Positions 1 through 64,000 of a DNA stretch of 64,000 nucleotides are shown piece by piece. A model generated the notes under the pieces. That model did not search any database and had not been told where the DNA came from. It worked only from the letters and a program-made list of their open reading frames with translations. Position 1 is the first letter of the stretch, and each line of letters begins with the position of its first letter. The DNA lies in NCBI RefSeq assembly GCF_007990755.1, contig NZ_BJXA01000034.1, forward strand, positions 24,799-88,798. The letters run 5' to 3'. The position numbers and the translations under genes are program-made. This DNA is from Nocardia ninae NBRC 108245 (GTDB lineage: Bacteria > Actinomycetota > Actinomycetes > Mycobacteriales > Mycobacteriaceae).

Positions 1-285
1 GAAAAGGTCCACCCATCGACGCAGCGCGGTGAACGGTGACGCCGCCGACGCGAGCAGGGCGGGCCCGGCTTCAGCACAGGCGTCGACCTGGTGTCGATAG
101 ACGGCGACGACGAGATCCGCGCGGGTGGGGAAGTGCCGGTAGATCGTGCCCATGCCGACGCCTGCCGCTGCGGCGATCCGGCGTACCGGTGCGTCCACCC
201 CGTCGGTGACGAAGACCGATGCCGCGGCATCGAGCAGAGCCTTCTCATTGCGCCGGGCGTCCGCGCGTTTGGCGGTCGGCTCCAC
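1..285 (-). CDS. TetR-family transcriptional regulator (3' end cut by window edge)
   Basis: The visible part is the N-terminal 95 residues of a TetR repressor. After a short basic lead (RADARRNEKALLDAA) comes the classic helix-turn-helix ending GVGMGTIYRHFPTRADLVVAVY. The start is GTG at 285, preceded by an AGGAGG box about 5 nt upstream. The ligand-binding C-terminus lies outside the window. It is divergent from the alpha/beta hydrolase at 446, and the shared gap carries a large dyad. By analogy with other TetR pairs it probably represses itself and that hydrolase. The ligand cannot be told from the DNA-binding half. Confidence 0.9.
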   Translation of the reverse strand, partial: MEPTAKRADARRNEKALLDAAASVFVTDGVDAPVRRIAAAAGVGMGTIYRHFPTRADLVVAVYRHQVDACAEAGPALLASAASPFTALRRWVDLF

Positions 286-323
286 GCTGCCCTCCTTTCC
301 CAGGGTTTCGAGTTCCTCTTGCT

Positions 324-365
324 AATCGGAACATTGCTCCGTATATTCGGAGCAGCGTTCCGATT
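324..365. promoter_or_regulatory. Dyad operator between tetR and hydrolase
   Basis: An imperfect inverted repeat of about 42 bp. The outer arms are AATCGGAAC and GTTCCGATT; the inner arms are TTGCTCCG and TCGGAGCA around a TATAT centre. It lies about 40 bp upstream of the TetR start and 80 bp upstream of the hydrolase start. The nested arms suggest binding of two TetR dimers. The AT-rich centre may also hold a -10 element. Confidence 0.65.
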
Positions 366-445
366 AACACCTTATCCGGTGCTTCATGCCGTCGGAAGCT
401 GCCGCAGCCCGGCCGCGGCATTCGTCGATCGAAGGAAACCTCCCC

Positions 446-1381
446 ATGTCCACACCCGTCACGAGCGCCGTCCCCGCGCTGACCACACCGATCATCAGCG
501 TCAAGCCGGTCGTCCTGTCCGCACCGCAGCGCGGCGACGACCTCCAGGTGCGCGTGTCGGCGCCCGCCGTCGGCACGGATCTCCCGGTCATCGTCCTCGC
601 GCACGGCTTCGGCGAGTCGATGTCCGGGTACGACCCGCTGGTCGATTTCTGGGCGGGCAACGGATTCGTCGTCGTCCAGCCCACGTTCCTCGACTCACGG
701 ACCCTCGGCCGCACCCCCGCCGACCCGCGGTATTCGGAGATCTGGCGCATCCGGGTCCAGGACGTCGGGCGCGTCCTCGACGAACTCGACCATGTCGTCG
801 CCGCTGTTCCGGGCCTCGGCGGTCGCATCGACCGCGAGCGCATCGCGGTCGCCGGACACTCCTGGGGCGGACAGACCGTCGGCATGCTGCTCGGCGCGCG
901 CGTTGTCGGCGCGGACGGACAGCCCGGCCCCGACCTGACCGATTCGCGCGTCAAAGCCGGGGTGCTGCTTGCTACGACCGGCCTCGCCGGCGACGACTTG
1001 ACGCCGTTCGCCGCGCAGAACTTCCCCTTCATGCGCCCGGACTTCGACGCGCTGACCACGCCGACCCTCGTGATAGCGGGCGACAACGACCAGTCGCACC
1101 TCTCGACCCGCGGCCCCGACTGGTTCACCGACGTGTACACCTACAGCCCCGGTGCGCAGAGCCTGCTCACCGTATTCGGTGGCGACCACTCGCTCGGCGG
1201 GGTCCACGCCTACAACGCCAGGGACACCACCGACGAAAGCCCCGAGCGCGTCGCGCTGATTCGCACGGCGTCCTGGGCCTTCCTCCGCAGTGCCCTCGGC
1301 ATCGATGACACGGCGTGGAAGCAGGTGCAGGCCGATCTCATGGCGGCGGCCGACCCGATCGGAAGGATCGACTACAAGTAG
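446..1381 (+). CDS. Alpha/beta hydrolase (chlorophyllase/dienelactone-hydrolase-like)
   Basis: A 311-residue serine hydrolase. The nucleophile elbow GHSWGG puts Ser139 in the active site. The oxyanion segment is LAHGFGES near residue 51. A candidate acid lies in VIAGDNDQ and the His in GGDHSLGG. There is no signal peptide, so it is probably cytoplasmic. I chose ATG 446 because GAAGGA sits just upstream; an in-frame start at 386 would run through the promoter region. It is divergent from the TetR gene and is presumably its main target, suggesting a detoxifying or ester-cleaving role. The substrate is unknown. Confidence 0.88.
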   Translation: MSTPVTSAVPALTTPIISVKPVVLSAPQRGDDLQVRVSAPAVGTDLPVIVLAHGFGESMSGYDPLVDFWAGNGFVVVQPTFLDSRTLGRTPADPRYSEIWRIRVQDVGRVLDELDHVVAAVPGLGGRIDRERIAVAGHSWGGQTVGMLLGARVVGADGQPGPDLTDSRVKAGVLLATTGLAGDDLTPFAAQNFPFMRPDFDALTTPTLVIAGDNDQSHLSTRGPDWFTDVYTYSPGAQSLLTVFGGDHSLGGVHAYNARDTTDESPERVALIRTASWAFLRSALGIDDTAWKQVQADLMAAADPIGRIDYK

Positions 1382-1435
1382 GACGCCCGGTGCGGCGTTA
1401 TCGCCGAACTTCTGATGGACTCGCGAAACCGAGAT

Positions 1436-2653
1436 TCATGACACGAAGCGCGGTGTTCCGGCCCGCGCCCCCGAAACGATCTGCACGATGGCCAGCACCA
1501 CCAGCAACACCAGCACAGCGGTCCAGGCATGGGTCAGATCGTGCAGCGCACCGGCCAGCACCGGACCGACCGCGCACAGCGCGAACCCGGCGATCTGACT
1601 CATCGCAGTCAGCTTCGCGGTCGTCTGCGCATCACGCGCCCGCAGCAGCGGTAAGGAATACCCGATCGCGGTGCCCGCCCCCAACCCCGCACCGAGCAGA
1701 ATCATCCATACGATCGCCCCGCCGGTCGGCGAAATCAACAGTCCCACAAAGGAGATGGCCAACACCGCACCGGTCGATGTCGCAGCCCAGACCTGCCGTT
1801 CGCTCCGGTTCACCACAATGGACATGGCCAGTGCCGAGGGAACGGCAACCAGATTGGCCACCGAGAGCATGCCGCCCGCCCATGAAGCGTCCATGCCCGC
1901 ATCCACGAGAATCGTTGGCAGCCAAGCGGACACGGTGTAGAACAGCAACGCCGGCATGGCGAAGAAGATTGTCACCGCCCAGGCCAGCGGCTGCAACCAC
2001 AAGCTGCGCGGCGCGCCCTCGGCCGCGGGACCGGCACCGACATCGCTGCGGACGCGCAACTGAGGCAGCCACACCAGCCACGCGACGACAACGGGCACCG
2101 CCCACAGCCCCAGCGTCGCACGCCAGCCGAGGCCGGTGGCGTCCTGTAGCGGCAGCGTGATTCCGGAGGCCGCGGCCGCCCCGGTGTACAGGGACATGGT
2201 GTAGAGCCCGGTCAGCAGTCCGACATGCCCGGGGTGATCGCGCTTGATCGCAGCTGGAACCAGCACGTTGCCCACGGTGATGGCAAGGCCGATGATCGCG
2301 GTCCCGGCGAACAGCGCCACCACGCCGGGCAGCAGCCGAATCCCGAAGCCCGCCAGCAACACCAGCAGCGCGAAGCCGATCGTGCGGTTGAGCCCCAGCT
2401 CGCGCCCGATCCGCGGCGTAAGGCCGGAAAAGCCCACCCAGCAGGCGATCGGCACCGCCACCAGCAGGCTGGCCACGGTGCTGTTGAATCCCTCCTGCTG
2501 CTGCACCTGCGGCATCAGCGTCGCGATCGCCGTGATGGGCGGCCGCAGATTCAACGCGACCAGCGAGACGCCGACCGCCACCAACCAGATCGGCACCGCC
2601 ACAGCGGATTTGGCCGCGTGCGCCGTAGTGCCATCCTCTGCTTCGGCCCTCAC
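1436..2653 (-). CDS. MFS transporter, CynX/NimT type; likely exporter of the cluster product
   Basis: A 405-residue major facilitator protein with about 12 hydrophobic segments. It resembles the CynX/NimT (cyanate/2-nitroimidazole) branch: an opening like AVGVSLVALNLRPPITAI and the RDHPGHVGLLTGLY loop are typical. The GTG start at 2653 overlaps the stop of the diiron oxygenase as GTGA, so it is translationally coupled and is the last gene of the hydrazine operon. Its position points to efflux of, and self-protection against, the pathway product. This is inference; the family includes importers as well as drug exporters. It is convergent with the upstream hydrolase, with a 54-bp gap and no clear terminator. 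Confidence 0.88.
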   Translation of the reverse strand: MRAEAEDGTTAHAAKSAVAVPIWLVAVGVSLVALNLRPPITAIATLMPQVQQQEGFNSTVASLLVAVPIACWVGFSGLTPRIGRELGLNRTIGFALLVLLAGFGIRLLPGVVALFAGTAIIGLAITVGNVLVPAAIKRDHPGHVGLLTGLYTMSLYTGAAAASGITLPLQDATGLGWRATLGLWAVPVVVAWLVWLPQLRVRSDVGAGPAAEGAPRSLWLQPLAWAVTIFFAMPALLFYTVSAWLPTILVDAGMDASWAGGMLSVANLVAVPSALAMSIVVNRSERQVWAATSTGAVLAISFVGLLISPTGGAIVWMILLGAGLGAGTAIGYSLPLLRARDAQTTAKLTAMSQIAGFALCAVGPVLAGALHDLTHAWTAVLVLLVVLAIVQIVSGARAGTPRFVS

Positions 2654-3654
2654 TGTCCCTCGATCGTCACCGTGGACCAGTCGAACGTGAGCTCCTCGAG
2701 AATGTCCAGCTCGCTGCAGAACTTGTGCAGCCCACTGAAATTGGACAGCAGCCGCTTGGTCGACGTGTCGTGCTCGACCTCCCGCAGCATCTCGTGCCCG
2801 CCCTCCACACCGACCAGATCGACGATGCGATGCCAGGTGGGGAAGTTGTTCGCGGCGAACGCCTCCAGCCCGTCGACCATCGCCTCCCGGAACAGCGCGC
2901 GCTGCGCCGGACCGAGCCGGTGGTAGACGGCCTTGGCGACCTCGTCGGCGATCGAGGAGTGGCAGTACTCGTCGCGGTTGTGCATGGTCGCGGTGACTTT
3001 GTTGATCGGCTGGATCTCGTCGTCCTCGGCGATCAGGTCGAGGTAGGAGTTGATCGAGATCTCGGCGACCGTGGCGAAGGCGAGGGCGCTGAGCTCGCGC
3101 TGCCAACCCTGCTCGCTCCGTGCCATGCGCTGGCGGAGCCGAGCGGCCTTGTGCCCGAGCGGTAGTGCCGTCTCGGGCATCCGCCAGCCGCGGCGGCGCC
3201 GCATCACCGAACTCGCATTGAGATGCATGAGGGTGTGGTACTGCTCGTCGAGCATCGCCTGCGTCATGGCGGTGGTCAGCATGTCCATGTCGAGGCCGGT
3301 GTCGAAGGTGTCCTCGATGACCAGGGCGAAGGTCGGATTCACCACGTGCTGCTCGGTGTCCATGATGTGTTTGTTGAAAGCCACCCAGCCCCAGCCGAGC
3401 ATCCGCGCCTTGATGTCGGGGTCCAGCGCACGGTAGGTCGGATGCTCCCGGAACGGGACCAGACCCTCCGGATAATCGGGGCGGGCGGGTTCGAACAGCT
3501 CGTCGAGGTCGGGCTCGGGGCGCTTCACCATCGCGCGCCGATGCCAGTTACCGGTGAGCCTGCTGATCACCGCGTTCTCGACCGGGTCGTCGGGGTCGTG
3601 CTCCGGTAGCGACGGCATGGCAGGACCGCCTCCGGGATATTGCGGCAATGTCAC
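2650..3654 (-). CDS. AurF-like non-haem diiron N-oxygenase
   Basis: A 334-residue member of the AurF/CmlI diiron oxygenase family, which oxidises amine nitrogens. Both EX(28-37)DEXXH motifs are intact: Glu101 followed by DEQYH (Glu137, His140), and Glu198 followed by DEYCH (Glu229, His232), with the additional ligand His225. This matches the seven-ligand set of AurF almost position for position. It follows the PKS by 2 nt and overlaps the MFS gene by 4 nt. GTG 3654 is used here; ATG 3618 is an alternative with a GGAGG box. No aryl amine pathway is nearby, so the likely substrate is the hydrazine or hydrazone nitrogen made by this operon. Diazo formation or N-hydroxylation are the candidate reactions (inference). 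Confidence 0.87.
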   Translation of the reverse strand: MTLPQYPGGGPAMPSLPEHDPDDPVENAVISRLTGNWHRRAMVKRPEPDLDELFEPARPDYPEGLVPFREHPTYRALDPDIKARMLGWGWVAFNKHIMDTEQHVVNPTFALVIEDTFDTGLDMDMLTTAMTQAMLDEQYHTLMHLNASSVMRRRRGWRMPETALPLGHKAARLRQRMARSEQGWQRELSALAFATVAEISINSYLDLIAEDDEIQPINKVTATMHNRDEYCHSSIADEVAKAVYHRLGPAQRALFREAMVDGLEAFAANNFPTWHRIVDLVGVEGGHEMLREVEHDTSTKRLLSNFSGLHKFCSELDILEELTFDWSTVTIEGQ

Positions 3655-3656
3655 GG

Positions 3657-6600
3657 CTATCCCTCCATTTCTCTCCGGTCACCCGCATCCGGGTGGTCAG
3701 CGATGATCGCCTCGGCGAGGTCTTCGACGCTGGCGGCGAGCACCGCGCTCGACGAAATCTCGGTTCCCCACCGTTGTTCCAGCCTGGCACGTATCTCGAC
3801 GGCGGCCAGCGAGTCACACCCGACGTCGCGCAATGGCCGCCGACGCGGAATCCGTTGCGCCGGAAGGCCGAGTACCGCGCCGAGTTCGGCGGTCAGGGTG
3901 TCCAGCAGGCCGCCACCGTCCGGGACTTCCGGTGCCGGTGGGGCAGGCTGCGCGTAGACCGGTGTGTCCGCTACCGACTCGGCAGGAGTGAACCAGGTAC
4001 GGCGCCGTTGCCACGGGTAGGTGGGCATCTCGTCCGGAATGCTGAACGTCGGATAGATCGCGGACCAGTCCGGATCGACACCGGCGGTGTAGAGGCGGGC
4101 GACGATTTCCGCGAGGCGAGCGGTTTCGGAGGTGTCCCTGCGTAATCCGGCCACCGCCGTACCGGAGGTACTGTCGGCGAGGCATTGCTCGATGGCCTGC
4201 ACCAGCACCGAATGCGGGCTGATCTCGAGGAAAACTGTTGGTCCCAGCGCATTCTCGGCGGCGATCGCGTCGGCGAACCGAACGGTGGACCGCAGGTTGT
4301 CGGCCCAGTACCGCGCGTCGAGATCAGGGCCGGACATGCGCTCACCGGTGACGGTGGACCTGAGCGGCACAGCCACCGGTTCGGCCCGCATCCCGGCGAG
4401 CGCGGTGATCAGCCGCGGTTGCAGCGGATCCATGAACCGGCTGTGCGAGGCGAAGTTGATCCGCACCCGCCCGGCACGCACCCCGGTGTCGCGCAGTTCG
4501 GCGAGTAACCCATCCAGCGCGTCACTTTCGCCGGACAGCACGGTCAGCCGCGGGCTGTTGCGCGCGGCCACCACGAGCCGGTCGCCGTAGCGCGCGGCCG
4601 CCGCCTGTGCCTCGTCGGCAGGCATTGCCACGGCGATCATGCCACCCAGGCCGTCCGCCTGCGACGTGAGTTCGCCTCGGCGACAGATGAGTTCGGCCGC
4701 CGCGCGCAGATCGATGGCCCCGGCGACCGTGGCTGCGGCCACCTCACCGAAGCTGTGCCCGATGACCACAGCGGGCTCGATGCCCCAGGAGCGCCAATGT
4801 TGTGCCAACGCGACCTGCATGGCCCACACGGCCGGTTGGATCACCGCGGTCTTCGCCAGCTCCGCCCCGTCGTCGTCGGCGAGCACCTTCAACAGTGACC
4901 AACCGGCCGCGGAGTGGATTGCCGCGTCGCAGCTCTCGATCGTGGTGCGGAAGGCGGCCGAGCTGTTCAGCAGCTCGCGGCCCATGCCGACCCACTGGCT
5001 GCCGTGCCCGGGGAAGACGAAGGCGACGCGGACTCCGCCGGTCGGCCGTTGCGTGAGCTCATCGGGAAGTTGGGCGCGTAACGCCTCGGCCAGCCCGTCA
5101 CCGTCGAGCGCGGCCACCGCGGTCCGCCATTCGTGATGTGCTCGACCGCGCGCGGCGACGGCACACACCCGCCGCGCCGTGACCGGGTCCTCGCCGTCGA
5201 GCCGGTCCGCGTAGGCGGCTGTAAGCGCCTGTGCCGCATCACGATCGCGCGCAGACAGGGGCAGCACCAAGGGCTGCGGCTCGTCATCGCCGTCCGGTGT
5301 CGAATCGACAGGCGGCGCGGTGAGCACGACGTGCACGTTGGTGCCGGACAGGCCGAACGACGTGACACCGGCGACTGGAGTCGAATCCTCTTGCCACGCA
5401 ACAGGTTCAGTCGGCATCAACAGCGGCGTGTCCGGCTCGAGCAGCACCGGATGTGGCTCGGTCAGCAGCGGATTCGCCGGAACCAGCCGATGATGCAGGC
5501 TCAGCACCGTTTTGATGAATCCCGAGATGCCGGCTGCCCCTTCGGGGTGGCCGATATTGGTCTTCACCGAGCCGACCAGGCAGGGCCGCCCCGCCGGCCG
5601 CGTTCCGGCGAACACTCGGGACAGCGCCCGCAACTCGATGGCGTCACCGGTATTGGTGCCGGTGCCATGGGCTTCCACATAATCCACCGCAGCCGGATCG
5701 ATCCCCGCACGGTCCAGTGCGTCGCGCAGCAGCCGTTCCTGGGCCTCCTGGGCCGGGGCCACCAGCGAACCACCGCCGCTGCCGTCGTTATTGCTCGCAC
5801 TGCCCGCGATCACCGCATAGACGCGATCTCCGTCGGCGCGGGCCTGCGCCAACGGTTTGAGCACCACCACGCCGACTCCTTCGGAGCGGACGAAGCCGTC
5901 ACCGCTGGCGTCGCCGAACCGGCAGCGACCCCGCCGCGACATCAACCCGACCTGCTCGTAGATGGCGGCCAGTTCGGGCAGCAGCACCAGATTCGCCCCG
6001 GCGGCCAGTGCCAGGTCCGAATCCCCGAGTTGCAAGCTCTGCCAGGCTAAATGCACCGCGGTGAGCGACGACGAGCACGCCGTGTCGACCGAGACGCTGG
6101 GGCCACGCAGGTCCAGCGCGAACGAGATGCGGCCGGACAGGAACGAGGGCAGCCCGCCGCCGGTCAGCGCGTGCAGGTCGAGTGCACTCTGCCGGGCCTG
6201 CAATTCCCAATAGTCCCGGCCCATCTGCCCGACGAACACGCCGGTGCGCGTGCCTGCCAGCGCGGTCGGCGGAATCCCGGCGTCCTCCAAGGCCTCCCAG
6301 GCCACCTCCAGCAGCAGCCGCTGCTGCGGGTCCATCCGGTCGGCCTCTCGGGGCGAGATACCGAAGAAGGCGGCGTCGAAACCCTCGACGTCGTCGAGGA
6401 ATCCGCCGAAGCGGCGAAATCCGGACGGCACCGCGGGCAGCCGGCCGAACACGGCGGGGTGCTCGGTGCGCCGCTCCGGTACCTCGGTCACCGCGTCCAC
6501 GCCGTCGACGAGCAGCCGCCAGAGTGCTTGCGGGTCATCGGCTCCCGGCAAGCGGCAGCCGATGCCGACGACGGCCACCGGTTCGATGCGCCCGCGTCGG

Positions 6601-7376
6601 ACGGGCTCCGGGACAGCGGCCGAACGTGGCCGGTCGACCGGCGGCAGGAAGCGGCGCAGCTCGGCGGTGACCATCCTGGTCAGCTCGCGGCGATGGGTCC
6701 GGACGAAGAAATGGCCGCCCGACAATACGCGCGTCCGTACGGCCCCATCGGTGAGTTCACCCCATGCGTCGGCATCGTCCGGTGCCGCCAGGGTGTCGTC
6801 CCGGCCGCTGAACACCACGATCGGGCACTCCACCGGCGCGGCGGACCGATGTTGGTAGGTGGAGAACATCGTGACGTCCGCGCGCAACGCGGGCAGCGCC
6901 GCGCGCAGCAGATCGCGCTCATCGCGCAATTCGGCTGGGGTGCCGCCCATCTCGAAGATCCGGTCGAGCAGCTCGTCGTCGGGCAGTTCGTGCATGGGGT
7001 CTTGGGTGAGCCGGTGCGCTGCGGCCAGACCCGCCACCAGCAGGCCGACCGGGGCGGGTGCGCCGGCGCGGTGCAGCCGCAGCGCCACCTGGTATGCCAG
7101 CAGGCCGCCCAGGCTGTGCCCGAACAGCGCGAAGGGCGCGTCGAGATGCGGACGGAGCGCGTCGACGACCGCGTCGGCCAAGGCGTCCAGATCGGCCAGC
7201 GGCGGCTCGCCCGCGCGTTCCTCCCGTCCGGGCAGCAGTACCGGCAGCACGTCGACCCAACCCGGCAGCTCTTGATGCCAGCCACGGAAAACCGATGCGC
7301 CGCCGCCGGAATGCGGGAAGCAGAACAGCCGCACCCGCGCCGAGCGGCGGGGCGGCCGCGACAGGAACGCACTCAT
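3657..7376 (-). CDS. Single-module polyketide synthase with N-terminal thioesterase (TE-KS-AT-ACP)
   Basis: 1239 residues. Residues 1-250 are a type II thioesterase fold with GHSLGG (Ser88) and a C-terminal SGGHFF histidine. Residues about 262-690 are a ketosynthase with DTACSSSL (Cys434), EAHGTGT (His570) and KTNIGHPEGAAG (His610). Residues about 782-1080 are an acyltransferase with GHSFGE (Ser875). The extender-code motif is FASH, which is neither the malonyl HAFH nor the methylmalonyl YASH, so the unit is uncertain. The C-terminal ACP has GCDSL (Ser near 1189). There is no KR, DH or ER, so one pass gives an unreduced beta-keto thioester. A thioesterase at the N-terminus is unusual. The ATG overlaps the upstream stop (ATGA). 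It probably extends the ACP-bound nitrogenous starter once and releases a free acid. Confidence 0.93.
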   Translation of the reverse strand: MSAFLSRPPRRSARVRLFCFPHSGGGASVFRGWHQELPGWVDVLPVLLPGREERAGEPPLADLDALADAVVDALRPHLDAPFALFGHSLGGLLAYQVALRLHRAGAPAPVGLLVAGLAAAHRLTQDPMHELPDDELLDRIFEMGGTPAELRDERDLLRAALPALRADVTMFSTYQHRSAAPVECPIVVFSGRDDTLAAPDDADAWGELTDGAVRTRVLSGGHFFVRTHRRELTRMVTAELRRFLPPVDRPRSAAVPEPVRRGRIEPVAVVGIGCRLPGADDPQALWRLLVDGVDAVTEVPERRTEHPAVFGRLPAVPSGFRRFGGFLDDVEGFDAAFFGISPREADRMDPQQRLLLEVAWEALEDAGIPPTALAGTRTGVFVGQMGRDYWELQARQSALDLHALTGGGLPSFLSGRISFALDLRGPSVSVDTACSSSLTAVHLAWQSLQLGDSDLALAAGANLVLLPELAAIYEQVGLMSRRGRCRFGDASGDGFVRSEGVGVVVLKPLAQARADGDRVYAVIAGSASNNDGSGGGSLVAPAQEAQERLLRDALDRAGIDPAAVDYVEAHGTGTNTGDAIELRALSRVFAGTRPAGRPCLVGSVKTNIGHPEGAAGISGFIKTVLSLHHRLVPANPLLTEPHPVLLEPDTPLLMPTEPVAWQEDSTPVAGVTSFGLSGTNVHVVLTAPPVDSTPDGDDEPQPLVLPLSARDRDAAQALTAAYADRLDGEDPVTARRVCAVAARGRAHHEWRTAVAALDGDGLAEALRAQLPDELTQRPTGGVRVAFVFPGHGSQWVGMGRELLNSSAAFRTTIESCDAAIHSAAGWSLLKVLADDDGAELAKTAVIQPAVWAMQVALAQHWRSWGIEPAVVIGHSFGEVAAATVAGAIDLRAAAELICRRGELTSQADGLGGMIAVAMPADEAQAAAARYGDRLVVAARNSPRLTVLSGESDALDGLLAELRDTGVRAGRVRINFASHSRFMDPLQPRLITALAGMRAEPVAVPLRSTVTGERMSGPDLDARYWADNLRSTVRFADAIAAENALGPTVFLEISPHSVLVQAIEQCLADSTSGTAVAGLRRDTSETARLAEIVARLYTAGVDPDWSAIYPTFSIPDEMPTYPWQRRRTWFTPAESVADTPVYAQPAPPAPEVPDGGGLLDTLTAELGAVLGLPAQRIPRRRPLRDVGCDSLAAVEIRARLEQRWGTEISSSAVLAASVEDLAEAIIADHPDAGDRREMEG

Positions 7377-8548
7377 TTCGCCCGCCCCCGGCCGCCCAGC
7401 GAGCCCGCGATGATCAGCTTCTGCACCTCGGAGGTGCCCTCGTAGATCCGCAGTGACCGGATCTGCCGGTACAGCCGCTCCGGCACGCTGTCGGCGACCA
7501 GTCCCGCGGCACCGAAGACCTGCACGCAGGCGTCCACGATGTGTTGCGCGTGTTCGGTGGCGTACAGCTTGGCGATGCTGGAGTGTTTCGCCGCCGCCGG
7601 ATCGCCGCGGTCGGCCTCCCAGGCGGCGCGGGCCACCAGCAAGGCCGCGGCGTTCAGCTCCACCTCGATCTCCGCGAACGTCGCCTTCACCAGTTGCAGG
7701 TCGAACTGCCGGCCGCCGTACATCGACCGGTTCTTCGCGTGGGTCAGCGCGGCGTCGGTGGCCCGGCGCGCGAACCCGATTGCCGCGGCGCCCACGGTCA
7801 TTCGAAACCGTTCGAGTACCTCCATCGCGATCACGAAACCGCCGCCAGGTCTGCCGAGCACGCTGTCGTGCGGCAGATGGCAGTCCACGAACTCGAGACC
7901 GGCGAAGGATCGGGGAGCGATCAGCGGAACTCGTTGCCCCACCGTCAGTCCCGGGGTGTTCGCGGGCACCAGGAACGCCGTCAAGCCCAGTGCGCCCGGA
8001 CCCTCGCCGGTTCGCGCGATGACGCAGAACAGGTCTGCGATACCGCCGTTGGCGATCCAGGCCTTCTTACCGTTCAGCACATAGCCGTCGGCAACCCGCT
8101 CGGCACGCAAGCCGATCGCGGCGACGTCCGAGCCGACCTCCGGTTCGGAGATGGCGAACGCGCCGCACAGGGTGCCTTTCGCCATCGGCGCCAGATACCG
8201 CCGCTGCTGTTCTTCGTTGCCGTGCCGCACGATCGGCGTCGCGGCCAGGGCCTGGATCGAGAAGGCGAAGTCGGCGAGATCGTCGGCGTAGGCCAGCGCC
8301 TCGCGCAGCAGGCACAGTGAGCGGCAGTCGCCTGCCGCCAGGCCCGCGGGCCCCGCAGCGGGATCCAGCGCCGCCAGCCAGCCGTGTTCGCCCAGTGCCC
8401 GCAGAATCCGCAGCCCGGTCGCATCGGGATCGGCCGGGTCGTCCCACAGCTCGCTGTGCTCGGCGCACCAGCTCTCGATCTGCCTCGCGCGCTCTACATG
8501 TCGCGGCTCGTAGAAGGGGAGGGCGAGGATGCCCGCATCGAAGCTCAT
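7373..8548 (-). CDS. Acyl-CoA dehydrogenase-like flavoprotein
   Basis: 391 residues with the full acyl-CoA dehydrogenase fold: the FAD-proximal AISEPEVGSDVAAI segment, the KAWIANGG strand and the C-terminal YEGTSEVQ carrying the usual catalytic Glu. It is coupled by ATGA overlaps to both neighbours. In a hydrazinoacetyl-ACP pathway its probable job is to dehydrogenate the N-N-C unit of the acylated carrier-bound intermediate to a hydrazone or azo form, as proposed for the ACAD-like enzyme in triacsin-type pathways. That assignment rests on context; the sequence alone says only acyl-thioester dehydrogenase. Confidence 0.92.
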   Translation of the reverse strand: MSFDAGILALPFYEPRHVERARQIESWCAEHSELWDDPADPDATGLRILRALGEHGWLAALDPAAGPAGLAAGDCRSLCLLREALAYADDLADFAFSIQALAATPIVRHGNEEQQRRYLAPMAKGTLCGAFAISEPEVGSDVAAIGLRAERVADGYVLNGKKAWIANGGIADLFCVIARTGEGPGALGLTAFLVPANTPGLTVGQRVPLIAPRSFAGLEFVDCHLPHDSVLGRPGGGFVIAMEVLERFRMTVGAAAIGFARRATDAALTHAKNRSMYGGRQFDLQLVKATFAEIEVELNAAALLVARAAWEADRGDPAAAKHSSIAKLYATEHAQHIVDACVQVFGAAGLVADSVPERLYRQIRSLRIYEGTSEVQKLIIAGSLGGRGRAK

Positions 8549-9597
8549 CGTTGCTCCTGGGACAGCGTGAAGATTTCGGTGGCGTGCGCCGCGGGGTCGC
8601 CCGGCCGCAGGTACAGCCGGCCGCGACCCGGACAGAGCACGACGGCGGCGACGGTGCGCTCGCGACGGATATCGCCGTTGTCCGTGACGTTGATCGGCGG
8701 CGCGGACAGCACGGCGAAATGGTCCTCCGGATCGGCGGGCACGGTGGCGAGCCGGCTCCGGCACTGCTCGAGCCTGCGGACCGACGAATTGCGGGCGAAC
8801 ACGTTGATCTCGTCCCGGGGTGCGAGGTCGGGATGCAGGAAATGATTGGTGTGCGCGGTATTCAGGCTGTACTCGACCCGGAAATCCGAGTCGAGCACCT
8901 CGACATAGGCGGCAGTGTCCTTGTCGCACAAGACGATGTTGCGCGAACTCGCCAGCGGCAGCTTCCGCAACACGCGCACCGCTTCCTCGACGGTGCCCGC
9001 GTTGTCGAGTAGATGCCGGATGGCGAGGTAGGGCGGCACACCCGGATGCCACTGGCCGCCCAGCACGAGATTCAACCCGACCGCGAGCCCGTCGCTGTTG
9101 AGGCCGAGGTAGCCGAGCAGTCCGCCGAAACTGAGCACGAGAACGCGCCGGGACGTCCCGGCACGCACGATCTCCAGCACACTGATCTGATCGTCCAGAT
9201 TGCCATTGAGATCAACGGTCTGTGCCAGCACGGGTTCGGCACCGGCCAGTGCGTACGTGGTGCAGTCTCCGGCGGTCGGAATTTTCTGGTAGCCGAGGAT
9301 TTCACGGCGTAGTTGCAGCAACGCGGCCTCGTACGGGTCGATATTCGCCCCGGTGGCGAGACCGCGGATCTCTTCGGCCAGATCCGGTGTCGCAGCGGTG
9401 ATCTCGGCCAGATAGGCGTCGATCGTCGGCCGTAACTCCGCGAGTGACACCGGCTCGGGCAGGATCCGGTTCAACCGGCATAGTCCGTCGTCCAGGAAGG
9501 CCCGCAGGTCGGCGGCTCTGGCCTGGCCGTGCTGATAGCCGAGGGCGAAGGAATCCCCCTCGGCTCGGACGAACGGAGTCCGCAGGACCGCGCTCAT
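8545..9597 (-). CDS. C45-family N-terminal-nucleophile acyltransferase/amidohydrolase
   Basis: 350 residues resembling the acyl-CoA:6-aminopenicillanate acyltransferase family (peptidase C45). These precursors self-cleave before a Cys that becomes the nucleophile; here the site is TAGDCTTYALAG, giving Cys112. Downstream strands (LVLSFGGLLGYLGLNSDGLAVGLN is the kind of core expected) match the alpha-beta-beta-alpha Ntn fold. It overlaps the GNAT and ACAD genes by ATGA. Being next to an N-acyltransferase and a dehydrogenase, it plausibly removes the N-acyl group after oxidation, or transfers it elsewhere. The role is inferred. Confidence 0.85.
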   Translation of the reverse strand: MSAVLRTPFVRAEGDSFALGYQHGQARAADLRAFLDDGLCRLNRILPEPVSLAELRPTIDAYLAEITAATPDLAEEIRGLATGANIDPYEAALLQLRREILGYQKIPTAGDCTTYALAGAEPVLAQTVDLNGNLDDQISVLEIVRAGTSRRVLVLSFGGLLGYLGLNSDGLAVGLNLVLGGQWHPGVPPYLAIRHLLDNAGTVEEAVRVLRKLPLASSRNIVLCDKDTAAYVEVLDSDFRVEYSLNTAHTNHFLHPDLAPRDEINVFARNSSVRRLEQCRSRLATVPADPEDHFAVLSAPPINVTDNGDIRRERTVAAVVLCPGRGRLYLRPGDPAAHATEIFTLSQEQR

Positions 9598-10208
9598 TCG
9601 ACGGCGCCCGCCAACTGCACTTTCGGATATGCCGCCAATTTGCTTTTGACGCCGGGCCATTCGCCGCGCAGCACGCTGTAGAAGATGGCGTCCCGGCGAC
9701 GGCCGCCGGGCATCGGATTGAAGCTGCGCAGTACACCCTCCTCGACCGCTCCGATATTGCGCAGGCCCCGGCGCGCCTGCTCGTTGAGCACGTCGGTCTT
9801 GAACTCCACCCGTTCCGCGCCGAGCCGTTCGAAGGCGTGTTCCAGCAGTAGGTATTTCGCCCACCGGTTGAGCCCGCTGCCGCGGAAGTCCCGTCCGAGC
9901 CAGGACCAGCCGATCTCGAGCCTGCCGTCCCGCTCGGCCATGTTCCCGTAGCTCATGCTGCCCGCGGCCCGGCCGCTGGCCTTGTCCATGATGTAGAAGA
10001 CCACCCGGCGCCCGGCCAGCTGATCATCCAGTGCCGCATCGAAAAACGCGTCGAAGTCGGCTTCGGACTCCACCAGCGAGACGAAATACCGCCAGATATC
10101 CGGATCGAGCGCGATCGCGCACAAGGCCGCCCGGTCCGTCGGCTCGATCGGCCGGAGCAGGACATGGTCGTTCTCCAGCCGCGCGGGCGCCAGCTCAGCC
10201 CATCCCAT
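9594..10208 (-). CDS. GNAT N-acyltransferase (RimJ/RimL type)
   Basis: 204 residues with the GNAT motif A region (GRDFRGSGLNRWAKYLLLEHA, an R-x-x-G-x-G/A-like loop) and the LNEQARRGLRNIGA segment that is typical of RimJ/RimL acetyltransferases. I use ATG 10208, one base after the ACP stop; GTG 10220 is an alternative inside the ACP gene. In the triacsin pathway a GNAT protein encoded beside the HAA-loading ligase and ACP N-succinylates the carrier-bound hydrazine. The same gene order here suggests an equivalent acylation. The acyl donor is not evident. Confidence 0.88.
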   Translation of the reverse strand: MGWAELAPARLENDHVLLRPIEPTDRAALCAIALDPDIWRYFVSLVESEADFDAFFDAALDDQLAGRRVVFYIMDKASGRAAGSMSYGNMAERDGRLEIGWSWLGRDFRGSGLNRWAKYLLLEHAFERLGAERVEFKTDVLNEQARRGLRNIGAVEEGVLRSFNPMPGGRRRDAIFYSVLRGEWPGVKSKLAAYPKVQLAGAVE

Positions 10209-10209
10209 G

Positions 10210-10470
10210 TCAGACCGCACTTTCGGAGTGCCGGGACAGCGCGGCCGTCACATCGCGCAGGGTACGCATGGCAGCCACGTCCTCCTCGGTGAAGCTCGCC
10301 AGCGAGATGCCCGTGTCGTCGCAGACCGCGGTCAGGAACAGGACCTTGTTCAGCGAGGTGAGGCCGTAGTCGTCGACCATGTCGAGGTCCGGATCGAGTT
10401 CACCGGGTGCGTTGTTCGACGCGATCACCTTCCGGAAGTTGTCGTGCACGGCCTTTTCCAGATCAGGCAT
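10210..10470 (-). CDS. Stand-alone acyl carrier protein
   Basis: 86 residues of acidic, helical ACP sequence. The phosphopantetheine site is DYGLTSLNKVLF, with Ser39 as the expected attachment residue. It begins inside the end of the ligase gene (8-nt overlap) and ends 1 nt before the GNAT gene. The tight pairing with the ligase says it is the carrier loaded with the adenylated acid, here most likely hydrazinoacetate. It is separate from the ACP at the C-terminus of the PKS, so the chain must be handed from this ACP to the PKS ketosynthase. Confidence 0.9.
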   Translation of the reverse strand: MPDLEKAVHDNFRKVIASNNAPGELDPDLDMVDDYGLTSLNKVLFLTAVCDDTGISLASFTEEDVAAMRTLRDVTAALSRHSESAV

Positions 10471-11950
10471 GTGTTCTTCCTTTCTCGCCGATTTCCCGTC
10501 GATACTGTTCGAGGATCTGCCGACGTTTCGGTTTGTATTGCGAACTGAGCAGCCCGTTTTCGATGCTGAACCGGGGCTCGGCGATCACCACTCTGGCGAT
10601 GCGCTCATCGCGTTCGAGCTCCTGATTGGTTCGTTCGAGGTGTTCGGTGATCGCCGCTGTATCGGCGGGTTCGCTGGTCGGCGAGACGACCGCGACGAGT
10701 TGGGTCTGCGTCGGGCAGAACAGCACGCAGTGCTCGATCGCCGCACTCGCGGCCATACGCTCCTCGATCGGCCGGACGATGACCTTCTTGCCGTTCGCCA
10801 ATACGATCACGTCGTCGGCGCGACCCTGGATATACAGAAAGCCATCGTCGTCCAGGTAACCGATATCGCCGGTCCGGACCGTGCCGTCCGCGGCGAACGC
10901 GCCCATCGAATGCGCGGTCGCGCCGTACTCGTACCGCCGCGCCACCGGGAAAGCGCTGCGCACACTGATGGCTCCGTCGGCGTCGAACAGCACCTCTTTG
11001 CCGGGCACGACGCGTCCGACGCTGCCTTCCTTGCTCGCGCCCGGATAGTTCTTGGCGACAATGCAGGTCTCGTTCATGCCGTAGCCCTCGTAGATGGGCA
11101 GGCCCAGGTTCGTGAAGAAACGCAGCATGTCCGGGCCGGCCGGCGCGGAACCGGTCCACAGGTACCGGATTCGATCGCCGAACATCTCCTTGGCCGCCAC
11201 CTGCGGATCGGTCTGTGCCGCCAGATGCCGTTTCACGGTCTCGTAGAAGCCCGGCACTCCCATCACTACGGTGGGTCGCACCTGTCGCATTACCGTGAAC
11301 GCCGCTTCGTAGGTGCTGACCGTGACGTCGTGGCCGAAACACAGCGCCGAGTAGATCCAGTACCGCTGCTGCAACAGAGCCAGTGGCAGGAACACGAACA
11401 GGTGGTCGCCGGGGCCGTGCGCGAACATTGCTTGGACGGCGCGCAGTGAGCTGTCGATGCTACCGACGCTGGCCGCCAAGCCTTTCGGCACGCCGGTGCT
11501 GCCTGAGGTGAACTTGAGGGTCGTCGCCTCTTCGCTGTAGTACCGGACCTCGGGCAGGGGGTCGGCCGGTTGTTCGGCGAGCACGCGCGCCTCGCTGATC
11601 GGCCGGACACCGGCGGCGGTGGACGGCTGATCGGTGAACAGCAGTTTCAGGTCGTAGCGGGCGAGCAGCGCCTCGTCGGGCTCGAACTTGCCGGGCTCGA
11701 GCCCCGCGGTCACTGCTTTGCACCGCAGCGCGGCCAGATCGAGCAGCACCCATTCCAGGCAGTTCGCAGCGAGGATGCCGATCCGATCCCCTTGCCCCAC
11801 ACCCAATTCGCGGAGCCGAACCGCCAGGCGTTCGGCACCGGCAGCCAGTTCGCGCAGTTCGATAGATTCCGTCTTGCCCAGCCGCGCGAAGGTGGCGTGG
11901 TAGCCGGCCGGGGGCGGCGTCGCGACGATCTGGTTGATCACCGAATCCAT
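10463..11950 (-). CDS. AMP-dependent acyl ligase, proposed to load hydrazinoacetate on the ACP
   Basis: 495-residue ANL-superfamily enzyme. The ATP-binding loop is LKFTSGSTGVPKG, followed by GYGMNE, RTGDIGYLDDDG and GRADDVIVLANGKK. The C-terminal hinge and a basic tail (YKPKRRQI) resemble fatty acyl ligases. It starts at ATG 11950, overlapping the stop of the cupin-MetRS gene (TGATG), and runs 8 nt into the ACP gene. In triacsin biosynthesis a ligase in this position adenylates hydrazinoacetic acid and transfers it to the partner ACP. Same role inferred here from gene order; the substrate pocket was not analysed. Confidence 0.88.
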   Translation of the reverse strand: MDSVINQIVATPPPAGYHATFARLGKTESIELRELAAGAERLAVRLRELGVGQGDRIGILAANCLEWVLLDLAALRCKAVTAGLEPGKFEPDEALLARYDLKLLFTDQPSTAAGVRPISEARVLAEQPADPLPEVRYYSEEATTLKFTSGSTGVPKGLAASVGSIDSSLRAVQAMFAHGPGDHLFVFLPLALLQQRYWIYSALCFGHDVTVSTYEAAFTVMRQVRPTVVMGVPGFYETVKRHLAAQTDPQVAAKEMFGDRIRYLWTGSAPAGPDMLRFFTNLGLPIYEGYGMNETCIVAKNYPGASKEGSVGRVVPGKEVLFDADGAISVRSAFPVARRYEYGATAHSMGAFAADGTVRTGDIGYLDDDGFLYIQGRADDVIVLANGKKVIVRPIEERMAASAAIEHCVLFCPTQTQLVAVVSPTSEPADTAAITEHLERTNQELERDERIARVVIAEPRFSIENGLLSSQYKPKRRQILEQYRREIGEKGRTHA

Positions 11951-13965
11951 CAAGCGCTCCCCACCCCGACCGGCTCCGCGGCCTCGACCGATGGTTCGGC
12001 GAAGAACTCGCGCACCAGGTCGACCCGGGTTCCGGCAGGCACGAGTTCCACGGTGTGCGGCCATTCGTTCGGGCGCTCCTCGCCGAGGGCTGCGCCGAGC
12101 CGCCCGGCGAACCGGGGCAGCAGCGGTGTGGCGCAGTGGGCGAGCAACCGGGCTGCGGCGAGTTCTAGCGCCACTGCGGTGCGGGCCTCGTCGTGCCACT
12201 CCTCGGCCGTTGCCACGGCGCTTTCCTGGTCGACGAATCGGCGTGTGTCGGTGACGATTCCGTGCAGCTCTGCGGCCGCGACCTCGAGCGAGAACCCGTC
12301 CGGCCCGAGAGCGGCGGTCACCGCGGACAGTCGCGCGCCCAGCCGACCGAGGAATGCCGTGTGCTCCGGGGTCCAGATGCCGGCGTCCGGGGCGTGGCCG
12401 CCGTATCGCGTCTGGATGCGGTGTCCCAGGTCGTTGAGCCACTGCTGCCAGGTACCGATCAGTTCGTCGCGTACTGCGGCCGTATAGCTTTCGCGAGTGA
12501 AGTTGGTGCGCCTCGACTCCGGCCGCGTCCGGGACAGGAAATAGCGCACCCCGTCCACGCTGTCCGGCGTCAGGATTTCCTTGCCCCAGACGGCATGCCG
12601 TCGGCTGGTGGAGAATTTGCCGCCGTCCAGGAGATAGAACTCGTTGACGTGGTAGTCGATATCCGGCTGCCAGTCGGGGAAGGCCAGCCGGTACAGCACG
12701 GGATACAGGATCGAGTGGTAGAAGCTGTTGTCGTAGCCGAAGAAGTGCACGATCTTCCAGTCCTGCTCGGGCTCGTCCGCCCGCCAGTTCCGGCCGAGGC
12801 GACGGCCCAGCGCCGAAATGCTGTGCAGGAAGCCGTAAGACATCTCCGGCCAGACCCAGATGACCTGCCTCTCCACGTCGGGCTCGGCGGGCGGCACACC
12901 CCAGTTCGCGGGGTGGGTCATTGCCACGTCGAGTCGTGGGCGAGCGAACAATCGGCCGGCCAGTTCGCGCAGCCGCGCCGGAACGCGGCCCAACCGGTGA
13001 TGTGCCGCGAGTTCGGTGGCGAACTCGTGCAGCGGAAGGGTGAACCTGGTGATCGTGTCGATTCGCGGGGTCTCCTGCGAGAGCTTCGACTGCGGATCGG
13101 CCAGATCGACACAGGAATTGGGCTCGCCGCAGCCCTCGCAGATATTTCCGCCGGTTACGGCGCCGCAGCCGGGGCAGCCGCCCGTCACGTCGGCCTCGTA
13201 CAGGTAGTCGCGCGTCGTGGCGTCGAAGAGCGCTTTACCTTCTTGCGGCGCAATGGATCCCGACTTCACGAGGCGGGAGAAGTACGCCTGCAATCCGGCG
13301 CGGTAGGTGGGCTCCCTGTCGGTCACCGTGTACTGGTCGGGCTCGATGTCCATCAGCCGCAGCGTTTCGGCGATCTCGGCGCTGTAGTACGCCGCCGTCG
13401 CGGCGGGGTCCTTGCCCTCGCGCCTGGACCGTTCGACCACGTAGCTCTGATAGTCGTCGCTGCCGGTGAGGTGCCAGGCCTGCGCACCGTTCATCCGCTG
13501 GAATCGGACGAAGACATCCGCCCCCAGATACGGGCCGGACAGATGCCCGAGATGCAGATCCCCATTGGGAGTCGGCGGCGTCGAGAACACGAAGATCGGC
13601 CGCTCGCCGAAACGCCGCCGGTCGCTGCGTCCGGTCGCCGCGCGGGCGGCTCGGCTCGGATCGCGCCAGTACAGGTCGAAGAACACCAGCTCGGTGGACC
13701 CGGTGTTCTCGACGACGTGCGTCTCGAACGGATCGAACAGCACGGCCATGCCCGGGGCGACGGGATGCCGCCCGCCGTCCACTATGACGTCGCCGTGCCC
13801 GCTGACCACCAGGAACAGCTCGGTCTCGTCGTGCTGGTGCGGATCGGACCGGCTACCGGCCGGGACCCGGGCCCAGCCTGCGCCGAAGCCGAATCCGTCG
13901 ATCGAACTCATGTCGATGCCGAATGCGGAGTGCAGTTCGGCCGTGTCGAAACGATTGATGATCAC
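11950..13965 (-). CDS. Cupin-MetRS fusion: hydrazine (N-N bond) forming synthetase
   Basis: 671 residues in two parts. Residues 1-105 are a cupin with metal ligands in PHQHDETEL (His43, His45, Glu49) and ETHVVEN (His83). Residues about 120-671 are a methionyl-tRNA-synthetase-like domain: class I HIGH motif as HLGH (138-141), a zinc knuckle with two CxxC pairs (CPGC and CEGC), a KMSKS-like KFSTSR near 450 and a helical anticodon-domain-like C-terminus. This exact fusion defines Spb40 (s56-p1) and Tri28 (triacsin), which use ATP to couple N6-hydroxylysine with glycine into an N-N bond. Start GTG 13965 overlaps the upstream stop as GTGA. The neighbouring lysine hydroxylase and oxidase make the same assignment very likely here. 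It is not a housekeeping tRNA synthetase. Confidence 0.93.
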   Translation of the reverse strand: MIINRFDTAELHSAFGIDMSSIDGFGFGAGWARVPAGSRSDPHQHDETELFLVVSGHGDVIVDGGRHPVAPGMAVLFDPFETHVVENTGSTELVFFDLYWRDPSRAARAATGRSDRRRFGERPIFVFSTPPTPNGDLHLGHLSGPYLGADVFVRFQRMNGAQAWHLTGSDDYQSYVVERSRREGKDPAATAAYYSAEIAETLRLMDIEPDQYTVTDREPTYRAGLQAYFSRLVKSGSIAPQEGKALFDATTRDYLYEADVTGGCPGCGAVTGGNICEGCGEPNSCVDLADPQSKLSQETPRIDTITRFTLPLHEFATELAAHHRLGRVPARLRELAGRLFARPRLDVAMTHPANWGVPPAEPDVERQVIWVWPEMSYGFLHSISALGRRLGRNWRADEPEQDWKIVHFFGYDNSFYHSILYPVLYRLAFPDWQPDIDYHVNEFYLLDGGKFSTSRRHAVWGKEILTPDSVDGVRYFLSRTRPESRRTNFTRESYTAAVRDELIGTWQQWLNDLGHRIQTRYGGHAPDAGIWTPEHTAFLGRLGARLSAVTAALGPDGFSLEVAAAELHGIVTDTRRFVDQESAVATAEEWHDEARTAVALELAAARLLAHCATPLLPRFAGRLGAALGEERPNEWPHTVELVPAGTRVDLVREFFAEPSVEAAEPVGVGSA

Positions 13966-15038
13966 GCGGGACTCATCTCCTTCGGTGGCTGAGTTGTCTC
14001 CCCGTCCAGTTGCAGCAGGCCGACGGCCTCGGCCGCGATCGCCGGGGCGAGCCGGTAGCCCGAACCGTTGGCGGCACCGGCGAAGATCACCCGTCCGGCC
14101 GGGTCGAGCGTGCGCACCTGTGGCTCCCGATCGGCGCTGTAGGCGTCGCAGAACACGCGGCCGCCTGCGGCGCGTTCGGCCAGTGCGGGTGAGTACCGGT
14201 GCAGCAGGGGCAGGGCCGCGTCGAGAACTTTTTCGTCGAGCCCGTCGGACACGGTGTCGGGGTCGACATCCCACTCCTGGTGGGTGTAGCTGAACAACCA
14301 GTGCCTGCTGTGGCGCAGCGGCAGCAGGAAGGCGTCTTCGTCCTGGAACACGATGACGCCGTCGTCGCGCCTCGGCTCCTGTTCGATGTGGATCGCGGCG
14401 ACCTTCTTGACGCGCGCGTGCAGGGGGGCGACGAGGTCGCGCCATGCTGGATCGGCCAGCCAGGGGCCGGGGGCCAGCACCACGCGTCCGGCCGTGCATG
14501 TCTTGCCGGTGCTGAGCCGGATCAGCACCTCGGAGCCCGCGTCTTCGACGGCGGTGACGCGCACGCCTTCCCGGAAGGTGACGTGCGGACGCAGTTCGCG
14601 GGCCACCGCCTGCGCGACCGCGGGTACGTCGGCGTAGTGGCATCCGTTGCCGTGCCAGGCGCGGGCGCCCTGAGTCAACCGGATGTCCGCGGGCACCGCT
14701 TCCGTCGGTGTCAGTGCGGCACGGTCGAGATAGACCTCATTCAGTTGGGCAGCGGTCGCTGTCGCCACCACGGTCATGCCGAGCGAATGTATCGGCAGGG
14801 CAGGATGTTTCGCGGCGAGGTCTTCGTAGAAATCGTGGCTGTACGCGGTCATCTGCCGCACTCGGTCGGTTGCGCCGCGCGGGAAATGCAGACCTGCGGA
14901 GCGTCTGCTGGCCCCGGTGCCGATCCCATCCCGGTCGAACACCACGACGGGGGTATCGGGGGCGCGTGAAATCACCTCGCGCGCAACGAGACAACCGACG
15001 ATGCCCGCGCCCACGACGGCGACGGTGTTGTTCGTCAT
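13962..15038 (-). CDS. FAD-dependent glycine/D-amino-acid-oxidase-like enzyme releasing hydrazinoacetate
   Basis: 358 residues of the DAO/DadA fold. The dinucleotide site is VAVVGAGIVGCLVAREV at the N-terminus, an acidic FDRDGIGTGAS follows and the C-terminal FAD segment is GAANGSGYRLAPAIAAEA. ATG 15038 overlaps the stop of the lysine hydroxylase (ATGA). In s56-p1, Spb39 of this family oxidatively cleaves the N6-(carboxymethylamino)lysine made by the cupin-MetRS enzyme, giving hydrazinoacetic acid and 2-aminoadipate semialdehyde. Position directly between hydroxylase and synthetase supports the same step. Confidence 0.9.
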   Translation of the reverse strand: MTNNTVAVVGAGIVGCLVAREVISRAPDTPVVVFDRDGIGTGASRRSAGLHFPRGATDRVRQMTAYSHDFYEDLAAKHPALPIHSLGMTVVATATAAQLNEVYLDRAALTPTEAVPADIRLTQGARAWHGNGCHYADVPAVAQAVARELRPHVTFREGVRVTAVEDAGSEVLIRLSTGKTCTAGRVVLAPGPWLADPAWRDLVAPLHARVKKVAAIHIEQEPRRDDGVIVFQDEDAFLLPLRHSRHWLFSYTHQEWDVDPDTVSDGLDEKVLDAALPLLHRYSPALAERAAGGRVFCDAYSADREPQVRTLDPAGRVIFAGAANGSGYRLAPAIAAEAVGLLQLDGETTQPPKEMSPA

Positions 15039-16354
15039 CGCTCTACGCTCCGGTCGTCGGGAGCCTTGGCCGACCATTCGAGAAACGAATCGTGCGGGTC
15101 GTCGGAGCGGATGCCGCGCAGGCGATCGGCTATCCGTTTGCTGCGCCAGGCGACGAGGCTCAGATTGGCGTCGGCCAGGCCGCGCTGTCGGCGGGCGCCG
15201 TTCTGCAGGAAAATGTTTCGGTCGGCGGGGCCGTCCCAGCACACGGCGAAATCCGAGTCGATTTTGTATTCGTCGCGGTCGCGCTCCAGCCGGTCCGCGA
15301 CGGGGGACAGGAACTCCATGTCGTCGGCGTGGAAACCGGTCGCCCAGACGATCACATCCGCCTCGGCATGCTCGTCCACACCAGGTTGGTCGTTGTGCGT
15401 GAAGGTGATGTCCCAGCCCGAGTCGGGGTCGCCGGACACGCCCAGCACGTCGCGGTTCGGGTACAGGGCGACCAGATCGGTGGCACCGTCGACGAAGTGG
15501 TGCAGGTAGATGCGCTGGTAGATCTCGCGCAGCGTCGCCTCGGAGATGCCGTCGCTGGTCAGCACATGGGCGGCGTTGAGCACGTCCCGGGACGCGCCGG
15601 GTAAGCCGGCGAAGTACTCCGAGTAGCCCGGCATGTATAAGTCGTTCGTGAACGGCGAGTCGTCCAACGGAAAGTAGTTGCGGCGCCGGGATATCCAGCC
15701 GACCCGGCGCGGCAGTTCGCTGCGCGGACGGGAGATCAGCTCGAGAAATGCTTCCGCGCCGGACTGGCCGCCGCCGATCACCCACACTCGTCGTCCCGCG
15801 AGTCCGACTGCCTTGTCAGCGAATTCGCTGATATGGAACTGGGTCGGCCCGAGCAGTTTTTCGGCCACCGGCGGAACATAAGGTTTGCGGCCGACCCCGA
15901 TAACGACGTTGTCGGCCTTCACCGCGCGGTTGCCGGTGCGTAGCAGGAAGACGTCATCGAATTCTATGGAACGGACCTCTTCGCCGAAAATCAGGTTCTC
16001 GTTCTTCGAGCTGACCCATTCGAGGTAGTTTCGGAATTCGCTGCGCGGCACCGCATCGAATTGCGCGTTGAGATAGTGGTAGACCCGGCCCTGAGCATGG
16101 AGATAGGACAGGAAAGAGAAGCGGTTTGTCGGGTCGGAGAGGCTGACCAGGTCCTTGAGCATGGAGACCTGGAGCGAGGTGTTGGGGAGGAGTTGCCCGT
16201 CGTGCCAACGGAAGTCGCGCCGCTTCTCGAAGAAACAGTTCGACACGTCAGGCTGTTCGTACAGTAATGAGGCCAGGCTCAAGTTTGCTGGTCCGATACC
16301 GATTCCCACGCATCGGTAATGTTCACAATTGTCGGTGGGCGAGCTCCGGCTCAT
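15035..16354 (-). CDS. L-lysine N6-monooxygenase (flavin N-hydroxylase)
   Basis: 439 residues of the SidA/IucD/Spb38 class. An FAD site GIGIGPANLSLASLL is followed by the substrate-proximal LPNTSLQVSMLKDL segment, the NADPH site VIGGGQSGAEAFLEL, and the late ATGFH motif. Start ATG 16354 has an AGGAGG box 5 nt upstream. It is the first gene of the operon. The family makes N6-hydroxylysine or N5-hydroxyornithine for siderophores. No NRPS or siderophore synthetase is near, and a cupin-MetRS gene is two genes downstream, so hydroxylysine for N-N bond formation is the likely product. Confidence 0.9.
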   Translation of the reverse strand: MSRSSPTDNCEHYRCVGIGIGPANLSLASLLYEQPDVSNCFFEKRRDFRWHDGQLLPNTSLQVSMLKDLVSLSDPTNRFSFLSYLHAQGRVYHYLNAQFDAVPRSEFRNYLEWVSSKNENLIFGEEVRSIEFDDVFLLRTGNRAVKADNVVIGVGRKPYVPPVAEKLLGPTQFHISEFADKAVGLAGRRVWVIGGGQSGAEAFLELISRPRSELPRRVGWISRRRNYFPLDDSPFTNDLYMPGYSEYFAGLPGASRDVLNAAHVLTSDGISEATLREIYQRIYLHHFVDGATDLVALYPNRDVLGVSGDPDSGWDITFTHNDQPGVDEHAEADVIVWATGFHADDMEFLSPVADRLERDRDEYKIDSDFAVCWDGPADRNIFLQNGARRQRGLADANLSLVAWRSKRIADRLRGIRSDDPHDSFLEWSAKAPDDRSVER

Positions 16355-16834
16355 TACGCCTCCTGCCCCTCGGGGCCAGTCCCTCGGTGTGCATGCCGAG
16401 TGAATCGTCGGTTGCGAATTCGCAATACTCGCCCCCGTGGGCGGCTTTGCTGCATGAATAGAACCCCCGTCGATCAGCTGGAGCCCTGTTTACCACTTCA
16501 GAATCCGCGGTAATATCCTCGAACTCAACGCTAGCGGGTGGGGGAGGCGTGCACAAGAACGGTGAAAGTTTTTGCCGGAGTTCGGTGCAACGCTGACGAT
16601 GGCGGGTGTGATCGCCTAAGCGGTTGGCGCGGTAGGGGTTTGGGATACGGCGGCGAAGGCGTAATCTTAGGCTCGAGCAACGACCGATGGAAAGCTGTCG
16701 GGGCTGCTGGAGTCTCCTCTTGTGCTGGCGCTTGTGCCCGCTGCCGCGCTGGTGCCGGCCCGCGGAAGACTCTGCATGGCAGTGGTTTCGAAGCGCATGT
16801 GGGTTGATCGGCGGGGCTCGGCCGTCGAAGACTC
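16355..16834. promoter_or_regulatory. Leader/promoter region of the hydrazine operon
   Basis: A 480-bp stretch without a convincing gene, between the StrR-like regulator stop and the first operon gene. It must hold the promoter for the whole 15-kb operon because no later junction has room for one. I could not pick -35/-10 boxes with confidence. It contains the perfect palindrome listed separately. Short open frames here lack ribosome sites and coding bias. Confidence 0.6.
16412..16425. promoter_or_regulatory. 14-bp perfect palindrome, candidate operator
   Basis: TTGCGAATTCGCAA is a perfect 14-bp palindrome 58 bp upstream of the operon's first ATG. The spacing suits an operator for a dimeric regulator. 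It does not match the published StrR site layout (GTTCGA half-sites split by 11 bp), so either the StrR-like protein here reads another site or a different regulator binds. Confidence 0.5.
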
Positions 16835-17863
16835 TTACGCGGAGAAGGCGCCGCGGGTGTGCTGCTCGAGCCGCTGTGCCAGGCGTTGCAGGTCCTGGGA
16901 GCGCCGTCGGGCGAGCTCGGCGACGCGCGGCGCGCAGTGACTCGGAACATTGCCGACGACGTCGTCCCATTCGATGTCGTCATCGAACGGAAACTCCAGC
17001 CACCGCAGCAGTTTTCGCCCTGTTTCGGAGAAACGCAGCGACGGATCCTTGCGCAGCTGCTGCAGCATCTCCGCTGTGATCACCCGCTGCGGGGCCGGAG
17101 TTCGGGTATCGGACCGCTCGGCGGGTTCGGGTGTAGCCGTCGAACGCCGCGCCGAGCGGCGCAGCGGCACCGGATTCTCGCCACTGTGCAGCCGTTTGCG
17201 CACATCCTTGGCGGTGGTGACCGAGATGCCCGCTGCCACAGCCACTTTCCGCACCGACGCGGTGGGGTCGGCGGTGAACATCTCGGCGGCGCGTTGGCGG
17301 CCCTGCGGTCCGGACCGGTGCCGCACACCGTTGCGAGCGATCCGACCGGTCGACTGTGGAACTTCCACAGTCGACCGCTTGCGGATGGCGGAGACGGTCT
17401 TGGGCGAAACACCCGCGATGGCGGCGATCGCTCGATCCGACCAGTCCGGATACGACATCAGGATCCGGAGCGCGGCGGCCTTCCGCTCGGCCAGCGACAG
17501 CGGCAGGCCGTGCGCCGTATTGAGCTTGACCGCCAGCACGAACGCTTCCTCGGGACCGCCCTCGAAAAACACTGCGGCGATGGTCTTTTCGCCACGCAGC
17601 CGAGCCGCACACAGTCGATGCCAGCCGTCGACAACCTGCATCGTCGCGCGGCGCACCACAATCGGCGCCAGCGCGGTCGTCGACTCGGCGAGTATGCGGG
17701 TGTGATCGGTGTTCTCGCCCGCCGACCGTGGCGGCGAATCCGACGGCAGTAGCTCGCTGATCGGCAGTTCGACAATCTTCGAACAGTACGACGGCGAGCC
17801 CGTGAAGTTCGGTGCGGATAGGGTTCCCGCCCGGACGGAACCGACATTGCCCCCACTGGTCAT
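16835..17863 (-). CDS. StrR-like (ParB/KorB-fold) pathway-specific regulator
   Basis: 342 residues. The N-terminal part (about 30-110) is a ParB-like domain containing VVDGWHRLCAARLRGEKTI; this is followed by NTAHGLPLSLAERKAAALRI and a helix-turn-helix (SDRAIAAIAGVSPKTVSAIRK, about 140-165). These blocks are hallmarks of the StrR/NovG/TeiR activators of antibiotic clusters, not of chromosome-partition ParB proteins. A second HTH-like stretch (KVAVAAGISVTTAKDVRKRL) lies near 215. Start ATG 17863 has a GGGAGGGG box. It is co-directional with and directly upstream of the hydrazine operon, so it is probably its activator. Confidence 0.85.
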   Translation of the reverse strand: MTSGGNVGSVRAGTLSAPNFTGSPSYCSKIVELPISELLPSDSPPRSAGENTDHTRILAESTTALAPIVVRRATMQVVDGWHRLCAARLRGEKTIAAVFFEGGPEEAFVLAVKLNTAHGLPLSLAERKAAALRILMSYPDWSDRAIAAIAGVSPKTVSAIRKRSTVEVPQSTGRIARNGVRHRSGPQGRQRAAEMFTADPTASVRKVAVAAGISVTTAKDVRKRLHSGENPVPLRRSARRSTATPEPAERSDTRTPAPQRVITAEMLQQLRKDPSLRFSETGRKLLRWLEFPFDDDIEWDDVVGNVPSHCAPRVAELARRRSQDLQRLAQRLEQHTRGAFSA

Positions 17864-18211
17864 AGATTCCCCTCCCGGGTTTCACATGCTTCCGATACGC
17901 CGCGCAGCCAAGTGCAGTCACGGCCACGGCGCAGGCAATCCGGTATCGAGTCCCACTTCAGGGTACTAGCGGCGCCGCCACCCTGGCTCCCCCGATCGGG
18001 GGTACCGCACCGCAGCGCCCATGCAGGTCATCGCCCCTCTATCACGACCCCCTTCCACATCGCCGCGACCCCGACAACCCCTTCGGCGGCGCCCGCTCGG
18101 GACGCCACACCGACTCTGAAAAGCTACCGCATGGAATCACTTCGGGGGTACGGGTGGCGCATCTGCGACGGGTTTCCACGAAGGTATCCGCGTTCGTTGC
18201 GGGTGAGACGT
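17864..18211. promoter_or_regulatory. Intergenic region upstream of the StrR-like gene
   Basis: About 350 bp without a supported gene. It presumably contains the regulator's promoter. The only clear structure is the palindrome CCCCCGATCGGGGG at 17989-18002 (14 bp, perfect), about 126 bp upstream of the regulator's ATG. It could be an operator, or the end of the transcript from 18532-18212, though it lacks a T tract. Confidence 0.4.
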
Positions 18212-18532
18212 TCAGCGGGTTTTGCCCGAGAGGCGGGCGAGGACGGCTAGGCCGGTGTCGCGGATGAGGCCGTCGAGGTCGTCGATGAGTTCTTGGATCT
18301 GGGCGCCTGCGGTGCGGAAGTGTTGGGGGGTGGGGTCGGGGTGGTCGAAGGCTTCTTCGAGGTGGTGTAGGCGTAGGCCTACGTCGAAGAGGTGGCGGAC
18401 CAGGCGGGCGTCGAGGTCGGCGAATTCGGTCGAGTCGATGGGTAATTCGGCTTCGAGGCGCAGGGACCGGCGAGGGGTCCGGTTCCGGGGCGGCGTATTG
18501 ATGGGGCCACCGGGGTGCGACGTAGCGGCCAT
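18212..18532 (-). CDS. Small helical hypothetical protein
   Basis: 106 residues from ATG 18532, which has AGGAG 8 nt upstream. A proline- and arginine-rich, probably disordered lead of about 25 residues is followed by two long amphipathic helices (around LDARLVRHLFDVGLRLHHLEEAF and GAQIQELIDDLDGLIRDTGLAVLARL). No catalytic motif, signal peptide or membrane segment is visible. The strong third-position GC and good ribosome site support a real gene. I do not recognise the family. Confidence 0.65.
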   Translation of the reverse strand: MAATSHPGGPINTPPRNRTPRRSLRLEAELPIDSTEFADLDARLVRHLFDVGLRLHHLEEAFDHPDPTPQHFRTAGAQIQELIDDLDGLIRDTGLAVLARLSGKTR

Positions 18533-18736
18533 CGGAGTCTCCTGGTCCGGTCGAATCGAGGCGACCGGTATGCATCCGCGGCACCTTTTTCGACTCACGG
18601 ACATACGGACACCACCCTACTCCCGCTCAGAGCGGATGGCTATCAGTCGAGGAGGGGCTCGACGAGTTCTCCGCTGAGCGGTCTTGATCGCGTTGGCTTT
18701 CAAAAGAATTCATCAGCCCTACAGGATGTTACGAAG

Positions 18737-18751
18737 CTCATATGATATGAG
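18737..18751. promoter_or_regulatory. Dyad operator upstream of the NmrA-like gene
   Basis: CTCATAT-G-ATATGAG is a perfect inverted repeat with a 1-nt centre, 56 bp before the NmrA-like ATG, in an unusually AT-rich patch. A direct repeat, ATGTTACG, flanks it at about 18726 and 18764. It is a likely site for a dimeric repressor of the NmrA/DUF1772 pair. No regulator gene is adjacent. Confidence 0.5.
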
Positions 18752-18806
18752 TACCGAATCGATATGTTACGGTTTTCGTACTATCTGACTCTCGAATGGA
18801 CTCATC

Positions 18807-19643
18807 ATGTACCTGGTGACCGGAGCGACCGGCGTCATCGGACGCCCACTCGTTGAAGCACAGCTATCGGAAGGCGTCGAGGTTCGGGCGGTGACCCGCT
18901 CTCCAGCGGAAGCAGGGTTCCCAGAAAGCGTGGAAACTGTTGCGCCCGAGGCGATTCGATCGGCAGTGCGCGGTGTTCACGGGTTCTTCGTCCATCCCCG
19001 CGCCGCCGGAAACGATACCGAGAAACTCTTGCGACTGGCCGCCGACGCAGGCGTGCGAAGAGTGGTCGTCATGTCGGCGATCAACGTCGACGACAACCCC
19101 GATCACCAACCCTCGCGCTGCAACGGCGACCGTAACACCGAGGTGGAGCGTGCCGTCACGAACAGCGACCTCCCGTGGGTTGCGGTGCGGCCCAGCTCTT
19201 TTGCGATGAACACGCTCGGGATGTGGCGTGGTCAGGTCGCCCTCGGCGACACCATCCGAGGTCCGTACGCCGGCTTCGCCGAGGCGGTGATCCACGAACG
19301 TGACGTCGCCGAGGTGATCGCCCGTGCGCTCGTGGACGATTCACTGCTCGGCAGAAGAATCCCCATCACCGGACCAGCGGCCCTCAGGTTCGACGAGATG
19401 GTGCCGATCGTCGGCGCGGCGATCGGCAGGCCGCTGCGGTTCGAGGAGGTCCCGGCCGACCTGGCGGCCGCAGCCATGATCCGAAATGGCCTCGACGAGC
19501 GGTTCGTTCGGGCATTGATGGCGCGCTACCAGCGCGAGCTGGCGCGGCCGGCGGCGGTCAGCACCGAGATCGGCACGATCCTGGGCCGCCCCGCCCGTAC
19601 CTTCGCCACCTGGGTCGCCGACCACACGGGGGCATGGTCATGA
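18807..19643 (+). CDS. NmrA-like NAD(P)-binding protein / atypical SDR
   Basis: 278 residues starting MYLVTGATGVIGRPLVEA, the TGxxGxxG dinucleotide-binding turn of atypical short-chain dehydrogenases. The remainder (VVMSAINVDD, RPSSFAMN, ERDVAEVIARAL) matches NmrA/YtfG-type proteins, which either reduce quinones or sense NAD(P). No Tyr-x-x-x-Lys triad is evident, fitting that group. The stop overlaps the start of the DUF1772 gene, so the two form an operon. Confidence 0.88.
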   Translation: MYLVTGATGVIGRPLVEAQLSEGVEVRAVTRSPAEAGFPESVETVAPEAIRSAVRGVHGFFVHPRAAGNDTEKLLRLAADAGVRRVVVMSAINVDDNPDHQPSRCNGDRNTEVERAVTNSDLPWVAVRPSSFAMNTLGMWRGQVALGDTIRGPYAGFAEAVIHERDVAEVIARALVDDSLLGRRIPITGPAALRFDEMVPIVGAAIGRPLRFEEVPADLAAAAMIRNGLDERFVRALMARYQRELARPAAVSTEIGTILGRPARTFATWVADHTGAWS

Positions 19644-20122
19644 ACTACGCCCGCTTCGCCAGCCTGCTGTTCGCTGGGCTTTTCGCCGGATTTCTCACCG
19701 GCGTAGCAATTCTGGAGCTCTCCCTGCGCGGATTCGATGCCACGGTCTACACGCAGGTCAGGCTGGTCGAGCTCGATTCGCTGGACAAGCTGGCCGTCGC
19801 CACGCTGCTACCCGCGGTGCTGAGCACGGCGGTATGGGCCTACCGAACGAACACCCGATGGCCGACCGTGTCCGCACTCGCGCTACTCGTCTTCGTCTTC
19901 GGCCTCACGCTGCTGATCAACCTGCCGATCAACGCCGACCAGCTCGAATGGAACGCCCAGTCCCCGCCCGCCGACTGGTCCGAGGTGCGGGACCGCTGGC
20001 AGCTCGCGCACGCCGTCCGAACGGCCGCCGCCATCCTCGCCTTCGGCATCTTGGCCTACTCCGCGTCTTGGCCCAGCCGAGCCGATAACGGCAAAGGCGT
20101 CAGAGCGCGACGTGGCCGCTGA
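19640..20122 (+). CDS. DUF1772 membrane protein (anthrone-oxygenase-like)
   Basis: 160 residues from ATG 19640, which overlaps the preceding stop as ATGA; ATG 19634 is also in frame. Four hydrophobic segments and the sequence LLINLPINADQLEWN are typical of DUF1772 proteins, a family related to anthrone oxygenases. Paired with an NmrA-like reductase, it may act on a quinone or aromatic compound; that is a guess. Its 3' end overlaps the convergent SulP gene by 23 nt. Confidence 0.82.
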   Translation: MNYARFASLLFAGLFAGFLTGVAILELSLRGFDATVYTQVRLVELDSLDKLAVATLLPAVLSTAVWAYRTNTRWPTVSALALLVFVFGLTLLINLPINADQLEWNAQSPPADWSEVRDRWQLAHAVRTAAAILAFGILAYSASWPSRADNGKGVRARRGR

Positions 20123-21605
20123 GCCGTTCATGCCGTTCTCGCGACGCCGCATTGAGCCCGATGATCTCCACCTGCTTGCCCTTGGCACGGTATTTGTGAG
20201 TGATGGCGTCCAGGGCGGCGACGGTGGAGGCGTCCCAGATGTGGGTGTCGCTCATGTCGATCACGATGTGGTCCGGGTCGCCGACGTAGTCGAACTGGGT
20301 GACCAGGTCGTTGCTGGAGGCGAAGAACAGTTCACCGCGCACCTTGTAGGTGCGAATGTCGGCGTCGGGGACCGCGGTTACCTCGGTGAAGTGGGCGACG
20401 CGATGCGCGAAGGCGACCATGGCGGTGAGCACGCCGACGATGACGCCGATGGCGAGGTCGGCGGTCACCACGGTGACGACGACCGTGAGCACCATGACGA
20501 GGGTTTCGGCGATCGGCATGCGCCGCAACGTCTTCGGCGCGACCGAATGCCAATCGAGGGTCGTCACCGACACCATGATCATGACCGCGGCCAGCGCCGC
20601 CATCGGGATGCGCGCGACCAGATCGCTCAGTGCGACGACCAGAATCAGCAGGAAGACGCCGGCCAGGAAGGTGGAGATGCGGGTGCGCGCGCCCGCGATC
20701 TTGACGTTGATCATGGTCTGGCCGATCATGGCGCAGCCGCCGATCCCGCCGAAGCAGCCGGTCACGATATTCGCCACACCCTGTCCCCAGGATTCCCGCG
20801 TCTTGTTCGACGGCGAGTCGGTGATGTCGTCGACCAGGCTCGCCGTCATCAGGGACTCCAGCAAGCCGACCAGGGCCATCGCCAGCGCGTAGGGCGCGAT
20901 GATCGCGAAGGTGTCGAAGGTGAAAGGGACGTCCGGGAACATCAGTGTCGGCAGGCTGGACGGCAGCGCACCCTCGTCGCCGACCGTGGGCAGATCCAGG
21001 CCGAACGCCAGGGCCACCGCGGTGAGCACGACGATCGCCACCAGCGGCGCGGGCACGACAGTGGTGAGCTTGGGCAGGAACACGATGATCAGCAGTCCGG
21101 CCGCGACCATCGGATAGACGAGCCACGGCACCCCGAGCAGATGCGGCAGCTGAGCACTGAAGATCAGAATCGCGAGCGCGTTGACGAACCCGACCATGAC
21201 GCTGCGCGGGATGAACCGCATCAGCTTCGTCACCCCGGCCACGCTCATCGCGATCTGAAACACCCCGGCAAGCAACACCGTCGCGATCAGATAGTGCAGC
21301 CCGTGCTCCTGGACCACCGGCGCGACGACCAACGCCGTCGAACCCGCCGCCCCGGAGATCATCGCGCGCCGGCCACCGGTGATCGCAATCGTGACCGCCA
21401 TGGTGAACGACGCGAACAGTCCCACTTTCGGATCCACCCCGGCGAGGATGGAGAACGAGAGGGCCTCCGGGATCAACGCCAGCGCGGTGACCAGCCCGGC
21501 CAATACCTCGATGCGCAGCCGCGTCGGACTTTTTAGTGCGGACAGGACAGTCCCGTCGGCACTGCTCGTTCGTTGCGCGATGGTCACGAGGGGTGCTCCG
21601 TTCAT
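20100..21605 (-). CDS. SulP-family inorganic anion transporter with STAS domain
   Basis: 501 residues. A Sulfate_transp core of about 11 membrane segments contains the hallmark LVTALALIPEALSFSILAGVDPKVGLF and the GGIGGCAMIGQTMINVK segment. It is followed by a cytoplasmic STAS domain (about 410-501; HIVIDMSDTHIWDASTVAALD). Members carry sulfate, bicarbonate or other anions; the substrate here is unknown. I chose ATG 21605; the longer open frame upstream adds a non-membrane, low-quality extension. Confidence 0.9.
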   Translation of the reverse strand: MNGAPLVTIAQRTSSADGTVLSALKSPTRLRIEVLAGLVTALALIPEALSFSILAGVDPKVGLFASFTMAVTIAITGGRRAMISGAAGSTALVVAPVVQEHGLHYLIATVLLAGVFQIAMSVAGVTKLMRFIPRSVMVGFVNALAILIFSAQLPHLLGVPWLVYPMVAAGLLIIVFLPKLTTVVPAPLVAIVVLTAVALAFGLDLPTVGDEGALPSSLPTLMFPDVPFTFDTFAIIAPYALAMALVGLLESLMTASLVDDITDSPSNKTRESWGQGVANIVTGCFGGIGGCAMIGQTMINVKIAGARTRISTFLAGVFLLILVVALSDLVARIPMAALAAVMIMVSVTTLDWHSVAPKTLRRMPIAETLVMVLTVVVTVVTADLAIGVIVGVLTAMVAFAHRVAHFTEVTAVPDADIRTYKVRGELFFASSNDLVTQFDYVGDPDHIVIDMSDTHIWDASTVAALDAITHKYRAKGKQVEIIGLNAASRERHERLSGHVAL

Positions 21606-21814
21606 GATCGTGCCCCACTGGACACAACCGAGCGAGCAGGGTCGAGTCAGGGGAGAGGACGGACCCTCGAGGAAGGATCTCGGGCGGCACCGGCCGGGCG
21701 GCATTGCCCGTGCGTCGGTGCTCAGCTATCGCTCAGCACGAACAACCGTACTCGCCGCCCATGGCCGAGTGGCAAGCCGAGACGGCACCGACGTGGCCTA
21801 CATCTCAGCGCCGG

Positions 21815-22441
21815 TCAGATCTTCTCCCAGGCGAATCCGTCGAGGTCGGCGAACGGGCCGGCGTTGCTGACAATGGCGAAGCGGTGCGAGCCGGTGCCTT
21901 CCTCGGGGACGCCCGCATCCTTGGCGGCGGCACGGCGGCCGTAGAGCGCGAGCTTGATCGCGGCGGCCGGCGCATCGAACTCGACGTACTTGCTGCCGAA
22001 GCTCTTCGCCACGGTCAGGCCGTGGTCGACGTAGAACTGCTTGGTCGCCTTGACGTTGTCCACGCCGAGCAGCACGACGAAATCGTCGACCTCGCGGGTG
22101 GCAGGGCCGGTGTCCTTCTTCGCGGAGGTCGCGATCTTCCAGAGGGCGCCGTCCGGCGCCTGGATGACCCCGCCGTAACCCCAGAAGCTCTTCTTGGCCG
22201 GCTTCACCGTGGTGGCGCCCGCCTCGACCGCGGTGCCGATGAGGCTGTCGACGGTGCTCGGCTGCGACACCACGAGCGACAGGATGTAGCCGCGGAAACC
22301 GCTGGTCGGTGCCTCGGAGGTGCGGAAGCGGAGCTTGTCGCCCAGACCGAACGCGGCGGCGTAGAAGGCGGCGGCGGCGGTGGCGTCGGGCACCTCGAGG
22401 AGGACGGAGTCGATGGTGATCTGTGCAGTGGTGGTGTTCAT
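21815..22441 (-). CDS. VOC-superfamily (glyoxalase/bleomycin-resistance fold) protein
   Basis: 208 residues made of two betaalphabetabetabeta modules (about 8-105 and 115-200), as in stand-alone glyoxalase-like proteins. FYAAAFGLGDKL and the PDGALWKIA ending of module 1 are typical. Metal ligands are not complete enough to assign an enzyme. It is monocistronic, divergent from the GT87 gene. The function is unknown; small-molecule binding or detoxification is possible. Confidence 0.85.
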   Translation of the reverse strand: MNTTTAQITIDSVLLEVPDATAAAAFYAAAFGLGDKLRFRTSEAPTSGFRGYILSLVVSQPSTVDSLIGTAVEAGATTVKPAKKSFWGYGGVIQAPDGALWKIATSAKKDTGPATREVDDFVVLLGVDNVKATKQFYVDHGLTVAKSFGSKYVEFDAPAAAIKLALYGRRAAAKDAGVPEEGTGSHRFAIVSNAGPFADLDGFAWEKI

Positions 22442-22603
22442 GGCACCAACGCTATGTGCCGGGTAGTGCCCGGCGCTTCTCGATTCCTGACCGGTGTGCC
22501 GAGCCGGTTGCGGGCGTACCGGGTACCCAGTTGCGGCTGCGGTGGAAACAGCGCGGAGCTGCCACTAGCGTGGGTTGGCGCGAACGGAGTCCGATAGCTG
22601 GGA

Positions 22604-23944
22604 GTGGGTTTGTCGACATCGACGATCGAGCACACCGAAACGTCGTCCGCGCCGAACGTGCCCCGCAGCATCGCGCCGCCGGTGTGGTGGACGATCGTGC
22701 TCGCCGGGGTGGTCGCGGGCGGGTACTACCTGGTGCAGGTGCTCGAGCATCGGCAGGTGATGCTGCACCTGATCGATCTGAGCGTCTATCAGATCGCCGG
22801 CGATCGGGTGAGCCACGGGGTTTCGGTCTACGACAGTCCGCTACTCGGGAACACCCGGGGCGTTTGGGAATTCGTCTACACGCCGTTCGCCGCGGTGGTC
22901 TTCGTGCCACTGCGCTGGCTGCACGGGGATCTGTACACCTTCCTCGGCGGCTTCGGTAATTTCGCCATGCTGGCCGCGACCTGCTGGGCGGCGTTGTCGA
23001 TGCTCGGCTATCGGCGAGAGCCGCGGCTGGCGATGGCGGCCGTGTCCATCGCCGGATTACTGCTGTGGTGCGAACCCATCCGCCAGACCATGGCGTTCGG
23101 CCAGATCAACATCTTCCTGCTGCTGCTCGTCATCGCCGATATGGCGCTGCCGGACACGTCGCGCTGGAAGGGCGTGCTGACCGGTATCGCCGCCGGTATC
23201 AAACTGACTCCTGCCTTCTTCGTGCTCTACCTGCTGGTCACCCGCCGCTATCGAGCCGCGGCGACGGCGGTGGGCGCGTGCGCCGCGACGCTGGTCCTCG
23301 GTTTCGCCGTACTGCCGAAGGATTCCGTGACGTTCTGGAGCGGCGCCTTCGTCGACCCGGCCCGCGTCGGCGTGCCCGCGAACCTGTCCAACGAATCGCT
23401 GCGCGGCATGATCGCCCGCTCCGTCGGAGTCGAAGGCGCCCACCAATTGCTGTGGCTCGCAGGCGCGGCCGCGATGGCGGCGACGTGTCTATACCTGGCG
23501 CGGCGGTTGTCCCAGACCGGGCGCGAACTCGCCGCAGTGGTGTGCGTCGGTGTCACCATGACGGCGGTCTCGCCGTTCAGCTGGGTGCACCATTGGGTTT
23601 GGCTCGCACCCCTTTTGATCTGCCTGGGCGACCTGGCGCTGCGCCGCGGCGGTCTCGTGACACCCCTGGTTTTCCTGGCGACGGCCCTCGTCACCTCCGG
23701 CGGCGTCCTCGCCTTCCTCGATCCCACCCTGGTCAGCATCTTCGACTACGCCGCCCGCGCCCATCCGACGGTGCTCTATCGCAATGCCTACATCTGGCTC
23801 ACCGTCGCACTGCTCGCGGGCACCGCCCTAGCCCTTCGCCGATCGGCGGGCACGGAGCACACGCGGGCCTTCCCGTCGACTGGGCACGAGCGACAACCTC
23901 ATTCGCCCACCGGGGCCAGCGAAATGTTCCAGAAGTTGGAATAG
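22604..23944 (+). CDS. GT87-family polyprenyl-phosphomannose-dependent mannosyltransferase (PimE-like)
   Basis: About 446 residues with a short polar N-terminus and about ten membrane segments. A periplasmic Asp-containing loop (LIDLSVYQIAGDRVSHG) and WEFVYTPFAAVVFVPL are typical of GT87 alpha-1,2-mannosyltransferases such as PimE, which extend phosphatidylinositol mannosides or lipoglycans at the outer face of the membrane. GTG 22604 or the in-frame TTG 22610 (better placed after GGGAG) could be the start. The last 46 nt overlap the convergent ABC gene. Confidence 0.83.
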   Translation: MGLSTSTIEHTETSSAPNVPRSIAPPVWWTIVLAGVVAGGYYLVQVLEHRQVMLHLIDLSVYQIAGDRVSHGVSVYDSPLLGNTRGVWEFVYTPFAAVVFVPLRWLHGDLYTFLGGFGNFAMLAATCWAALSMLGYRREPRLAMAAVSIAGLLLWCEPIRQTMAFGQINIFLLLLVIADMALPDTSRWKGVLTGIAAGIKLTPAFFVLYLLVTRRYRAAATAVGACAATLVLGFAVLPKDSVTFWSGAFVDPARVGVPANLSNESLRGMIARSVGVEGAHQLLWLAGAAAMAATCLYLARRLSQTGRELAAVVCVGVTMTAVSPFSWVHHWVWLAPLLICLGDLALRRGGLVTPLVFLATALVTSGGVLAFLDPTLVSIFDYAARAHPTVLYRNAYIWLTVALLAGTALALRRSAGTEHTRAFPSTGHERQPHSPTGASEMFQKLE

Positions 23945-25611
23945 CGTCCGCCGCGCTGTAGCAGTTCATCGTGACTTCCTTGCTCCACGATCCGGCCGCC
24001 GTCCAGGAACACGATGTGGTCGGCCCGGCGCACGGTGCGCAGGCGGTGCGCCACCATGACCACGGTTCGGCCGGCCATCAGCCGCTCGATTCCCTCGTGT
24101 ACGGCCGCTTCGTTCACCGGGTCGAGGGCGGAGGTGACCTCGTCGAGCAGGACGATGGGTGCGTTTTTGAGGAGGGCTCGGGCGATCGAAACACGTTGAC
24201 GCTCACCGCCGGACAGTAATGCGCCGCCTTCGCCGACGTTCGTCGACCAGCCGGCGGGCAGTCGCTCGATCACTTCGTCCAGTCGCGCGGCACTGGCTGC
24301 GGCGCGCACGTCCGCCTCGTCGGCGTCGGGGCGGCCGAGGCGCACGTTGTCCTCGATGGTGCCGTCGAAGAGATAGACGTCTTGGAAGACGATGGCGATT
24401 CGCGCCATCAGTGCCTCGGTGCTGATCGAGCGGACGTCCACCCCGCCGACGCGCACTGCGCCCTTGTCTACGTCGTAGAACCGGGCGAGTAACCGGAGCA
24501 GCGTGCTCTTACCCGCGCCGGAGGGTCCGACGATGGCGAGCCGTTGTCCTTCGGGCAGCGACAACGACACGTCGTCGATCAGGGTGCGGTTGTTCTGTCG
24601 GAAGGTGATCGAGGCGAACTCCAGGTCATGGGTCACCGGCTGGATCGGGTCGTGGGGTTCCGGCAGCGGCTCGGTGCGCAACACGGTGTCGAGCCGGACC
24701 AGTTCTGCTCGCGCCCCGCGCAGTTTGCCGCCGATGTCCGACAGCGACAGCAGCGGATCGGCACAGCGGGCGGCGAGTACCAGGGTCGCCAAAAGCTCTG
24801 CGGCGCCTAGGGTTCCGCCGAGGGCGAGGTAGGTTCCGAGGATCAGCAGCGCGGTGAAAATCGCCTGCACGGCGAAAGCGAGGCCCACTGCGCCGGGCAG
24901 CGCCGACAGTGTCGAACGGCGCGCCGCACGCTGGACTTCGCGCAACGAGTGGTCGAGCAACTCGAAGCGTTCCCCGGTCCGGCCGCCTGCCCGCAGCACC
25001 GGCTGCGCCTGGAGGAATTCGATGACCCGCGCGGACGCGGAGTGGCTGCGTTCGGCGGCCTCGGCGTCGGTGACGGCCATCGAGCGGGCGGTCCAGACCT
25101 GGACTGCCACGACGACCGGGGCGGCGACCAACGCGGCCAGGCCCAGCTGCCAGTGGAAGGCGAGCAGCACGACAACGATCGTCAGGGGCGTCACCGAGGC
25201 GGAGACGAAGGGCGCCAGCAGATGTGCGGCCACACTCATCGCCTGCAGCAACCCGCGGCTGGCCAGGACGGACACCTCACCGACCCGGCCGCTGCTATAC
25301 CAGCCGATGGGCAGCCGGGCCAGGTGATCGCCGAGCCGGTGATACATCCCGCGCAACAGTGCGGCGCCGACCCGGAAGCCGGACAAGTCACTGCGATAGC
25401 GCAGGATCGCGTAGCCGGCGACCGCTGCCCCGAACGCGATCAGCCAGGGCCACGCGTCGGCGGGCGTGCTGCCGAACAGCGCCCGCAGTACGGGAATCAG
25501 CAGTGCGTAGGACAAACCTTCGACCACCGCGGTGATCGTCATCAGTGCCACGGTGCGACGCATCGGCCGGGCGTACTCGTTGCCCAGCACCCGCAACAGC
25601 ATTCGGATCAT
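23899..25611 (-). CDS. ABC transporter, fused permease-ATPase (IrtB/YbtQ-like half)
   Basis: 570 residues. A six-helix membrane domain (1-300) is followed by an ATPase with Walker A GPSGAGKST, Q-loop FQDVYLFDG, signature LSGGERQRVSIARAL and Walker B IVLLDEVTSALD. It is translationally coupled (ATGA) to the paired transporter upstream, so the two form a heterodimer. The sequence looks like the IrtAB/YbtPQ exporter-fold group, which imports metal-siderophores, but no siderophore-reductase domain is present, so the cargo is open. Confidence 0.9.
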   Translation of the reverse strand: MIRMLLRVLGNEYARPMRRTVALMTITAVVEGLSYALLIPVLRALFGSTPADAWPWLIAFGAAVAGYAILRYRSDLSGFRVGAALLRGMYHRLGDHLARLPIGWYSSGRVGEVSVLASRGLLQAMSVAAHLLAPFVSASVTPLTIVVVLLAFHWQLGLAALVAAPVVVAVQVWTARSMAVTDAEAAERSHSASARVIEFLQAQPVLRAGGRTGERFELLDHSLREVQRAARRSTLSALPGAVGLAFAVQAIFTALLILGTYLALGGTLGAAELLATLVLAARCADPLLSLSDIGGKLRGARAELVRLDTVLRTEPLPEPHDPIQPVTHDLEFASITFRQNNRTLIDDVSLSLPEGQRLAIVGPSGAGKSTLLRLLARFYDVDKGAVRVGGVDVRSISTEALMARIAIVFQDVYLFDGTIEDNVRLGRPDADEADVRAAASAARLDEVIERLPAGWSTNVGEGGALLSGGERQRVSIARALLKNAPIVLLDEVTSALDPVNEAAVHEGIERLMAGRTVVMVAHRLRTVRRADHIVFLDGGRIVEQGSHDELLQRGGRYSNFWNISLAPVGE

Positions 25612-27428
25612 CGGAGCTCGTCTCCTTGTGGTGCGCCACCCTCGATCGCGCAGTGGTGGGATCGCCAGAACTCGGCGAACTTTCCGTTCTGTGTCAGCAA
25701 TTCGGCAGGCCTGCCACGTTCGACGATCGCGCCGTCGGACAGCACGACGACCGTGTCCGCGTCGGCGACCGTCTCCAGTCGGTGGGCGATGACGAGAATC
25801 GTCCGATCGCCCGCGAGTGTCGCCAGCGCGCCGCGCACCGCCTGCTCGGTCTGCGGGTCGGCGAAGGCGGTCGCCTCGTCGAGCACCAGCACCGGCGCGG
25901 CGGACAGCAGCGCCCGGGCGAGTGAAACCCGTTGTGCCTCACCGCCGGACAGTTCGACATCGGTGCCGATCACCGACTCGTAACCGCGCGGCAGCTCGAG
26001 AATCCGCTCGTGGATGTTCGCCAGCCTGGCGACTCGAACCACCTCGTCGAGGTCGGCCCGGGGTACCGCGAGCGCGATATTTTCCGCGATCGAGGCGCGC
26101 AACAGACGGACATCTTGAAAGACGAAGGAGACGGTCCGGTAGAGCTCGCGGCTACCGAGCTCGCGCAGATCGACCCCGCCCACGAGCACCGCACCGTGCG
26201 TCGGGTCGAAGAACCGCGGCAACAACTGAACCAGCGTGGACTTCCCACTGCCCGACGGCCCCACGATCGCGGTGACAGTCCCCGGCTCGAGCCCCAGATC
26301 GATGCCGCGCAGCACTTCGTTGCCGGGTTCGTAACCGAATCGAACGTCCCGCAGCTCCACCCGGTGCCCGTTCGGCGCGGCCGGGTGCGCAGGCTCCGGA
26401 AGTGGCTGTACCGCAAGCACATCCTTGATCCGGCCGAGTGCCCGCCCGGCGGTCTGCATATCGTCGAACCCGTGGCCCAGCGCGGCCACCGGCGCGGTCA
26501 GACCGAGGCCGAGCAGTAGGAAGGGCAGCAGGTCGGCGGGGGTCATCGAGCCGTTCGTGACCAGCGCCGTACCGCCGATCAGCACGACGAGCAGCACGAA
26601 CGGCGGCGACAGCGCCAGCTGCATGCCCGCCGCGACAGCGGAGACGCCGCGCACCCAGCGCAGGAAGGTGTCTACGAAATCGTCTGCGGCGGTGCGGAAT
26701 TTACTGTGCGCGCGCCCGGATCCGCCGAAGGCCTTGACCACCGAGATGCCTTGCACGAACTCGATGACCGAGCTCGCGATCCGCCCCATGGCCGTATCGA
26801 ACTCCGCCTGCTCACGCAGCCGGGCCGGCGTCATCATCAAGGGCACCAACGCGATTGCCAGCAGCACTGGAATCAGCGTGATCAGCGTCAGCCGCCAGTC
26901 GATGGTGAACAGGTAGATCAGCGAGACCAGCGGCACGACGAACGCGGAGACCAGTTCGCCGGGGGCGTGCGCGATGAACGGGTGCACGGCGCTGACATCT
27001 TCGCCGACCACCTTGGCCAGCTCGCCGGTGCGGCGCTGGGCGAACCAGCCGATCGGCACCCGGCCGAGTCGCGCGGCCAGCTGCCTGCGCAACGACAGCT
27101 GCACCTGGCTGTCGAGTAGGTGCCCGAGGCCGGACGAGGCGGCCGTGAAGAGCAGTCGGACGAACAAGCCCGCCGCGCCCGCGAGCACGACGGCCCAGAC
27201 GTGGCTGTGCTCGATCGGATTGGGTGACAAAAGGATTCGCCCCAGTTCGATGACGGCGAGCAGCGGAGCCAGGCCCGCGACCGCGCCGATCACCTGAAGG
27301 ATCAGCACGGCGGCAAAACTCGTGAGATGTGGCCGCAGCAGTCTCGAAATACTTTGGCCTGCTGCGGAATCAGCATTCGAGGGGGGTATGGACTGCTGCC
27401 TCGCCTCGGCAAGGTCGATCGCGGTCAT
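25608..27428 (-). CDS. ABC transporter, fused permease-ATPase (IrtA/YbtP-like half, no reductase domain)
   Basis: 606 residues. Membrane domain about 25-320, then ATPase with GPSGSGKST, FQDVRLLRA, LSGGEAQRVSLARAL and VLVLDEATAFAD. The Ala at the Walker B neighbour position (EATAFAD instead of the usual EATSALD) is typical of this subgroup. Mycobacterial IrtA has an N-terminal siderophore-interacting domain of about 270 residues, which is missing here. The ATG is 20 bp downstream of a perfect palindrome, so expression is probably repressed by a dimeric regulator. Confidence 0.9.
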   Translation of the reverse strand: MTAIDLAEARQQSIPPSNADSAAGQSISRLLRPHLTSFAAVLILQVIGAVAGLAPLLAVIELGRILLSPNPIEHSHVWAVVLAGAAGLFVRLLFTAASSGLGHLLDSQVQLSLRRQLAARLGRVPIGWFAQRRTGELAKVVGEDVSAVHPFIAHAPGELVSAFVVPLVSLIYLFTIDWRLTLITLIPVLLAIALVPLMMTPARLREQAEFDTAMGRIASSVIEFVQGISVVKAFGGSGRAHSKFRTAADDFVDTFLRWVRGVSAVAAGMQLALSPPFVLLVVLIGGTALVTNGSMTPADLLPFLLLGLGLTAPVAALGHGFDDMQTAGRALGRIKDVLAVQPLPEPAHPAAPNGHRVELRDVRFGYEPGNEVLRGIDLGLEPGTVTAIVGPSGSGKSTLVQLLPRFFDPTHGAVLVGGVDLRELGSRELYRTVSFVFQDVRLLRASIAENIALAVPRADLDEVVRVARLANIHERILELPRGYESVIGTDVELSGGEAQRVSLARALLSAAPVLVLDEATAFADPQTEQAVRGALATLAGDRTILVIAHRLETVADADTVVVLSDGAIVERGRPAELLTQNGKFAEFWRSHHCAIEGGAPQGDELR

Positions 27429-27447
27429 CGTGCTCCCGTTCGGTTTC

Positions 27448-27459
27448 TATACGCGTATA
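27448..27459. promoter_or_regulatory. Palindromic operator TATACGCGTATA
   Basis: A perfect 12-bp palindrome just upstream of the ABC pair, within the 132-bp gap shared with the divergent hydrolase. TATACGCGTATA-type sites are common for TetR repressors. No TetR gene is adjacent, so the regulator would be encoded elsewhere. Confidence 0.5.
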
Positions 27460-27560
27460 AATAACGTACCTCGAGTGCTCGCGGCAAGCCATAGATCCCT
27501 CGTTCGAGGGGTGTACGCACGGACTTTTGATAACTTGCCCTCGAGACAGGGAGGCGGCCG

Positions 27561-28307
27561 GTGACCGATACGGACCAGCAGAGTTTCGACTACCAGGAAC
27601 GGGCAGCGCTGGACCGACTGCTCCGGGAGAGCGGCGACCCTGGCACTGTCATCTCTTACGGCCCGGACCCGGATCAACTGGCGGAGGTTTTCGGCGAACC
27701 CGGTCCCACCGTGGTCCTCGTGCACGGCGGCTACTTTCGGGAGACCACCGATCGAACCCACGCTCGCCCGCTCGCCCGCGCCCTGGCCGAGGCGGGCGTA
27801 CACGTCTTGCTGATGGAGTATCGGCGTACACCAGGAGACCCCATGACCGCGCTCGCGGACCTGGACCTGCTCGAGTCACGTTTGACCGAGCCGGTGCTGT
27901 GGGTCGGTCATTCCGCAGGCGGCATGCTGGCGCTGACCCGGGCTTACGAGCGCCAAGCCGCCGTCCTCGCCCTGGCTCCGGTGGCCGATCTCGCGCGCGC
28001 CTCCCGGCTGAACCTGGGCGACGGCGCGGTCACGGCCTGGATGGGCGGGACTCCCGAACAGCAACCGCGCCGATATGCGGACCTGGATCCGCAGATACGG
28101 CTGTCGTCCAAGCCGCCCGGTGTGCTCCTGGTGCACGGCAGCGACGATCAGACCGTGCCCGTCGCGCTCAGTCGGGACAGCCCGGCCGGATCGGTGGTGC
28201 TCCCGCACGTCCACCATTTCGATCTCATCGACCCCGAGTCCGAAGCCTGGGCCGCGCTATCGGAATTGGTGCGCTCGGCCTTGGCTGGGCTGCCCCGCGC
28301 GCGCTGA
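27561..28307 (+). CDS. Alpha/beta hydrolase (kynurenine-formamidase/BD-FAE-like)
   Basis: 248 residues. The HGG oxyanion motif (VLVHGGYFRE, about 53-62) and nucleophile elbow VGHSAGG (Ser near 115) place it in the HSL/kynurenine-formamidase side of the alpha/beta-hydrolases. The acid lies in LLVHGSDDQTVP and the His in HVHHFDLID. GTG 27561 is well supported by GGGAGG upstream. It has no signal peptide. It is divergent from the ABC pair across the TATACGCGTATA site, so it may share its control. The substrate is unknown. Confidence 0.85.
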   Translation: MTDTDQQSFDYQERAALDRLLRESGDPGTVISYGPDPDQLAEVFGEPGPTVVLVHGGYFRETTDRTHARPLARALAEAGVHVLLMEYRRTPGDPMTALADLDLLESRLTEPVLWVGHSAGGMLALTRAYERQAAVLALAPVADLARASRLNLGDGAVTAWMGGTPEQQPRRYADLDPQIRLSSKPPGVLLVHGSDDQTVPVALSRDSPAGSVVLPHVHHFDLIDPESEAWAALSELVRSALAGLPRAR

Positions 28308-28427
28308 ACTGTCGCGGCTGGTGATCGGAGCCCTCGGCGCACCTCGGACCGGCGCGAAGGCCGGCTCGCCGGCGCGGTGAAATACGGTGTCTCTACGACG
28401 GCTAACGACAACGACGCAGGGAGACAC

Positions 28428-29885
28428 ATGCCGAGTCGGCAACCAACCACCTCGTTGACCAGCGCGGACGCCTTGGACCAGCTGGAAACGCGCTATCAGC
28501 AGTCCGTCGCCGCATTGCGCGATGCGATACGGATCTTCGTCGAGAACGGCACGGTGCCCGACGACGCCGCCCGGGCCGACGGCCTGTTCGTCTATCCCGA
28601 ACTGCGGATCAGCTGGGACGGCGACGCGCCGACGAAGAACCGCTCCCGCGCCTGGGGCCGCTTCACCAGACCGGGTAGCTACGCCACCACGGTCACCCGC
28701 CCCGACCTGTTGCGCCATTATCTGACGGAACAATTGGAGATGATCGAGGGCGATTACGACGTGCGGATCGAGGTGTCCCCGTCCCGGCAGGAGATTCCGT
28801 TCCCGTACGTCATCGATCGCACCGAGCTCGCGCTGGACAGCTCGATGGCCGCGGTGATGGCGCGGTATTTTCCCACCACCGACCTGGCCAGCATCGGTGA
28901 CGAAACCGCCGACGGCATCTTCAATGCCATCGATACGCTGCCGCTCAGCCATTTCGACGCGCTGCGGACCGATTTCTCGCTGGCGCGGTTGCAGCATTAC
29001 ACCGGGACGCCGGTGGAGCATTTCCAGCCGTTCGTGCTGTTCACCAACTACACACGGTATGTCGATGAGTTCGTGCGCTGGGCGTGCGCGCAGATCGCCG
29101 ACCCGGACAGTCCGTACGACAGCCTCTCGTGCGCGGGCGGCACCGTGGTCGATGCCGAAACCGTCGGCACGGCAAGCACTTCGGACGTCGCGTGGAAGAA
29201 GCATCAGATGCCGGCCTGGCATCTGCGCTCCGCCGACCGGCGCGGCATCACGCTGGTGAACATCGGCGTCGGGCCGTCGAATGCGAAGACCATCTGCGAT
29301 CACCTCGCGGTGCTGCGCCCGCACGCCTGGCTGATGATCGGCCACTGCGGTGGCCTGCGGGAGAGCCAGGCGATCGGCGACTACGTGCTGGCCCACGCGT
29401 ATCTGCGCGACGATCACGTGCTGGATTCGGTGCTGCCGCCCGACATTCCGATCCCCAGCATCGCCGAGGTGCAGCGGGCGCTGTACGACGCCACCAAGAT
29501 CGTGAGCAACATGCCGGGTGAAGCGGTGAAGGAGCGGTTACGCACCGGCACCGTCGTCACCACCGACGATCGGAATTGGGAGCTGCGGTACTCCGCGTCG
29601 GCGCTGCGGTTCAACCTCAGCCGCGCGGTCGCCATCGATATGGAGAGCGCCACGATCGCGGCGCAAGGGTATCGATTCCGCGTCCCCTACGGCACGCTGC
29701 TGTGCGTCTCGGATAAGCCGCTGCACGGCGAGATCAAACTGCCGGGGCAGGCGAACCGCTTCTACGAAGGCGCTATTTCCGAACACCTGCAGATCGGTAT
29801 CCGCGCTGTGGAATTGCTGCGCGCCGAGGGTGATCGGCTGCATTCGCGCAAGTTGCGCACGTTCAACGAACCGCCCTTCCGGTAG
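28428..29885 (+). CDS. amn: AMP nucleosidase
   Basis: 485 residues from ATG 28428, which has AGGGAGA upstream. The enzyme splits AMP into adenine and ribose 5-phosphate. The N-terminal AMP-nucleosidase domain (FVYPELRISWDG, about 55-70) is followed by a purine-nucleoside-phosphorylase fold with GVGPSNAKTICDHLAVL, MIGHCGGLRESQ, and AIDMESATIAAQGYRF, whose Met-Glu contacts the ribose. Length and motifs agree with E. coli Amn. An upstream in-frame start at 28377 adds 17 residues without a ribosome site. Confidence 0.93.
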   Translation: MPSRQPTTSLTSADALDQLETRYQQSVAALRDAIRIFVENGTVPDDAARADGLFVYPELRISWDGDAPTKNRSRAWGRFTRPGSYATTVTRPDLLRHYLTEQLEMIEGDYDVRIEVSPSRQEIPFPYVIDRTELALDSSMAAVMARYFPTTDLASIGDETADGIFNAIDTLPLSHFDALRTDFSLARLQHYTGTPVEHFQPFVLFTNYTRYVDEFVRWACAQIADPDSPYDSLSCAGGTVVDAETVGTASTSDVAWKKHQMPAWHLRSADRRGITLVNIGVGPSNAKTICDHLAVLRPHAWLMIGHCGGLRESQAIGDYVLAHAYLRDDHVLDSVLPPDIPIPSIAEVQRALYDATKIVSNMPGEAVKERLRTGTVVTTDDRNWELRYSASALRFNLSRAVAIDMESATIAAQGYRFRVPYGTLLCVSDKPLHGEIKLPGQANRFYEGAISEHLQIGIRAVELLRAEGDRLHSRKLRTFNEPPFR

Positions 29886-30402
29886 TCGCGGCTCAATCCG
29901 TCAGTGTCTCGGGTGCGGAAACCAGTGGCGTGCTCTCGCGAAACGCCGCCACCAGTTCCCGGTGCTCGAGACGCTGACGCAGGGCAATGCGGACGTGGTC
30001 GAGGATGGGGGCGCTGGGCCGTCGAGTGGTCGGGCCCAGGGCGGTGGTTGTGCGGCACGTCGGGTGCGGGCGTGGCTGATCTGGTCCACCGCCCACCTGG
30101 TGGCCGATCGGGGGTCCATCGTGATCCGACGTGATCAGGGCGTGATCGGACTGTGATCGCCTGTGTCGCTGTTAATCAGCCCTCAACTCGATTTTAGAAT
30201 TCGACTTAGAACTCGTGGGTTGCGGTGCCGAGTTCTACCCTCGAATGCGGGATCAACAATCTGGTGGCACCGGCGAGCAAGGCCACCCGACCAACGTTGC
30301 TCGGTGGTCCCGATATGTAGCTCGAACTCGGCAGCACCGAGCCTGTGCCTTTGGGGGACAGGCGATCCGACACGCGATCGACCACTCCGAAAGAAGCGTC
30401 TC
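29886..30402. promoter_or_regulatory. 517-bp intergenic region with direct repeats
   Basis: No credible gene is seen. Four GTGATC copies lie at 30121, 30131, 30142 and 30153, spaced 10-11 bp. After them comes an AT-rich patch (TTTTAGAATTCGACTTAGAA region, about 30190-30210) that could be the promoter core, and then about 190 nt of leader with possible hairpins (for example GCCTGT/ACAGGC near 30342-30365) before the ATG at 30403. Confidence 0.5.
30121..30158 (+). repeat. Four GTGATC repeats at helical-turn spacing
   Basis: GTGATC occurs four times in 38 bp with starts 10, 11 and 11 bp apart, so all copies lie on one face of the helix. Such direct repeats are how OmpR/PhoB-type response regulators usually bind. 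The array sits upstream of the secreted-protein gene at 30403. Confidence 0.6.
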
Positions 30403-30918
30403 ATGGGTAAGCACAGCGCACCTAGCAAAAATCAAATGCCGGCCCGATTGGCAATTTTGTCGACGGCAACGTTGATCGGCTTGGGCATCTCGGCCAATAC
30501 CGGTGCGGGACAGGCTGTCGCGGAATCGACGACGACCACCACGGCCAACCCGAGCGACCACGTTGCCAAGGTTCCGGCGAAGCGGGTCATGGCGGCGAGC
30601 GGGCAGCAGGTCAGCAAGCAGACCGGCCAGCACAGCCACACGGTTCGTGCCGCGAAGCCGCCGAAGAAGAAGCAGCCCGGCGCGGGCAAGCCGAAGGCCA
30701 AGCCGGCACCCTCGCAGGATCCGTTGGCGCTGCTGAACAGCGGCAGTGCCGCGCTCGGCGGGCTGGCGAAGAGCCTCGAGACGGGCAGTGCCGCCATCAC
30801 GCCGCTGGCGAAGGCGCTCAGCACCGGCAGCTCGGCAGTCACCGGTAGCGCGGCTTCCGGCAGCAAGGCGGCGGGTGGGCTGGCCCCACTGCTCGGCCTG
30901 CTCACCGGCAGCGCCTGA
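30403..30918 (+). CDS. Secreted basic/low-complexity protein, MGKHSAP leader
   Basis: 171 residues. The N-terminus MGKHSAPSKNQ is followed by a hydrophobic stretch (about 13-38) ending in AVAES, consistent with Sec export. A lysine/proline-rich linker (KPPKKKQPGAGKPKAKPAP) leads to a C-terminus of Ser/Gly/Ala repeats (NSGSAALGGL, ETGSAAITPL, STGSSAVTGS). No enzyme motif is seen. The first seven residues are identical to those of the next gene, and the two are 45 bp apart, so they are probably co-expressed. Confidence 0.75.
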   Translation: MGKHSAPSKNQMPARLAILSTATLIGLGISANTGAGQAVAESTTTTTANPSDHVAKVPAKRVMAASGQQVSKQTGQHSHTVRAAKPPKKKQPGAGKPKAKPAPSQDPLALLNSGSAALGGLAKSLETGSAAITPLAKALSTGSSAVTGSAASGSKAAGGLAPLLGLLTGSA

Positions 30919-30963
30919 TCCCGAGCGCCACGCGGCGGCCAACCAGCAACCAGAAGGCATTTC

Positions 30964-32400
30964 ATGGGTAAGCACAGTGCACCGCGAAAGATTTCGCCTT
31001 TTTCGCCGGCAACAATGCTCACATTGTCCACCGCTTTCGGAGTATCAGCTTTCGCTGTGACTATTGCTGGAGCTCCTTCGGCCTCGGCGGGCCCCGACGC
31101 GCCCGCCGATGAGGTGATCAGCCTGACCAACGCTGCACGCACCAAAGCCGGCTGCTCTGCTTTGAAGTCCGACAAGCACCTCACCGAAGCCGCGCAGGCC
31201 CACACCAAAGACATGGCGGCCAGCGGAAACCTCGACCACAACTCGTCGAAGGGCGATCCGGGCGACCGGATCACCGCGGCGGGCTACAAGGCGCAGACCT
31301 GGGCAGAGAACATCGCCGAGGGGCAGACGAGTGCGTCCGAGGTCGTCGATGCCTGGATGAACAGCGAGGGTCACCGCGCGAACATCCTGAACTGCGGGTT
31401 GAAGGACATCGGGGTCGGCTACGCCAAGAGCGGAGACGGAACCCCTTACTGGACCCAGGATTTCGGTGCGTCCAGTGAGTCCGACAAGGACAAGGACAAA
31501 GACAAAGACAAGGATAAGGATAAGGACAAGCCGTCCGGTGGCGAGAAGGACAAGCCCTCCGATGGTGGCGGGAAGGACAAGCCGTCCGACGGTGGTGGCA
31601 AAGATAAGCCGTCCGATGGTGGCGGTGAAGATAAGCCGTCCGATGGAGGCGGTGCGGACGAGCCGTCCGACGGAGGCGACAAGCCGTCCGACGGCGGAGA
31701 CGACACTTCCGGGCAACCTTCGGAGGAGGTCCCCTCGGAAGGCGAGGGTGACTCGTCCGAGGATCCCTGGGGCGACGGTTCGGACGAATCTTCTGATGGT
31801 GAGGGTGATTCGTCCGAGCAACCTTCGGACGACGGTTCCGAGGTCCCCTCGGAAGGTGAAGATGATTCGTCCGAGGACCCCTGGTCTGAAGGTTCGGACG
31901 AATCCTCCGACGACGCAGGCGATTCGGCTGAGGATCCCTGGGGCGACGGTGCGGACGAGTCTTCGGATAGCGGAGGTGATTCGTCCGAGGACTTTTGGGG
32001 CGACGACTCGTCCGATGACGGGGGAGACTCGTCCGAGGACCCCTGGGCTGAAGATTCGGACGAACCCGCTTACGGCGCAGGCGATTCTCCCGAGGATTCC
32101 TGGAGCGACATCTTCTCCGACGACGCAGGCGAGGGAGCCGGTGACGGCGCTTCCGATGGCTTCGACTGGTTCTCGAAAGACGGCGGAGATTCGTCCTTCG
32201 ACCCGTGGAGCAACGGATTCGACGCACCGACAGGGGACGGCCTCGGCGCCCTGACCGGCGGCGGCGACGCCTTCGGCGACCTCGGTGACCTCCTCGGCGG
32301 ACTCGGTGAGGCCGGCGATGCGTTCGGCGGACTCGGTGATGCCTTGGGCGGACTCGGCGGTGCGGGCGAAGGCCTCGGGGCACTGGCCGGTGGCTGGTAG
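30964..32400 (+). CDS. Secreted CAP-domain (SCP/PR1) protein with long acidic repeat tail
   Basis: 478 residues. Signal region 1-42 ends SASAG. The CAP domain (about 46-165) contains ISLTNAARTKAGC, HTKDMAASGNLDHNS, WAENIAEG, SEGHRANILNCG and YWTQDFG; both CAP His/Glu clusters are present. After it come a run of eight Lys-Asp pairs, five or more KPSDGGG units, and long Asp/Ser/Glu repeats of the kind EDPWGDGSDESSD, ending in Gly-rich GLGDALGGLGGAG. The tail is about 300 residues and very acidic. CAP proteins are extracellular; in actinomycetes the function is mostly unknown. The tail may bind cations or span the wall. Confidence 0.88.
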   Translation: MGKHSAPRKISPFSPATMLTLSTAFGVSAFAVTIAGAPSASAGPDAPADEVISLTNAARTKAGCSALKSDKHLTEAAQAHTKDMAASGNLDHNSSKGDPGDRITAAGYKAQTWAENIAEGQTSASEVVDAWMNSEGHRANILNCGLKDIGVGYAKSGDGTPYWTQDFGASSESDKDKDKDKDKDKDKDKPSGGEKDKPSDGGGKDKPSDGGGKDKPSDGGGEDKPSDGGGADEPSDGGDKPSDGGDDTSGQPSEEVPSEGEGDSSEDPWGDGSDESSDGEGDSSEQPSDDGSEVPSEGEDDSSEDPWSEGSDESSDDAGDSAEDPWGDGADESSDSGGDSSEDFWGDDSSDDGGDSSEDPWAEDSDEPAYGAGDSPEDSWSDIFSDDAGEGAGDGASDGFDWFSKDGGDSSFDPWSNGFDAPTGDGLGALTGGGDAFGDLGDLLGGLGEAGDAFGGLGDALGGLGGAGEGLGALAGGW

Positions 32401-32415
32401 CTGGTACCCCGACTC

Positions 32416-32454
32416 GATCGCCGAACAGGGTTCCTTCCACCCTGTTCGGCGATC
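32416..32454. terminator. Strong stem-loop between convergent genes
   Basis: A perfect 15-bp stem (GATCGCCGAACAGGG paired with CCCTGTTCGGCGATC) with a 9-nt loop. It lies between the ends of the CAP gene and the LLM oxidoreductase gene and can serve both strands. No T-tract follows, as usual in actinomycetes. Confidence 0.85.
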
Positions 32455-32463
32455 ACGCGTTTG

Positions 32464-33339
32464 TCAGCCGAGTTCGGCGAGCTGGGGGACCGCGGGTGCC
32501 ATGCCGTCGATCCAGGCGGCGGGGGAGCCGGTGGTGGGGGTGACGATGACGGTGTGCGCGCCGAGGGCGGCGTAGTCGGCCATGGCGCGGACGAAGTCGT
32601 CACGGGTGTCGGGGCTCGGGCGGGGGTTGTTGGCCAGCAGAGTGATGCGGAGCTGGTTGTAGTCGCGGCCGACGTCGTCGCAGTGGCGGCGCAGTACGTC
32701 GAGCTTGTGCGCGACGTCCGCGGGGGAGGAGGCGAAGAGGTTGCAGGCGTCGCCGTACTGGGCGACCAGGCGCAGGGTCTTGCGTTCGCCACCGCCGCCG
32801 ATGAGCACCTTGGGCTGGTTGATCGGCTGCGGCGAGCAGAGCGTCTCGGCCAATTGGTAGTGCTTGCCGTCGAACGGTCCGTTGTTCGCGGGGTCCCACA
32901 TCTGCCGGCAGATGCGCAGTGCCTCCTCCAGCCGCTCGAACCGCTCGGCGATCGGCGGGTACGGCACGCCGAGTCCGTGGTGTTCGCGCTCGAACCAGGC
33001 GGCGCCGACACCGAGCGCGGCCCGGCCACCGGAGAGCACATCGAGCGTGGTGACGATCTTGGCGAGCAGGCCGGGGTGCCGATAGGTCACGCCGGTGACC
33101 AGCAGGCCGAGTTCGATGCGGGAGGTGTGCGCGGCCAGGAAGCCGAGCGTGGTGTACCCCTCGAGCATGTTCGCCTCGGCGGGCAGGCCGGTCGGCTCGA
33201 TCTGAAAGTAGTGGTCCATGAAGGACAACCAGGTCGCGCCGGACGCCTCCGCCGCGGCGCCGACCCTGGCGAGTTCGCCGGCGATGGCCGCGGTGCCCCC
33301 GTCGATGTCGAATATCGGAAGATGAAAACCGAGCTCCAT
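32464..33339 (-). CDS. LLM-class F420-dependent oxidoreductase
   Basis: 291 residues of the luciferase-like TIM-barrel family. MELGFHLPIF, the SFMDHYFQ segment, TSRIELGLLVTGVTYRHPGLLAKIVTTLDVLSGGRA-type core, and GLGVPYPPIAERFERLEEAL are typical of mycobacterial/nocardial F420-dependent enzymes. It probably uses F420 to oxidise or reduce an unknown small molecule. Its promoter has the layout read by MerR regulators. Confidence 0.88.
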   Translation of the reverse strand: MELGFHLPIFDIDGGTAAIAGELARVGAAAEASGATWLSFMDHYFQIEPTGLPAEANMLEGYTTLGFLAAHTSRIELGLLVTGVTYRHPGLLAKIVTTLDVLSGGRAALGVGAAWFEREHHGLGVPYPPIAERFERLEEALRICRQMWDPANNGPFDGKHYQLAETLCSPQPINQPKVLIGGGGERKTLRLVAQYGDACNLFASSPADVAHKLDVLRRHCDDVGRDYNQLRITLLANNPRPSPDTRDDFVRAMADYAALGAHTVIVTPTTGSPAAWIDGMAPAVPQLAELG

Positions 33340-33377
33340 GGCACGATCCCCTCGTAAGTCGGCAACTCAGATGCCTC

Positions 33378-33408
33378 ACGCTACGACCTGGAGTGCACTC
33401 CAAGTCAA
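33378..33408 (-). promoter_or_regulatory. MerR-type promoter/operator of the LLM gene
   Basis: On the minus strand: TTGACT (-35), a 19-bp spacer containing the palindrome TGGAGTGCACTCCA, then TAGCGT (-10). A dyad in an over-long 19-bp spacer is the signature of promoters twisted open by MerR-family activators (compare ZntR/CueR sites). It lies 39 bp upstream of the LLM ATG. Confidence 0.7.
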
Positions 33409-33518
33409 GTGCGCCGGACCCCCGCCGCAGCGCCCGTATGCCACGGTTCAGTGGTCGGCGAATGTACGTTCGTAGATGTTCCTTCCCCTGGGAGCCGGTC
33501 GACGAGGAAGTAGGTGCG

Positions 33519-34097
33519 ATGCACTGGGACCAGATGACCGCCACGCCCGACGAGCTGCACGAGCACGCCACGCGGGTGCGCCGCGCCGTCGGGCAGCTCG
33601 GCGTGCTCGAATCGATCATCACCGCGGCGGACGGCCCGTGGCTCGGCGCGATGGACGCCGACGGACGCGGCGCGGCCGAGCTGAAGATGCACCTGGCCGG
33701 GCGTTATCGGCTCACCGTCGTCGTGACGAGCGCCGGAAAAATCAGCCTGGTGCAGATGAACGCGCCCGCGGCGGGGCAGGCCGGCGAGCGGGTGCTCTCG
33801 TCGAAGCCCTCGATCCGGCGCGGCTGGGACGACACCGAGGAGATGCCCAAGCAGCCCGATTGGCTCGACTACGTGGTGGAGTGGGTCCGATCCGCGAGCG
33901 AGGACGTGGACCGCCGTGCCGTCATCGAATGGCGGCTGACCGGAGCCGATCTGAAGCTGGCCGCGATGAACGACACCATCGACAGCATGCGCGCCAGCCT
34001 GGCGGAGCGGGAACAGTTGCGCGACGAACTCGCGGCCGAGGTCGTGGACCTGCGGACCGAACTCGACGCGCTCGACGCGCTCGGCGCGCGGGAGTAG
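33519..34097 (+). CDS. Conserved hypothetical protein with C-terminal coiled coil
   Basis: 192 residues from ATG 33519 (GAGGAAG about 9 nt upstream). The N-terminal half is alpha/beta-like with GRYRLTVVVTSAGKISLVQ; the middle has two Trp-rich spots (WDDTEEMPKQPDWLDYVVEW). The last 50 residues form a heptad-rich coiled coil (LAEREQLRDELAAEVVDL). There is no signal peptide or membrane segment. I do not recognise the family. An upstream in-frame start at 33393 would cross the divergent promoter and is unlikely. Confidence 0.7.
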   Translation: MHWDQMTATPDELHEHATRVRRAVGQLGVLESIITAADGPWLGAMDADGRGAAELKMHLAGRYRLTVVVTSAGKISLVQMNAPAAGQAGERVLSSKPSIRRGWDDTEEMPKQPDWLDYVVEWVRSASEDVDRRAVIEWRLTGADLKLAAMNDTIDSMRASLAEREQLRDELAAEVVDLRTELDALDALGARE

Positions 34098-34099
34098 TG

Positions 34100-34130
34100 G
34101 GACGCGCCGCGATCGATCCGCGGCGCGTCC
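34100..34130. terminator. GC-rich stem-loop between convergent genes
   Basis: A perfect 12-bp stem, GGACGCGCCGCG with CGCGGCGCGTCC, and a 7-nt loop. It sits right after the stop at 34097 and before the end of the M20 gene at 34140, so it can terminate both. Confidence 0.8.
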
Positions 34131-34139
34131 GGTCGAGAC

Positions 34140-35597
34140 CTACTGGGAGAGTTGCTTGATCAGCCGGTAGAGGAACTCGCGGCTGGCCTCGAGGCCGGCG
34201 ATCGGCGCTCGTTCGTTCACGCCGTGGATGCGACCGGCGTCGGCGGGCACCATGAACAGTCCGCTGATCCCGTACATCGGAATCCCTTTGCTGCGAGCGT
34301 ATTTGCTGTCGGTGGCCCCGGTGGACATGAAGGAGCTGACTGCGGCGGTGGGGAACATTTCCTTCGTCAGCGACGTGATGGCGGACATGACCTCACCGTT
34401 GGTCGGCGAGATACCGCCTGCCGGATCCACTTTGGGCGTGATGGTCAATTTGGGCTCGGCGAGTGCCGCCCGGAACTGCTTGTCGATGTCGTCGGGGTTG
34501 TCCTGCGGCAGGATTCGGCAGTTGACGGTGGCCTTCGCCGTTTGCGGCAGCGCGTTCTCGGCTTCGCCTGCCGCCAGCATGGTGGCCACGCACGTGGTGC
34601 GCAGCTGGGCGTTGTAGTCGGGTGTCGCCGAGAGCCGATCCAACGCTTCGGGGCTGGGATTGCCCGCCGCGACTGCGCGCATGTCTTCGGCTTCCTGTCC
34701 GCTGCGCTGGGCCGCGAGCGCGCGGAAATTATCCCGGGTCGGGTCACTGATCGATGCTGGGAAGCGATACGCGGCAAGGCGATTCAATGCGGACATGAGG
34801 GTGTAGATGGCATTCTCCGGCGTCGGCACCGAACTGTGCCCGCCGGGTGCCTTGGCCTCTATCTGATAAGTGGCGTAGGTCTTTTCGGCCACCTGCACGC
34901 CTTGCAGCGCGGGCTTTCCGTCGACGAGTAGCGCCCGGCCGCCTTCGTTGAGGCCGTACTCGGCGCTCATCAGGTCGGCTTTGTTCTCCATCAACCATTT
35001 TGCGCCATTGTCTTTTCCGGCCTCTTCGTCGGCGGTCAAGGCGAGCACGATGTCGCGATTGGGCTTGAACCCTTCGCGCTTCATTTGGATCAGGTCGGAA
35101 ATGAGGGCGGACACCATCGCCTTGTCATCGATCGATCCGCGGGCAGCGTAGAAGCCGTCCACCTCGGTCAGCTTGGCGGGATCGGTGGTCCAGCCGTCTT
35201 CCCGTTTGGCCTCGACTACATCGAGATGTCCCAAGAGCAGCAACGGTTTACGCTGCCCCGATCCGGTGAATCGGAGCACCAGGTTGCCCTTGCGCTGTAC
35301 CGGCTCGAAGATCTGGATATCGGATTCGGCGAAGCCGGCGTCGAGCAGCCGTTGTTTGACCGCGTTCGCGGCCACCGTCGTGCTGCCGGTCGAGTGCGTG
35401 GTATCCGTTTCCACCAATTGCTTGTAGATATCGTGGAAAAGTTTCGTATTGTCTTGCGTCGTAACGCTCGACGAGCTGGTCGAAGAGTTCGAATCGCTCT
35501 TCGGAGTATCGGAGTTGCAGGCTGTTGCGGTGAGGGCCGCGATAAGTCCCAATGCGGCCACCGAAATGAGAGGATTGCGGCGACTTATATTAGACAC
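34140..35597 (-). CDS. M20-family peptidase, lipoprotein
   Basis: 485 residues. The signal ends in the lipobox LTATAC (Cys27), then a Ser/Thr-rich tether, so the enzyme should be membrane-anchored outside the cell. Zinc ligands of the M20/M28 fold are visible: LLGHLDVV, GSIDDK, TADEEAG, NEGG and the late GRIHGVNE. The dimerisation insert lies between about 225 and 370. M20 members are aminoacylases, dipeptidases or carboxypeptidases; the substrate here cannot be told. GTG 35597 is the start. It is followed by a shared terminator. Confidence 0.9.
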   Translation of the reverse strand: MSNISRRNPLISVAALGLIAALTATACNSDTPKSDSNSSTSSSSVTTQDNTKLFHDIYKQLVETDTTHSTGSTTVAANAVKQRLLDAGFAESDIQIFEPVQRKGNLVLRFTGSGQRKPLLLLGHLDVVEAKREDGWTTDPAKLTEVDGFYAARGSIDDKAMVSALISDLIQMKREGFKPNRDIVLALTADEEAGKDNGAKWLMENKADLMSAEYGLNEGGRALLVDGKPALQGVQVAEKTYATYQIEAKAPGGHSSVPTPENAIYTLMSALNRLAAYRFPASISDPTRDNFRALAAQRSGQEAEDMRAVAAGNPSPEALDRLSATPDYNAQLRTTCVATMLAAGEAENALPQTAKATVNCRILPQDNPDDIDKQFRAALAEPKLTITPKVDPAGGISPTNGEVMSAITSLTKEMFPTAAVSSFMSTGATDSKYARSKGIPMYGISGLFMVPADAGRIHGVNERAPIAGLEASREFLYRLIKQLSQ

Positions 35598-35862
35598 GCT
35601 AAGAATTTAGCACGAAGCGGGGTGGCGTGTGCCCGGAATGAGTAGGCAGGTCCCACGAGTTCTGTTGTGCGCCGGGTGGTCCGGCGAAGTGGCTGGTAAC
35701 GGCCCTGAGCATGGCGCGGTTGCGCTGGTCGACGAGGCCCGGAGTTCGCGCGCGGACTATCCGCGTGGTTGCTTGACTGGCGGATGAATTTATCCCACAG
35801 TGATCTCGCTTGCGCGACTAATTCGGTCGCATTCCCTTTTCTCTGGAAACGAGAGGTGAGAG

Positions 35863-36912
35863 TTGCGTACCGAACGACTCGTCGGCGGCTGGTCGGCAAG
35901 AATAACCCGCACACTGGGAACCGTCTTTCTCGCGGCAACGGTTCTGGCTGGTTTCGCGATCGGCGCAGCACCGATCGCCATGGCGGAGGACGGATTTGCG
36001 CCGGGTGATGTACCACTGAGCCGGTACGCCGAACCGGGCCCCTACGAGACCGCGCAAACCACCGCGACGCATAGTTGCGCTTCCTCGCCGTACGGATCGA
36101 TGATCGACAACACCTGGCGTTTCTGGGGTAATCAATCCGAACTGCAGTGCACCAATATATTCCCGTCGGGAACCGATTCGCCGATCGGTGTCACCTTCTA
36201 TTACCCGCAGGACATCGCGAACATGGACCGGCTGCCGGTGCTCGTCTACTCGCCGGGCACCGGTCAGGAACCCGGCTATTACGATGCGAGCGCGCGCTTC
36301 TGGGCGAGCTACGGATACGTGATCGTGATTCCGTACGACCTGCTCAATTCGACCCCGGAAATGGGTCTCGGCGGCGTGCAGGCGGTGTCGGATGCCAACA
36401 AGGATCCGCACAGCCCGATGTTCGGCAAAGTAGATCTGAGTCGCATCATATTCGCTGGACACTCCGGCGGTGGTGGCGCAACCCAACTCAATGCGAGCCT
36501 GCCGCTCGACGTGTATCGCATGATCGATCCGGAAGTGCGGATCATCGGCGCGGCGCCCACTGAACCCAGTGCGGTCGCGCTCGGCATTCTGCTCACGGTG
36601 CCGACGCTGTATCTCACCGGCTGCAACGACGCGCTGGTGTGGCACTGGTACTACCCGATGTGGACCCAATACCACACTGCCATAACAGTTCCCGCCTACC
36701 TCGCGTGTGTCAAGGGCGGCACGCACATCACGCCGATGGACGATCCGGCACACAATCCGTTCGCCCCACTCACCCTGGCATGGATGCAGTATCTCGCCAA
36801 GGGCGACCAGGATGCGGCCCGGTATTTCGTCGGCGCCGACTGGTCGTTGCCCGGTGACCCCGGCGTGGAATACGTGATGCGTAACGCCTTGGCCGACCGG
36901 CTCCCCGGATAA
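35863..36912 (+). CDS. Secreted alpha/beta hydrolase (cutinase/lipase-like)
   Basis: 349 residues beginning at TTG 35863, supported by GAGAGGTGAGAG just upstream and an in-frame Sec signal (ARITRTLGTVFLAATVLAG, cleavage near AMAED). The nucleophile elbow is FAGHSGGGGAT (Ser near 205); acid and His candidates are TGCNDA and GGTHITP. Four Cys in the mature part suggest disulfides. The overall plan resembles PET-hydrolase/lipase-type secreted enzymes. It ends 4 bp before the convergent kinase gene. Confidence 0.85.
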   Translation: MRTERLVGGWSARITRTLGTVFLAATVLAGFAIGAAPIAMAEDGFAPGDVPLSRYAEPGPYETAQTTATHSCASSPYGSMIDNTWRFWGNQSELQCTNIFPSGTDSPIGVTFYYPQDIANMDRLPVLVYSPGTGQEPGYYDASARFWASYGYVIVIPYDLLNSTPEMGLGGVQAVSDANKDPHSPMFGKVDLSRIIFAGHSGGGGATQLNASLPLDVYRMIDPEVRIIGAAPTEPSAVALGILLTVPTLYLTGCNDALVWHWYYPMWTQYHTAITVPAYLACVKGGTHITPMDDPAHNPFAPLTLAWMQYLAKGDQDAARYFVGADWSLPGDPGVEYVMRNALADRLPG

Positions 36913-36915
36913 GGC

Positions 36916-38435
36916 TTACCGGTGCGTCGAGCCGCCGGCCCGCAACCAGCGGGCCGTCGGCGTGGACAGGGTCAACAGCAGCGTCAGCACCAGCAACACC
37001 AATCCCGCGACCATCGACAGCCCGGTGGTGCCGTTCGGGCTGTCGTAGTGGAATCGGACGGGTACCAAACTCGCGAGAAAGCCCGCACTTCCCAAAACCA
37101 CCATTGCGCGACCGAAACGTTTGCGGGCCAACAGGAGAACCGCGCCGCCGATGAGTAGGAATGCCGCACCCGCGGCCGCGGCACCCCCTGCGGCGTACGG
37201 GGCTACGTCGAGGTCCCGATATCGGAGGACCACGCGAATGACGTTTGCCCGCGGATATGCCACGACCCAGGCGGCCCAGCAACCGAACAGGAGCGCGAGT
37301 ACGCAGGCCGCGAGCGCGGTGCCGCGGCCGCTGGGAGTGCGTCGGTCGGGCTGCGGCGCGCGGGTATGGGCGGCAACCGGTGTCGCTGTCGCCTGGCTCT
37401 GACCGTGCGGCGACTGGTCTCGACCGTGCGGCGACGGACTCTTGCCGCGCGGCGACTGACCCTGACCCTGCGTCGATCGACCTTGATCGTGCGGCAACTG
37501 GTCTTGACCGTGCGGCGACTGGCTCTGACCATGCTGATTGACCGCGGTCGGCGCCACCCGAACGGGTGCCACGGCGGTACGCGCGGGAGCCGGTCGGCCG
37601 TGCCGGGACTCCCACGCCGCCGAGGTGAACTCCCGGCAGCTGCCGAATCGTTCCTCGGGCCGCTTGGCCATTGCCCGGAAGATCACCTCATCCAGCATCG
37701 GCGGCGCATCGGGACGAACGGCGCTCAGCCGCGGCACCGGTTTGCTGATGTGCCCGGCGACGACCTGGCCGGGATTGGTCGCCGCGAAGGGCGGATGGCC
37801 CGCCAGCAGCGTGAACAGCGTGCAAGCGAGCGAATATTGATCCGAACGGTGATCAACCTTTTCGCCGGAGAGCTGTTCCGGGGAGGCATAGGCGAGCGTG
37901 GCATGGAAGGTGCCGCTCGAGGTGAGCTGGGTATTGGAGTCGAGCAGCCGGGCGATGCCGAAATCGGTGAGCACCGCGCGTTCCGCGCGACCGGTGTCCG
38001 GTGCGGCCAGCAAGATATTCGCCGGTTTGATGTCCCGGTGCAGCACGCCACGGCTGTGCGCGTAGTCCAGCGCGGCGCCGGTCTCCGCGACGATCCGCAT
38101 AGCGCGATCGATCGGCACCTCCCGCGGCGTCAACCGGGCGGCGTCGGAGCCGTGGATATATTGCATGGCGATCCACAGGTGCCCGTCGTGCGTGCCCCGA
38201 TCATGAATGTCGACGATTCCCGGATGATCCAGCCGCGCAACCACATTGGCTTCCTGCTCGAACCGCCGCCGCAGTTCCGGATCGGCGGACACCTCGCGGT
38301 TGAGCAGTTTGAGCGCGACCTGCCGCGGTAGCCGAGGGTGCTGCGCCAAATAGACAGTGCCCATCCCCCCCGTCCGAGCACACCCTCGATGAGGTAGTCA
38401 GCGAACGACTCGTTCACTCCGAGCTGCTGCACCAC
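36916..38435 (-). CDS. Ser/Thr protein kinase, PknB type, with a frameshift in the glycine loop
   Basis: The kinase reads in two frames. GTG 38435 gives MVQQLGVNESFADYLIEGVLGRGG in one frame; the rest, starting at ATG 38364 (MGTVYLAQHP), is in another. Together they make the normal P-loop GRGGMGTVYLA. The break falls in a run of seven G where eight would restore frame. The catalytic part is intact: ALKLLN lysine, HRDIKPANI, DFGIA and APE-like SPEQ. A 70-residue Gln/Ser/His/Gly-rich linker (QSPHGQ repeats) follows, then about four C-terminal membrane helices instead of PASTA domains. It may be sequencing error, slippage-controlled, or inactive. The isolated frame 36916-38364 lacks the glycine loop. 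Confidence 0.8.
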
Positions 38436-38626
38436 GCCTACCCCTACTCCCTTCGAACACGACGATCCGCTGAGGAGTTAACCACCCCCGCCGACAACCC
38501 GCACCCAGCCAATTCGCTGCCCACCGCCGCGACGACGGCCGATTCGGTGCCGAATCGGCCGTCGAAGTGGCGCTCCGTGCGCCGTATTCAATGGCAAGCC
38601 GCCAGGTCAGCGGCCGCCCGCCGCGG

Positions 38627-40852
38627 TCACCACAGCGCCACCGACAGACTGTTCGCTGCCGCGACCGGATCGGTTTTGACGTGCACGACGCCGCCGCGAT
38701 CGTTCGGGTCGAACCACCAACCGTTCGGCGCCCGATCCAGGTCCGCACGGCTGGTCCGCTGCGGCAGCGCACCCGCCGAGGTGTGCGCGGCCTTCGGCGC
38801 GGACTTGGTGTGCACCGTGAGTTCGTAGCGACGGTCCGCCGGTTTGCTCGGATACGTTCCCGTGCTGGCGCCGATGGTCACCTCGACGGCGCCCGGCGCG
38901 AGCGAGCGCACCGCGAAGTTCTGCGACGCTTGTTCGCCCCGCTGATAACCCCGGGTCACCCCGTCGTCCTCGACCAGCGTGAAGTTGCCCGCGGCCTGCG
39001 GGTAGACGTCCAGGTTCAGCACGCTGCGGTCGCGCGTTTTCCACGACTGAGTGCCTTCCGGCCACATCGGCACCACCGCGCCGGCCCGCACGAACAGCGG
39101 AAGGGTGTCCAGCGGAGCGTGATAGCCGTTCACCGTGGTCGGCCCGGTCCAGGAGCGGCCGGTCCAGTAGTCGATCCAGGTGCCCTCCGGCAGGTAGATC
39201 CCGTCCCGCTTCTCGGCGTCGTTGTACACCGGCGCGACGAGAAAGTCCTTCCCGGAAAGGAATTCGTACCTGGCCTTGTCGCCCCAGGTCTCGGGATCGT
39301 TCGGGTACTCCAGTGCGAGCGGCCGGACCTGGCCTACTCCGGTGCGATTCGCCTCCACCGCATAGGAATAGGTGTAGGGCAGCAGTCTTTCCTTGAGCTC
39401 CAAGTACTTTCGATTGATCGAGGTGTAGGGCTCGCCGTAGCGCCACGGCTGCTTGTCGTTGGGCGCCCAGCCGTCCATCGACATGATGGTGGGCAGGAAC
39501 GCTTTCCATTGCAGGTCGCGGGTGTAGGTCTTCGGACTGCCGCCGAAGATGCCGTCGACGTCACCGGTGTTGTAGGCGATGCCGGACATCGTCGAACCCG
39601 CGTAGGTGGGGATCTGCCAGCGGATGTAGTCGTAGGAGCCGGCTTGGTCGCCGCTCCAGAGCACCGCACATCGTTGCGCGCCCGCCCAGCTCACCGGGGT
39701 CCAGACAAAACCACGGGCATCGCTGTTCTCCTCGATGCCGCGGTGCGCGGTGTCGCAGCCGTCCAGCGCGAACTGGTAGCCGGGGCCGACCCAGGCCACG
39801 TCCAGCTTGCGTACCCGCACACCGGCTTTGACCTCCTCGGCCTGATGCGGCAGTCCGTCCTCGGTCCACAGGCCGAGCTGCATGTTGTTCTTGCGCAGCC
39901 CCTCGCCGACCTGTTGCAGATTCTCGTAGCCGCAGCCGTAGCCGTCGTTGACCAACATCCAGCCGTTGGGCATCTTGTTGCGCACATACCCCTCGGCAAT
40001 GGTGACCGCGTCGAGGGTGTGCCGCTCACCGCGGTTGGCGTTGTGCAGGTAGCAATCGGAGTCGCCCATCTCCAGGCCGTAGATCGGCGGCAGGAACGGC
40101 CTGCCGACGAGCCCGGTGTAGGCGGAGATCACGCCCTTGGGGCCGTCGCCGACGACGTAGATCGCGTCGAAGCGGCGTTCCTGATGGGTGGTGCGCGCCG
40201 GGTCGGTGAAGCTGTAGCTGCCCGGCGCGAAGGTGTTGCGCAGCACGCCGTATCCGTTGCTGGACAGGTAGAACGGTTGCGAGTTGGGCGCGCCGCCGTC
40301 GTTCCAGTTGTAGTCGGCGAAGATCTTGATGGTCTGGTCGCGATGGCTGAACCGGCCGTTCTGCTCACCGCCGCCGAAGAATTGTTCGTGCTGACCACGG
40401 CCCAGGCTTTGTGTTGTCGCGTCCTTGGTCCAGGACAGCGGCGCGGTCTCGGCCCAGATCTGTTTCGTGTCAGCGCGGTCGTAGAGGGCGAAGCGCAGCG
40501 GCGATTTGTAGGCGCGCAGGGTGAGACCGGTGGTGGCGATGGCCCAGTAGTCGCCCTTGTCGGTCCGTTTCGCGGCGGCAGGCGGGACCTTGGTCGGCAG
40601 GACGATCTTGTCCTTGGCCGGATCGGTGAACTGTCCGTCGGGCGCCAGCTGTACGCGCACCGCGCCGGGGTTCGGGAAGCTGACCCGGACCGCGGCCGCG
40701 CCGGAGCGCAAGGTGGTTGTGGCGCCGTCGTCAGCGATGCCGCTGAGATCGGTGAGCCGACCGGACTCCGGCTCGGCCCAGGAGTTGGGGGTAGCGACGA
40801 GACTGCCGGCTACTACCAGCAGTCCCAGAGTGATATGCGTGATTCTGCGCAC
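38627..40852 (-). CDS. Secreted glycoside hydrolase family 31 protein
   Basis: 741 residues with an N-terminal Sec signal (ITLGLLVVAGSLVATPNSWAEP). The GH31 layout is clear: N-terminal beta-sandwich with FFGGGEQNGRFSHRD, then a barrel with YGLEMGDSDCY, LGLWTEDG, KLDVAWVGPGYQFALDG and SMDGWAPNDKQPWRYGEPY, and the proximal C-domain (FVRAGAVVPMWPEG). The usual WxDMNE nucleophile motif is replaced by the DVAWVGPGY type, so substrate specificity (alpha-glucosidase, xylosidase, galactosidase or other) is open. The start is GTG 40852. Confidence 0.88.
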   Translation of the reverse strand: MRRITHITLGLLVVAGSLVATPNSWAEPESGRLTDLSGIADDGATTTLRSGAAAVRVSFPNPGAVRVQLAPDGQFTDPAKDKIVLPTKVPPAAAKRTDKGDYWAIATTGLTLRAYKSPLRFALYDRADTKQIWAETAPLSWTKDATTQSLGRGQHEQFFGGGEQNGRFSHRDQTIKIFADYNWNDGGAPNSQPFYLSSNGYGVLRNTFAPGSYSFTDPARTTHQERRFDAIYVVGDGPKGVISAYTGLVGRPFLPPIYGLEMGDSDCYLHNANRGERHTLDAVTIAEGYVRNKMPNGWMLVNDGYGCGYENLQQVGEGLRKNNMQLGLWTEDGLPHQAEEVKAGVRVRKLDVAWVGPGYQFALDGCDTAHRGIEENSDARGFVWTPVSWAGAQRCAVLWSGDQAGSYDYIRWQIPTYAGSTMSGIAYNTGDVDGIFGGSPKTYTRDLQWKAFLPTIMSMDGWAPNDKQPWRYGEPYTSINRKYLELKERLLPYTYSYAVEANRTGVGQVRPLALEYPNDPETWGDKARYEFLSGKDFLVAPVYNDAEKRDGIYLPEGTWIDYWTGRSWTGPTTVNGYHAPLDTLPLFVRAGAVVPMWPEGTQSWKTRDRSVLNLDVYPQAAGNFTLVEDDGVTRGYQRGEQASQNFAVRSLAPGAVEVTIGASTGTYPSKPADRRYELTVHTKSAPKAAHTSAGALPQRTSRADLDRAPNGWWFDPNDRGGVVHVKTDPVAAANSLSVALW

Positions 40853-41210
40853 TTCGGGAACCTTTCACGCGCGAATGAGCATGAGATGCCTTTCATGTAT
40901 AGCTTGGCGTTCGCTGATTCGGAGCGAAATGCGTTGGGCAGCAAGCAGATTCACCGACAATTCACTTGAACTCGCAACTACATGTGCGGAAAAGCGTTGG
41001 GAAGCAACAAAATTAGGCTGCCAAGGGCGCGCTTCGGCCCCGGTGTGGACGATGGCACCGGGGCCGAATATCGGTTACTACTCCGACACGGCTGCGGCCG
41101 ATCGTGTCGCACGCCGAGGTGTGCGTTGCATGATCAAGTAAAACCACACTCGCGCGGTCATTTCGACTGGCGCACAACTGGGGACGGATGTGGCGCCAGG
41201 TCGTAGTGCA
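40853..41210. other. Intergenic region upstream of GH31
   Basis: About 358 bp without a supported gene. It is relatively AT-rich near 40890-41010 and should hold the GH31 promoter (minus strand). It also carries the stem-loop listed at 41033-41068. An open frame that runs through 40982-41206 has no start signal and is not coding-like. Confidence 0.4.
41033..41068 (-). terminator. Stem-loop downstream of the VOC gene
   Basis: A perfect 13-bp stem (TTCGGCCCCGGTG with CACCGGGGCCGAA) around a 10-nt loop. It lies 143 bp after the stop of the VOC gene and before the GH31 promoter, fitting a terminator for the leftward VOC transcript. Confidence 0.65.
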
Positions 41211-41624
41211 TCACTCCGCGTAGAGCTGATCCTTTCCTTGGGCGCTGTAGCCGAGGCTCCAGATGTATCCGTCCGGGTCCGCGAACGTGGCGCCGTATCC
41301 GCCCCACGGCAGCGCGCCGGCGGGTTTGAGGATGGTGGCCCCTGCCTTCTCGGCCGCCGCGGTGAGCTCGTCCACCCGTGCCTCGCTGCGCACGACATAG
41401 GTCAGGACCAGCCCGCTGAAGCCCTCGCCCTCCGGGCTGGTGCCCACCTGCTCGGCCAAGCCGTCACGGCCGTAGAAGCCGACGGGAGTGGCGCCATCGG
41501 AGTCGAAGAACACCGAGACGCCGTAGTCGTTCTTGATCTTCCAGCCCAGGCCGTCGGTGTAGAACCGCTTGGCCCGCTCCATATCCCGGACGCTCAGCAG
41601 TATCGAGCTCGCGCGCGCTTTCAT
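41211..41624 (-). CDS. VOC-family protein
   Basis: 137 residues with one glyoxalase-like module pair: MKARASSILLSVRDMERAKRFYTDGLGW opens it and ATFADPDGYIWSLGY closes it. This is the small dihydroxybiphenyl-dioxygenase/bleomycin-resistance fold, probably dimeric. Metal ligands are incomplete, so enzymatic activity is uncertain. It is divergent from the ECF41 sigma gene; VOC, DGPF or carboxymuconolactone-like genes beside ECF41 factors are common. Confidence 0.87.
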   Translation of the reverse strand: MKARASSILLSVRDMERAKRFYTDGLGWKIKNDYGVSVFFDSDGATPVGFYGRDGLAEQVGTSPEGEGFSGLVLTYVVRSEARVDELTAAAEKAGATILKPAGALPWGGYGATFADPDGYIWSLGYSAQGKDQLYAE

Positions 41625-41697
41625 GGTGCATCTCCATCTTTTCGAGGTGTTCGTGTTGCCGGAACCGGCGTGCCGAAACGCGTGGGCCGAGACCGGA

Positions 41698-41724
41698 TGT
41701 CACATCAGCGGCCCTTTGCCGGTC
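41698..41724 (+). promoter_or_regulatory. Candidate ECF41 promoter of the sigma gene
   Basis: TGTCACA, a 16-bp spacer, then GGTC. The ECF41 consensus as I know it is TGTCACA-N16-CGTC, so one base differs. It lies about 38 bp before the sigma-factor ATG, which suits autoregulation. Confidence 0.55.
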
Positions 41725-41761
41725 AATGGGTATGACAGGCCGAGACGAAGGAATGTGACAG

Positions 41762-42613
41762 ATGGACGAGCAGGACTGGCTGAGCGAGCGGTTCGCCGAG
41801 CAGCGAAGCCACTTGCATGCGGTGGCGTATCGGATGCTCGGGTCGCCCGGTGCGGCCGAGGACGCGGTGCAGGAAGCGTGGCTGCGGGTCAGCCGCGCCG
41901 ACACCGGGCCGGTGGAGAACCTGGCCGGTTGGCTGACCACGATCGTGGCCCGGGTCTGCCTGAACATGCTCGAGGCCCGCCGCGCCCGGCGGGAGGACTC
42001 GGCCGGCGCGCTGCCCCCGGAGCCGGATGGGCTGCGCACGGCCTCCCCCGAAGACGAAGCGTTGCTTGCTGATTCGGTCGGTGTCGCGTTGCTGGTGGTG
42101 CTGGACACGCTGACGCCCGCCGAACGACTCGCCTTCGTCCTGCACGACGTCTTCGGCGTCTCGTTCGCCGAGATCGGCACCATCCTCGGCCGATCTTCGG
42201 CCGCGACTCGGCAACTTGCCAGCCGGGCTCGACGCCGGGTGCAGGGCGCGGCGAGCGCCACCGACGCCGCCCGATCGGCGAAGCGGGAGATCGTCGAAGC
42301 CTTCCTGGCCGCCTCCCGCGGCGGCGACTTCGACGCCCTGCTGGAGCTGCTCGATCCGAATGCGGTTGCGCTCGAGATCCACGGCGCGCAGGCGGTGGCG
42401 GCGTTCTTCGCCGGGCGCGCCCAGGCGGCCCGGCTCGCGTTGGTCGACGGTGTGCCCGCGGCCGTCTGGTGGCATCGCGGGCGGGCGAAGGCCGTCATCA
42501 TGTTCACCATCAGCGCCGGGAAGATCACCGCCATCACCGTCGACACCGAGCAGCATCGGCTGCGCGACCTCGACATCGTCCTGCTGCCCGCCGACAACCA
42601 GGAACGGCGATGA
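41762..42613 (+). CDS. sigJ: ECF41-group RNA polymerase sigma factor (SigJ-like) with SnoaL-like tail
   Basis: 283 residues. Sigma region 2 (HLHAVAYRMLGSPGAAEDAVQEAWLR) and region 4 (LTPAERLAFVLHDVFGVSFAEIGTILGRSSAATRQLASRARRR type) are followed by a roughly 100-residue SnoaL-like domain that in ECF41 factors replaces a separate anti-sigma. The tail modulates activity in the known family. No anti-sigma gene is adjacent. The stop overlaps the start of the next VOC gene (ATGA), so both are one operon, probably driven by the sigma factor itself. The SigJ name is by similarity. Confidence 0.9.
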   Translation: MDEQDWLSERFAEQRSHLHAVAYRMLGSPGAAEDAVQEAWLRVSRADTGPVENLAGWLTTIVARVCLNMLEARRARREDSAGALPPEPDGLRTASPEDEALLADSVGVALLVVLDTLTPAERLAFVLHDVFGVSFAEIGTILGRSSAATRQLASRARRRVQGAASATDAARSAKREIVEAFLAASRGGDFDALLELLDPNAVALEIHGAQAVAAFFAGRAQAARLALVDGVPAAVWWHRGRAKAVIMFTISAGKITAITVDTEQHRLRDLDIVLLPADNQERR

Positions 42614-43056
42614 GTGGCTCTGCCCAGAAGGCTTGGGGCGTAACCGGATTCGAGGCTTGCACGCTCGCCGTCCATGATCTGGACGAAGCGCTCGGCTTCT
42701 ATTGCGGGGTGCTCGGCTTCGCACTACACGACGACATCGAAGCTCGGCACGCACAGTCCGCGAGCGTAAGCCCGCCGTCGCAGCCGACCATGCGGATCAT
42801 CCTGCAGGCACCCGGTACAGACCCGCATATCGCACCAGCCGACCGGCAGACAATCGGGGACCTGATGACCAAAGGTGTACTCGGCCAGCGTCTCGCCTTC
42901 ACGATCGACAGCTGTGCCGCCACCTTCGAGTACCTGGAAGCCGCCGGTGCCGAAGTGGTCCAAGAGCCCATGAACAAGCCCGACGGCACCCGCGACTGCG
43001 CCTTCTTCGACCCCTCGGGAAATCTCCTGCGATTCACCCAGCCGCGCAGGAAATGA
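42610..43056 (+). CDS. VOC-family protein co-transcribed with the ECF41 sigma factor
   Basis: 148 residues. FEACTLAVHDLDEALGFYCGVLGFAL and CAFFDPSGNLLRFTQP mark the two ends of a glyoxalase-type domain. It starts within the sigma gene's stop (ATGA) and is thus translationally coupled. Proteins encoded beside ECF41 factors are usually small redox or glyoxalase-like enzymes; the substrate is unknown. Confidence 0.87.
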   Translation: MSGSAQKAWGVTGFEACTLAVHDLDEALGFYCGVLGFALHDDIEARHAQSASVSPPSQPTMRIILQAPGTDPHIAPADRQTIGDLMTKGVLGQRLAFTIDSCAATFEYLEAAGAEVVQEPMNKPDGTRDCAFFDPSGNLLRFTQPRRK

Positions 43057-43269
43057 CGTGGGTACTCCGTCGCGGCAAGCAAACCGATCGGCAATCCCGG
43101 ACGTTCGTCGCCGCGATCAGCGCCAGGGGCGTATGTCGGTCCCATCCAGTGGTGCACCGGCAACGAATCACTCGCATTCGTCAGAAGATCCAACAAGACT
43201 TATCTGCCCGTCGTATTCGGCACGCCGGAAGACCCGACCGATCCGTTTGCTGCTGCACGTGAGAAGGTC

Positions 43270-43494
43270 TTGGGCGCCGAGGAGTTCACCGATGAAGCCC
43301 GGCGGCAACTGTGCGACAAGGACACTCGGAAGGCGTACTTCGACGAGTTGGTCCGTCAGATCAACAAGGACGGAACCAGTCCGGCGCCCACACTGCGGGA
43401 TCCAGATCTCAGTGCCGAGGAAAGGGAGGCGGCTCTGAAGACCATCTATCAAAAACGGCCAGTCGGTGACATGGACCTGGGCCGTCACCTGTAG
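43270..43494 (+). CDS. Hypothetical protein without a clear start (possible 5'-damaged gene)
   Basis: The open frame ends at 43494 and encodes an acidic helical protein (GAEEFTDEARRQLCDKDTRKAY, SAEEREAALKTIYQKRPVGD). The first legal start is TTG 43270, but protein-like sequence (WCTGNESLAFVRRSNKTY, VVFGTPEDPTDPFAAAREK) continues upstream in the same frame to the VOC stop at 43056, with no ATG, GTG or TTG. Either the start codon was lost or the gene is a remnant. I do not recognise the family; no signal peptide is visible. Confidence 0.5.
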   Translation: MGAEEFTDEARRQLCDKDTRKAYFDELVRQINKDGTSPAPTLRDPDLSAEEREAALKTIYQKRPVGDMDLGRHL

Positions 43495-43599
43495 GTACGC
43501 CTCGAGGGATGTGTCCGATCCAACGTCCCGGCAGTCTCGAATACATGGTTGTCATGTGGGCCGGGCTGGCTGGTCCGTCGATACCCTTCAGGAGTTGCT

Positions 43600-43980
43600 A
43601 TGCACCTTGCTCGTTCCCGAGTACTCGCTCTTCTTGCCGCATCGGCCTGCGTCACGGTCGGCGTGATCAGCGCTGCGCCCACGGCTTTTGCTGCCGATAA
43701 AGGATACAAATGCACCCTGGTGGACGGGACCGGAACTGCAGTGCAAAACGTATTCGGATACAACTGTGAGCCGCTCGGAGGAGCGCCCGAGGCCGGTCGA
43801 ACAGAGCAAGGGAGTCTCGAGACCGAAGAGACTTCGTCGGGCGACTCCAAGGAAGTGGTAAAGGACGGATTGTTGGTGCAAAGCACGTTGACCGGGGAAT
43901 CTTTTCACTGTGTGAAGACAGCTGCCGACTCGTCGTACATCTTCGGTACGGACTGCCAACTTAGTAAACAAGCGTCTTGA
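43600..43980 (+). CDS. Small secreted protein
   Basis: 126 residues from ATG 43600, with AGGAG 5-6 nt upstream. A Sec signal (HLARSRVLALLAASACVTVG) ends in AFAAD, giving a mature protein of about 95 residues. The mature part is acidic and Thr/Ser/Glu-rich in the middle and has four Cys likely to form two disulfides (YKCTL, YNCEP, FHCVK, TDCQL). No known domain was recognised. Confidence 0.75.
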   Translation: MHLARSRVLALLAASACVTVGVISAAPTAFAADKGYKCTLVDGTGTAVQNVFGYNCEPLGGAPEAGRTEQGSLETEETSSGDSKEVVKDGLLVQSTLTGESFHCVKTAADSSYIFGTDCQLSKQAS

Positions 43981-44013
43981 TCACGCAACTTCGCAAAGTC
44001 AGTCCTAGCTGAA

Positions 44014-44043
44014 CCGGTCGCGGCAGCGAAGGTGCCGCGCCGG
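44014..44043. terminator. Stem-loop between convergent genes
   Basis: CCGG-T-CGCGGCA pairs with TGCCGCG-CCGG around a 7-nt loop, an 11-bp stem with one bulged T. It lies between the secreted-protein stop (43980) and the ATP-grasp stop (44070). Confidence 0.65.
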
Positions 44044-44069
44044 ACGGCTGGAGTATGCGCGTGCTCTTG

Positions 44070-44924
44070 TCAGCCGCTGAAACCACTGCGGAGGAGGGGG
44101 ATCATTGTTGTCGGGGGGATATTCTTCGGACGGTCGCTGACCTGCCCGTCGCCGAGTTCGATCAAGCGCAGAACTCCGTCTGCTCGCAGCGCGAAGTCAG
44201 CTGTGATGAACGGCAGACGAAGGTTTGCGATCGGTTGTCCGATGTCCGTGAGGTCGATGTCGGTGGCGGGCAGATCTTCCGGGGTGTCGGGGTGGGGGCC
44301 GATCAATGTGCAGTGGCCGTCGACCCACCAGGTGCGTACTTCGGCCGACGCGAAGGATTCGAAACGGCGGAGGACGAATCCGCCGGTCATGTCCGCATCG
44401 CGCAATTCCCGGAATCTGACTGCCACGCGCCAGGCGGCGTCCGCGTCGTCCAACTCGGGGATGAACGCGGCCTCGTGCCAGTAGTGCTTCATGGACTTGG
44501 TGTAGTCGCGCAGCACTGCGGGGCCAGAACCGAGTTGGTGACGTGCACGGTCGAACGCCGCGCGATCGTCGCCCATGGTCCATGCCGACCGCGGCGTCAG
44601 TTCGGCCACCGAGGAATACCAGCCGGGCAGCTCATGGGCCCGGCGGTACTGCTCGGGACTGGTCCGCAAGGTGACGTCGCGCTGTCGCAGGGCCGCGGCG
44701 AAGGCGGCGTAATTCTCGGTGCGCAGCATCCAGCCGCGGTAGTACGCCATACCGCTCGTTCGTACTGCGCGAACCGCCTGCTCGGCGCCGTCCGGTCTGG
44801 TCAACGCGTCGTGATCGACCAGCGCGACATCCATTCCGGCCGCGCGGGCCGCGTCTGCCTCGGCGGCGAAATGCTCATCGACCCGACGCGGGCGCAGCAC
44901 ATCGGCGGGAACGAGCAGAATCAT
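44070..44924 (-). CDS. ATP-grasp-domain protein (DUF4343-like)
   Basis: 284 residues. The C-terminal half looks like an ATP-grasp catalytic domain: a Lys/Trp-rich DYTKSMKHYWHEA, GGFVLRRFESF, then TADFALRADGVLRLIELGDGQ with the acid/Asp residues expected for Mg-ATP. Members of this group ligate a carboxylate to an amine or resemble such enzymes. There is no signal peptide and no partner gene nearby, so the substrate is unknown. ATG 44924 is used. Confidence 0.78.
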   Translation of the reverse strand: MILLVPADVLRPRRVDEHFAAEADAARAAGMDVALVDHDALTRPDGAEQAVRAVRTSGMAYYRGWMLRTENYAAFAAALRQRDVTLRTSPEQYRRAHELPGWYSSVAELTPRSAWTMGDDRAAFDRARHQLGSGPAVLRDYTKSMKHYWHEAAFIPELDDADAAWRVAVRFRELRDADMTGGFVLRRFESFASAEVRTWWVDGHCTLIGPHPDTPEDLPATDIDLTDIGQPIANLRLPFITADFALRADGVLRLIELGDGQVSDRPKNIPPTTMIPLLRSGFSG

Positions 44925-45070
44925 GCATGCATCGTGACGCCTGAATCGGGCCGTCTACAAGTTGTTTTCGCTCGCTGAAGACCGTGGTCGGCGGCGCGAG
45001 GCAAGACCTGTCGTCACAACGGATCGGCCCGTAATGGCAGCTGCCGCTTACTCCGGCGCGACAGGGCGGG

Positions 45071-46216
45071 CTATTCGAAAAGTACGCAGGTGGCGGCGGG
45101 GGCTTCTAGGGAGGCTGATGGGGCGGCGGGGAGGCCGGTGTTGCGGTGGAGGTCCAGCAAGGTCACCGAGTTCGACTTCTGGTTGGAGGCGTACAGTCGC
45201 CGGCCGTCGGGGCTGAGGGTGAGGTCGCGGGGGAACTTTCCGCCGCAGGGGGTGGTGCCCATCGGGACGAGCAGGCCGCCGAGGATGGCGAAGGTGGCGA
45301 TGTTGTCGTGGCCGCGGTTGGCGAGGTAGAGGAAGCGGCCGTCCTTGGCGACTACGGGGGCGGACGGGTAGTTTCGGTCGCCGCCGCGATCGAGATCCGC
45401 GGGCACTGAGAGCCCGGCTCGCAACTCGCCGCGGTCGGACCGCCAATCGAGCACGGTGACAGTGGAATTCAGTTCGTTGGCGAGGAAGGCGGTGCGACCG
45501 TTGGGATGGAAGCAGAGGTGGCGGGGTCCGCTGCCCGGTGTCATGGTGACCTGCACGTGCCGGTGCAGTTTGCCTGCGGCGAGACGGTAGACGTAGACCG
45601 AGTCGACGCCCAGGTCCACCGCGAGTACCCAGCGGCCGGAGGGGTCGATCGAAACCTGGTGGGCGTGCGGTGCGGACTGCCGATCCGGATCCGGTCCGGT
45701 GCCGGTGTGTTGGACGACGTCGGTCACCGTGCCGAGGCGTCCGTCCGCTGCGACGGCGAGCACGCTGACGCTGCCCGATCCGTAGTTCGCGGTCAGTACG
45801 TGCCGTCCGTCCGGGGTGACGCACAGGTGGGTCGGCCCTTCGCCCTGCACCGCAACGGTATTCAACACGGTCGGCCGCGGCGAGCGCAGGTCGATCGCGG
45901 TGGCCGCACCGGCACCCGAGCCCTCGTTCACGGCGTACAGGTAACGCCGGTCCGGTGACAGCGCCAGGAATGATGGATCAGCCACCGGGACAACGCTTTC
46001 CATGGTCAATCGGCCGGTGCCGGGATCCGCCGTGGCGACGCCGACGCCGGAACCCCCTGCGCCACTGGAGGTATAGCAGCCCACGAATGCGCGTGTCCCG
46101 CTCGCCGCACCCGCCATCGCGGGCTGGATCGCCCCGGTCGTCACCGCCACGCCGACGCCCACCGCGCCACCGAGCAGGCCGAGCAAACGCCGCCGTTCGA
46201 ACTCACCATTGCGCAC
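45071..46216 (-). CDS. Lactonase-family beta-propeller protein (6-phosphogluconolactonase type), Tat-exported
   Basis: 381 residues. A twin-arginine signal (FERRRLLGLLGGAVG) ends near AMAGA. The mature part is a seven-bladed propeller of the Lactonase family: repeats such as SFLALSPDRRYLYAVNEG, THLCVTPDGRHVLTANYG, VSIDPSGRWVLAVDLG and LTLSPDGRRLYASNQ. Cytoplasmic Pgl is the best-known member, but Tat export argues for another extracytoplasmic lactone substrate. It is monocistronic. Confidence 0.88.
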   Translation of the reverse strand: MRNGEFERRRLLGLLGGAVGVGVAVTTGAIQPAMAGAASGTRAFVGCYTSSGAGGSGVGVATADPGTGRLTMESVVPVADPSFLALSPDRRYLYAVNEGSGAGAATAIDLRSPRPTVLNTVAVQGEGPTHLCVTPDGRHVLTANYGSGSVSVLAVAADGRLGTVTDVVQHTGTGPDPDRQSAPHAHQVSIDPSGRWVLAVDLGVDSVYVYRLAAGKLHRHVQVTMTPGSGPRHLCFHPNGRTAFLANELNSTVTVLDWRSDRGELRAGLSVPADLDRGGDRNYPSAPVVAKDGRFLYLANRGHDNIATFAILGGLLVPMGTTPCGGKFPRDLTLSPDGRRLYASNQKSNSVTLLDLHRNTGLPAAPSASLEAPAATCVLFE

Positions 46217-46584
46217 CGTTTTCTCCTTCCGTGCCGCGGCAGATCCCGCGTCGGGCCAGAATGTCCCACGTCACTTCAGTCCGCAAGTGGCGCAACTGAT
46301 ATTGCGCTGTTCGCAACCCGACCTCCGGTGCGTTGCAACCTGTGCGCGGCAATCACGTAAAGACCTGCCCCCAGCTCCCCAGTCACAGTGGGGAGACCAG
46401 AGAACCTGCCGGTCTGCCACCGACATTCGCTGGAATAGGCCACTGCGGCACAACTTCCCCAGTTGAGCAGCTGGACGCGGCGGCGATCCCAGTGGAATCT
46501 GGTTGCTGCCAACATCAATAATCACGGGACCTGAGCTCAGGTGCTGTTCGGTGCAATACCGTTACAAGACAGGCGGTTTGAGAC
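46217..46584. promoter_or_regulatory. Intergenic region with palindrome before a small gene
   Basis: 368 bp; it contains the divergent promoters of the propeller gene and of the small gene at 46585. The clearest element is the perfect 14-bp palindrome ACCTGAGCTCAGGT at 46529-46542, about 43 bp before that ATG. No supported coding sequence otherwise. Confidence 0.45.
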
Positions 46585-46764
46585 ATGTCGACTCTCGTCA
46601 GCGTTATGGATACCGTTAACTTCATTGCCGCCGGCTCCGGGTCAAGTGAGGGCTCGGAATCGCTCAGCGGCGGCGGATCCTCGACCGGGTCACTCGGCAC
46701 CGGACTGGATTTGCTCAAAGTGAGCCTCAAACTGCTCAGCTTGCTTGTCGGTAATTTGTCCTGA
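46585..46764 (+). CDS. Small Ser/Gly-rich protein with hydrophobic C-terminus
   Basis: 59 residues from ATG 46585 with AGGCGG about 9 nt upstream. A short N-terminal helix (STLVSVMDTVNFIAAG) leads to a Gly/Ser-rich linker (GSESLSGGGSSTGSLG) and an amphipathic or membrane-active end (LDLLKVSLKLLSLLVGNL). It is framed by a dyad upstream and a perfect 17-bp terminator right after its stop, which strongly supports a real monocistronic gene. The function is unknown; a secreted or membrane-associated small peptide is plausible. Confidence 0.6.
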   Translation: MSTLVSVMDTVNFIAAGSGSSEGSESLSGGGSSTGSLGTGLDLLKVSLKLLSLLVGNLS

Positions 46765-46773
46765 CACGGATTT

Positions 46774-46815
46774 GCGTATTCAGCGCGGCGCCACGGGTCG
46801 CCGCGCTGAATACGC
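46774..46815 (+). terminator. 17-bp perfect stem-loop
   Basis: GCGTATTCAGCGCGGCG pairs exactly with CGCCGCGCTGAATACGC around an 8-nt loop, 9 nt after the stop of the 59-residue gene. Confidence 0.85.
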
Positions 46816-46939
46816 GTAACCGCTCCCTCGACAAATTCGCGATACCTCCTCGCCTGATTCCCCAGTTGTTCTCAGGTCGAGTCGGCCGACTCTGACGTTC
46901 GGCGATGAGCGACCCACCGAGCTCGGTAGTGAGGTTCAC

Positions 46940-48832
46940 ATGTCTGTCCTGCCTTTGTCCCATCGTTATGTGGTGGCAGTGCTGGTGGCCATGGGAGTGG
47001 CCGTCGCGCCCGTTACCGTCGCCGCCCCGGCCCTCGCGCGGTCCGCGCAGGCCGACTGCGCGCAGACCTTCAATCTGTTCATCCCCGGCACCTGGGAGAC
47101 CAACGAAAAGGCCGACCCCGCAAAGCCGATCGGCATGCTCCGCCCGATCGCCGAGGCGATCCAACACCGGCAGGGCCCCAGCTCCGACATCTACTTCACG
47201 CCCTACATGGCGCGCGCCTTCGACAATGGTTACACCTACGCGGACAGCAAGAACACCGCTTTGGTCAACGCCCGCAAGGCGCTGCGCGACTACGGAAACC
47301 GTTGTCCAGAGGCGAAATTCACGATCACCGGCTATAGCCAGGGCGCGGACGCCGCGGGTGATGTCGCCTCCGAGATCGGCAACGATCGCGGCCCCGTGCC
47401 ACCCGATCGAGTGCTGGCCGTCGGGCTCATCGCCGATCCGGCTTCGGGTACCAAGGGCGAAACCGTCATCGGCCCGCACACCGCGGGCTCGGGTATCGCC
47501 GATCCGCGCCCGCAGGGCATGGGCAAGCTCACCGGGCGGGTCAGCTCGATCTGCGACCCCGGCGACCTGTACTGCTCGATCAAGAAGAGCGACAACCCGC
47601 TGCTCGCGCGGCTCGGCTCGCTGCTGAGTAAGGCGGCCAGCAACTCCGGATTCGCGAAAACCTTGGCGGTGAAGGACACCAAGGTAGACCTGTCCGGACT
47701 GGCCACCGCGGTCGACGAGCTGACCGCCAGCCGTCACGCTCCCGGCGGCCTCGACCTGACGCATGTCCGCGACACCACCGCCAAGTTGACCGACACCATC
47801 GAAACGCTCGCCGGCCTGCAAGACTCCGGGACCGCTGAGCGGCTGGCCGCCGCCCCCGCCGGAACGGCCGAGCACAACGCGAGCCGGGTGCTGAGCAAGG
47901 CGGGGGAGGCCGATCTGGCCGGTGCCGCGTCGGCGGTGAACACGATCACCGACAGTGCGACTGCCTTGCTGAACAGGGGTATTCGCACAGTCCCTGCGGA
48001 CTCACCCGATGCCACCGCACTGACGATCAAGGTCGACGCACTCATCGACCTGGTGGGACCGCTGGCCGAGATACCGGCGGCCATCCTCGGATCGGCCACG
48101 AAGATCCTGGCGATGCTGAAACCCACCGTGCTGGTCGATCAGACCCTCGATGTCGTCGCCAACGTCACGGCCCTCGACTTCGGCGCGATCCTCGACAATT
48201 TCGCGTTGCTGTCGCAGAAGGTGGCGGCGATGGACGCCAAGGGCGCCCACCAGGTCGCCGGTGCGCTGAACAACCAGTTCCGGCCGCTGGTCGAACTCGT
48301 CGCGAGCGCCGACCTGAAAGCCGTCGCGCAGGTGCTCTCCACGATCCCGAACTCGCAGGGCTACACCCAGATCGCGACGTCGATGACCGCGATCCTGTCC
48401 AAGGCCGACGTGCTGCGGCTGGCCACCCTGGTCGGCCAGATCCAGGAGATCGCGTGGTCGGTGCTGGAGAAGCTGGTCCCGCCACCCGGGCAGGCCCCCG
48501 ACCCGGCGGGTGCGGCGGCCGTGCTGTCCGGCCTGCTGCCGGTCGGCCTCGAGCTGGCCTCGGTCGCTACCGGACTGCTCGCCGAAACCAATACCAGCGA
48601 CAACACTCAGCGCCTCGACCTCGAGGAGCTGACCGGGGCCCTCGCCAAGACCGCGCCGGCCAAGGGTGGCATCAGCCTCCTCGCGATGCTGCGCGACGGC
48701 CTCAGTGCCGCAAGCTTTTTCGCCTCGAGCGCGCACATCAACTACGGTGCCCTCATCGTCGACGACACGGGTCGCAACGCCATCCAGTGGCTCGGGGACT
48801 GGATGAACACCCAGATCGGACACGCCAACTGA
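46940..48832 (+). CDS. Secreted cutinase-family esterase with a large helical insertion
   Basis: 630 residues. A Sec signal (about 1-35) precedes a cutinase core: TFNLFIPGTWETN, TGYSQGADAAG (Ser133) and the disulfide-bounded CDPGDLYC (Asp209). In normal cutinases the catalytic His follows about 15-20 residues later as H-x-x-Y; here the only such motif is AHINYG at His599. Residues 213-596 are Ala/Leu/Val-rich amphipathic helices. So an insertion of about 385 residues splits the catalytic domain, or the triad has been lost. Cutinase-like proteins of mycolata act on lipids, esters or the envelope. Confidence 0.87.
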   Translation: MSVLPLSHRYVVAVLVAMGVAVAPVTVAAPALARSAQADCAQTFNLFIPGTWETNEKADPAKPIGMLRPIAEAIQHRQGPSSDIYFTPYMARAFDNGYTYADSKNTALVNARKALRDYGNRCPEAKFTITGYSQGADAAGDVASEIGNDRGPVPPDRVLAVGLIADPASGTKGETVIGPHTAGSGIADPRPQGMGKLTGRVSSICDPGDLYCSIKKSDNPLLARLGSLLSKAASNSGFAKTLAVKDTKVDLSGLATAVDELTASRHAPGGLDLTHVRDTTAKLTDTIETLAGLQDSGTAERLAAAPAGTAEHNASRVLSKAGEADLAGAASAVNTITDSATALLNRGIRTVPADSPDATALTIKVDALIDLVGPLAEIPAAILGSATKILAMLKPTVLVDQTLDVVANVTALDFGAILDNFALLSQKVAAMDAKGAHQVAGALNNQFRPLVELVASADLKAVAQVLSTIPNSQGYTQIATSMTAILSKADVLRLATLVGQIQEIAWSVLEKLVPPPGQAPDPAGAAAVLSGLLPVGLELASVATGLLAETNTSDNTQRLDLEELTGALAKTAPAKGGISLLAMLRDGLSAASFFASSAHINYGALIVDDTGRNAIQWLGDWMNTQIGHAN

Positions 48833-48890
48833 ACCACCGGGTGCGAAGGCAAAGCCCTTGCGTATCGGGCAGTTTCGCTAGCATCGTGCC

Positions 48891-49820
48891 ATGCGGATCG
48901 CTGCGGCCCAGGCCCGGCCTGCCTGGCTCGACCCCACGGCAGGCACGAAGATCGTCGTCGACTATCTGACCCAGGCCGCGGCGGCCGGGGTGCAGCTCGT
49001 CGCCTTCCCGGAGACTTTCCTGTCCGGCTACCCGATCTGGCTGGCGCGCACGGGCGGGGCACGCTTCGACAACCCGGCCCAAAAGGCCGCCTACGCCTAC
49101 TATTTGGACGCGGCGGTCACCCTGGATGGCACGCACCTCGCCACTGTGCGCGAGGCGGTCGCCGACCTCGGCGTGTTCTGCTACCTCGGCATCACCGAGC
49201 GCGTCCGCGGCACGGTGTACTGCACGCTGGTCGCCATCGACCCGGCCCGCGGCGTGGTCGGCGCGCATCGCAAGCTGATGCCGACCCACGAGGAGCGGAT
49301 GGTCTGGGGGATCGGCGACGGACACGGGTTGCGCGCGCACGACGTCGGCGAGTTCCGGGTCAGCGGCCTGTCCTGCTGGGAGAACTGGATGCCGCAGGCC
49401 AGGCACGCGCTGTATGCCGACGGCACGACCCTGCACATCTCCACCTGGCCGGGCGCGGTCCGCAACACCGAGGACATCACCCGATTCATCGCCAAGGAGG
49501 GCCGGGTGTACTCCCTGGCCGTCGGCGCCGTCCTCGACTACACCGATGTGCCGTCGGACTTCCCGCTGCGCGATGAGCTGCTCGCACTGGACGCGCCCGC
49601 GGGGTACGACGGCGGCTCCGCCCTGGCCGGGCCGGACGGCCGCTGGCTGATCGAGCCGATAGCCGGCGACGAACGTCTCGTCGTCGCCGACATCGATCCG
49701 GCCGCGGTCGCGCGGGAACGCCAGAACTTCGACCCCACCGGCCATTACGCCCGGCCCGACGTGTTCACGGTGAGCGTGGACCGTCGGCGCCGGAACGCGG
49801 CGACCTTCCTGGACGACTAG
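48891..49820 (+). CDS. Nitrilase-type carbon-nitrogen hydrolase
   Basis: 309 residues with the full Glu-Lys-Cys triad: FPETF (Glu41), HRKLMPTHEE (Lys128) and SCWENWMP (Cys162). The HRKLMPTHEERMVWG and CWENWMP signatures are those of true nitrilases (branch 1), which convert nitriles to carboxylic acids, rather than of amidases. It has no signal peptide. It is 58 bp after the cutinase gene and followed by its own terminator. The natural nitrile is unknown. Confidence 0.9.
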   Translation: MRIAAAQARPAWLDPTAGTKIVVDYLTQAAAAGVQLVAFPETFLSGYPIWLARTGGARFDNPAQKAAYAYYLDAAVTLDGTHLATVREAVADLGVFCYLGITERVRGTVYCTLVAIDPARGVVGAHRKLMPTHEERMVWGIGDGHGLRAHDVGEFRVSGLSCWENWMPQARHALYADGTTLHISTWPGAVRNTEDITRFIAKEGRVYSLAVGAVLDYTDVPSDFPLRDELLALDAPAGYDGGSALAGPDGRWLIEPIAGDERLVVADIDPAAVARERQNFDPTGHYARPDVFTVSVDRRRRNAATFLDD

Positions 49821-49822
49821 GC

Positions 49823-49861
49823 CCGGTGTCGAAGTCCCCTCCGTCCGAACTTCGACACCGG
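49823..49861. terminator. Stem-loop between convergent genes
   Basis: A perfect 13-bp stem, CCGGTGTCGAAGT with ACTTCGACACCGG, and a 13-nt loop, between the nitrilase stop and the end of the YfhO-like gene at 49874. Confidence 0.8.
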
Positions 49862-49873
49862 CAACCCGGCGGG

Positions 49874-52147
49874 TCAGACGCTGGACGTCAAGGACGGGGT
49901 CGCTTCCCGGCGGTCCTCCGGATCCGGCCCGGCTGATTCTTCCGTCGGCTGCTCGTCCTCGGCGGGGATTTGCGAGCCCTGCCTGCGCTGCCGCAGAAAT
50001 ACCCATTGCAACACGGCGATTCCGGCAAGACCGGCAACAGCAGTGCCGATGCCGATCTGCCAGCCCGGCGGACGCCAGGTAGCCCGCAGGTCGGCGCGGT
50101 CGGTGCCTGCCGGGATGTCGACGGCGAGGAAGGTGTTTGCCACCGTGGTCGACGGTATTTCGTTGCCGTTCAGGGTGATCCGGTAACCGGGCCAGGCGAG
50201 CCGGGAGAACACGATGCGGCCGCCGTTCGGTGCGGTGACTTCGGCATCGATCGTGACCGAGTTACCTGAGGTGGACGTGGCACTGACATTCGCGGTATCG
50301 GCGATCGCCCCGTTGGAGGTGGAGATCAGCCCGTTCTCCCGTTCCAGCACCCAGATGTAGCGTTCGTGGCCCGGGTAGGTCACCCACTTCCAGCCGGGCG
50401 GCGCCGGATGGTTGCCCGCGTCGGGATACTGCGCTGTGTGCAGCACGACCCGGTCGACCTTCATCAGGTCGACAATCGTGCGCCCCGTGGATGGTTCGGC
50501 GGCAAAGGCGCGGCGGAACGCATCGGTGCAGGTGCTGCCGTCCCAGGCCATGCACAGCATGCCCGCGAACGGGTAGTGGCCGATGGGGGTGTAGCCGTTG
50601 ACGTACTGCAACCCCAGATTCTTGGCGTAGTTGCCGATGGCGAGTGACCCGTAGGCGCCTTCGAGGGTCTTGTCGTGCGGCGCCAGGATCGCCCGGTCCG
50701 CGAGTTGCAGTGTGACACCGGCGAAATCGGGGAAGACCGCGGTCATCTCCGACCGCCGTTCCGGGAAGTCGTAGGACATCGGCGTCGGCGGCGCGGCCTG
50801 TACCTGGGCGAAGGCGATCGGGAACATGGTGACGACGATCAGCGCGCACGCCGCCGCCGTGCCCTTGGTCCGGGCCAGCCACACCACCACGGCACCGATC
50901 GCGGCGACCACCGCCACCGCGACGAGATGGCGCACCACGATCTGCGGGGCCGCGGAGAACGACCGCAGGAACAGTACGCCGATCAACACGCCCGCGGCGA
51001 TGGCCCGCCTGCGCAGCGACGTGAAAGTGCCGTAGCGGCTGAGCAATACGCACACCAGCACGAGCAGCGCCATGGCGAGGATGGGCAGCACGCGGGCCGG
51101 CCAGCGCAGCGGGCCGATCGCGCCCGGCCCCGCGGTCCACATCAGCACCGCCGCCGCGAACAGCGCGATACTGCTGAACTCCCGGACCGACTTGCGGGCC
51201 GCCTGCCAGCCGACGAAGGCCAGCGCCGGAATCAGGAACCAGGCGATGTAGACCATCGGCAACGGCTGGACATGCCCCCACCAGGCGGTGAACGCGGGCG
51301 TCGTGCTGGGCAGGCTGGCGTTGAGCGACTCCGACCACGGCACCGTCAGGAACGGATCGTTGTGGATCTTCGCGTTGCCGCGCCAGGTCACCTGCGAGGA
51401 GAGGATGCCGGGCAGGTTGGCGACCATGGCCGCGAGTGCGGCGCAGCTCGCCGCCGCGAGTAGTCGCGCCGAGGGCTGCCAGCGCCGCTGATAGATGAAC
51501 TCACCGACGGCGACACAGGCCACCATCAAGGCGGATTCGACCGCGGGGAAGGCGTATTGGACCGTGAGCGCCAGGTACAGGAAGACGAACACCGAGATCG
51601 GGCTGCCGCGCCCGCGGGTGTAGCGCACCGAGGACGCCCAGGCGTGCACCAGCCACGCCGTGGCGGTGTGCGAGGTCCACCAGCTGGCTTCGTCGAAGAA
51701 CAGGAACCAACCGCTCAACGGGAACGCTATGCCCGCGACCGCCGCCCACGGTGCGCGCGCACCGTAGGCCAGGCAGACCCGGTACACCCCGAGCGCGGCG
51801 ATGATCGAGCAGACGAGCTTCACCACCGTGGCGTACACCGCAAGGTTGTCCATCGACGGCGCGAGCAGATGGACCAGCAGCTGGGGTGGGTTGTAGAGTC
51901 CAGCCTCTTCCAGCGCGTAGTTACCTGCCATCCACTCGTAAGGCACCAGGGCGGAGAATTGACCGTCGCGCAGCCGGTTGCCGAGCATCACCCACATCGG
52001 GGCGTATTGGGCTTCGGTGTCGTCGGTGTAATAGTGCCGGGCGTCCGCAAGCAGGACCGCCACATATCCGGCGATCACCCCCGCCGCGGTAATCAACCCC
52101 CACTTGGGTACATCTGTTCGCGATGCAATCACCGCACTAGGCCTCAC
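49874..52147 (-). CDS. Large polytopic membrane protein, GT-C/YfhO-like
   Basis: 757 residues from GTG 52147. About a dozen membrane helices carry long outer loops; the first (ARHYYTDDTEAQYAPMW) holds the acidic pair often found in GT-C glycosyltransferases. A periplasmic domain of about 200 residues follows (YGSLAIGNYAKNLGLQYVNG, then a beta-rich segment with RLAWPGYRITLNG), one more helix and an acidic cytoplasmic tail. It resembles YfhO-type proteins linked to wall or lipoteichoic-acid glycosylation, but no specific role is shown. An ATG at 52258 is possible, but it overlaps the upstream Nudix gene and adds a polar lead. Confidence 0.78.
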   Translation of the reverse strand: MRPSAVIASRTDVPKWGLITAAGVIAGYVAVLLADARHYYTDDTEAQYAPMWVMLGNRLRDGQFSALVPYEWMAGNYALEEAGLYNPPQLLVHLLAPSMDNLAVYATVVKLVCSIIAALGVYRVCLAYGARAPWAAVAGIAFPLSGWFLFFDEASWWTSHTATAWLVHAWASSVRYTRGRGSPISVFVFLYLALTVQYAFPAVESALMVACVAVGEFIYQRRWQPSARLLAAASCAALAAMVANLPGILSSQVTWRGNAKIHNDPFLTVPWSESLNASLPSTTPAFTAWWGHVQPLPMVYIAWFLIPALAFVGWQAARKSVREFSSIALFAAAVLMWTAGPGAIGPLRWPARVLPILAMALLVLVCVLLSRYGTFTSLRRRAIAAGVLIGVLFLRSFSAAPQIVVRHLVAVAVVAAIGAVVVWLARTKGTAAACALIVVTMFPIAFAQVQAAPPTPMSYDFPERRSEMTAVFPDFAGVTLQLADRAILAPHDKTLEGAYGSLAIGNYAKNLGLQYVNGYTPIGHYPFAGMLCMAWDGSTCTDAFRRAFAAEPSTGRTIVDLMKVDRVVLHTAQYPDAGNHPAPPGWKWVTYPGHERYIWVLERENGLISTSNGAIADTANVSATSTSGNSVTIDAEVTAPNGGRIVFSRLAWPGYRITLNGNEIPSTTVANTFLAVDIPAGTDRADLRATWRPPGWQIGIGTAVAGLAGIAVLQWVFLRQRRQGSQIPAEDEQPTEESAGPDPEDRREATPSLTSSV

Positions 52148-52205
52148 GAGCGCGGGACCATATGCCAATGGAGTGAACAGAGCAAGTCTGCCGGTCGCGG
52201 CGTGC

Positions 52206-52910
52206 TCATTGCTGGGTCCAGTCCGGCTGGGTGAAGTGTGCGACCCGGGCGCCCGCATGGTCGCGGCCGAGCAGCACGACCTCGCGGAACTGCCACAGCA
52301 TCGCGCCCGTCGGGGCGTGGATGGTCATGCCGTCGCCGAGCCGCATCTGTAGCAGGCCAACGTCTTCGGGGACGGCAGGCGCGGTCCGGCCGCGGAGTTC
52401 GGGCTGCGGCACCGCCTCGTGCGGGGCAACCCAGTGCGGTACATCGTCGGCGGCCAGCCGCGCGAGCGGAACCAGGTGCGCGGAGTGCACTTCGTCGGGG
52501 CTCGGCTTCAGCTCGGCGGCCCCGGGTAGCGCCGCGACGAACGGGGTGATCACGAAGCCCGAGGCCGCGGGAAAGTCGTCGAGTCGGCCGACCAGATCGG
52601 CCGGGGCGGCGGTCAAGCCGAGTTCCTCGTGTAGCTCACGCAATACAGCTTGCTCGGCGGTCTCGCCCGCGTCCAGCCGACCCCCGGGTAACCCCCATTG
52701 CCCGGCATTGCGGCCACGGTAGGCGCGGCGGATGACGACCACCGCCGGGGAGCCGTCGTCCTGCGCGACGACGCACAGCAGCACTGCGGCCCGGCGGATA
52801 CCCGGTGTGTGGGGAACTTCGGTGGGCGGAAAGTCGCGCAGCCTGGTGTGCGCGAGAGCGCGGAAGTCGGCCACGGTCTCGGGAACCGGCGGTCCGGTGG
52901 TGGGGCCCAT
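52206..52910 (-). CDS. Nudix hydrolase
   Basis: 234 residues. The Nudix box is complete: GGRLDAGETAEQAVLRELHEELG, fitting Gx5Ex7REUxEExGU (about 96-118). A front segment GQWGLPGG and the downstream DDFPAASGFVITPFVA resemble CoA-pyrophosphatase-like members (NudL type), but the extra CoA signature was not checked. It is immediately upstream of the YfhO-like gene and may be co-transcribed. Confidence 0.88.
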   Translation of the reverse strand: MGPTTGPPVPETVADFRALAHTRLRDFPPTEVPHTPGIRRAAVLLCVVAQDDGSPAVVVIRRAYRGRNAGQWGLPGGRLDAGETAEQAVLRELHEELGLTAAPADLVGRLDDFPAASGFVITPFVAALPGAAELKPSPDEVHSAHLVPLARLAADDVPHWVAPHEAVPQPELRGRTAPAVPEDVGLLQMRLGDGMTIHAPTGAMLWQFREVVLLGRDHAGARVAHFTQPDWTQQ

Positions 52911-52939
52911 GGCCTCGATCTTGCCCCACCACCCGACGG

Positions 52940-53800
52940 CTACATCTTGGCGTAGCGGGCCATGACGAAGCTGTAGAGGCCGTAGGTGATGATGCCGAGG
53001 CCGGCCACGATCAGCAGAATCACGCCATAGGGTTGTGCGCCAAGGGTTTTCAGTGCACCGTCGAGTCCGGCGGCCTTGTCCGGCTCGGACCGGGTCGGGG
53101 CGAGGATCACCAGTACCCCGATGGCGCCGACCGCGAGGCCCTTCGCGACATATCCGGCCATACCGAGCTTGCGCACCAGTTCGCTGGTGTTGCCCTTCAA
53201 GTCTTTCAGGAATTTCTGGCTGATCCCCTTGTAGAGGTGGTATCCGCCGACGCCGATGATGATCAGCCCGGCGACGACCAGCGCGACCGTCCCCGCGGTG
53301 CTTTGCATCAACCGCGCCGTGATCCCGGCACTCTCCTGGCCGCTCGACTTGCCTGCGCCACGAGCGAATCCGAACGCCGAGAACGCGAACGACGCGTAGA
53401 TCACTGCCAAGGCGAAGGCTTTGACCCGGCGGAACGCTTCGGACTTCTTGCTGTCCTTATCGGGTTTCGATGCGCTGCCGAAGACCGTCTCGGCCAGTCG
53501 CCACAAGGCCATCAGCACAAACGCGACAACCGCCACCCACATGACGAAAACGCCACCCGGCTTGCTGACCAATTCGGCCATGGCGCCGGAGTGATCGGCA
53601 TTGCCGCCCCGCCCGCCCAGCGCGATGCGGATGGCGATATAGCCGATAATCAGGTGCACGATGCCCGTCATCACGAAACCCGCGCGAGCAAACCGCTCGA
53701 ACATCGGGTGCTGCGCGATCCGGCTGGCGTTGGTGGACGAAGTCCCCGACCATGCCCCTCCACCGCGGGTCTTGTCCGTACCAGCTGACAACCCACTCAT
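52940..53800 (-). CDS. DUF1206 membrane protein
   Basis: 286 residues. After a polar lead come three repeats of a two-helix unit of about 70-80 residues (starting near FERFARAGFVMTGIVHLIIGYIA, FRRVKAFALAVIYASFAFSAFG, VRKLGMAGYVAKGLAVGAIG), which is the DUF1206 pattern of six membrane helices. The role of this actinobacterial family is not known to me. It ends 29 bp before the Nudix gene's start, same strand, so the three minus-strand genes may form an operon. Confidence 0.88.
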   Translation of the reverse strand: MSGLSAGTDKTRGGGAWSGTSSTNASRIAQHPMFERFARAGFVMTGIVHLIIGYIAIRIALGGRGGNADHSGAMAELVSKPGGVFVMWVAVVAFVLMALWRLAETVFGSASKPDKDSKKSEAFRRVKAFALAVIYASFAFSAFGFARGAGKSSGQESAGITARLMQSTAGTVALVVAGLIIIGVGGYHLYKGISQKFLKDLKGNTSELVRKLGMAGYVAKGLAVGAIGVLVILAPTRSEPDKAAGLDGALKTLGAQPYGVILLIVAGLGIITYGLYSFVMARYAKM

Positions 53801-54174
53801 CAGATTCCCTCATCTCCGTCGAACCGAACGTCGGGCAGATACCCGGCGACGGCGTCTCGAAACAATCGCGTGGGCGGCGGATAGGAACCGCGTCGATGAT
53901 TCGGAGCGGTTGGGGCAGTGGAATTAACGGGTTTTTGATGTCGCGGTAATCGTCGACACCCGCGCTCGGTGGTTACTCTTACGTAGGCGAAGGAATGCTT
54001 GCCTTCGCCGGGAGCTCGGCTCTCCAATCCGGCGGAGTGACAATCCGTGTCGGATGCGTATCCATTCGGCGCACTCGCGCCGAATCCGCATTGTGGGCAT
54101 ATCGCCCGAAATTCGCTATATCGGCGACGGCGGCGACCTCTATCGATCGCGCGGCTTGTCGCACAGGAGCGTTC
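53801..54174. promoter_or_regulatory. Intergenic region between DUF1206 and acyltransferase genes
   Basis: 374 bp without a supported gene; it holds both divergent promoters. One 8-bp hairpin (GGCGAAGG at 53986, CCTTCGCC at 54002) lies about 170 bp before the acyltransferase ATG. A TACTCT-like -10 candidate lies near 53974. Nothing else stands out. Confidence 0.35.
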
Positions 54175-55602
54175 ATGGCAACAATCACTCGCGGCTTCCG
54201 GGCAGATCGGGACCAGACCGATCGACACCGTGCACGCCCGTCGACAAGCCCGGTGTATGTCAATCTCACCGACAAGGCCTTCCTGCGGTTGCACCACGGC
54301 TACGGCCTGCCGGTGGTGACGCAAACGCTGACCATTCTGGGTCGCCGTCCCGGCCTCGAGGAACTGAACTCGATGCACGCACTATTGCAGGCCGGGCCGC
54401 TGGCGCGGCGGGTACATCGCTCGGCGGTGCCGTTCGCGCGTGCCCGCTGGGTGCCTGCCGACACCGCGCTGCCGCTCGCGGTGGACCCCGGCCCGATCGC
54501 CGAGACCGACGCGTTGACCTGGGCCAATGATCAGGCCCAGTATCCACTCGCACCCGACGCCGGCTTCGGTTGGCGACTGTCGGCCGTGCCGACCACCTCG
54601 GGCGGCATGATCGTCTGCCTGACCAAGTCGCATGCCGTCGCGGACGGTCACGCGGGACTGATGGCCGAGGCCGGGCTGGTCGATCCGGAGCTCGCCACCC
54701 AGGATGGCCTCGCCGCCGAGGTAGGTCTGTGGCGCGAACTCGCCGACGGGGCTCATCGCAGCATCGACGTTGCGCGCCAGGCGGTTACGGAGCTGCGGCG
54801 GGCCGCGCACGATCCGGGGCACCGTGCGGCCTTGCGCGCCGCACTGTTCTCCCGTGCGCCGGAGCCCGAACCGGACCCCCGCGGGTGGCGGGAACAGTCG
54901 GTGGTGCTCACTTTCGATGCGGCGCAATGGAAATCGGCGGCCGAACGCGACGGCGGCACGACCAACACGCTGTACTGCGCGCTGACCGCCGACCTGCTCC
55001 GGCGCTGCCCGCTGATCGACAATATTCCACCGGTCCTGACCCCCGCCGTGCGGATTCTGCGGGAGACCGATCAATTGGATTCGAATTCCTTCACCAGGGT
55101 GCCGATCGTGGTGCAGCGGGAATGGCTGGACAGCCACGACCTGACGACCCTGCGCGCGGTGAGCAAGGCGGCGTTCGCGGCCGTGGCGACGGTCGGTTCC
55201 GGGGTGCTGTCGCAGCCGCGTCGGATGCCGCCCGATCTGCTCGACGTGCTGCCGGACGGCGTGGTGCACCGGCTGTTGGAAACGGTGCCGATCACCGTCG
55301 GAATGTGCTCCAACATGGGAGTTCTTGATGATTTCGTCGCGCCGCAGCTCGCCGAGTTCGCGCCGTCGCTGCACATGAAGCGGGCTGTGGTGCAGGGCAT
55401 CGACGTGCCGCGCACCGAGCGACAGCCGGTTGCGCTGGCGACCTGGCTTTCCGAATCCGGCGGCACCATGCACTGGGCATTGGAAGCGCTGAAGCCTGAG
55501 ATGGCGCACACCGCAGCGGAATTGGCCGACCTGGCGAAGAAGGTCGCCAGGTCGTGGGGCTTGCACCCGACCCAGATCTACACCGGTGACACGAACCCCT
55601 GA
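54175..55602 (+). CDS. Condensation-like acyltransferase (PapA5/wax-ester-synthase fold)
   Basis: 475 residues from ATG 54175 with AGGAG upstream. The active-site motif HxxxDG is present as KSHAVADGHAG (about residue 150). An opening VNLTDKAFLRLHHGYGLPVV and later STWLSESGG-type segments fit the BAHD/condensation-domain superfamily seen in PapA-type acyltransferases of mycolata. It stands alone, without a PKS beside it, so it may acylate a cell-envelope lipid or alcohol. An extended upstream frame to 53995 is not coding-like. Confidence 0.8.
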   Translation: MATITRGFRADRDQTDRHRARPSTSPVYVNLTDKAFLRLHHGYGLPVVTQTLTILGRRPGLEELNSMHALLQAGPLARRVHRSAVPFARARWVPADTALPLAVDPGPIAETDALTWANDQAQYPLAPDAGFGWRLSAVPTTSGGMIVCLTKSHAVADGHAGLMAEAGLVDPELATQDGLAAEVGLWRELADGAHRSIDVARQAVTELRRAAHDPGHRAALRAALFSRAPEPEPDPRGWREQSVVLTFDAAQWKSAAERDGGTTNTLYCALTADLLRRCPLIDNIPPVLTPAVRILRETDQLDSNSFTRVPIVVQREWLDSHDLTTLRAVSKAAFAAVATVGSGVLSQPRRMPPDLLDVLPDGVVHRLLETVPITVGMCSNMGVLDDFVAPQLAEFAPSLHMKRAVVQGIDVPRTERQPVALATWLSESGGTMHWALEALKPEMAHTAAELADLAKKVARSWGLHPTQIYTGDTNP

Positions 55603-55607
55603 TCGCG

Positions 55608-55745
55608 CTACTGGAACAGCTTGAGCAGGTTGACGATCAGGCGGTAGACGCCGTAGCCGAAGGGCGCGGCGACCCACAGCCAGGCGAAGACCAGCAGCGG
55701 AATGCGTCGCGGCGCGGCGGTTTCGGCGGTGCCGGGTTCGGTCAT
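55608..55745 (-). CDS. MFS transporter small subunit
   Basis: A 45-residue protein with one hydrophobic helix (RIPLLVFAWLWVAAPFGYGVYRLI). Its ATG overlaps the stop of the OFA-type MFS gene (ATGA). Such a tiny single-helix partner is a recognised companion of oxalate/formate-antiporter-like MFS proteins in bacteria. It probably sits in the membrane with the transporter and aids its stability or activity. Confidence 0.8.
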   Translation of the reverse strand: MTEPGTAETAAPRRIPLLVFAWLWVAAPFGYGVYRLIVNLLKLFQ

Positions 55746-57115
55746 GCCGGGCTCCCCTCGGTGCGGACGTCCGGTGCGGTGGCGGGCCGGTGATGTTTCG
55801 CGGCGACCGGGCGAATCAGTTCGTTGGCGACGAAGCCGGCGCAGAGCAGTGTGATCATGACGGCAAACGAGGCGCCGTACAGATCCGGCCCGGACTTTCC
55901 GTGCCCCGCACCGGAATCCGCGATGGCATTGACGATCAACGGCCCGGCCACACCGGCCACCGACCATGCTGTCAGCAGCCGGCCATGGATCGCGCCGACC
56001 TGGTATGTCCCGAACAGATCCTTGAGATACGCCGGGATGGTGGCGAATCCGCCGCCGTAGAAGGACAGGATCACCATCGCGCCGAGAATGAACAGCGCCT
56101 TGTTGGTCTGCCCGACCGACCACACCACCGCATAGGCGAGCGCACCGACACCCAGGTAGACCCGGTAGACGTTCTTGCGCCCGATCACGTCCGACAGCGA
56201 CGACCAGCCGATCCGCCCCGCCATATTGGCCGCGGACAGCACCGCGACGAAGCCCGCGGCGGCGACCGCCGTCACCGGGGTCGCGGTCTGTGCGAAGAAG
56301 TCGATCACCATCGGCGCCGCCTTCTCCAGGATGCCGATGCCCGCGGTGACGTTGCAGCACAACACGATCCACAGCAGCCAGAATTGCGGCGTGCGGATTG
56401 CGTCGTTGGCCGCGACGTCGTGCAGGCTGATCAGCTTGGCCGGTTTCTCCTGTGGCACCCAGCCGGCCGGACGCCACCCCGTCGGCGGCACCCGCACGAG
56501 CAGCACGCCCACCGACATGAACACGGCATAGGTCAGGCCCATCACCAGAAAGGTCTCGGCGATGCCGACGTTGTCTCGGCCGAAGGTGGTGAGCAGCTGG
56601 GTCGTCCACGGTGACGCGATCAGCGCGCCGCCGCCGAAGCCCATGATCGCGAAGCCGGTAGCCATGCCTGGTCGATCGGGAAACCAGCGGATCAGCGTGG
56701 AGACGGGGGAGATGTAGCCGATGCCGAGCCCGATCCCACCGACGAACCCGTAGCCGAAGACGATGAGCCAGTAGGCATTAGCGAACGCGCCGAGGGCGGA
56801 GATGAGCAGGCCGGAACAGAAACAGAGCAGCGAGACGGTCATCGCCCAGCGCGGGCCCCGGCGTTCGACGAGGGTGCCGCCGAAGGCTGCGGACAGTCCG
56901 AGCATGACGATGGCGATCTGGAAGGGCAGCGCGCTGCCGGTCCCCGAGATGTGCATCGACTTTTCCAGCGGCGGCTTGAATACGCTCCACGCGTAGGCCT
57001 GTCCGATGGCGAGGTGAATGGACAGCGCGGCGGGCGGAACCAGCCAGCGGCTCCACCCCGGTGGCGCGACGACGCGGGAATATCCGGTGGTACCGGCGGC
57101 GGCAACTGCGGTCAT
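55742..57115 (-). CDS. OFA-family MFS transporter (oxalate/formate antiporter-like)
   Basis: 457 residues, 12 membrane helices. SIHLAIGQAYAWSVFKPPL near the N-terminus, FVGGIGLGIGYISPVSTLIRWFPDRPGMATG and RIGWSSLSDVIGRKNVY mark the OFA group, which exchanges small carboxylates (oxalate, formate, lactate or pyruvate). It is coupled to a small subunit. No oxalate-degrading genes are nearby, so the anion is unknown. Confidence 0.88.
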   Translation of the reverse strand: MTAVAAAGTTGYSRVVAPPGWSRWLVPPAALSIHLAIGQAYAWSVFKPPLEKSMHISGTGSALPFQIAIVMLGLSAAFGGTLVERRGPRWAMTVSLLCFCSGLLISALGAFANAYWLIVFGYGFVGGIGLGIGYISPVSTLIRWFPDRPGMATGFAIMGFGGGALIASPWTTQLLTTFGRDNVGIAETFLVMGLTYAVFMSVGVLLVRVPPTGWRPAGWVPQEKPAKLISLHDVAANDAIRTPQFWLLWIVLCCNVTAGIGILEKAAPMVIDFFAQTATPVTAVAAAGFVAVLSAANMAGRIGWSSLSDVIGRKNVYRVYLGVGALAYAVVWSVGQTNKALFILGAMVILSFYGGGFATIPAYLKDLFGTYQVGAIHGRLLTAWSVAGVAGPLIVNAIADSGAGHGKSGPDLYGASFAVMITLLCAGFVANELIRPVAAKHHRPATAPDVRTEGSPA

Positions 57116-57252
57116 GCGGCGATCTCCACTCTCACTGTGTGGCGATCATAGGACCGGGACTGCCGTGCGATGACGGTTCTGTGACAATAACTTTCACTCG
57201 CCGCCGCTGGGTTGCCATCGATGCGTCGAACCTCGGGCGCTACCTGCGGCAA

Positions 57253-57289
57253 CCGTGCCCGCACCGCCTTGCCTGCGGGGCGGGCACGG
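57253..57289 (-). terminator. Stem-loop after the sphingomyelinase gene
   Basis: CCGTGCCCG pairs with CGGGCACGG; the 19-nt interior can pair further (CCGC with GCGG). It starts 14 bp past the sphingomyelinase stop in the direction of transcription. Confidence 0.7.
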
Positions 57290-57302
57290 TCCGCTGAGCG
57301 GA

Positions 57303-58265
57303 TCAGGCGCCCGCGGTCACCGGGTAGTGGTCGGACAGGTTGGTGTAGGTGTACGACGTGCCCTGACTGGTGACCGTCCACGCGGGCGCGGACTCCTTGA
57401 CCACGTGGTTCTGCCAGTTCGCCGGCTTGGCGTGGCCCTTGCGGTGCAGGACGTAGTCGAGATCCTCCCGCGGGTCGCTGGGGTAGCGGTAGTTCGCGAT
57501 CGAGTTCTCCTTGGTGTCGAAGGAGAACGGGTGGCCGGTGCGGGCGGTCGCGGGCTCGAGCCGGGCGTCGGCCAGCATCGACGCGTATTCGGCGCTGTGC
57601 GAGTCCACGTTCAGATCGCCGGCCAGCAGCACCTGCTCGGTCGCGGGGATCTTCTTCGCGGTGAGGAACGCGTCGATCTCCTTGAACTGCAAGGCGCGAT
57701 CCCTCGCGGCTTCACCGTCGGCGCAGCCGGGGTCGGTCGATTGGCTGTGCGTGCCGACCACGTGCACCTTGCTGCCGTTGACCGAGAGCACCGCGTAGGC
57801 GATCCCCTTGTTCGCCCACCAGTCGGCGCCGCAGGCGTTGGCGAAGATGAACTGCTCCTGGCGGATGATGGGCCACTTGCTGAGGATGGTGACGCCGCCG
57901 TCCTCCGGCGTGCCCGAGCTGTACTTGCCGCCGGTGGCGTCCCAGCCTTCCTTCGCGCGGCCGACAACCGGTGTCTGGTGCGGGTATTCGGCCTTGGCTT
58001 TGGCCTTCAGGGCGTCGGACGACTCGTTGTCGAACATCTCCTGCAGGACGACGACGTCGTTGCCCTTGAAGAAGTCGGTCTTCGGGATCTCTGCCGCGCG
58101 GTGGTCCTGACCCCAGTTGGGAAACAGGTTCTTGCTCATCAGGAAGGTGTTGTAAGTCAGCACCCGGATTTCCGGGGTTGCTGCGGAGGCCTGCGGGGCA
58201 TTCACCATGAGGGTGGTGGCGAGTGCTGCGATGATGCTGAGCCGGGTGGGCTGGGATAGCGGCAT
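57303..58265 (-). CDS. Secreted sphingomyelinase C (neutral, DNase I fold)
   Basis: 320 residues with a Sec signal (LSIIAALATTLMVNAPQASA). The exonuclease-endonuclease-phosphatase fold carries the residues of bacterial sphingomyelinases: VLTYNTFLMS (Asn), VVLQEMFDN (Glu), AGDLNVDSHS (Asp and Asn) and LSDHYPV (Asp-His near the C-terminus). The enzyme splits sphingomyelin to ceramide and phosphocholine; such proteins are toxins or nutrient enzymes in host-associated bacteria. It is monocistronic. Confidence 0.9.
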   Translation of the reverse strand: MPLSQPTRLSIIAALATTLMVNAPQASAATPEIRVLTYNTFLMSKNLFPNWGQDHRAAEIPKTDFFKGNDVVVLQEMFDNESSDALKAKAKAEYPHQTPVVGRAKEGWDATGGKYSSGTPEDGGVTILSKWPIIRQEQFIFANACGADWWANKGIAYAVLSVNGSKVHVVGTHSQSTDPGCADGEAARDRALQFKEIDAFLTAKKIPATEQVLLAGDLNVDSHSAEYASMLADARLEPATARTGHPFSFDTKENSIANYRYPSDPREDLDYVLHRKGHAKPANWQNHVVKESAPAWTVTSQGTSYTYTNLSDHYPVTAGA

Positions 58266-58438
58266 GGCACGTCCTCGGATCTCGTAGAACCTGGATATGG
58301 CAGAACTGATCGGACCAGGCGTGGATGACGCGCTCGTGACGTTTCCATGATCATTCGTCCGCTCGCGGACGTCGGATCGATGGCAGACTCGGCGAATCAG
58401 CTTGGCCCGAAGGGTTTCTCGGAGGTGGTTGTCGGACG

Positions 58439-59497
58439 TCAGCGCGGACGAACGTGGGAATAGGCCGCTCGCGCCGTGCCGCTCGCGGCATCGACGGTGT
58501 AGGCGTCCAGGGTGACCGCGTTGCGGCGGATCTTCGCGATCATGAAGCCGAGGCTCGAAAAGTCTTGCCAGAACGCCTTATTGGTAACGACCGACGCGCC
58601 GTCGCCCTGCTTGGCGGAGGCGCCGCAGACGATCTGCTGGGTGCCACCGGACGCGCCGGCGGTATCCAGGATCTGCGAGGTGTGGTCGTGCCCGGAGAGG
58701 ATGTAATCCGCCTTGCCGCAGACGACCTCGTCGAACAGTTCCTTCAGATGCCGGCCGCTCATGTAGTCGCCGGTGGTGACGCCGTCGTAAGCGCCTGCGT
58801 TGCCGTGCTTTCCGTTGTTGCGGTACGGGTGGTGGGTCAGCACGATCTTCCACCTCGCGCGGGATGCGGTCAGCGCGCGTTCCAACCACTGGCGCTGCCC
58901 GCGCATGTACGGGCCGTTCCACTGGTAGTGCGGATCGGTCTGGAGGACCGTCGAGGAGACGGGAACGGTGTCCAGCGCGAAGAATTCGACCAGGGGTTCC
59001 GGCCCGGCGGGCAGCGCCACCTGGTAATAGCGGGACGGCATGTACCAGCGGGCGGAGCGCTGGTGGTAGGCGACCTCGTGGTCGCCCTTGCTCGGATTCC
59101 CGCCGCTGCCCGCGAAGATCCCGCTGCAATCGTGATTGCCGAGCACCATCAACCAGGGCACGTCGATGCCCGCGTTGGGTTGTTCGAACTTCGTGGAGAA
59201 CTCGTCGTCGTCCGCGCTTTCCGCACCGTCCTCGTAGATGTTGTCGCCCAACCCGATCGCCAGCGACACTCCCTCCGCCTGGCAGATCCGCTTCGCCGCG
59301 GCGGCCACCGCGCGTTGCCCGGCCTCGCCGGTGCCCGCGTCACCGGTGACCAGCACGTTGATGTCCGGGCCCGTCGGCATCGGAAACTTGCTGTCCGCGT
59401 TGGCGATACCGGGCAGCACCAGGCTCCCGGCCAGCACACTCGCGCCGACGAGCAGCCCGCGCCTGGAAATACACAGTTGGTTGTTTCGGTCGTCCAC
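58439..59497 (-). CDS. Tat-exported metallophosphoesterase (purple-acid-phosphatase-like)
   Basis: 352 residues with a Tat signal (CISRRGLLVGASVLAG). The dimetal motifs are in order: VTGDAGTG, LGDNIYEDG, LGNHDCSG, LTHHPYRNN and SGHDHTSQ. The plan matches tartrate-resistant acid phosphatase/calcineurin-like phosphatases. Expected extracellular; the phosphoester substrate is unknown. Confidence 0.88.
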   Translation of the reverse strand: MDDRNNQLCISRRGLLVGASVLAGSLVLPGIANADSKFPMPTGPDINVLVTGDAGTGEAGQRAVAAAAKRICQAEGVSLAIGLGDNIYEDGAESADDDEFSTKFEQPNAGIDVPWLMVLGNHDCSGIFAGSGGNPSKGDHEVAYHQRSARWYMPSRYYQVALPAGPEPLVEFFALDTVPVSSTVLQTDPHYQWNGPYMRGQRQWLERALTASRARWKIVLTHHPYRNNGKHGNAGAYDGVTTGDYMSGRHLKELFDEVVCGKADYILSGHDHTSQILDTAGASGGTQQIVCGASAKQGDGASVVTNKAFWQDFSSLGFMIAKIRRNAVTLDAYTVDAASGTARAAYSHVRPR

Positions 59498-59683
59498 TTA
59501 CTGCCTCCCTGGGTCCGACAGATTGAAGTGACAACGTTTAACTGGGTCGGACGAACTGTGCGCGGTGGGCATGGGACGAATCCCCATCATTCGGGCAAAC
59601 AGGAGGTGGTCCCCTATCGGACTCGGCAGTTGAGGTGGGAACATTCCCGCACCTGGCGCAGTCGGCTACCGGATGCTTCGATC

Positions 59684-60148
59684 ATGACCATGACGGACAA
59701 CATCGATTCATCGCGCACGGTGACCGCGAGCCGCGACATCGCGGCCGCATCGGCACAGGTCTTCGAGCTGATCGCCGACCCGGCGCAGCAGCCGCGCTGG
59801 GACGGCAACGAAAACCTCGCGACCGCCGCGGCCGATCAGCGGGTCCGCGCGGTGGGCGACGTGTTCGTCATGACGCTCACCACCGGCGCCGACCGGCACA
59901 ACCACATCGTGGAGTTCGAAGAAGGCCGCCGCATCGCCTGGCTCCCCTCCGAGCCCGGCCAGCAGCCGCCCGGCCACCTCTGGCGCTGGGAACTCGAGCC
60001 CATCGACGAGAACCACACCCGAGTCACCCACACCTACGACTGGTCCCAGCTGACCGACGAGAAGCGCCTCGTCCGCGCCCGCGCCACCACCCCCGACAAA
60101 CTCCAGGCATCCCTCGACAGACTCGCCGAAGTCGCCGAGGGGCGCTGA
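59684..60148 (+). CDS. SRPBCC-family (polyketide-cyclase/START-like) protein
   Basis: 154 residues from ATG 59684 (a second in-frame ATG is 6 nt later). The helix-grip fold is indicated by RDIAAASAQVFELIADPAQQPRWDGNENL, a GDVFVMTL strand and the closing DWSQLTDEKRLVRARA helix region. These proteins bind or modify hydrophobic ligands. No context to define one. Confidence 0.8.
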   Translation: MTMTDNIDSSRTVTASRDIAAASAQVFELIADPAQQPRWDGNENLATAAADQRVRAVGDVFVMTLTTGADRHNHIVEFEEGRRIAWLPSEPGQQPPGHLWRWELEPIDENHTRVTHTYDWSQLTDEKRLVRARATTPDKLQASLDRLAEVAEGR

Positions 60149-60324
60149 CCTCGCAACTGGGGCCTTGCTCAAACTTGTTGACAGACAGCATGATTGATTC
60201 GGTCATGCGGAACCGTCATGCGGTGGCATCGACTTGTCGGAAGAACCCGGCTCGGTAACCACCGGATCCGGGAGCACCTGCATTTCACGAGATATGTGGG
60301 TATGTCTGGGCGGAAGGCATTGCT

Positions 60325-60642
60325 ATGAAACACATCGGCAAAGTATTGACAATGACCGGCGCGGTTCTTGTCGTGGTTCTCGGTACGACAGGTACTGCTC
60401 AGGCCGCGACCGGCGACTTCATCTACACGAGCCCTGATGGTACGCAGCAGCGACTGCAGGACCCGGAAGACGGCAAGTGCTACCGCATCGTCGGTGTCGA
60501 CTACACCGAAAACGCCACCGACCGTGCTGCGGAAACGTTCCGGAACAGCGATTGCAGCGGAACGTTCGGGGAGCTCTTTCCGCCCGGGACCCGCGAATAC
60601 CGTTCGGACTTCCAGTCGGTGCGATTCGGACGTCCGATCTGA
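60325..60642 (+). CDS. Small secreted protein
   Basis: 105 residues. A Sec signal (KVLTMTGAVLVVVLGTTG) is cut near TAQAA. The mature 77 residues contain one Cys pair (GKCYRIVG and NSDCSGTFG) and no known domain. Two TCATGCGG direct repeats (60203 and 60216) lie upstream, and GGAAGG precedes the ATG. Similar short two-Cys exported proteins are common in Nocardia, but I do not know a function. Confidence 0.7.
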   Translation: MKHIGKVLTMTGAVLVVVLGTTGTAQAATGDFIYTSPDGTQQRLQDPEDGKCYRIVGVDYTENATDRAAETFRNSDCSGTFGELFPPGTREYRSDFQSVRFGRPI

Positions 60643-60673
60643 TCCGGCCGACTCGTGGGCGGCCCCCGTTTGC

Positions 60674-61354
60674 CTAAGGGACGTCTTCGTCGGGGGTGTT
60701 GCCTGCGGCCCAGATGCCGCGGACGTGGCCGATGTGTTTGCGGAGGAATTGTTCGAGTTCCTCGGCGCGGCCCTGTTCGATCAGGTCGATGATCGTGTGG
60801 TGTTCCTGGGCTGATTTGTCGAGCTCGCCGCGCTCGACGAGCGCGGCGAGACCGAACAGGCGGGTTTGGGCGCGCAGGTCGCCGACGATCTGCGACAGGC
60901 GCGGGTTGTGGCAGTAGTCGAGCAGCATCAGGTGGAATTGCCGGTCGGCGTCGACGTATTCGACGAGATCGCCGCGTTTGGCCGCGTCCACGATCTTGTC
61001 GGCCTGCACCCGCAGACCCGGAATGTCCGACTCGGGAATGGCGCCGACGATCGCGCGGACACTCGGTGGTTCCAGCAGCATCCGGATCTTGGCGATCGAG
61101 TCGAGGTCGGCGTCGGAGATCTCGGTGACCCGGAAGCCCTTGTTCGGCACCGAGATCACCAAACCCTGCTTGACCAGATCCAGCATGGCCTCGCGCACCG
61201 GCGTGGGGGAGACCCCGAAACGCTCCGACAGCCACGGCGCGGAGTAGAGCACGCCCGGCTCGAGCTCACCGGAGATGATCGCGGCACGCAGCGCGTCGGA
61301 CACGTGATCGCGCAGCGTGGGCCGCTTGGGTATAACCAGCCGTTCGATCATCAC
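60674..61354 (-). CDS. GntR/FadR-family regulator of the hydroxyproline operon
   Basis: 226 residues. An N-terminal winged HTH (LRDHVSDALRAAIISGELEPG, then LSERFGVSPTPVREAMLDLVKQGLV) is followed by an FCD ligand-binding domain with the Asp/His metal site (YVDADRQFHLMLLDYCHNPRL, then EHHTIID). It is the last gene of the operon and 35 bp after the permease. It most likely senses hydroxyproline or a catabolite and controls this operon. GTG 61354 or ATG 61351 can start it. Confidence 0.88.
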   Translation of the reverse strand: MMIERLVIPKRPTLRDHVSDALRAAIISGELEPGVLYSAPWLSERFGVSPTPVREAMLDLVKQGLVISVPNKGFRVTEISDADLDSIAKIRMLLEPPSVRAIVGAIPESDIPGLRVQADKIVDAAKRGDLVEYVDADRQFHLMLLDYCHNPRLSQIVGDLRAQTRLFGLAALVERGELDKSAQEHHTIIDLIEQGRAEELEQFLRKHIGHVRGIWAAGNTPDEDVP

Positions 61355-61389
61355 TGCGCTCCGGGTTTCTCCTGTGTGCTTCTATCAGA

Positions 61390-62814
61390 TTAGAGAGCTC
61401 CGCCGTTCAGCTTCGAGTGCCGGTAGCTGAAGGCGAGGTATACCCCCAGGCCGAGCAGCAGCCAGAGCACGAACCGGAGCCAGGTGACCCAGGTGAGGTG
61501 ACTGATCAGCCAGATGGAGAAGACTATCCCGATCAACGGCACCACCGGCACCCACGGGGTGCGGAACGCGCGCTCGACCTCCGGGCGGGTCCGGCGCAGC
61601 CGCATGACGCCGAGCGCCACCACGATGAACGCCATCAGGATGCCGACGTTGGTGAGCTCGGCCGCCTCCCGGATCGGCAGGAAGCCTGCGATCAGCGCCG
61701 ACACGATGCCGACCGGCCAAATCACCCGGGTCGGCACCTTACGAACGGGGCTGGACTTGCCGAAGTAGGACGGCAGCAGGCCGTCGCGGCTCATCGCGAA
61801 GCCGACCCTGGTCACCGCGAGCATGTTGGCGAACGCCGAGGTGGTGACGCCGACCACCGCACCGACCGCGATGACCAGGCCGAGGATGCCCATGCCCACC
61901 GAATCGAAGGCGCTGGCGAACGGCGAGGAGACGTTGATGTCGGTGTAGTTGACCATGCCGACGATGACGAGACAGACCAGCAGATAGACCAGTGACGCGA
62001 TGCCGAGGCTGATCATGATCGCCTTGGGCATCAGCTTCTTGCCGTCCTTGGACTCCTCCGCGGCCGCGCTCATCGCGTCGTAGCCGTAGACCGCGAAGAA
62101 GGCCAGCGCCGCACCGGAGACCGCGCCGCCGACGCCGAACGGGAAGAACGGCTGGTAGTTGCCCGCCTTGATGTGGAACGCGCCCGCGACGACCACGATC
62201 GCGACGATCAGCATCTTCAAGACGACGAGACCCGTTTGCACCCTGGCGGATTCACGGGTGCCCCGGGAGAGCAGGAAGGCCAGGAGCAGGCACAGCAGGA
62301 CCGCGAAGAGATCGACCCGGTGCCCGTCCCCGGTGCCCGGTGCGCCGAGTGCCCAGGTGGGCAGGTCGAAGCCGAGGTAGTGGGTGATGTAGTTGAGATA
62401 CCCGGACACCGCGATGGCCACGACGGACACGATGGCGGTGTACTCCAGCAACAGATCCCAGCCGATCATGAAGCCGATGATCTCGCCGAGCGCGACGTAG
62501 GAGTAGGTGTACGCCGAGCCCGCGCGCGGGACCATGCCCGCGAACTCGGCGTAGCAGAGCCCTGCCGCCCCCGAGGCGATGATGGCGATGGCGAACGAGA
62601 TCAGCACCGCTGGACCGGCCACCTCGTTGGCCACCACACCGGCCAGCGAGAACACGCCCGCGCCGACCAGTCCGCCGAGGCTGAGCGCGACCAGTTGCCA
62701 CAGCCCCATGCTCTTGGTGAAATCGCCGGTGTCGGCGACGACCACCGGCATTCGCCGCATCACTCCGCCCTTGGTGAGCGGCGGGCGGGCAGGTTTGGTG
62801 ACGACGGTCTTCAT
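61390..62814 (-). CDS. APC-family amino-acid permease, probably for hydroxyproline
   Basis: 474 residues, 12 membrane helices. GLVGAGVFSLAGVVANEVAGPAV is the conserved first-helix region of APC permeases, and GYDAMSAAAEESKDGKKLMPKAI the CAT-type helix-6 region. The gene lies between a 4-hydroxyproline epimerase and a GntR regulator, which points to uptake of hydroxyproline or related imino acids; the family alone does not fix this. Confidence 0.87.
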   Translation of the reverse strand: MKTVVTKPARPPLTKGGVMRRMPVVVADTGDFTKSMGLWQLVALSLGGLVGAGVFSLAGVVANEVAGPAVLISFAIAIIASGAAGLCYAEFAGMVPRAGSAYTYSYVALGEIIGFMIGWDLLLEYTAIVSVVAIAVSGYLNYITHYLGFDLPTWALGAPGTGDGHRVDLFAVLLCLLLAFLLSRGTRESARVQTGLVVLKMLIVAIVVVAGAFHIKAGNYQPFFPFGVGGAVSGAALAFFAVYGYDAMSAAAEESKDGKKLMPKAIMISLGIASLVYLLVCLVIVGMVNYTDINVSSPFASAFDSVGMGILGLVIAVGAVVGVTTSAFANMLAVTRVGFAMSRDGLLPSYFGKSSPVRKVPTRVIWPVGIVSALIAGFLPIREAAELTNVGILMAFIVVALGVMRLRRTRPEVERAFRTPWVPVVPLIGIVFSIWLISHLTWVTWLRFVLWLLLGLGVYLAFSYRHSKLNGGAL

Positions 62815-62852
62815 TGACTGTGCCTTTCGGGGTGGAGCAGTGGAGCGAGTGG

Positions 62853-63854
62853 TTAGAAGACGAAGCCCTCGGGGAAAGGGTCGGTGGGGTCGAGCAGGTA
62901 GTTCGCCGTCCCGGTGAGCCAGGCCCGGCCGGTGATGGCGGGCACGATCGCGGGGCGGTCGCCGACCGTGGTGGTCTCGACGGCGCGGGCGTAGAAGGTG
63001 GTGCCGATGAACGAATCGTTCTGCAGCACTTGATCGTCGGCGAGGAAGTCGCGGGCGTGCTGGCGGGCGAGCAGTGCGGAGGTGCCGGTGCCGCAGGGGG
63101 AGCGGTCGAACCAGCCGGGGTGGATGGCCATCGCGTGCCGGGTGTGCGCGGGCTCGGACGCCGGGTCGAGGAACAGCACGTGCTTGCAGTCGGCGATCCG
63201 CTCGTCCGTGAGGTGGACGGGACGCTGGAACTCGTTGATGGCGGCAATGATTCGCAGACCGGCGTCGAGGATGCGGTCCTTGTGCGCGCGGTCGAACGGT
63301 AGCCCGAGCTTGCCGAGATCGGTGATGGCGTAGAAGTTTCCGCCGTAGGCCATGTCGTAGCGGACCCGGCCGAGACCGGGCACCTCGACCTCGTTGTCGA
63401 GGCTGTCGCAGTAAGCGGGCACGTTGCGCAGCGTGACCGAGTCCGCGTGGCCGCCACTGACCGCGACCGAGGCGACGACCCGTCCAGCGGGGGTGTCGAG
63501 CCGGATCTCGGTGACCGGCTCGGTGACCGGGACCATGCCCGCCTCCACCAATGCCGTTGCGACACCGATGGTGCCGTGCCCGCACATCGGCAGCAGTCCG
63601 CTGACCTCGATGAACAGCATGCCGTAGTGGCCGTCGTCGGTGGTGGCGGGTTGCAGGATGGCGCCGCTCATCGACGCGTGCCCGCGCGGCTCGTTCACCA
63701 GCAGCTTGCGCAAGCCGTCGAGGTGCTCGGCGAAGTACATGCGGCGCGCCGCCATGGTGTCGCCGGGGATGGTGCCGACGCCGCCGGTGATCACCCGGGT
63801 CGGCATGCCCTCGGTGTGCGTGTCGATCGCGGAAATGATGGTGTTGCTGCGCAT
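62853..63854 (-). CDS. 4-hydroxyproline 2-epimerase (proline racemase family)
   Basis: 333 residues. The two catalytic cysteines of the proline-racemase fold are both present: MCGHGTIG (Cys91) and SPCGTGTSA (Cys254). Cys in both places separates epimerases from trans-3-hydroxyproline dehydratases, which have Thr or Ser in one. It converts trans-4-hydroxy-L-proline to cis-4-hydroxy-D-proline, the first catabolic step. ATG 63854 comes one base after the upstream gene's stop. Confidence 0.9.
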   Translation of the reverse strand: MRSNTIISAIDTHTEGMPTRVITGGVGTIPGDTMAARRMYFAEHLDGLRKLLVNEPRGHASMSGAILQPATTDDGHYGMLFIEVSGLLPMCGHGTIGVATALVEAGMVPVTEPVTEIRLDTPAGRVVASVAVSGGHADSVTLRNVPAYCDSLDNEVEVPGLGRVRYDMAYGGNFYAITDLGKLGLPFDRAHKDRILDAGLRIIAAINEFQRPVHLTDERIADCKHVLFLDPASEPAHTRHAMAIHPGWFDRSPCGTGTSALLARQHARDFLADDQVLQNDSFIGTTFYARAVETTTVGDRPAIVPAITGRAWLTGTANYLLDPTDPFPEGFVF

Positions 63855-63855
63855 T

Positions 63856-64000
63856 TCAGGACTGCCCTTCGGTGTCGAGTTCGGCGAGTTCACGCAATCG
63901 GACCGGCGCGGCGAGCGGTCGCCAGGCCGCGCCGGCCGCCGCGAGACCTGTTGTCGCCGTGAGTTGGTCGGCGTACGGCTGGTCGCGCAACGCCTCGATG
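63856..64000 (-). CDS. C-terminal end of an operon gene (partial)
   Basis: The last 47 residues of a gene that enters the window from the right (ending AAPVRLRELAELDTEGQS). It is 1 nt from the epimerase start, so it is part of the hydroxyproline operon. The pattern ALRDQPYADQL then WRPLAAPV could be the tail of a DapA-like lyase, as pathways of this type have, but the piece is too short to decide. Confidence 0.6.
   Translation of the reverse strand, partial: IEALRDQPYADQLTATTGLAAAGAAWRPLAAPVRLRELAELDTEGQS

Follow-up and report, generated by a model that had tools for sequence, protein, structure and literature searches.

Eleven genes packed on the minus strand of the window (the whole 64,000-nucleotide stretch of DNA analysed here) raise two questions: what do they make, and is the system already known? 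The genes run head to tail from 16354 to 1436 with junction gaps of -8 to +2 bases (from dobG to dob4: -4, -4, -1, -8, +1, -4, -4, -4, +2, -4). A sequence-only reading had described eleven coupled genes with named domains, and this was borne out by the coordinates, strand and gaps and by Pfam and NCBIfam. The genes, and a regulator gene upstream of them, are listed here under the names of the dob cluster discussed below.

dob1 candidate: 16835..17863, minus strand, helix-turn-helix DNA-binding regulator (HTH_23, 4e-6)
dobG: 15035..16354, minus strand, L-lysine N6-hydroxylase, 439 aa (Pfam PF13434 Lys_Orn_oxgnase, 8e-91), ATG start with AGGAGG upstream
dobF: 13962..15038, minus strand, DAO-type FAD enzyme, 358 aa (Pfam PF01266, 2e-32), assigned the cleavage that releases hydrazinoacetate
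dobE: 11950..13965, minus strand, cupin-MetRS fusion, 671 aa, GTG start, assigned N-N bond formation
dobC: 10463..11950, minus strand, AMP-forming ligase (carrier-protein loading), 495 aa (Pfam PF00501 AMP-binding, 1e-44)
dobQ: 10210..10470, minus strand, stand-alone acyl carrier protein, 86 aa, Ser39 in GLTSL
dobB: 9594..10208, minus strand, GNAT, 204 aa (Pfam PF13302, 2e-21)
dobA: 8545..9597, minus strand, C45 autoproteolytic acyltransferase/hydrolase, 350 aa (Pfam AAT/C45, 1.5e-21; NCBIfam C45_proenzyme, 5e-69)
dobM: 7373..8548, minus strand, acyl-CoA-dehydrogenase-type flavoenzyme, 391 aa (Pfam PF00441, 9e-41)
dob2: 3657..7376, minus strand, type I PKS, TE-KS-AT-ACP, 1239 aa (Pfam)
dob3: 2650..3654, minus strand, AurF/CmlI-type diiron enzyme, 334 aa, GTG start (Pfam AurF, 1e-51)
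dob4: 1436..2653, minus strand, MFS transporter, 405 aa (Pfam MFS_1, 7e-16)

The hydrazinoacetate machinery claimed by the sequence-only reading is in place, with the lysine N-hydroxylase, the cupin-MetRS protein and the DAO-type enzyme found together by Pfam. DobE joins Cupin_2 (1e-14) and tRNA-synt_1g (9e-63) within a single protein (Pfam), with the motifs HLGH at 138 and KFS at 450. DobQ has a weak NCBIfam ACP match (1.5e-5) and no Pfam match at 0.001. The Pfam domains of Dob2 are TE 16-238, KS 265-635, AT 786-1102 and PP-binding 1160-1224, with catalytic residues Ser88, Cys434, Ser875 and Ser1189. The catalytic residues checked are conserved at every covered position in the compared dob loci; DobQ Ser39 and DobA Cys112 are conserved in L002, L003, L005 and L006/L022, and also in a second cluster, L013, described below. 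Because the GC3 gene caller overlooked six of the window's eleven dob genes and chose wrong frames in places, we used it only to pick ORFs for family scans and flank queries.

A dob cluster has been published (Pfeifer et al., Nature 2026, PMC13061610). That paper reports that the N. ninae cluster makes 4-diazo-3-oxobutanoic acid and diazoacetone, on the evidence of heterologous expression, dob3 deletion and reconstitution. Several observations tie the window to this system. First, the hydrazone set DobG, F, E, C, Q, B, A and M is present together (Pfam/NCBIfam and gene layout), as are an MFS transporter (Dob4) and a regulator (the Dob1 candidate), matching the published set; with Dob2 and Dob3 these are the same gene kinds that the paper describes (DobG, F, E, C, Q, B, A, M, Dob2, Dob3, Dob4, Dob1; PMC13061610). 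Second, Dob3 residues E101, E137, H140, E198, H225, E229 and H232, counted from the GTG at 3654, have the published numbers with zero offset. Third, no redox-partner family was found by Pfam among the twelve genes, as in the published cluster. Comparing gene content and Dob3 residue numbers, we detected no difference from the cluster as the available portions of the paper present it.

From gene content and residue identity, the set in the window is almost certainly the Nocardia dob cluster, with the published pathway. Further support comes from N. tenerifensis, in which the dob product was detected and which is the sole producer that the available portions of the paper name among the other dob strains cultured (PMC13061610): a short contig of this species (L004) carries part of dob2, dob3 and dob4 at 78-88% identity. 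That the window's genome carries another hydrazinoacetate cluster besides dob, as published for N. ninae, points the same way. Given this match, the sequence-only reading was right both in proposing 4-diazo-3-oxobutanoic acid, which the same gene set makes in N. ninae, and in recalling that a Nocardia diazo metabolite was on record (PMC13061610). The dob system is thus already known and the forecast largely correct. We sought a route to a new product in the window and found none; for each gene, the published set includes one of the same kind.

The eleven-gene set of that reading omitted the regulator gene at 16835-17863, which lies 480 bases upstream of the eleven genes and is a member of the cluster by conserved adjacency: it adjoins dob in all four other Nocardia dob genomes searched (G127, G041, G129 and G090), at 75-96% identity. 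The unit is likely one of twelve genes, from dob1 to dob4. The N-terminal half of the dob1 candidate, judged by eye, presumably resembles a ParB/StrR-type domain; no PDB relatives of the protein were found at E 0.1. The regulator of the published cluster is named Dob1 (PMC13061610).

The published work proposes the steps of the pathway and reconstitutes most of them with proteins of N. ninae (PMC13061610). Judging by its gene content and residue identity, the copy in the window would run as follows. DobG would hydroxylate the side-chain nitrogen of lysine, DobE would join this hydroxylated nitrogen to glycine through an N-N bond, and DobF, whose role the paper appears to assign by homology, would cleave off hydrazinoacetate. 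Free hydrazinoacetate would be succinylated by DobB and then loaded by DobC onto DobQ; DobM would oxidise it to the succinyl hydrazone, and DobA would remove the succinyl group. Dob2 would add one malonyl unit, giving 4-hydrazono-3-oxobutanoate, and the diiron oxidase Dob3 would convert the hydrazone to 4-diazo-3-oxobutanoic acid, which may lose CO2 to give diazoacetone. Dob4 is presumably the exporter, and Dob1 would regulate the cluster. The order of steps first suggested from the sequence agrees with the published one in placing DobM oxidation before DobA deacylation, but differs in two respects: acylation was placed on the carrier, where DobB in fact acts on free hydrazinoacetate ahead of loading, and N-oxidation was placed before extension, where Dob3 acts after the malonyl addition by Dob2 (PMC13061610).

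One variation on this product would be a methyl-branched analogue, made in part if the Dob2 AT accepted methylmalonyl-CoA. FASH-type AT motifs lean to methylmalonyl, and the Dob2 AT has FASH at residues 975-978 and GHSFG at 873. The paper reports that antiSMASH predicts methylmalonyl for Dob2, but also that malonyl-CoA supported the coupled assay and that the trapped products were C4 and C3 diazo compounds (PMC13061610); we consider the analogue improbable. A silent or inactive cluster in the window's strain is very unlikely: sequence gives no readout of expression, but all 12 reading frames (the dob1 candidate and the eleven genes) are intact and the catalytic residues checked are all present. 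Finally, step order is unreadable from sequence alone and dob3 directly follows dob2, but an order in which Dob3 would act on hydrazonoacetyl-DobQ to give a diazoacetyl starter for extension by Dob2, as the sequence-only reading had it, is extremely unlikely, given that Dob3 with the hydrazone enzymes and without Dob2 gave no detected pyrazole adduct, and that free 4-hydrazono-3-oxobutanoate was oxidised by Dob3, in the experiments as presented in the available portions of PMC13061610.

The preferred reading, the published dob pathway, can be set beside its relatives. Triacsin is a different, longer N-N product than that of dob, and the s56-p1 product is a different hydrazone compound; the triacsin cluster is not known to have the Dob2/Dob3 pair, and its genes for the first three enzymes are reportedly Tri26-28, as the sequence-only reading gave them. 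The hydrazone-forming set of triacsin is homologous to DobG, E, F, B, C, Q, M and A (PMC13061610), and Spb38-40 of s56-p1, which make hydrazinoacetate, are of the same three kinds as dobG, dobF and dobE (PMC13274452). The azaserine clusters aza and azs share with dob the machinery for hydrazinoacetate and carrier-bound hydrazonoacetyl (PMC10445470, PMC13061610, PMC13274452), but unlike dob they use an NRPS, in a cluster described in the available portions of the paper as without FDO (PMC13061610). No NRPS condensation domain, and thus no azaserine-type NRPS module, was found in the twelve genes at E 0.001 (Pfam).

Dob3 belongs to the AurF family, with the six metal ligands and a seventh His present. 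It matches PDB 3chh and 5hyg/5hyh (AurF and CmlI diiron N-oxygenases; we take 5hyh, an entry that PMC13061610 mentions, to be CmlI), and AurF/CmlI have the same seven metal-site residues. AurF/CmlI convert aryl amines to nitro groups, whereas Dob3 converts a hydrazone to a diazo group (PMC13061610).

Dob2 occurs at 79% identity or more in five of 150 Nocardia genomes, and there is a dob-like set in a Nocardiopsaceae genome (L006/L022). Inclusion of the highly divergent AurF-type protein from L013 left the Nocardiopsaceae Dob3 poorly placed in a tree, and identities alone were used. A search for a Dob3 redox partner in the window and contig flanks against other dob loci gave no candidate, because no tested flank gene stays beside dob in more distant species; only chosen ORFs served as queries, so a small gene may have been missed.

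The second hydrazinoacetate cluster, L013, lies on another contig of the same genome (G000:C100). Next to its set of the eight hydrazone genes are two oxidases (an AurF-type enzyme and a haem-oxygenase-like diiron enzyme), the end of a PKS, a GDSL hydrolase, another AMP ligase and a gene resembling MmgE/PrpD. The AurF-type protein is 17-21% identical in the Dob3 comparison, at which level its aligned metal-site letters, EAVEVEH, are untrustworthy. Such a second cluster is stated for N. ninae, where a 'nin' cluster is named once in the main text, with no product given there (PMC13061610); our guess is that L013 is this cluster. We tentatively suggest that one Nocardia strain may hold two hydrazinoacetate lines, with dob leading to the published diazo acid and L013 to a different N-N product. 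The additions to the published work are small: the likely twelve-gene unit, the frequency in Nocardia, the relative in another family and the second cluster. The dob product itself is a small, very reactive diazo compound, with lysine, glycine and malonate as precursors.

Eleven minus-strand genes run from 16354 to 1436 in the window, with neighbouring genes -8 to +2 bases apart; the window lies within contig C34 of a 9.7-Mb genome. The sequence-only reading had described this eleven-gene operon, and searches with Pfam and NCBIfam bear it out, with the domains as named there. The features, in transcription order, are as follows.

16835-17863, 480 bases upstream of the eleven-gene set: regulator gene (dob1 candidate), with helix-turn-helix matches
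16354 to 1436, minus strand, genes 1-4 (Pfam and NCBIfam): lysine N6-hydroxylase (dobG), DAO-type flavoenzyme (dobF), cupin-MetRS fusion (dobE), AMP ligase (dobC)
Same set, minus strand, genes 5-8 (Pfam and NCBIfam): carrier protein (dobQ), GNAT (dobB), C45 hydrolase (dobA), acyl-CoA-dehydrogenase-type enzyme (dobM)
Same set, minus strand, genes 9-11 (Pfam and NCBIfam): TE-KS-AT-ACP polyketide synthase (dob2), AurF-type diiron protein (dob3), MFS transporter (dob4)

The 86-aa carrier protein DobQ has a weak ACP match in NCBIfam and no Pfam match at 0.001; its Ser lies within the motif GLTSL. Two other open reading frames of the window are without a Pfam match at 0.001, one of 130 aa (18212-18604), kept at 91% in N. 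suismassiliense, and one of 535 aa (53995-55602).

The window content equals the gene list given for the dob cluster in the accessible sections of Pfeifer, Van Cura, Wu and Balskus (Nature 2026, PMC13061610; preprint May 2025, PMC12154687), namely DobG, E, F, B, C, Q, M and A, the Dob1 regulator, Dob2 (TE-KS-AT-ACP), Dob3 (FDO) and Dob4 (MFS). These sections describe Nocardia ninae as a producer of 4-diazo-3-oxobutanoic acid and diazoacetone, and the small diazo or hydrazone beta-keto acid that had been predicted from the sequence is a very good match to this chemistry. According to the same sections, the products were made heterologously in Streptomyces coelicolor and were lost without dob3; DobG, DobB, DobC, DobQ, DobM, DobA, Dob2 and Dob3 were studied in vitro, DobE was shown in E. 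coli cells, and DobF was assigned by homology. On two points the predicted order departs from the published one. Loading had been placed before N-acylation and N-oxidation before extension; in the order set out in these sections, free hydrazinoacetate is succinylated and only then loaded, followed by DobM oxidation, DobA desuccinylation, Dob2 extension and finally diazo formation by Dob3. A search on the names of the two products, from 2024 on, gave this paper and two papers of synthetic chemistry.

Although several loci are cut and the N. tenerifensis contig is without most of the genes, Dob2 TE Ser88, KS Cys434, AT Ser875 and ACP Ser1189, together with DobQ Ser39, DobA Cys112 and DobM Glu370, are kept in every dob locus that covers the position (L002-L006, L022). 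The DobE cupin residues His43, His45, Glu47 and His83 are kept in the only two comparable sets, that of a Nocardiopsaceae bacterium and a second cluster of the window's own genome (L013). We take the roles of the checked Dob2, DobQ, DobA, DobM and DobE residues from family knowledge. The Dob2 AT carries FASH at residues 975-978 (window 4443-4454), though the published product needs malonyl-CoA; a relaxed extender choice is possible. For Dob3, the seven residue numbers found in the accessible text of PMC13061610 fall on the same residue at 7/7 positions of the window protein, with zero offset when numbering starts from the GTG at 3654.

Five of the six genomes searched, the window's included, have the regulator. 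In the four Nocardia genomes besides the window's, its counterpart adjoins the cluster and is 75-96% identical; the exception is the Nocardiopsaceae genome, where nothing matched it. Flank genes on both sides are collinear with N. suismassiliense, the closest relative. Downstream of dob4, the ~9 kb compared of N. colli and N. pseudobrasiliensis gave no match to the tested flank genes. Upstream of dob1, N. colli matches begin only ~6 kb away, N. pseudobrasiliensis matches reach only 29-44%, the level of other ABC transporters, and there was no match in the 7 kb compared of a further Nocardia genome (G129). Because the tested flank genes do not keep their place in these three genomes, dob1 to dob4 is the simplest unit. 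Comparison of the tested flank genes across the dob loci showed no redox partner for Dob3 travelling with this unit, in agreement with the cluster as described in the accessible sections of PMC13061610, which has none.

When one genome was scanned for each species, perhaps without the window's own genome, close Dob3 relatives appeared at eight loci. Four are in Nocardia: N. suismassiliense (98%), N. colli (91%), N. pseudobrasiliensis (88%) and N. tenerifensis (86%), the last on a 4.4-kb contig that carries dob3, dob4 and part of dob2. The remaining four belong to one Nocardiopsaceae (67%) and to three Streptomyces (53-61%). Dob2 matches at E 1e-200 occurred in 44 of 150 Nocardia genomes, with up to four candidates scored per genome; only five of the 150, the window's included, reached at least 79% identity, and the others among the matches listed were at most 49%. 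The cupin-MetRS fusion was matched at E 1e-150 in 9/148 Nocardia genomes, with two copies in the window's genome only.

Outside Nocardia, a dob-like set occurs in Nocardiopsaceae bacterium YIM 96095 (L006, L022), where the counterparts of DobG, F, E, C, Q, B, A, M, Dob2, Dob3 and Dob4 show 45-68% identity. This set has an amidohydrolase gene on the opposite strand between dobA and dob2, and dobM next to an alanine-dehydrogenase/PNT-type gene upstream of dobG; the latter gene might, as a guess, serve lysine recycling. At the three Streptomyces loci the Dob3-like proteins carry 7/7 metal residues, and the other eleven dob proteins had no match at E 1e-5 within the DNA compared. The Dob3-like diiron proteins of Streptomyces sp. 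NRRL S-350 (L007) and S. novaecaesareae (L008) are at 60-61%, and the L007 gene is neighboured by genes for a 2OG-Fe protein, a berberine-bridge-type FAD protein, ATP-grasp proteins and an aminotransferase.

L013, the second hydrazinoacetate cluster of the window's genome (G000:C100:1-20000, 50-19181), holds all eight hydrazone genes at 49-70% identity to those of the window. Ahead of them lie a PKS end (KR-ACP, truncated where the contig begins), an MmgE/PrpD-like gene, a second AMP-ligase gene, and genes for a weakly matched transglutaminase-like protein, an AurF-type protein, a GDSL hydrolase and a haem-oxygenase-like diiron protein. Three other genomes, G066, G137 and G074 (L026-L028), have the eight hydrazone genes with AurF-type, GDSL and haem-oxygenase-like relatives; the PKS end and MmgE/PrpD-like gene had no match in the 4.9 kb upstream in G074, and the G066 and G137 stretches stop short of their position. 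A shorter set in G018 (L025, G018:C1:1646001-1666000, 9467-19082) comprises G (hydroxylase), F (DAO enzyme), E (cupin-MetRS), ligase and GNAT, then an alpha/beta hydrolase, a JmjC/Cupin_8 protein and an MFS gene; DobA, DobM, DobQ and Dob2 had no match at E 1e-8 across its 20 kb. The accessible sections of PMC13061610 credit N. ninae with two such clusters, dob and nin, and L013 is perhaps nin. The system in the window is already known: it is in print and characterised to the enzyme level.
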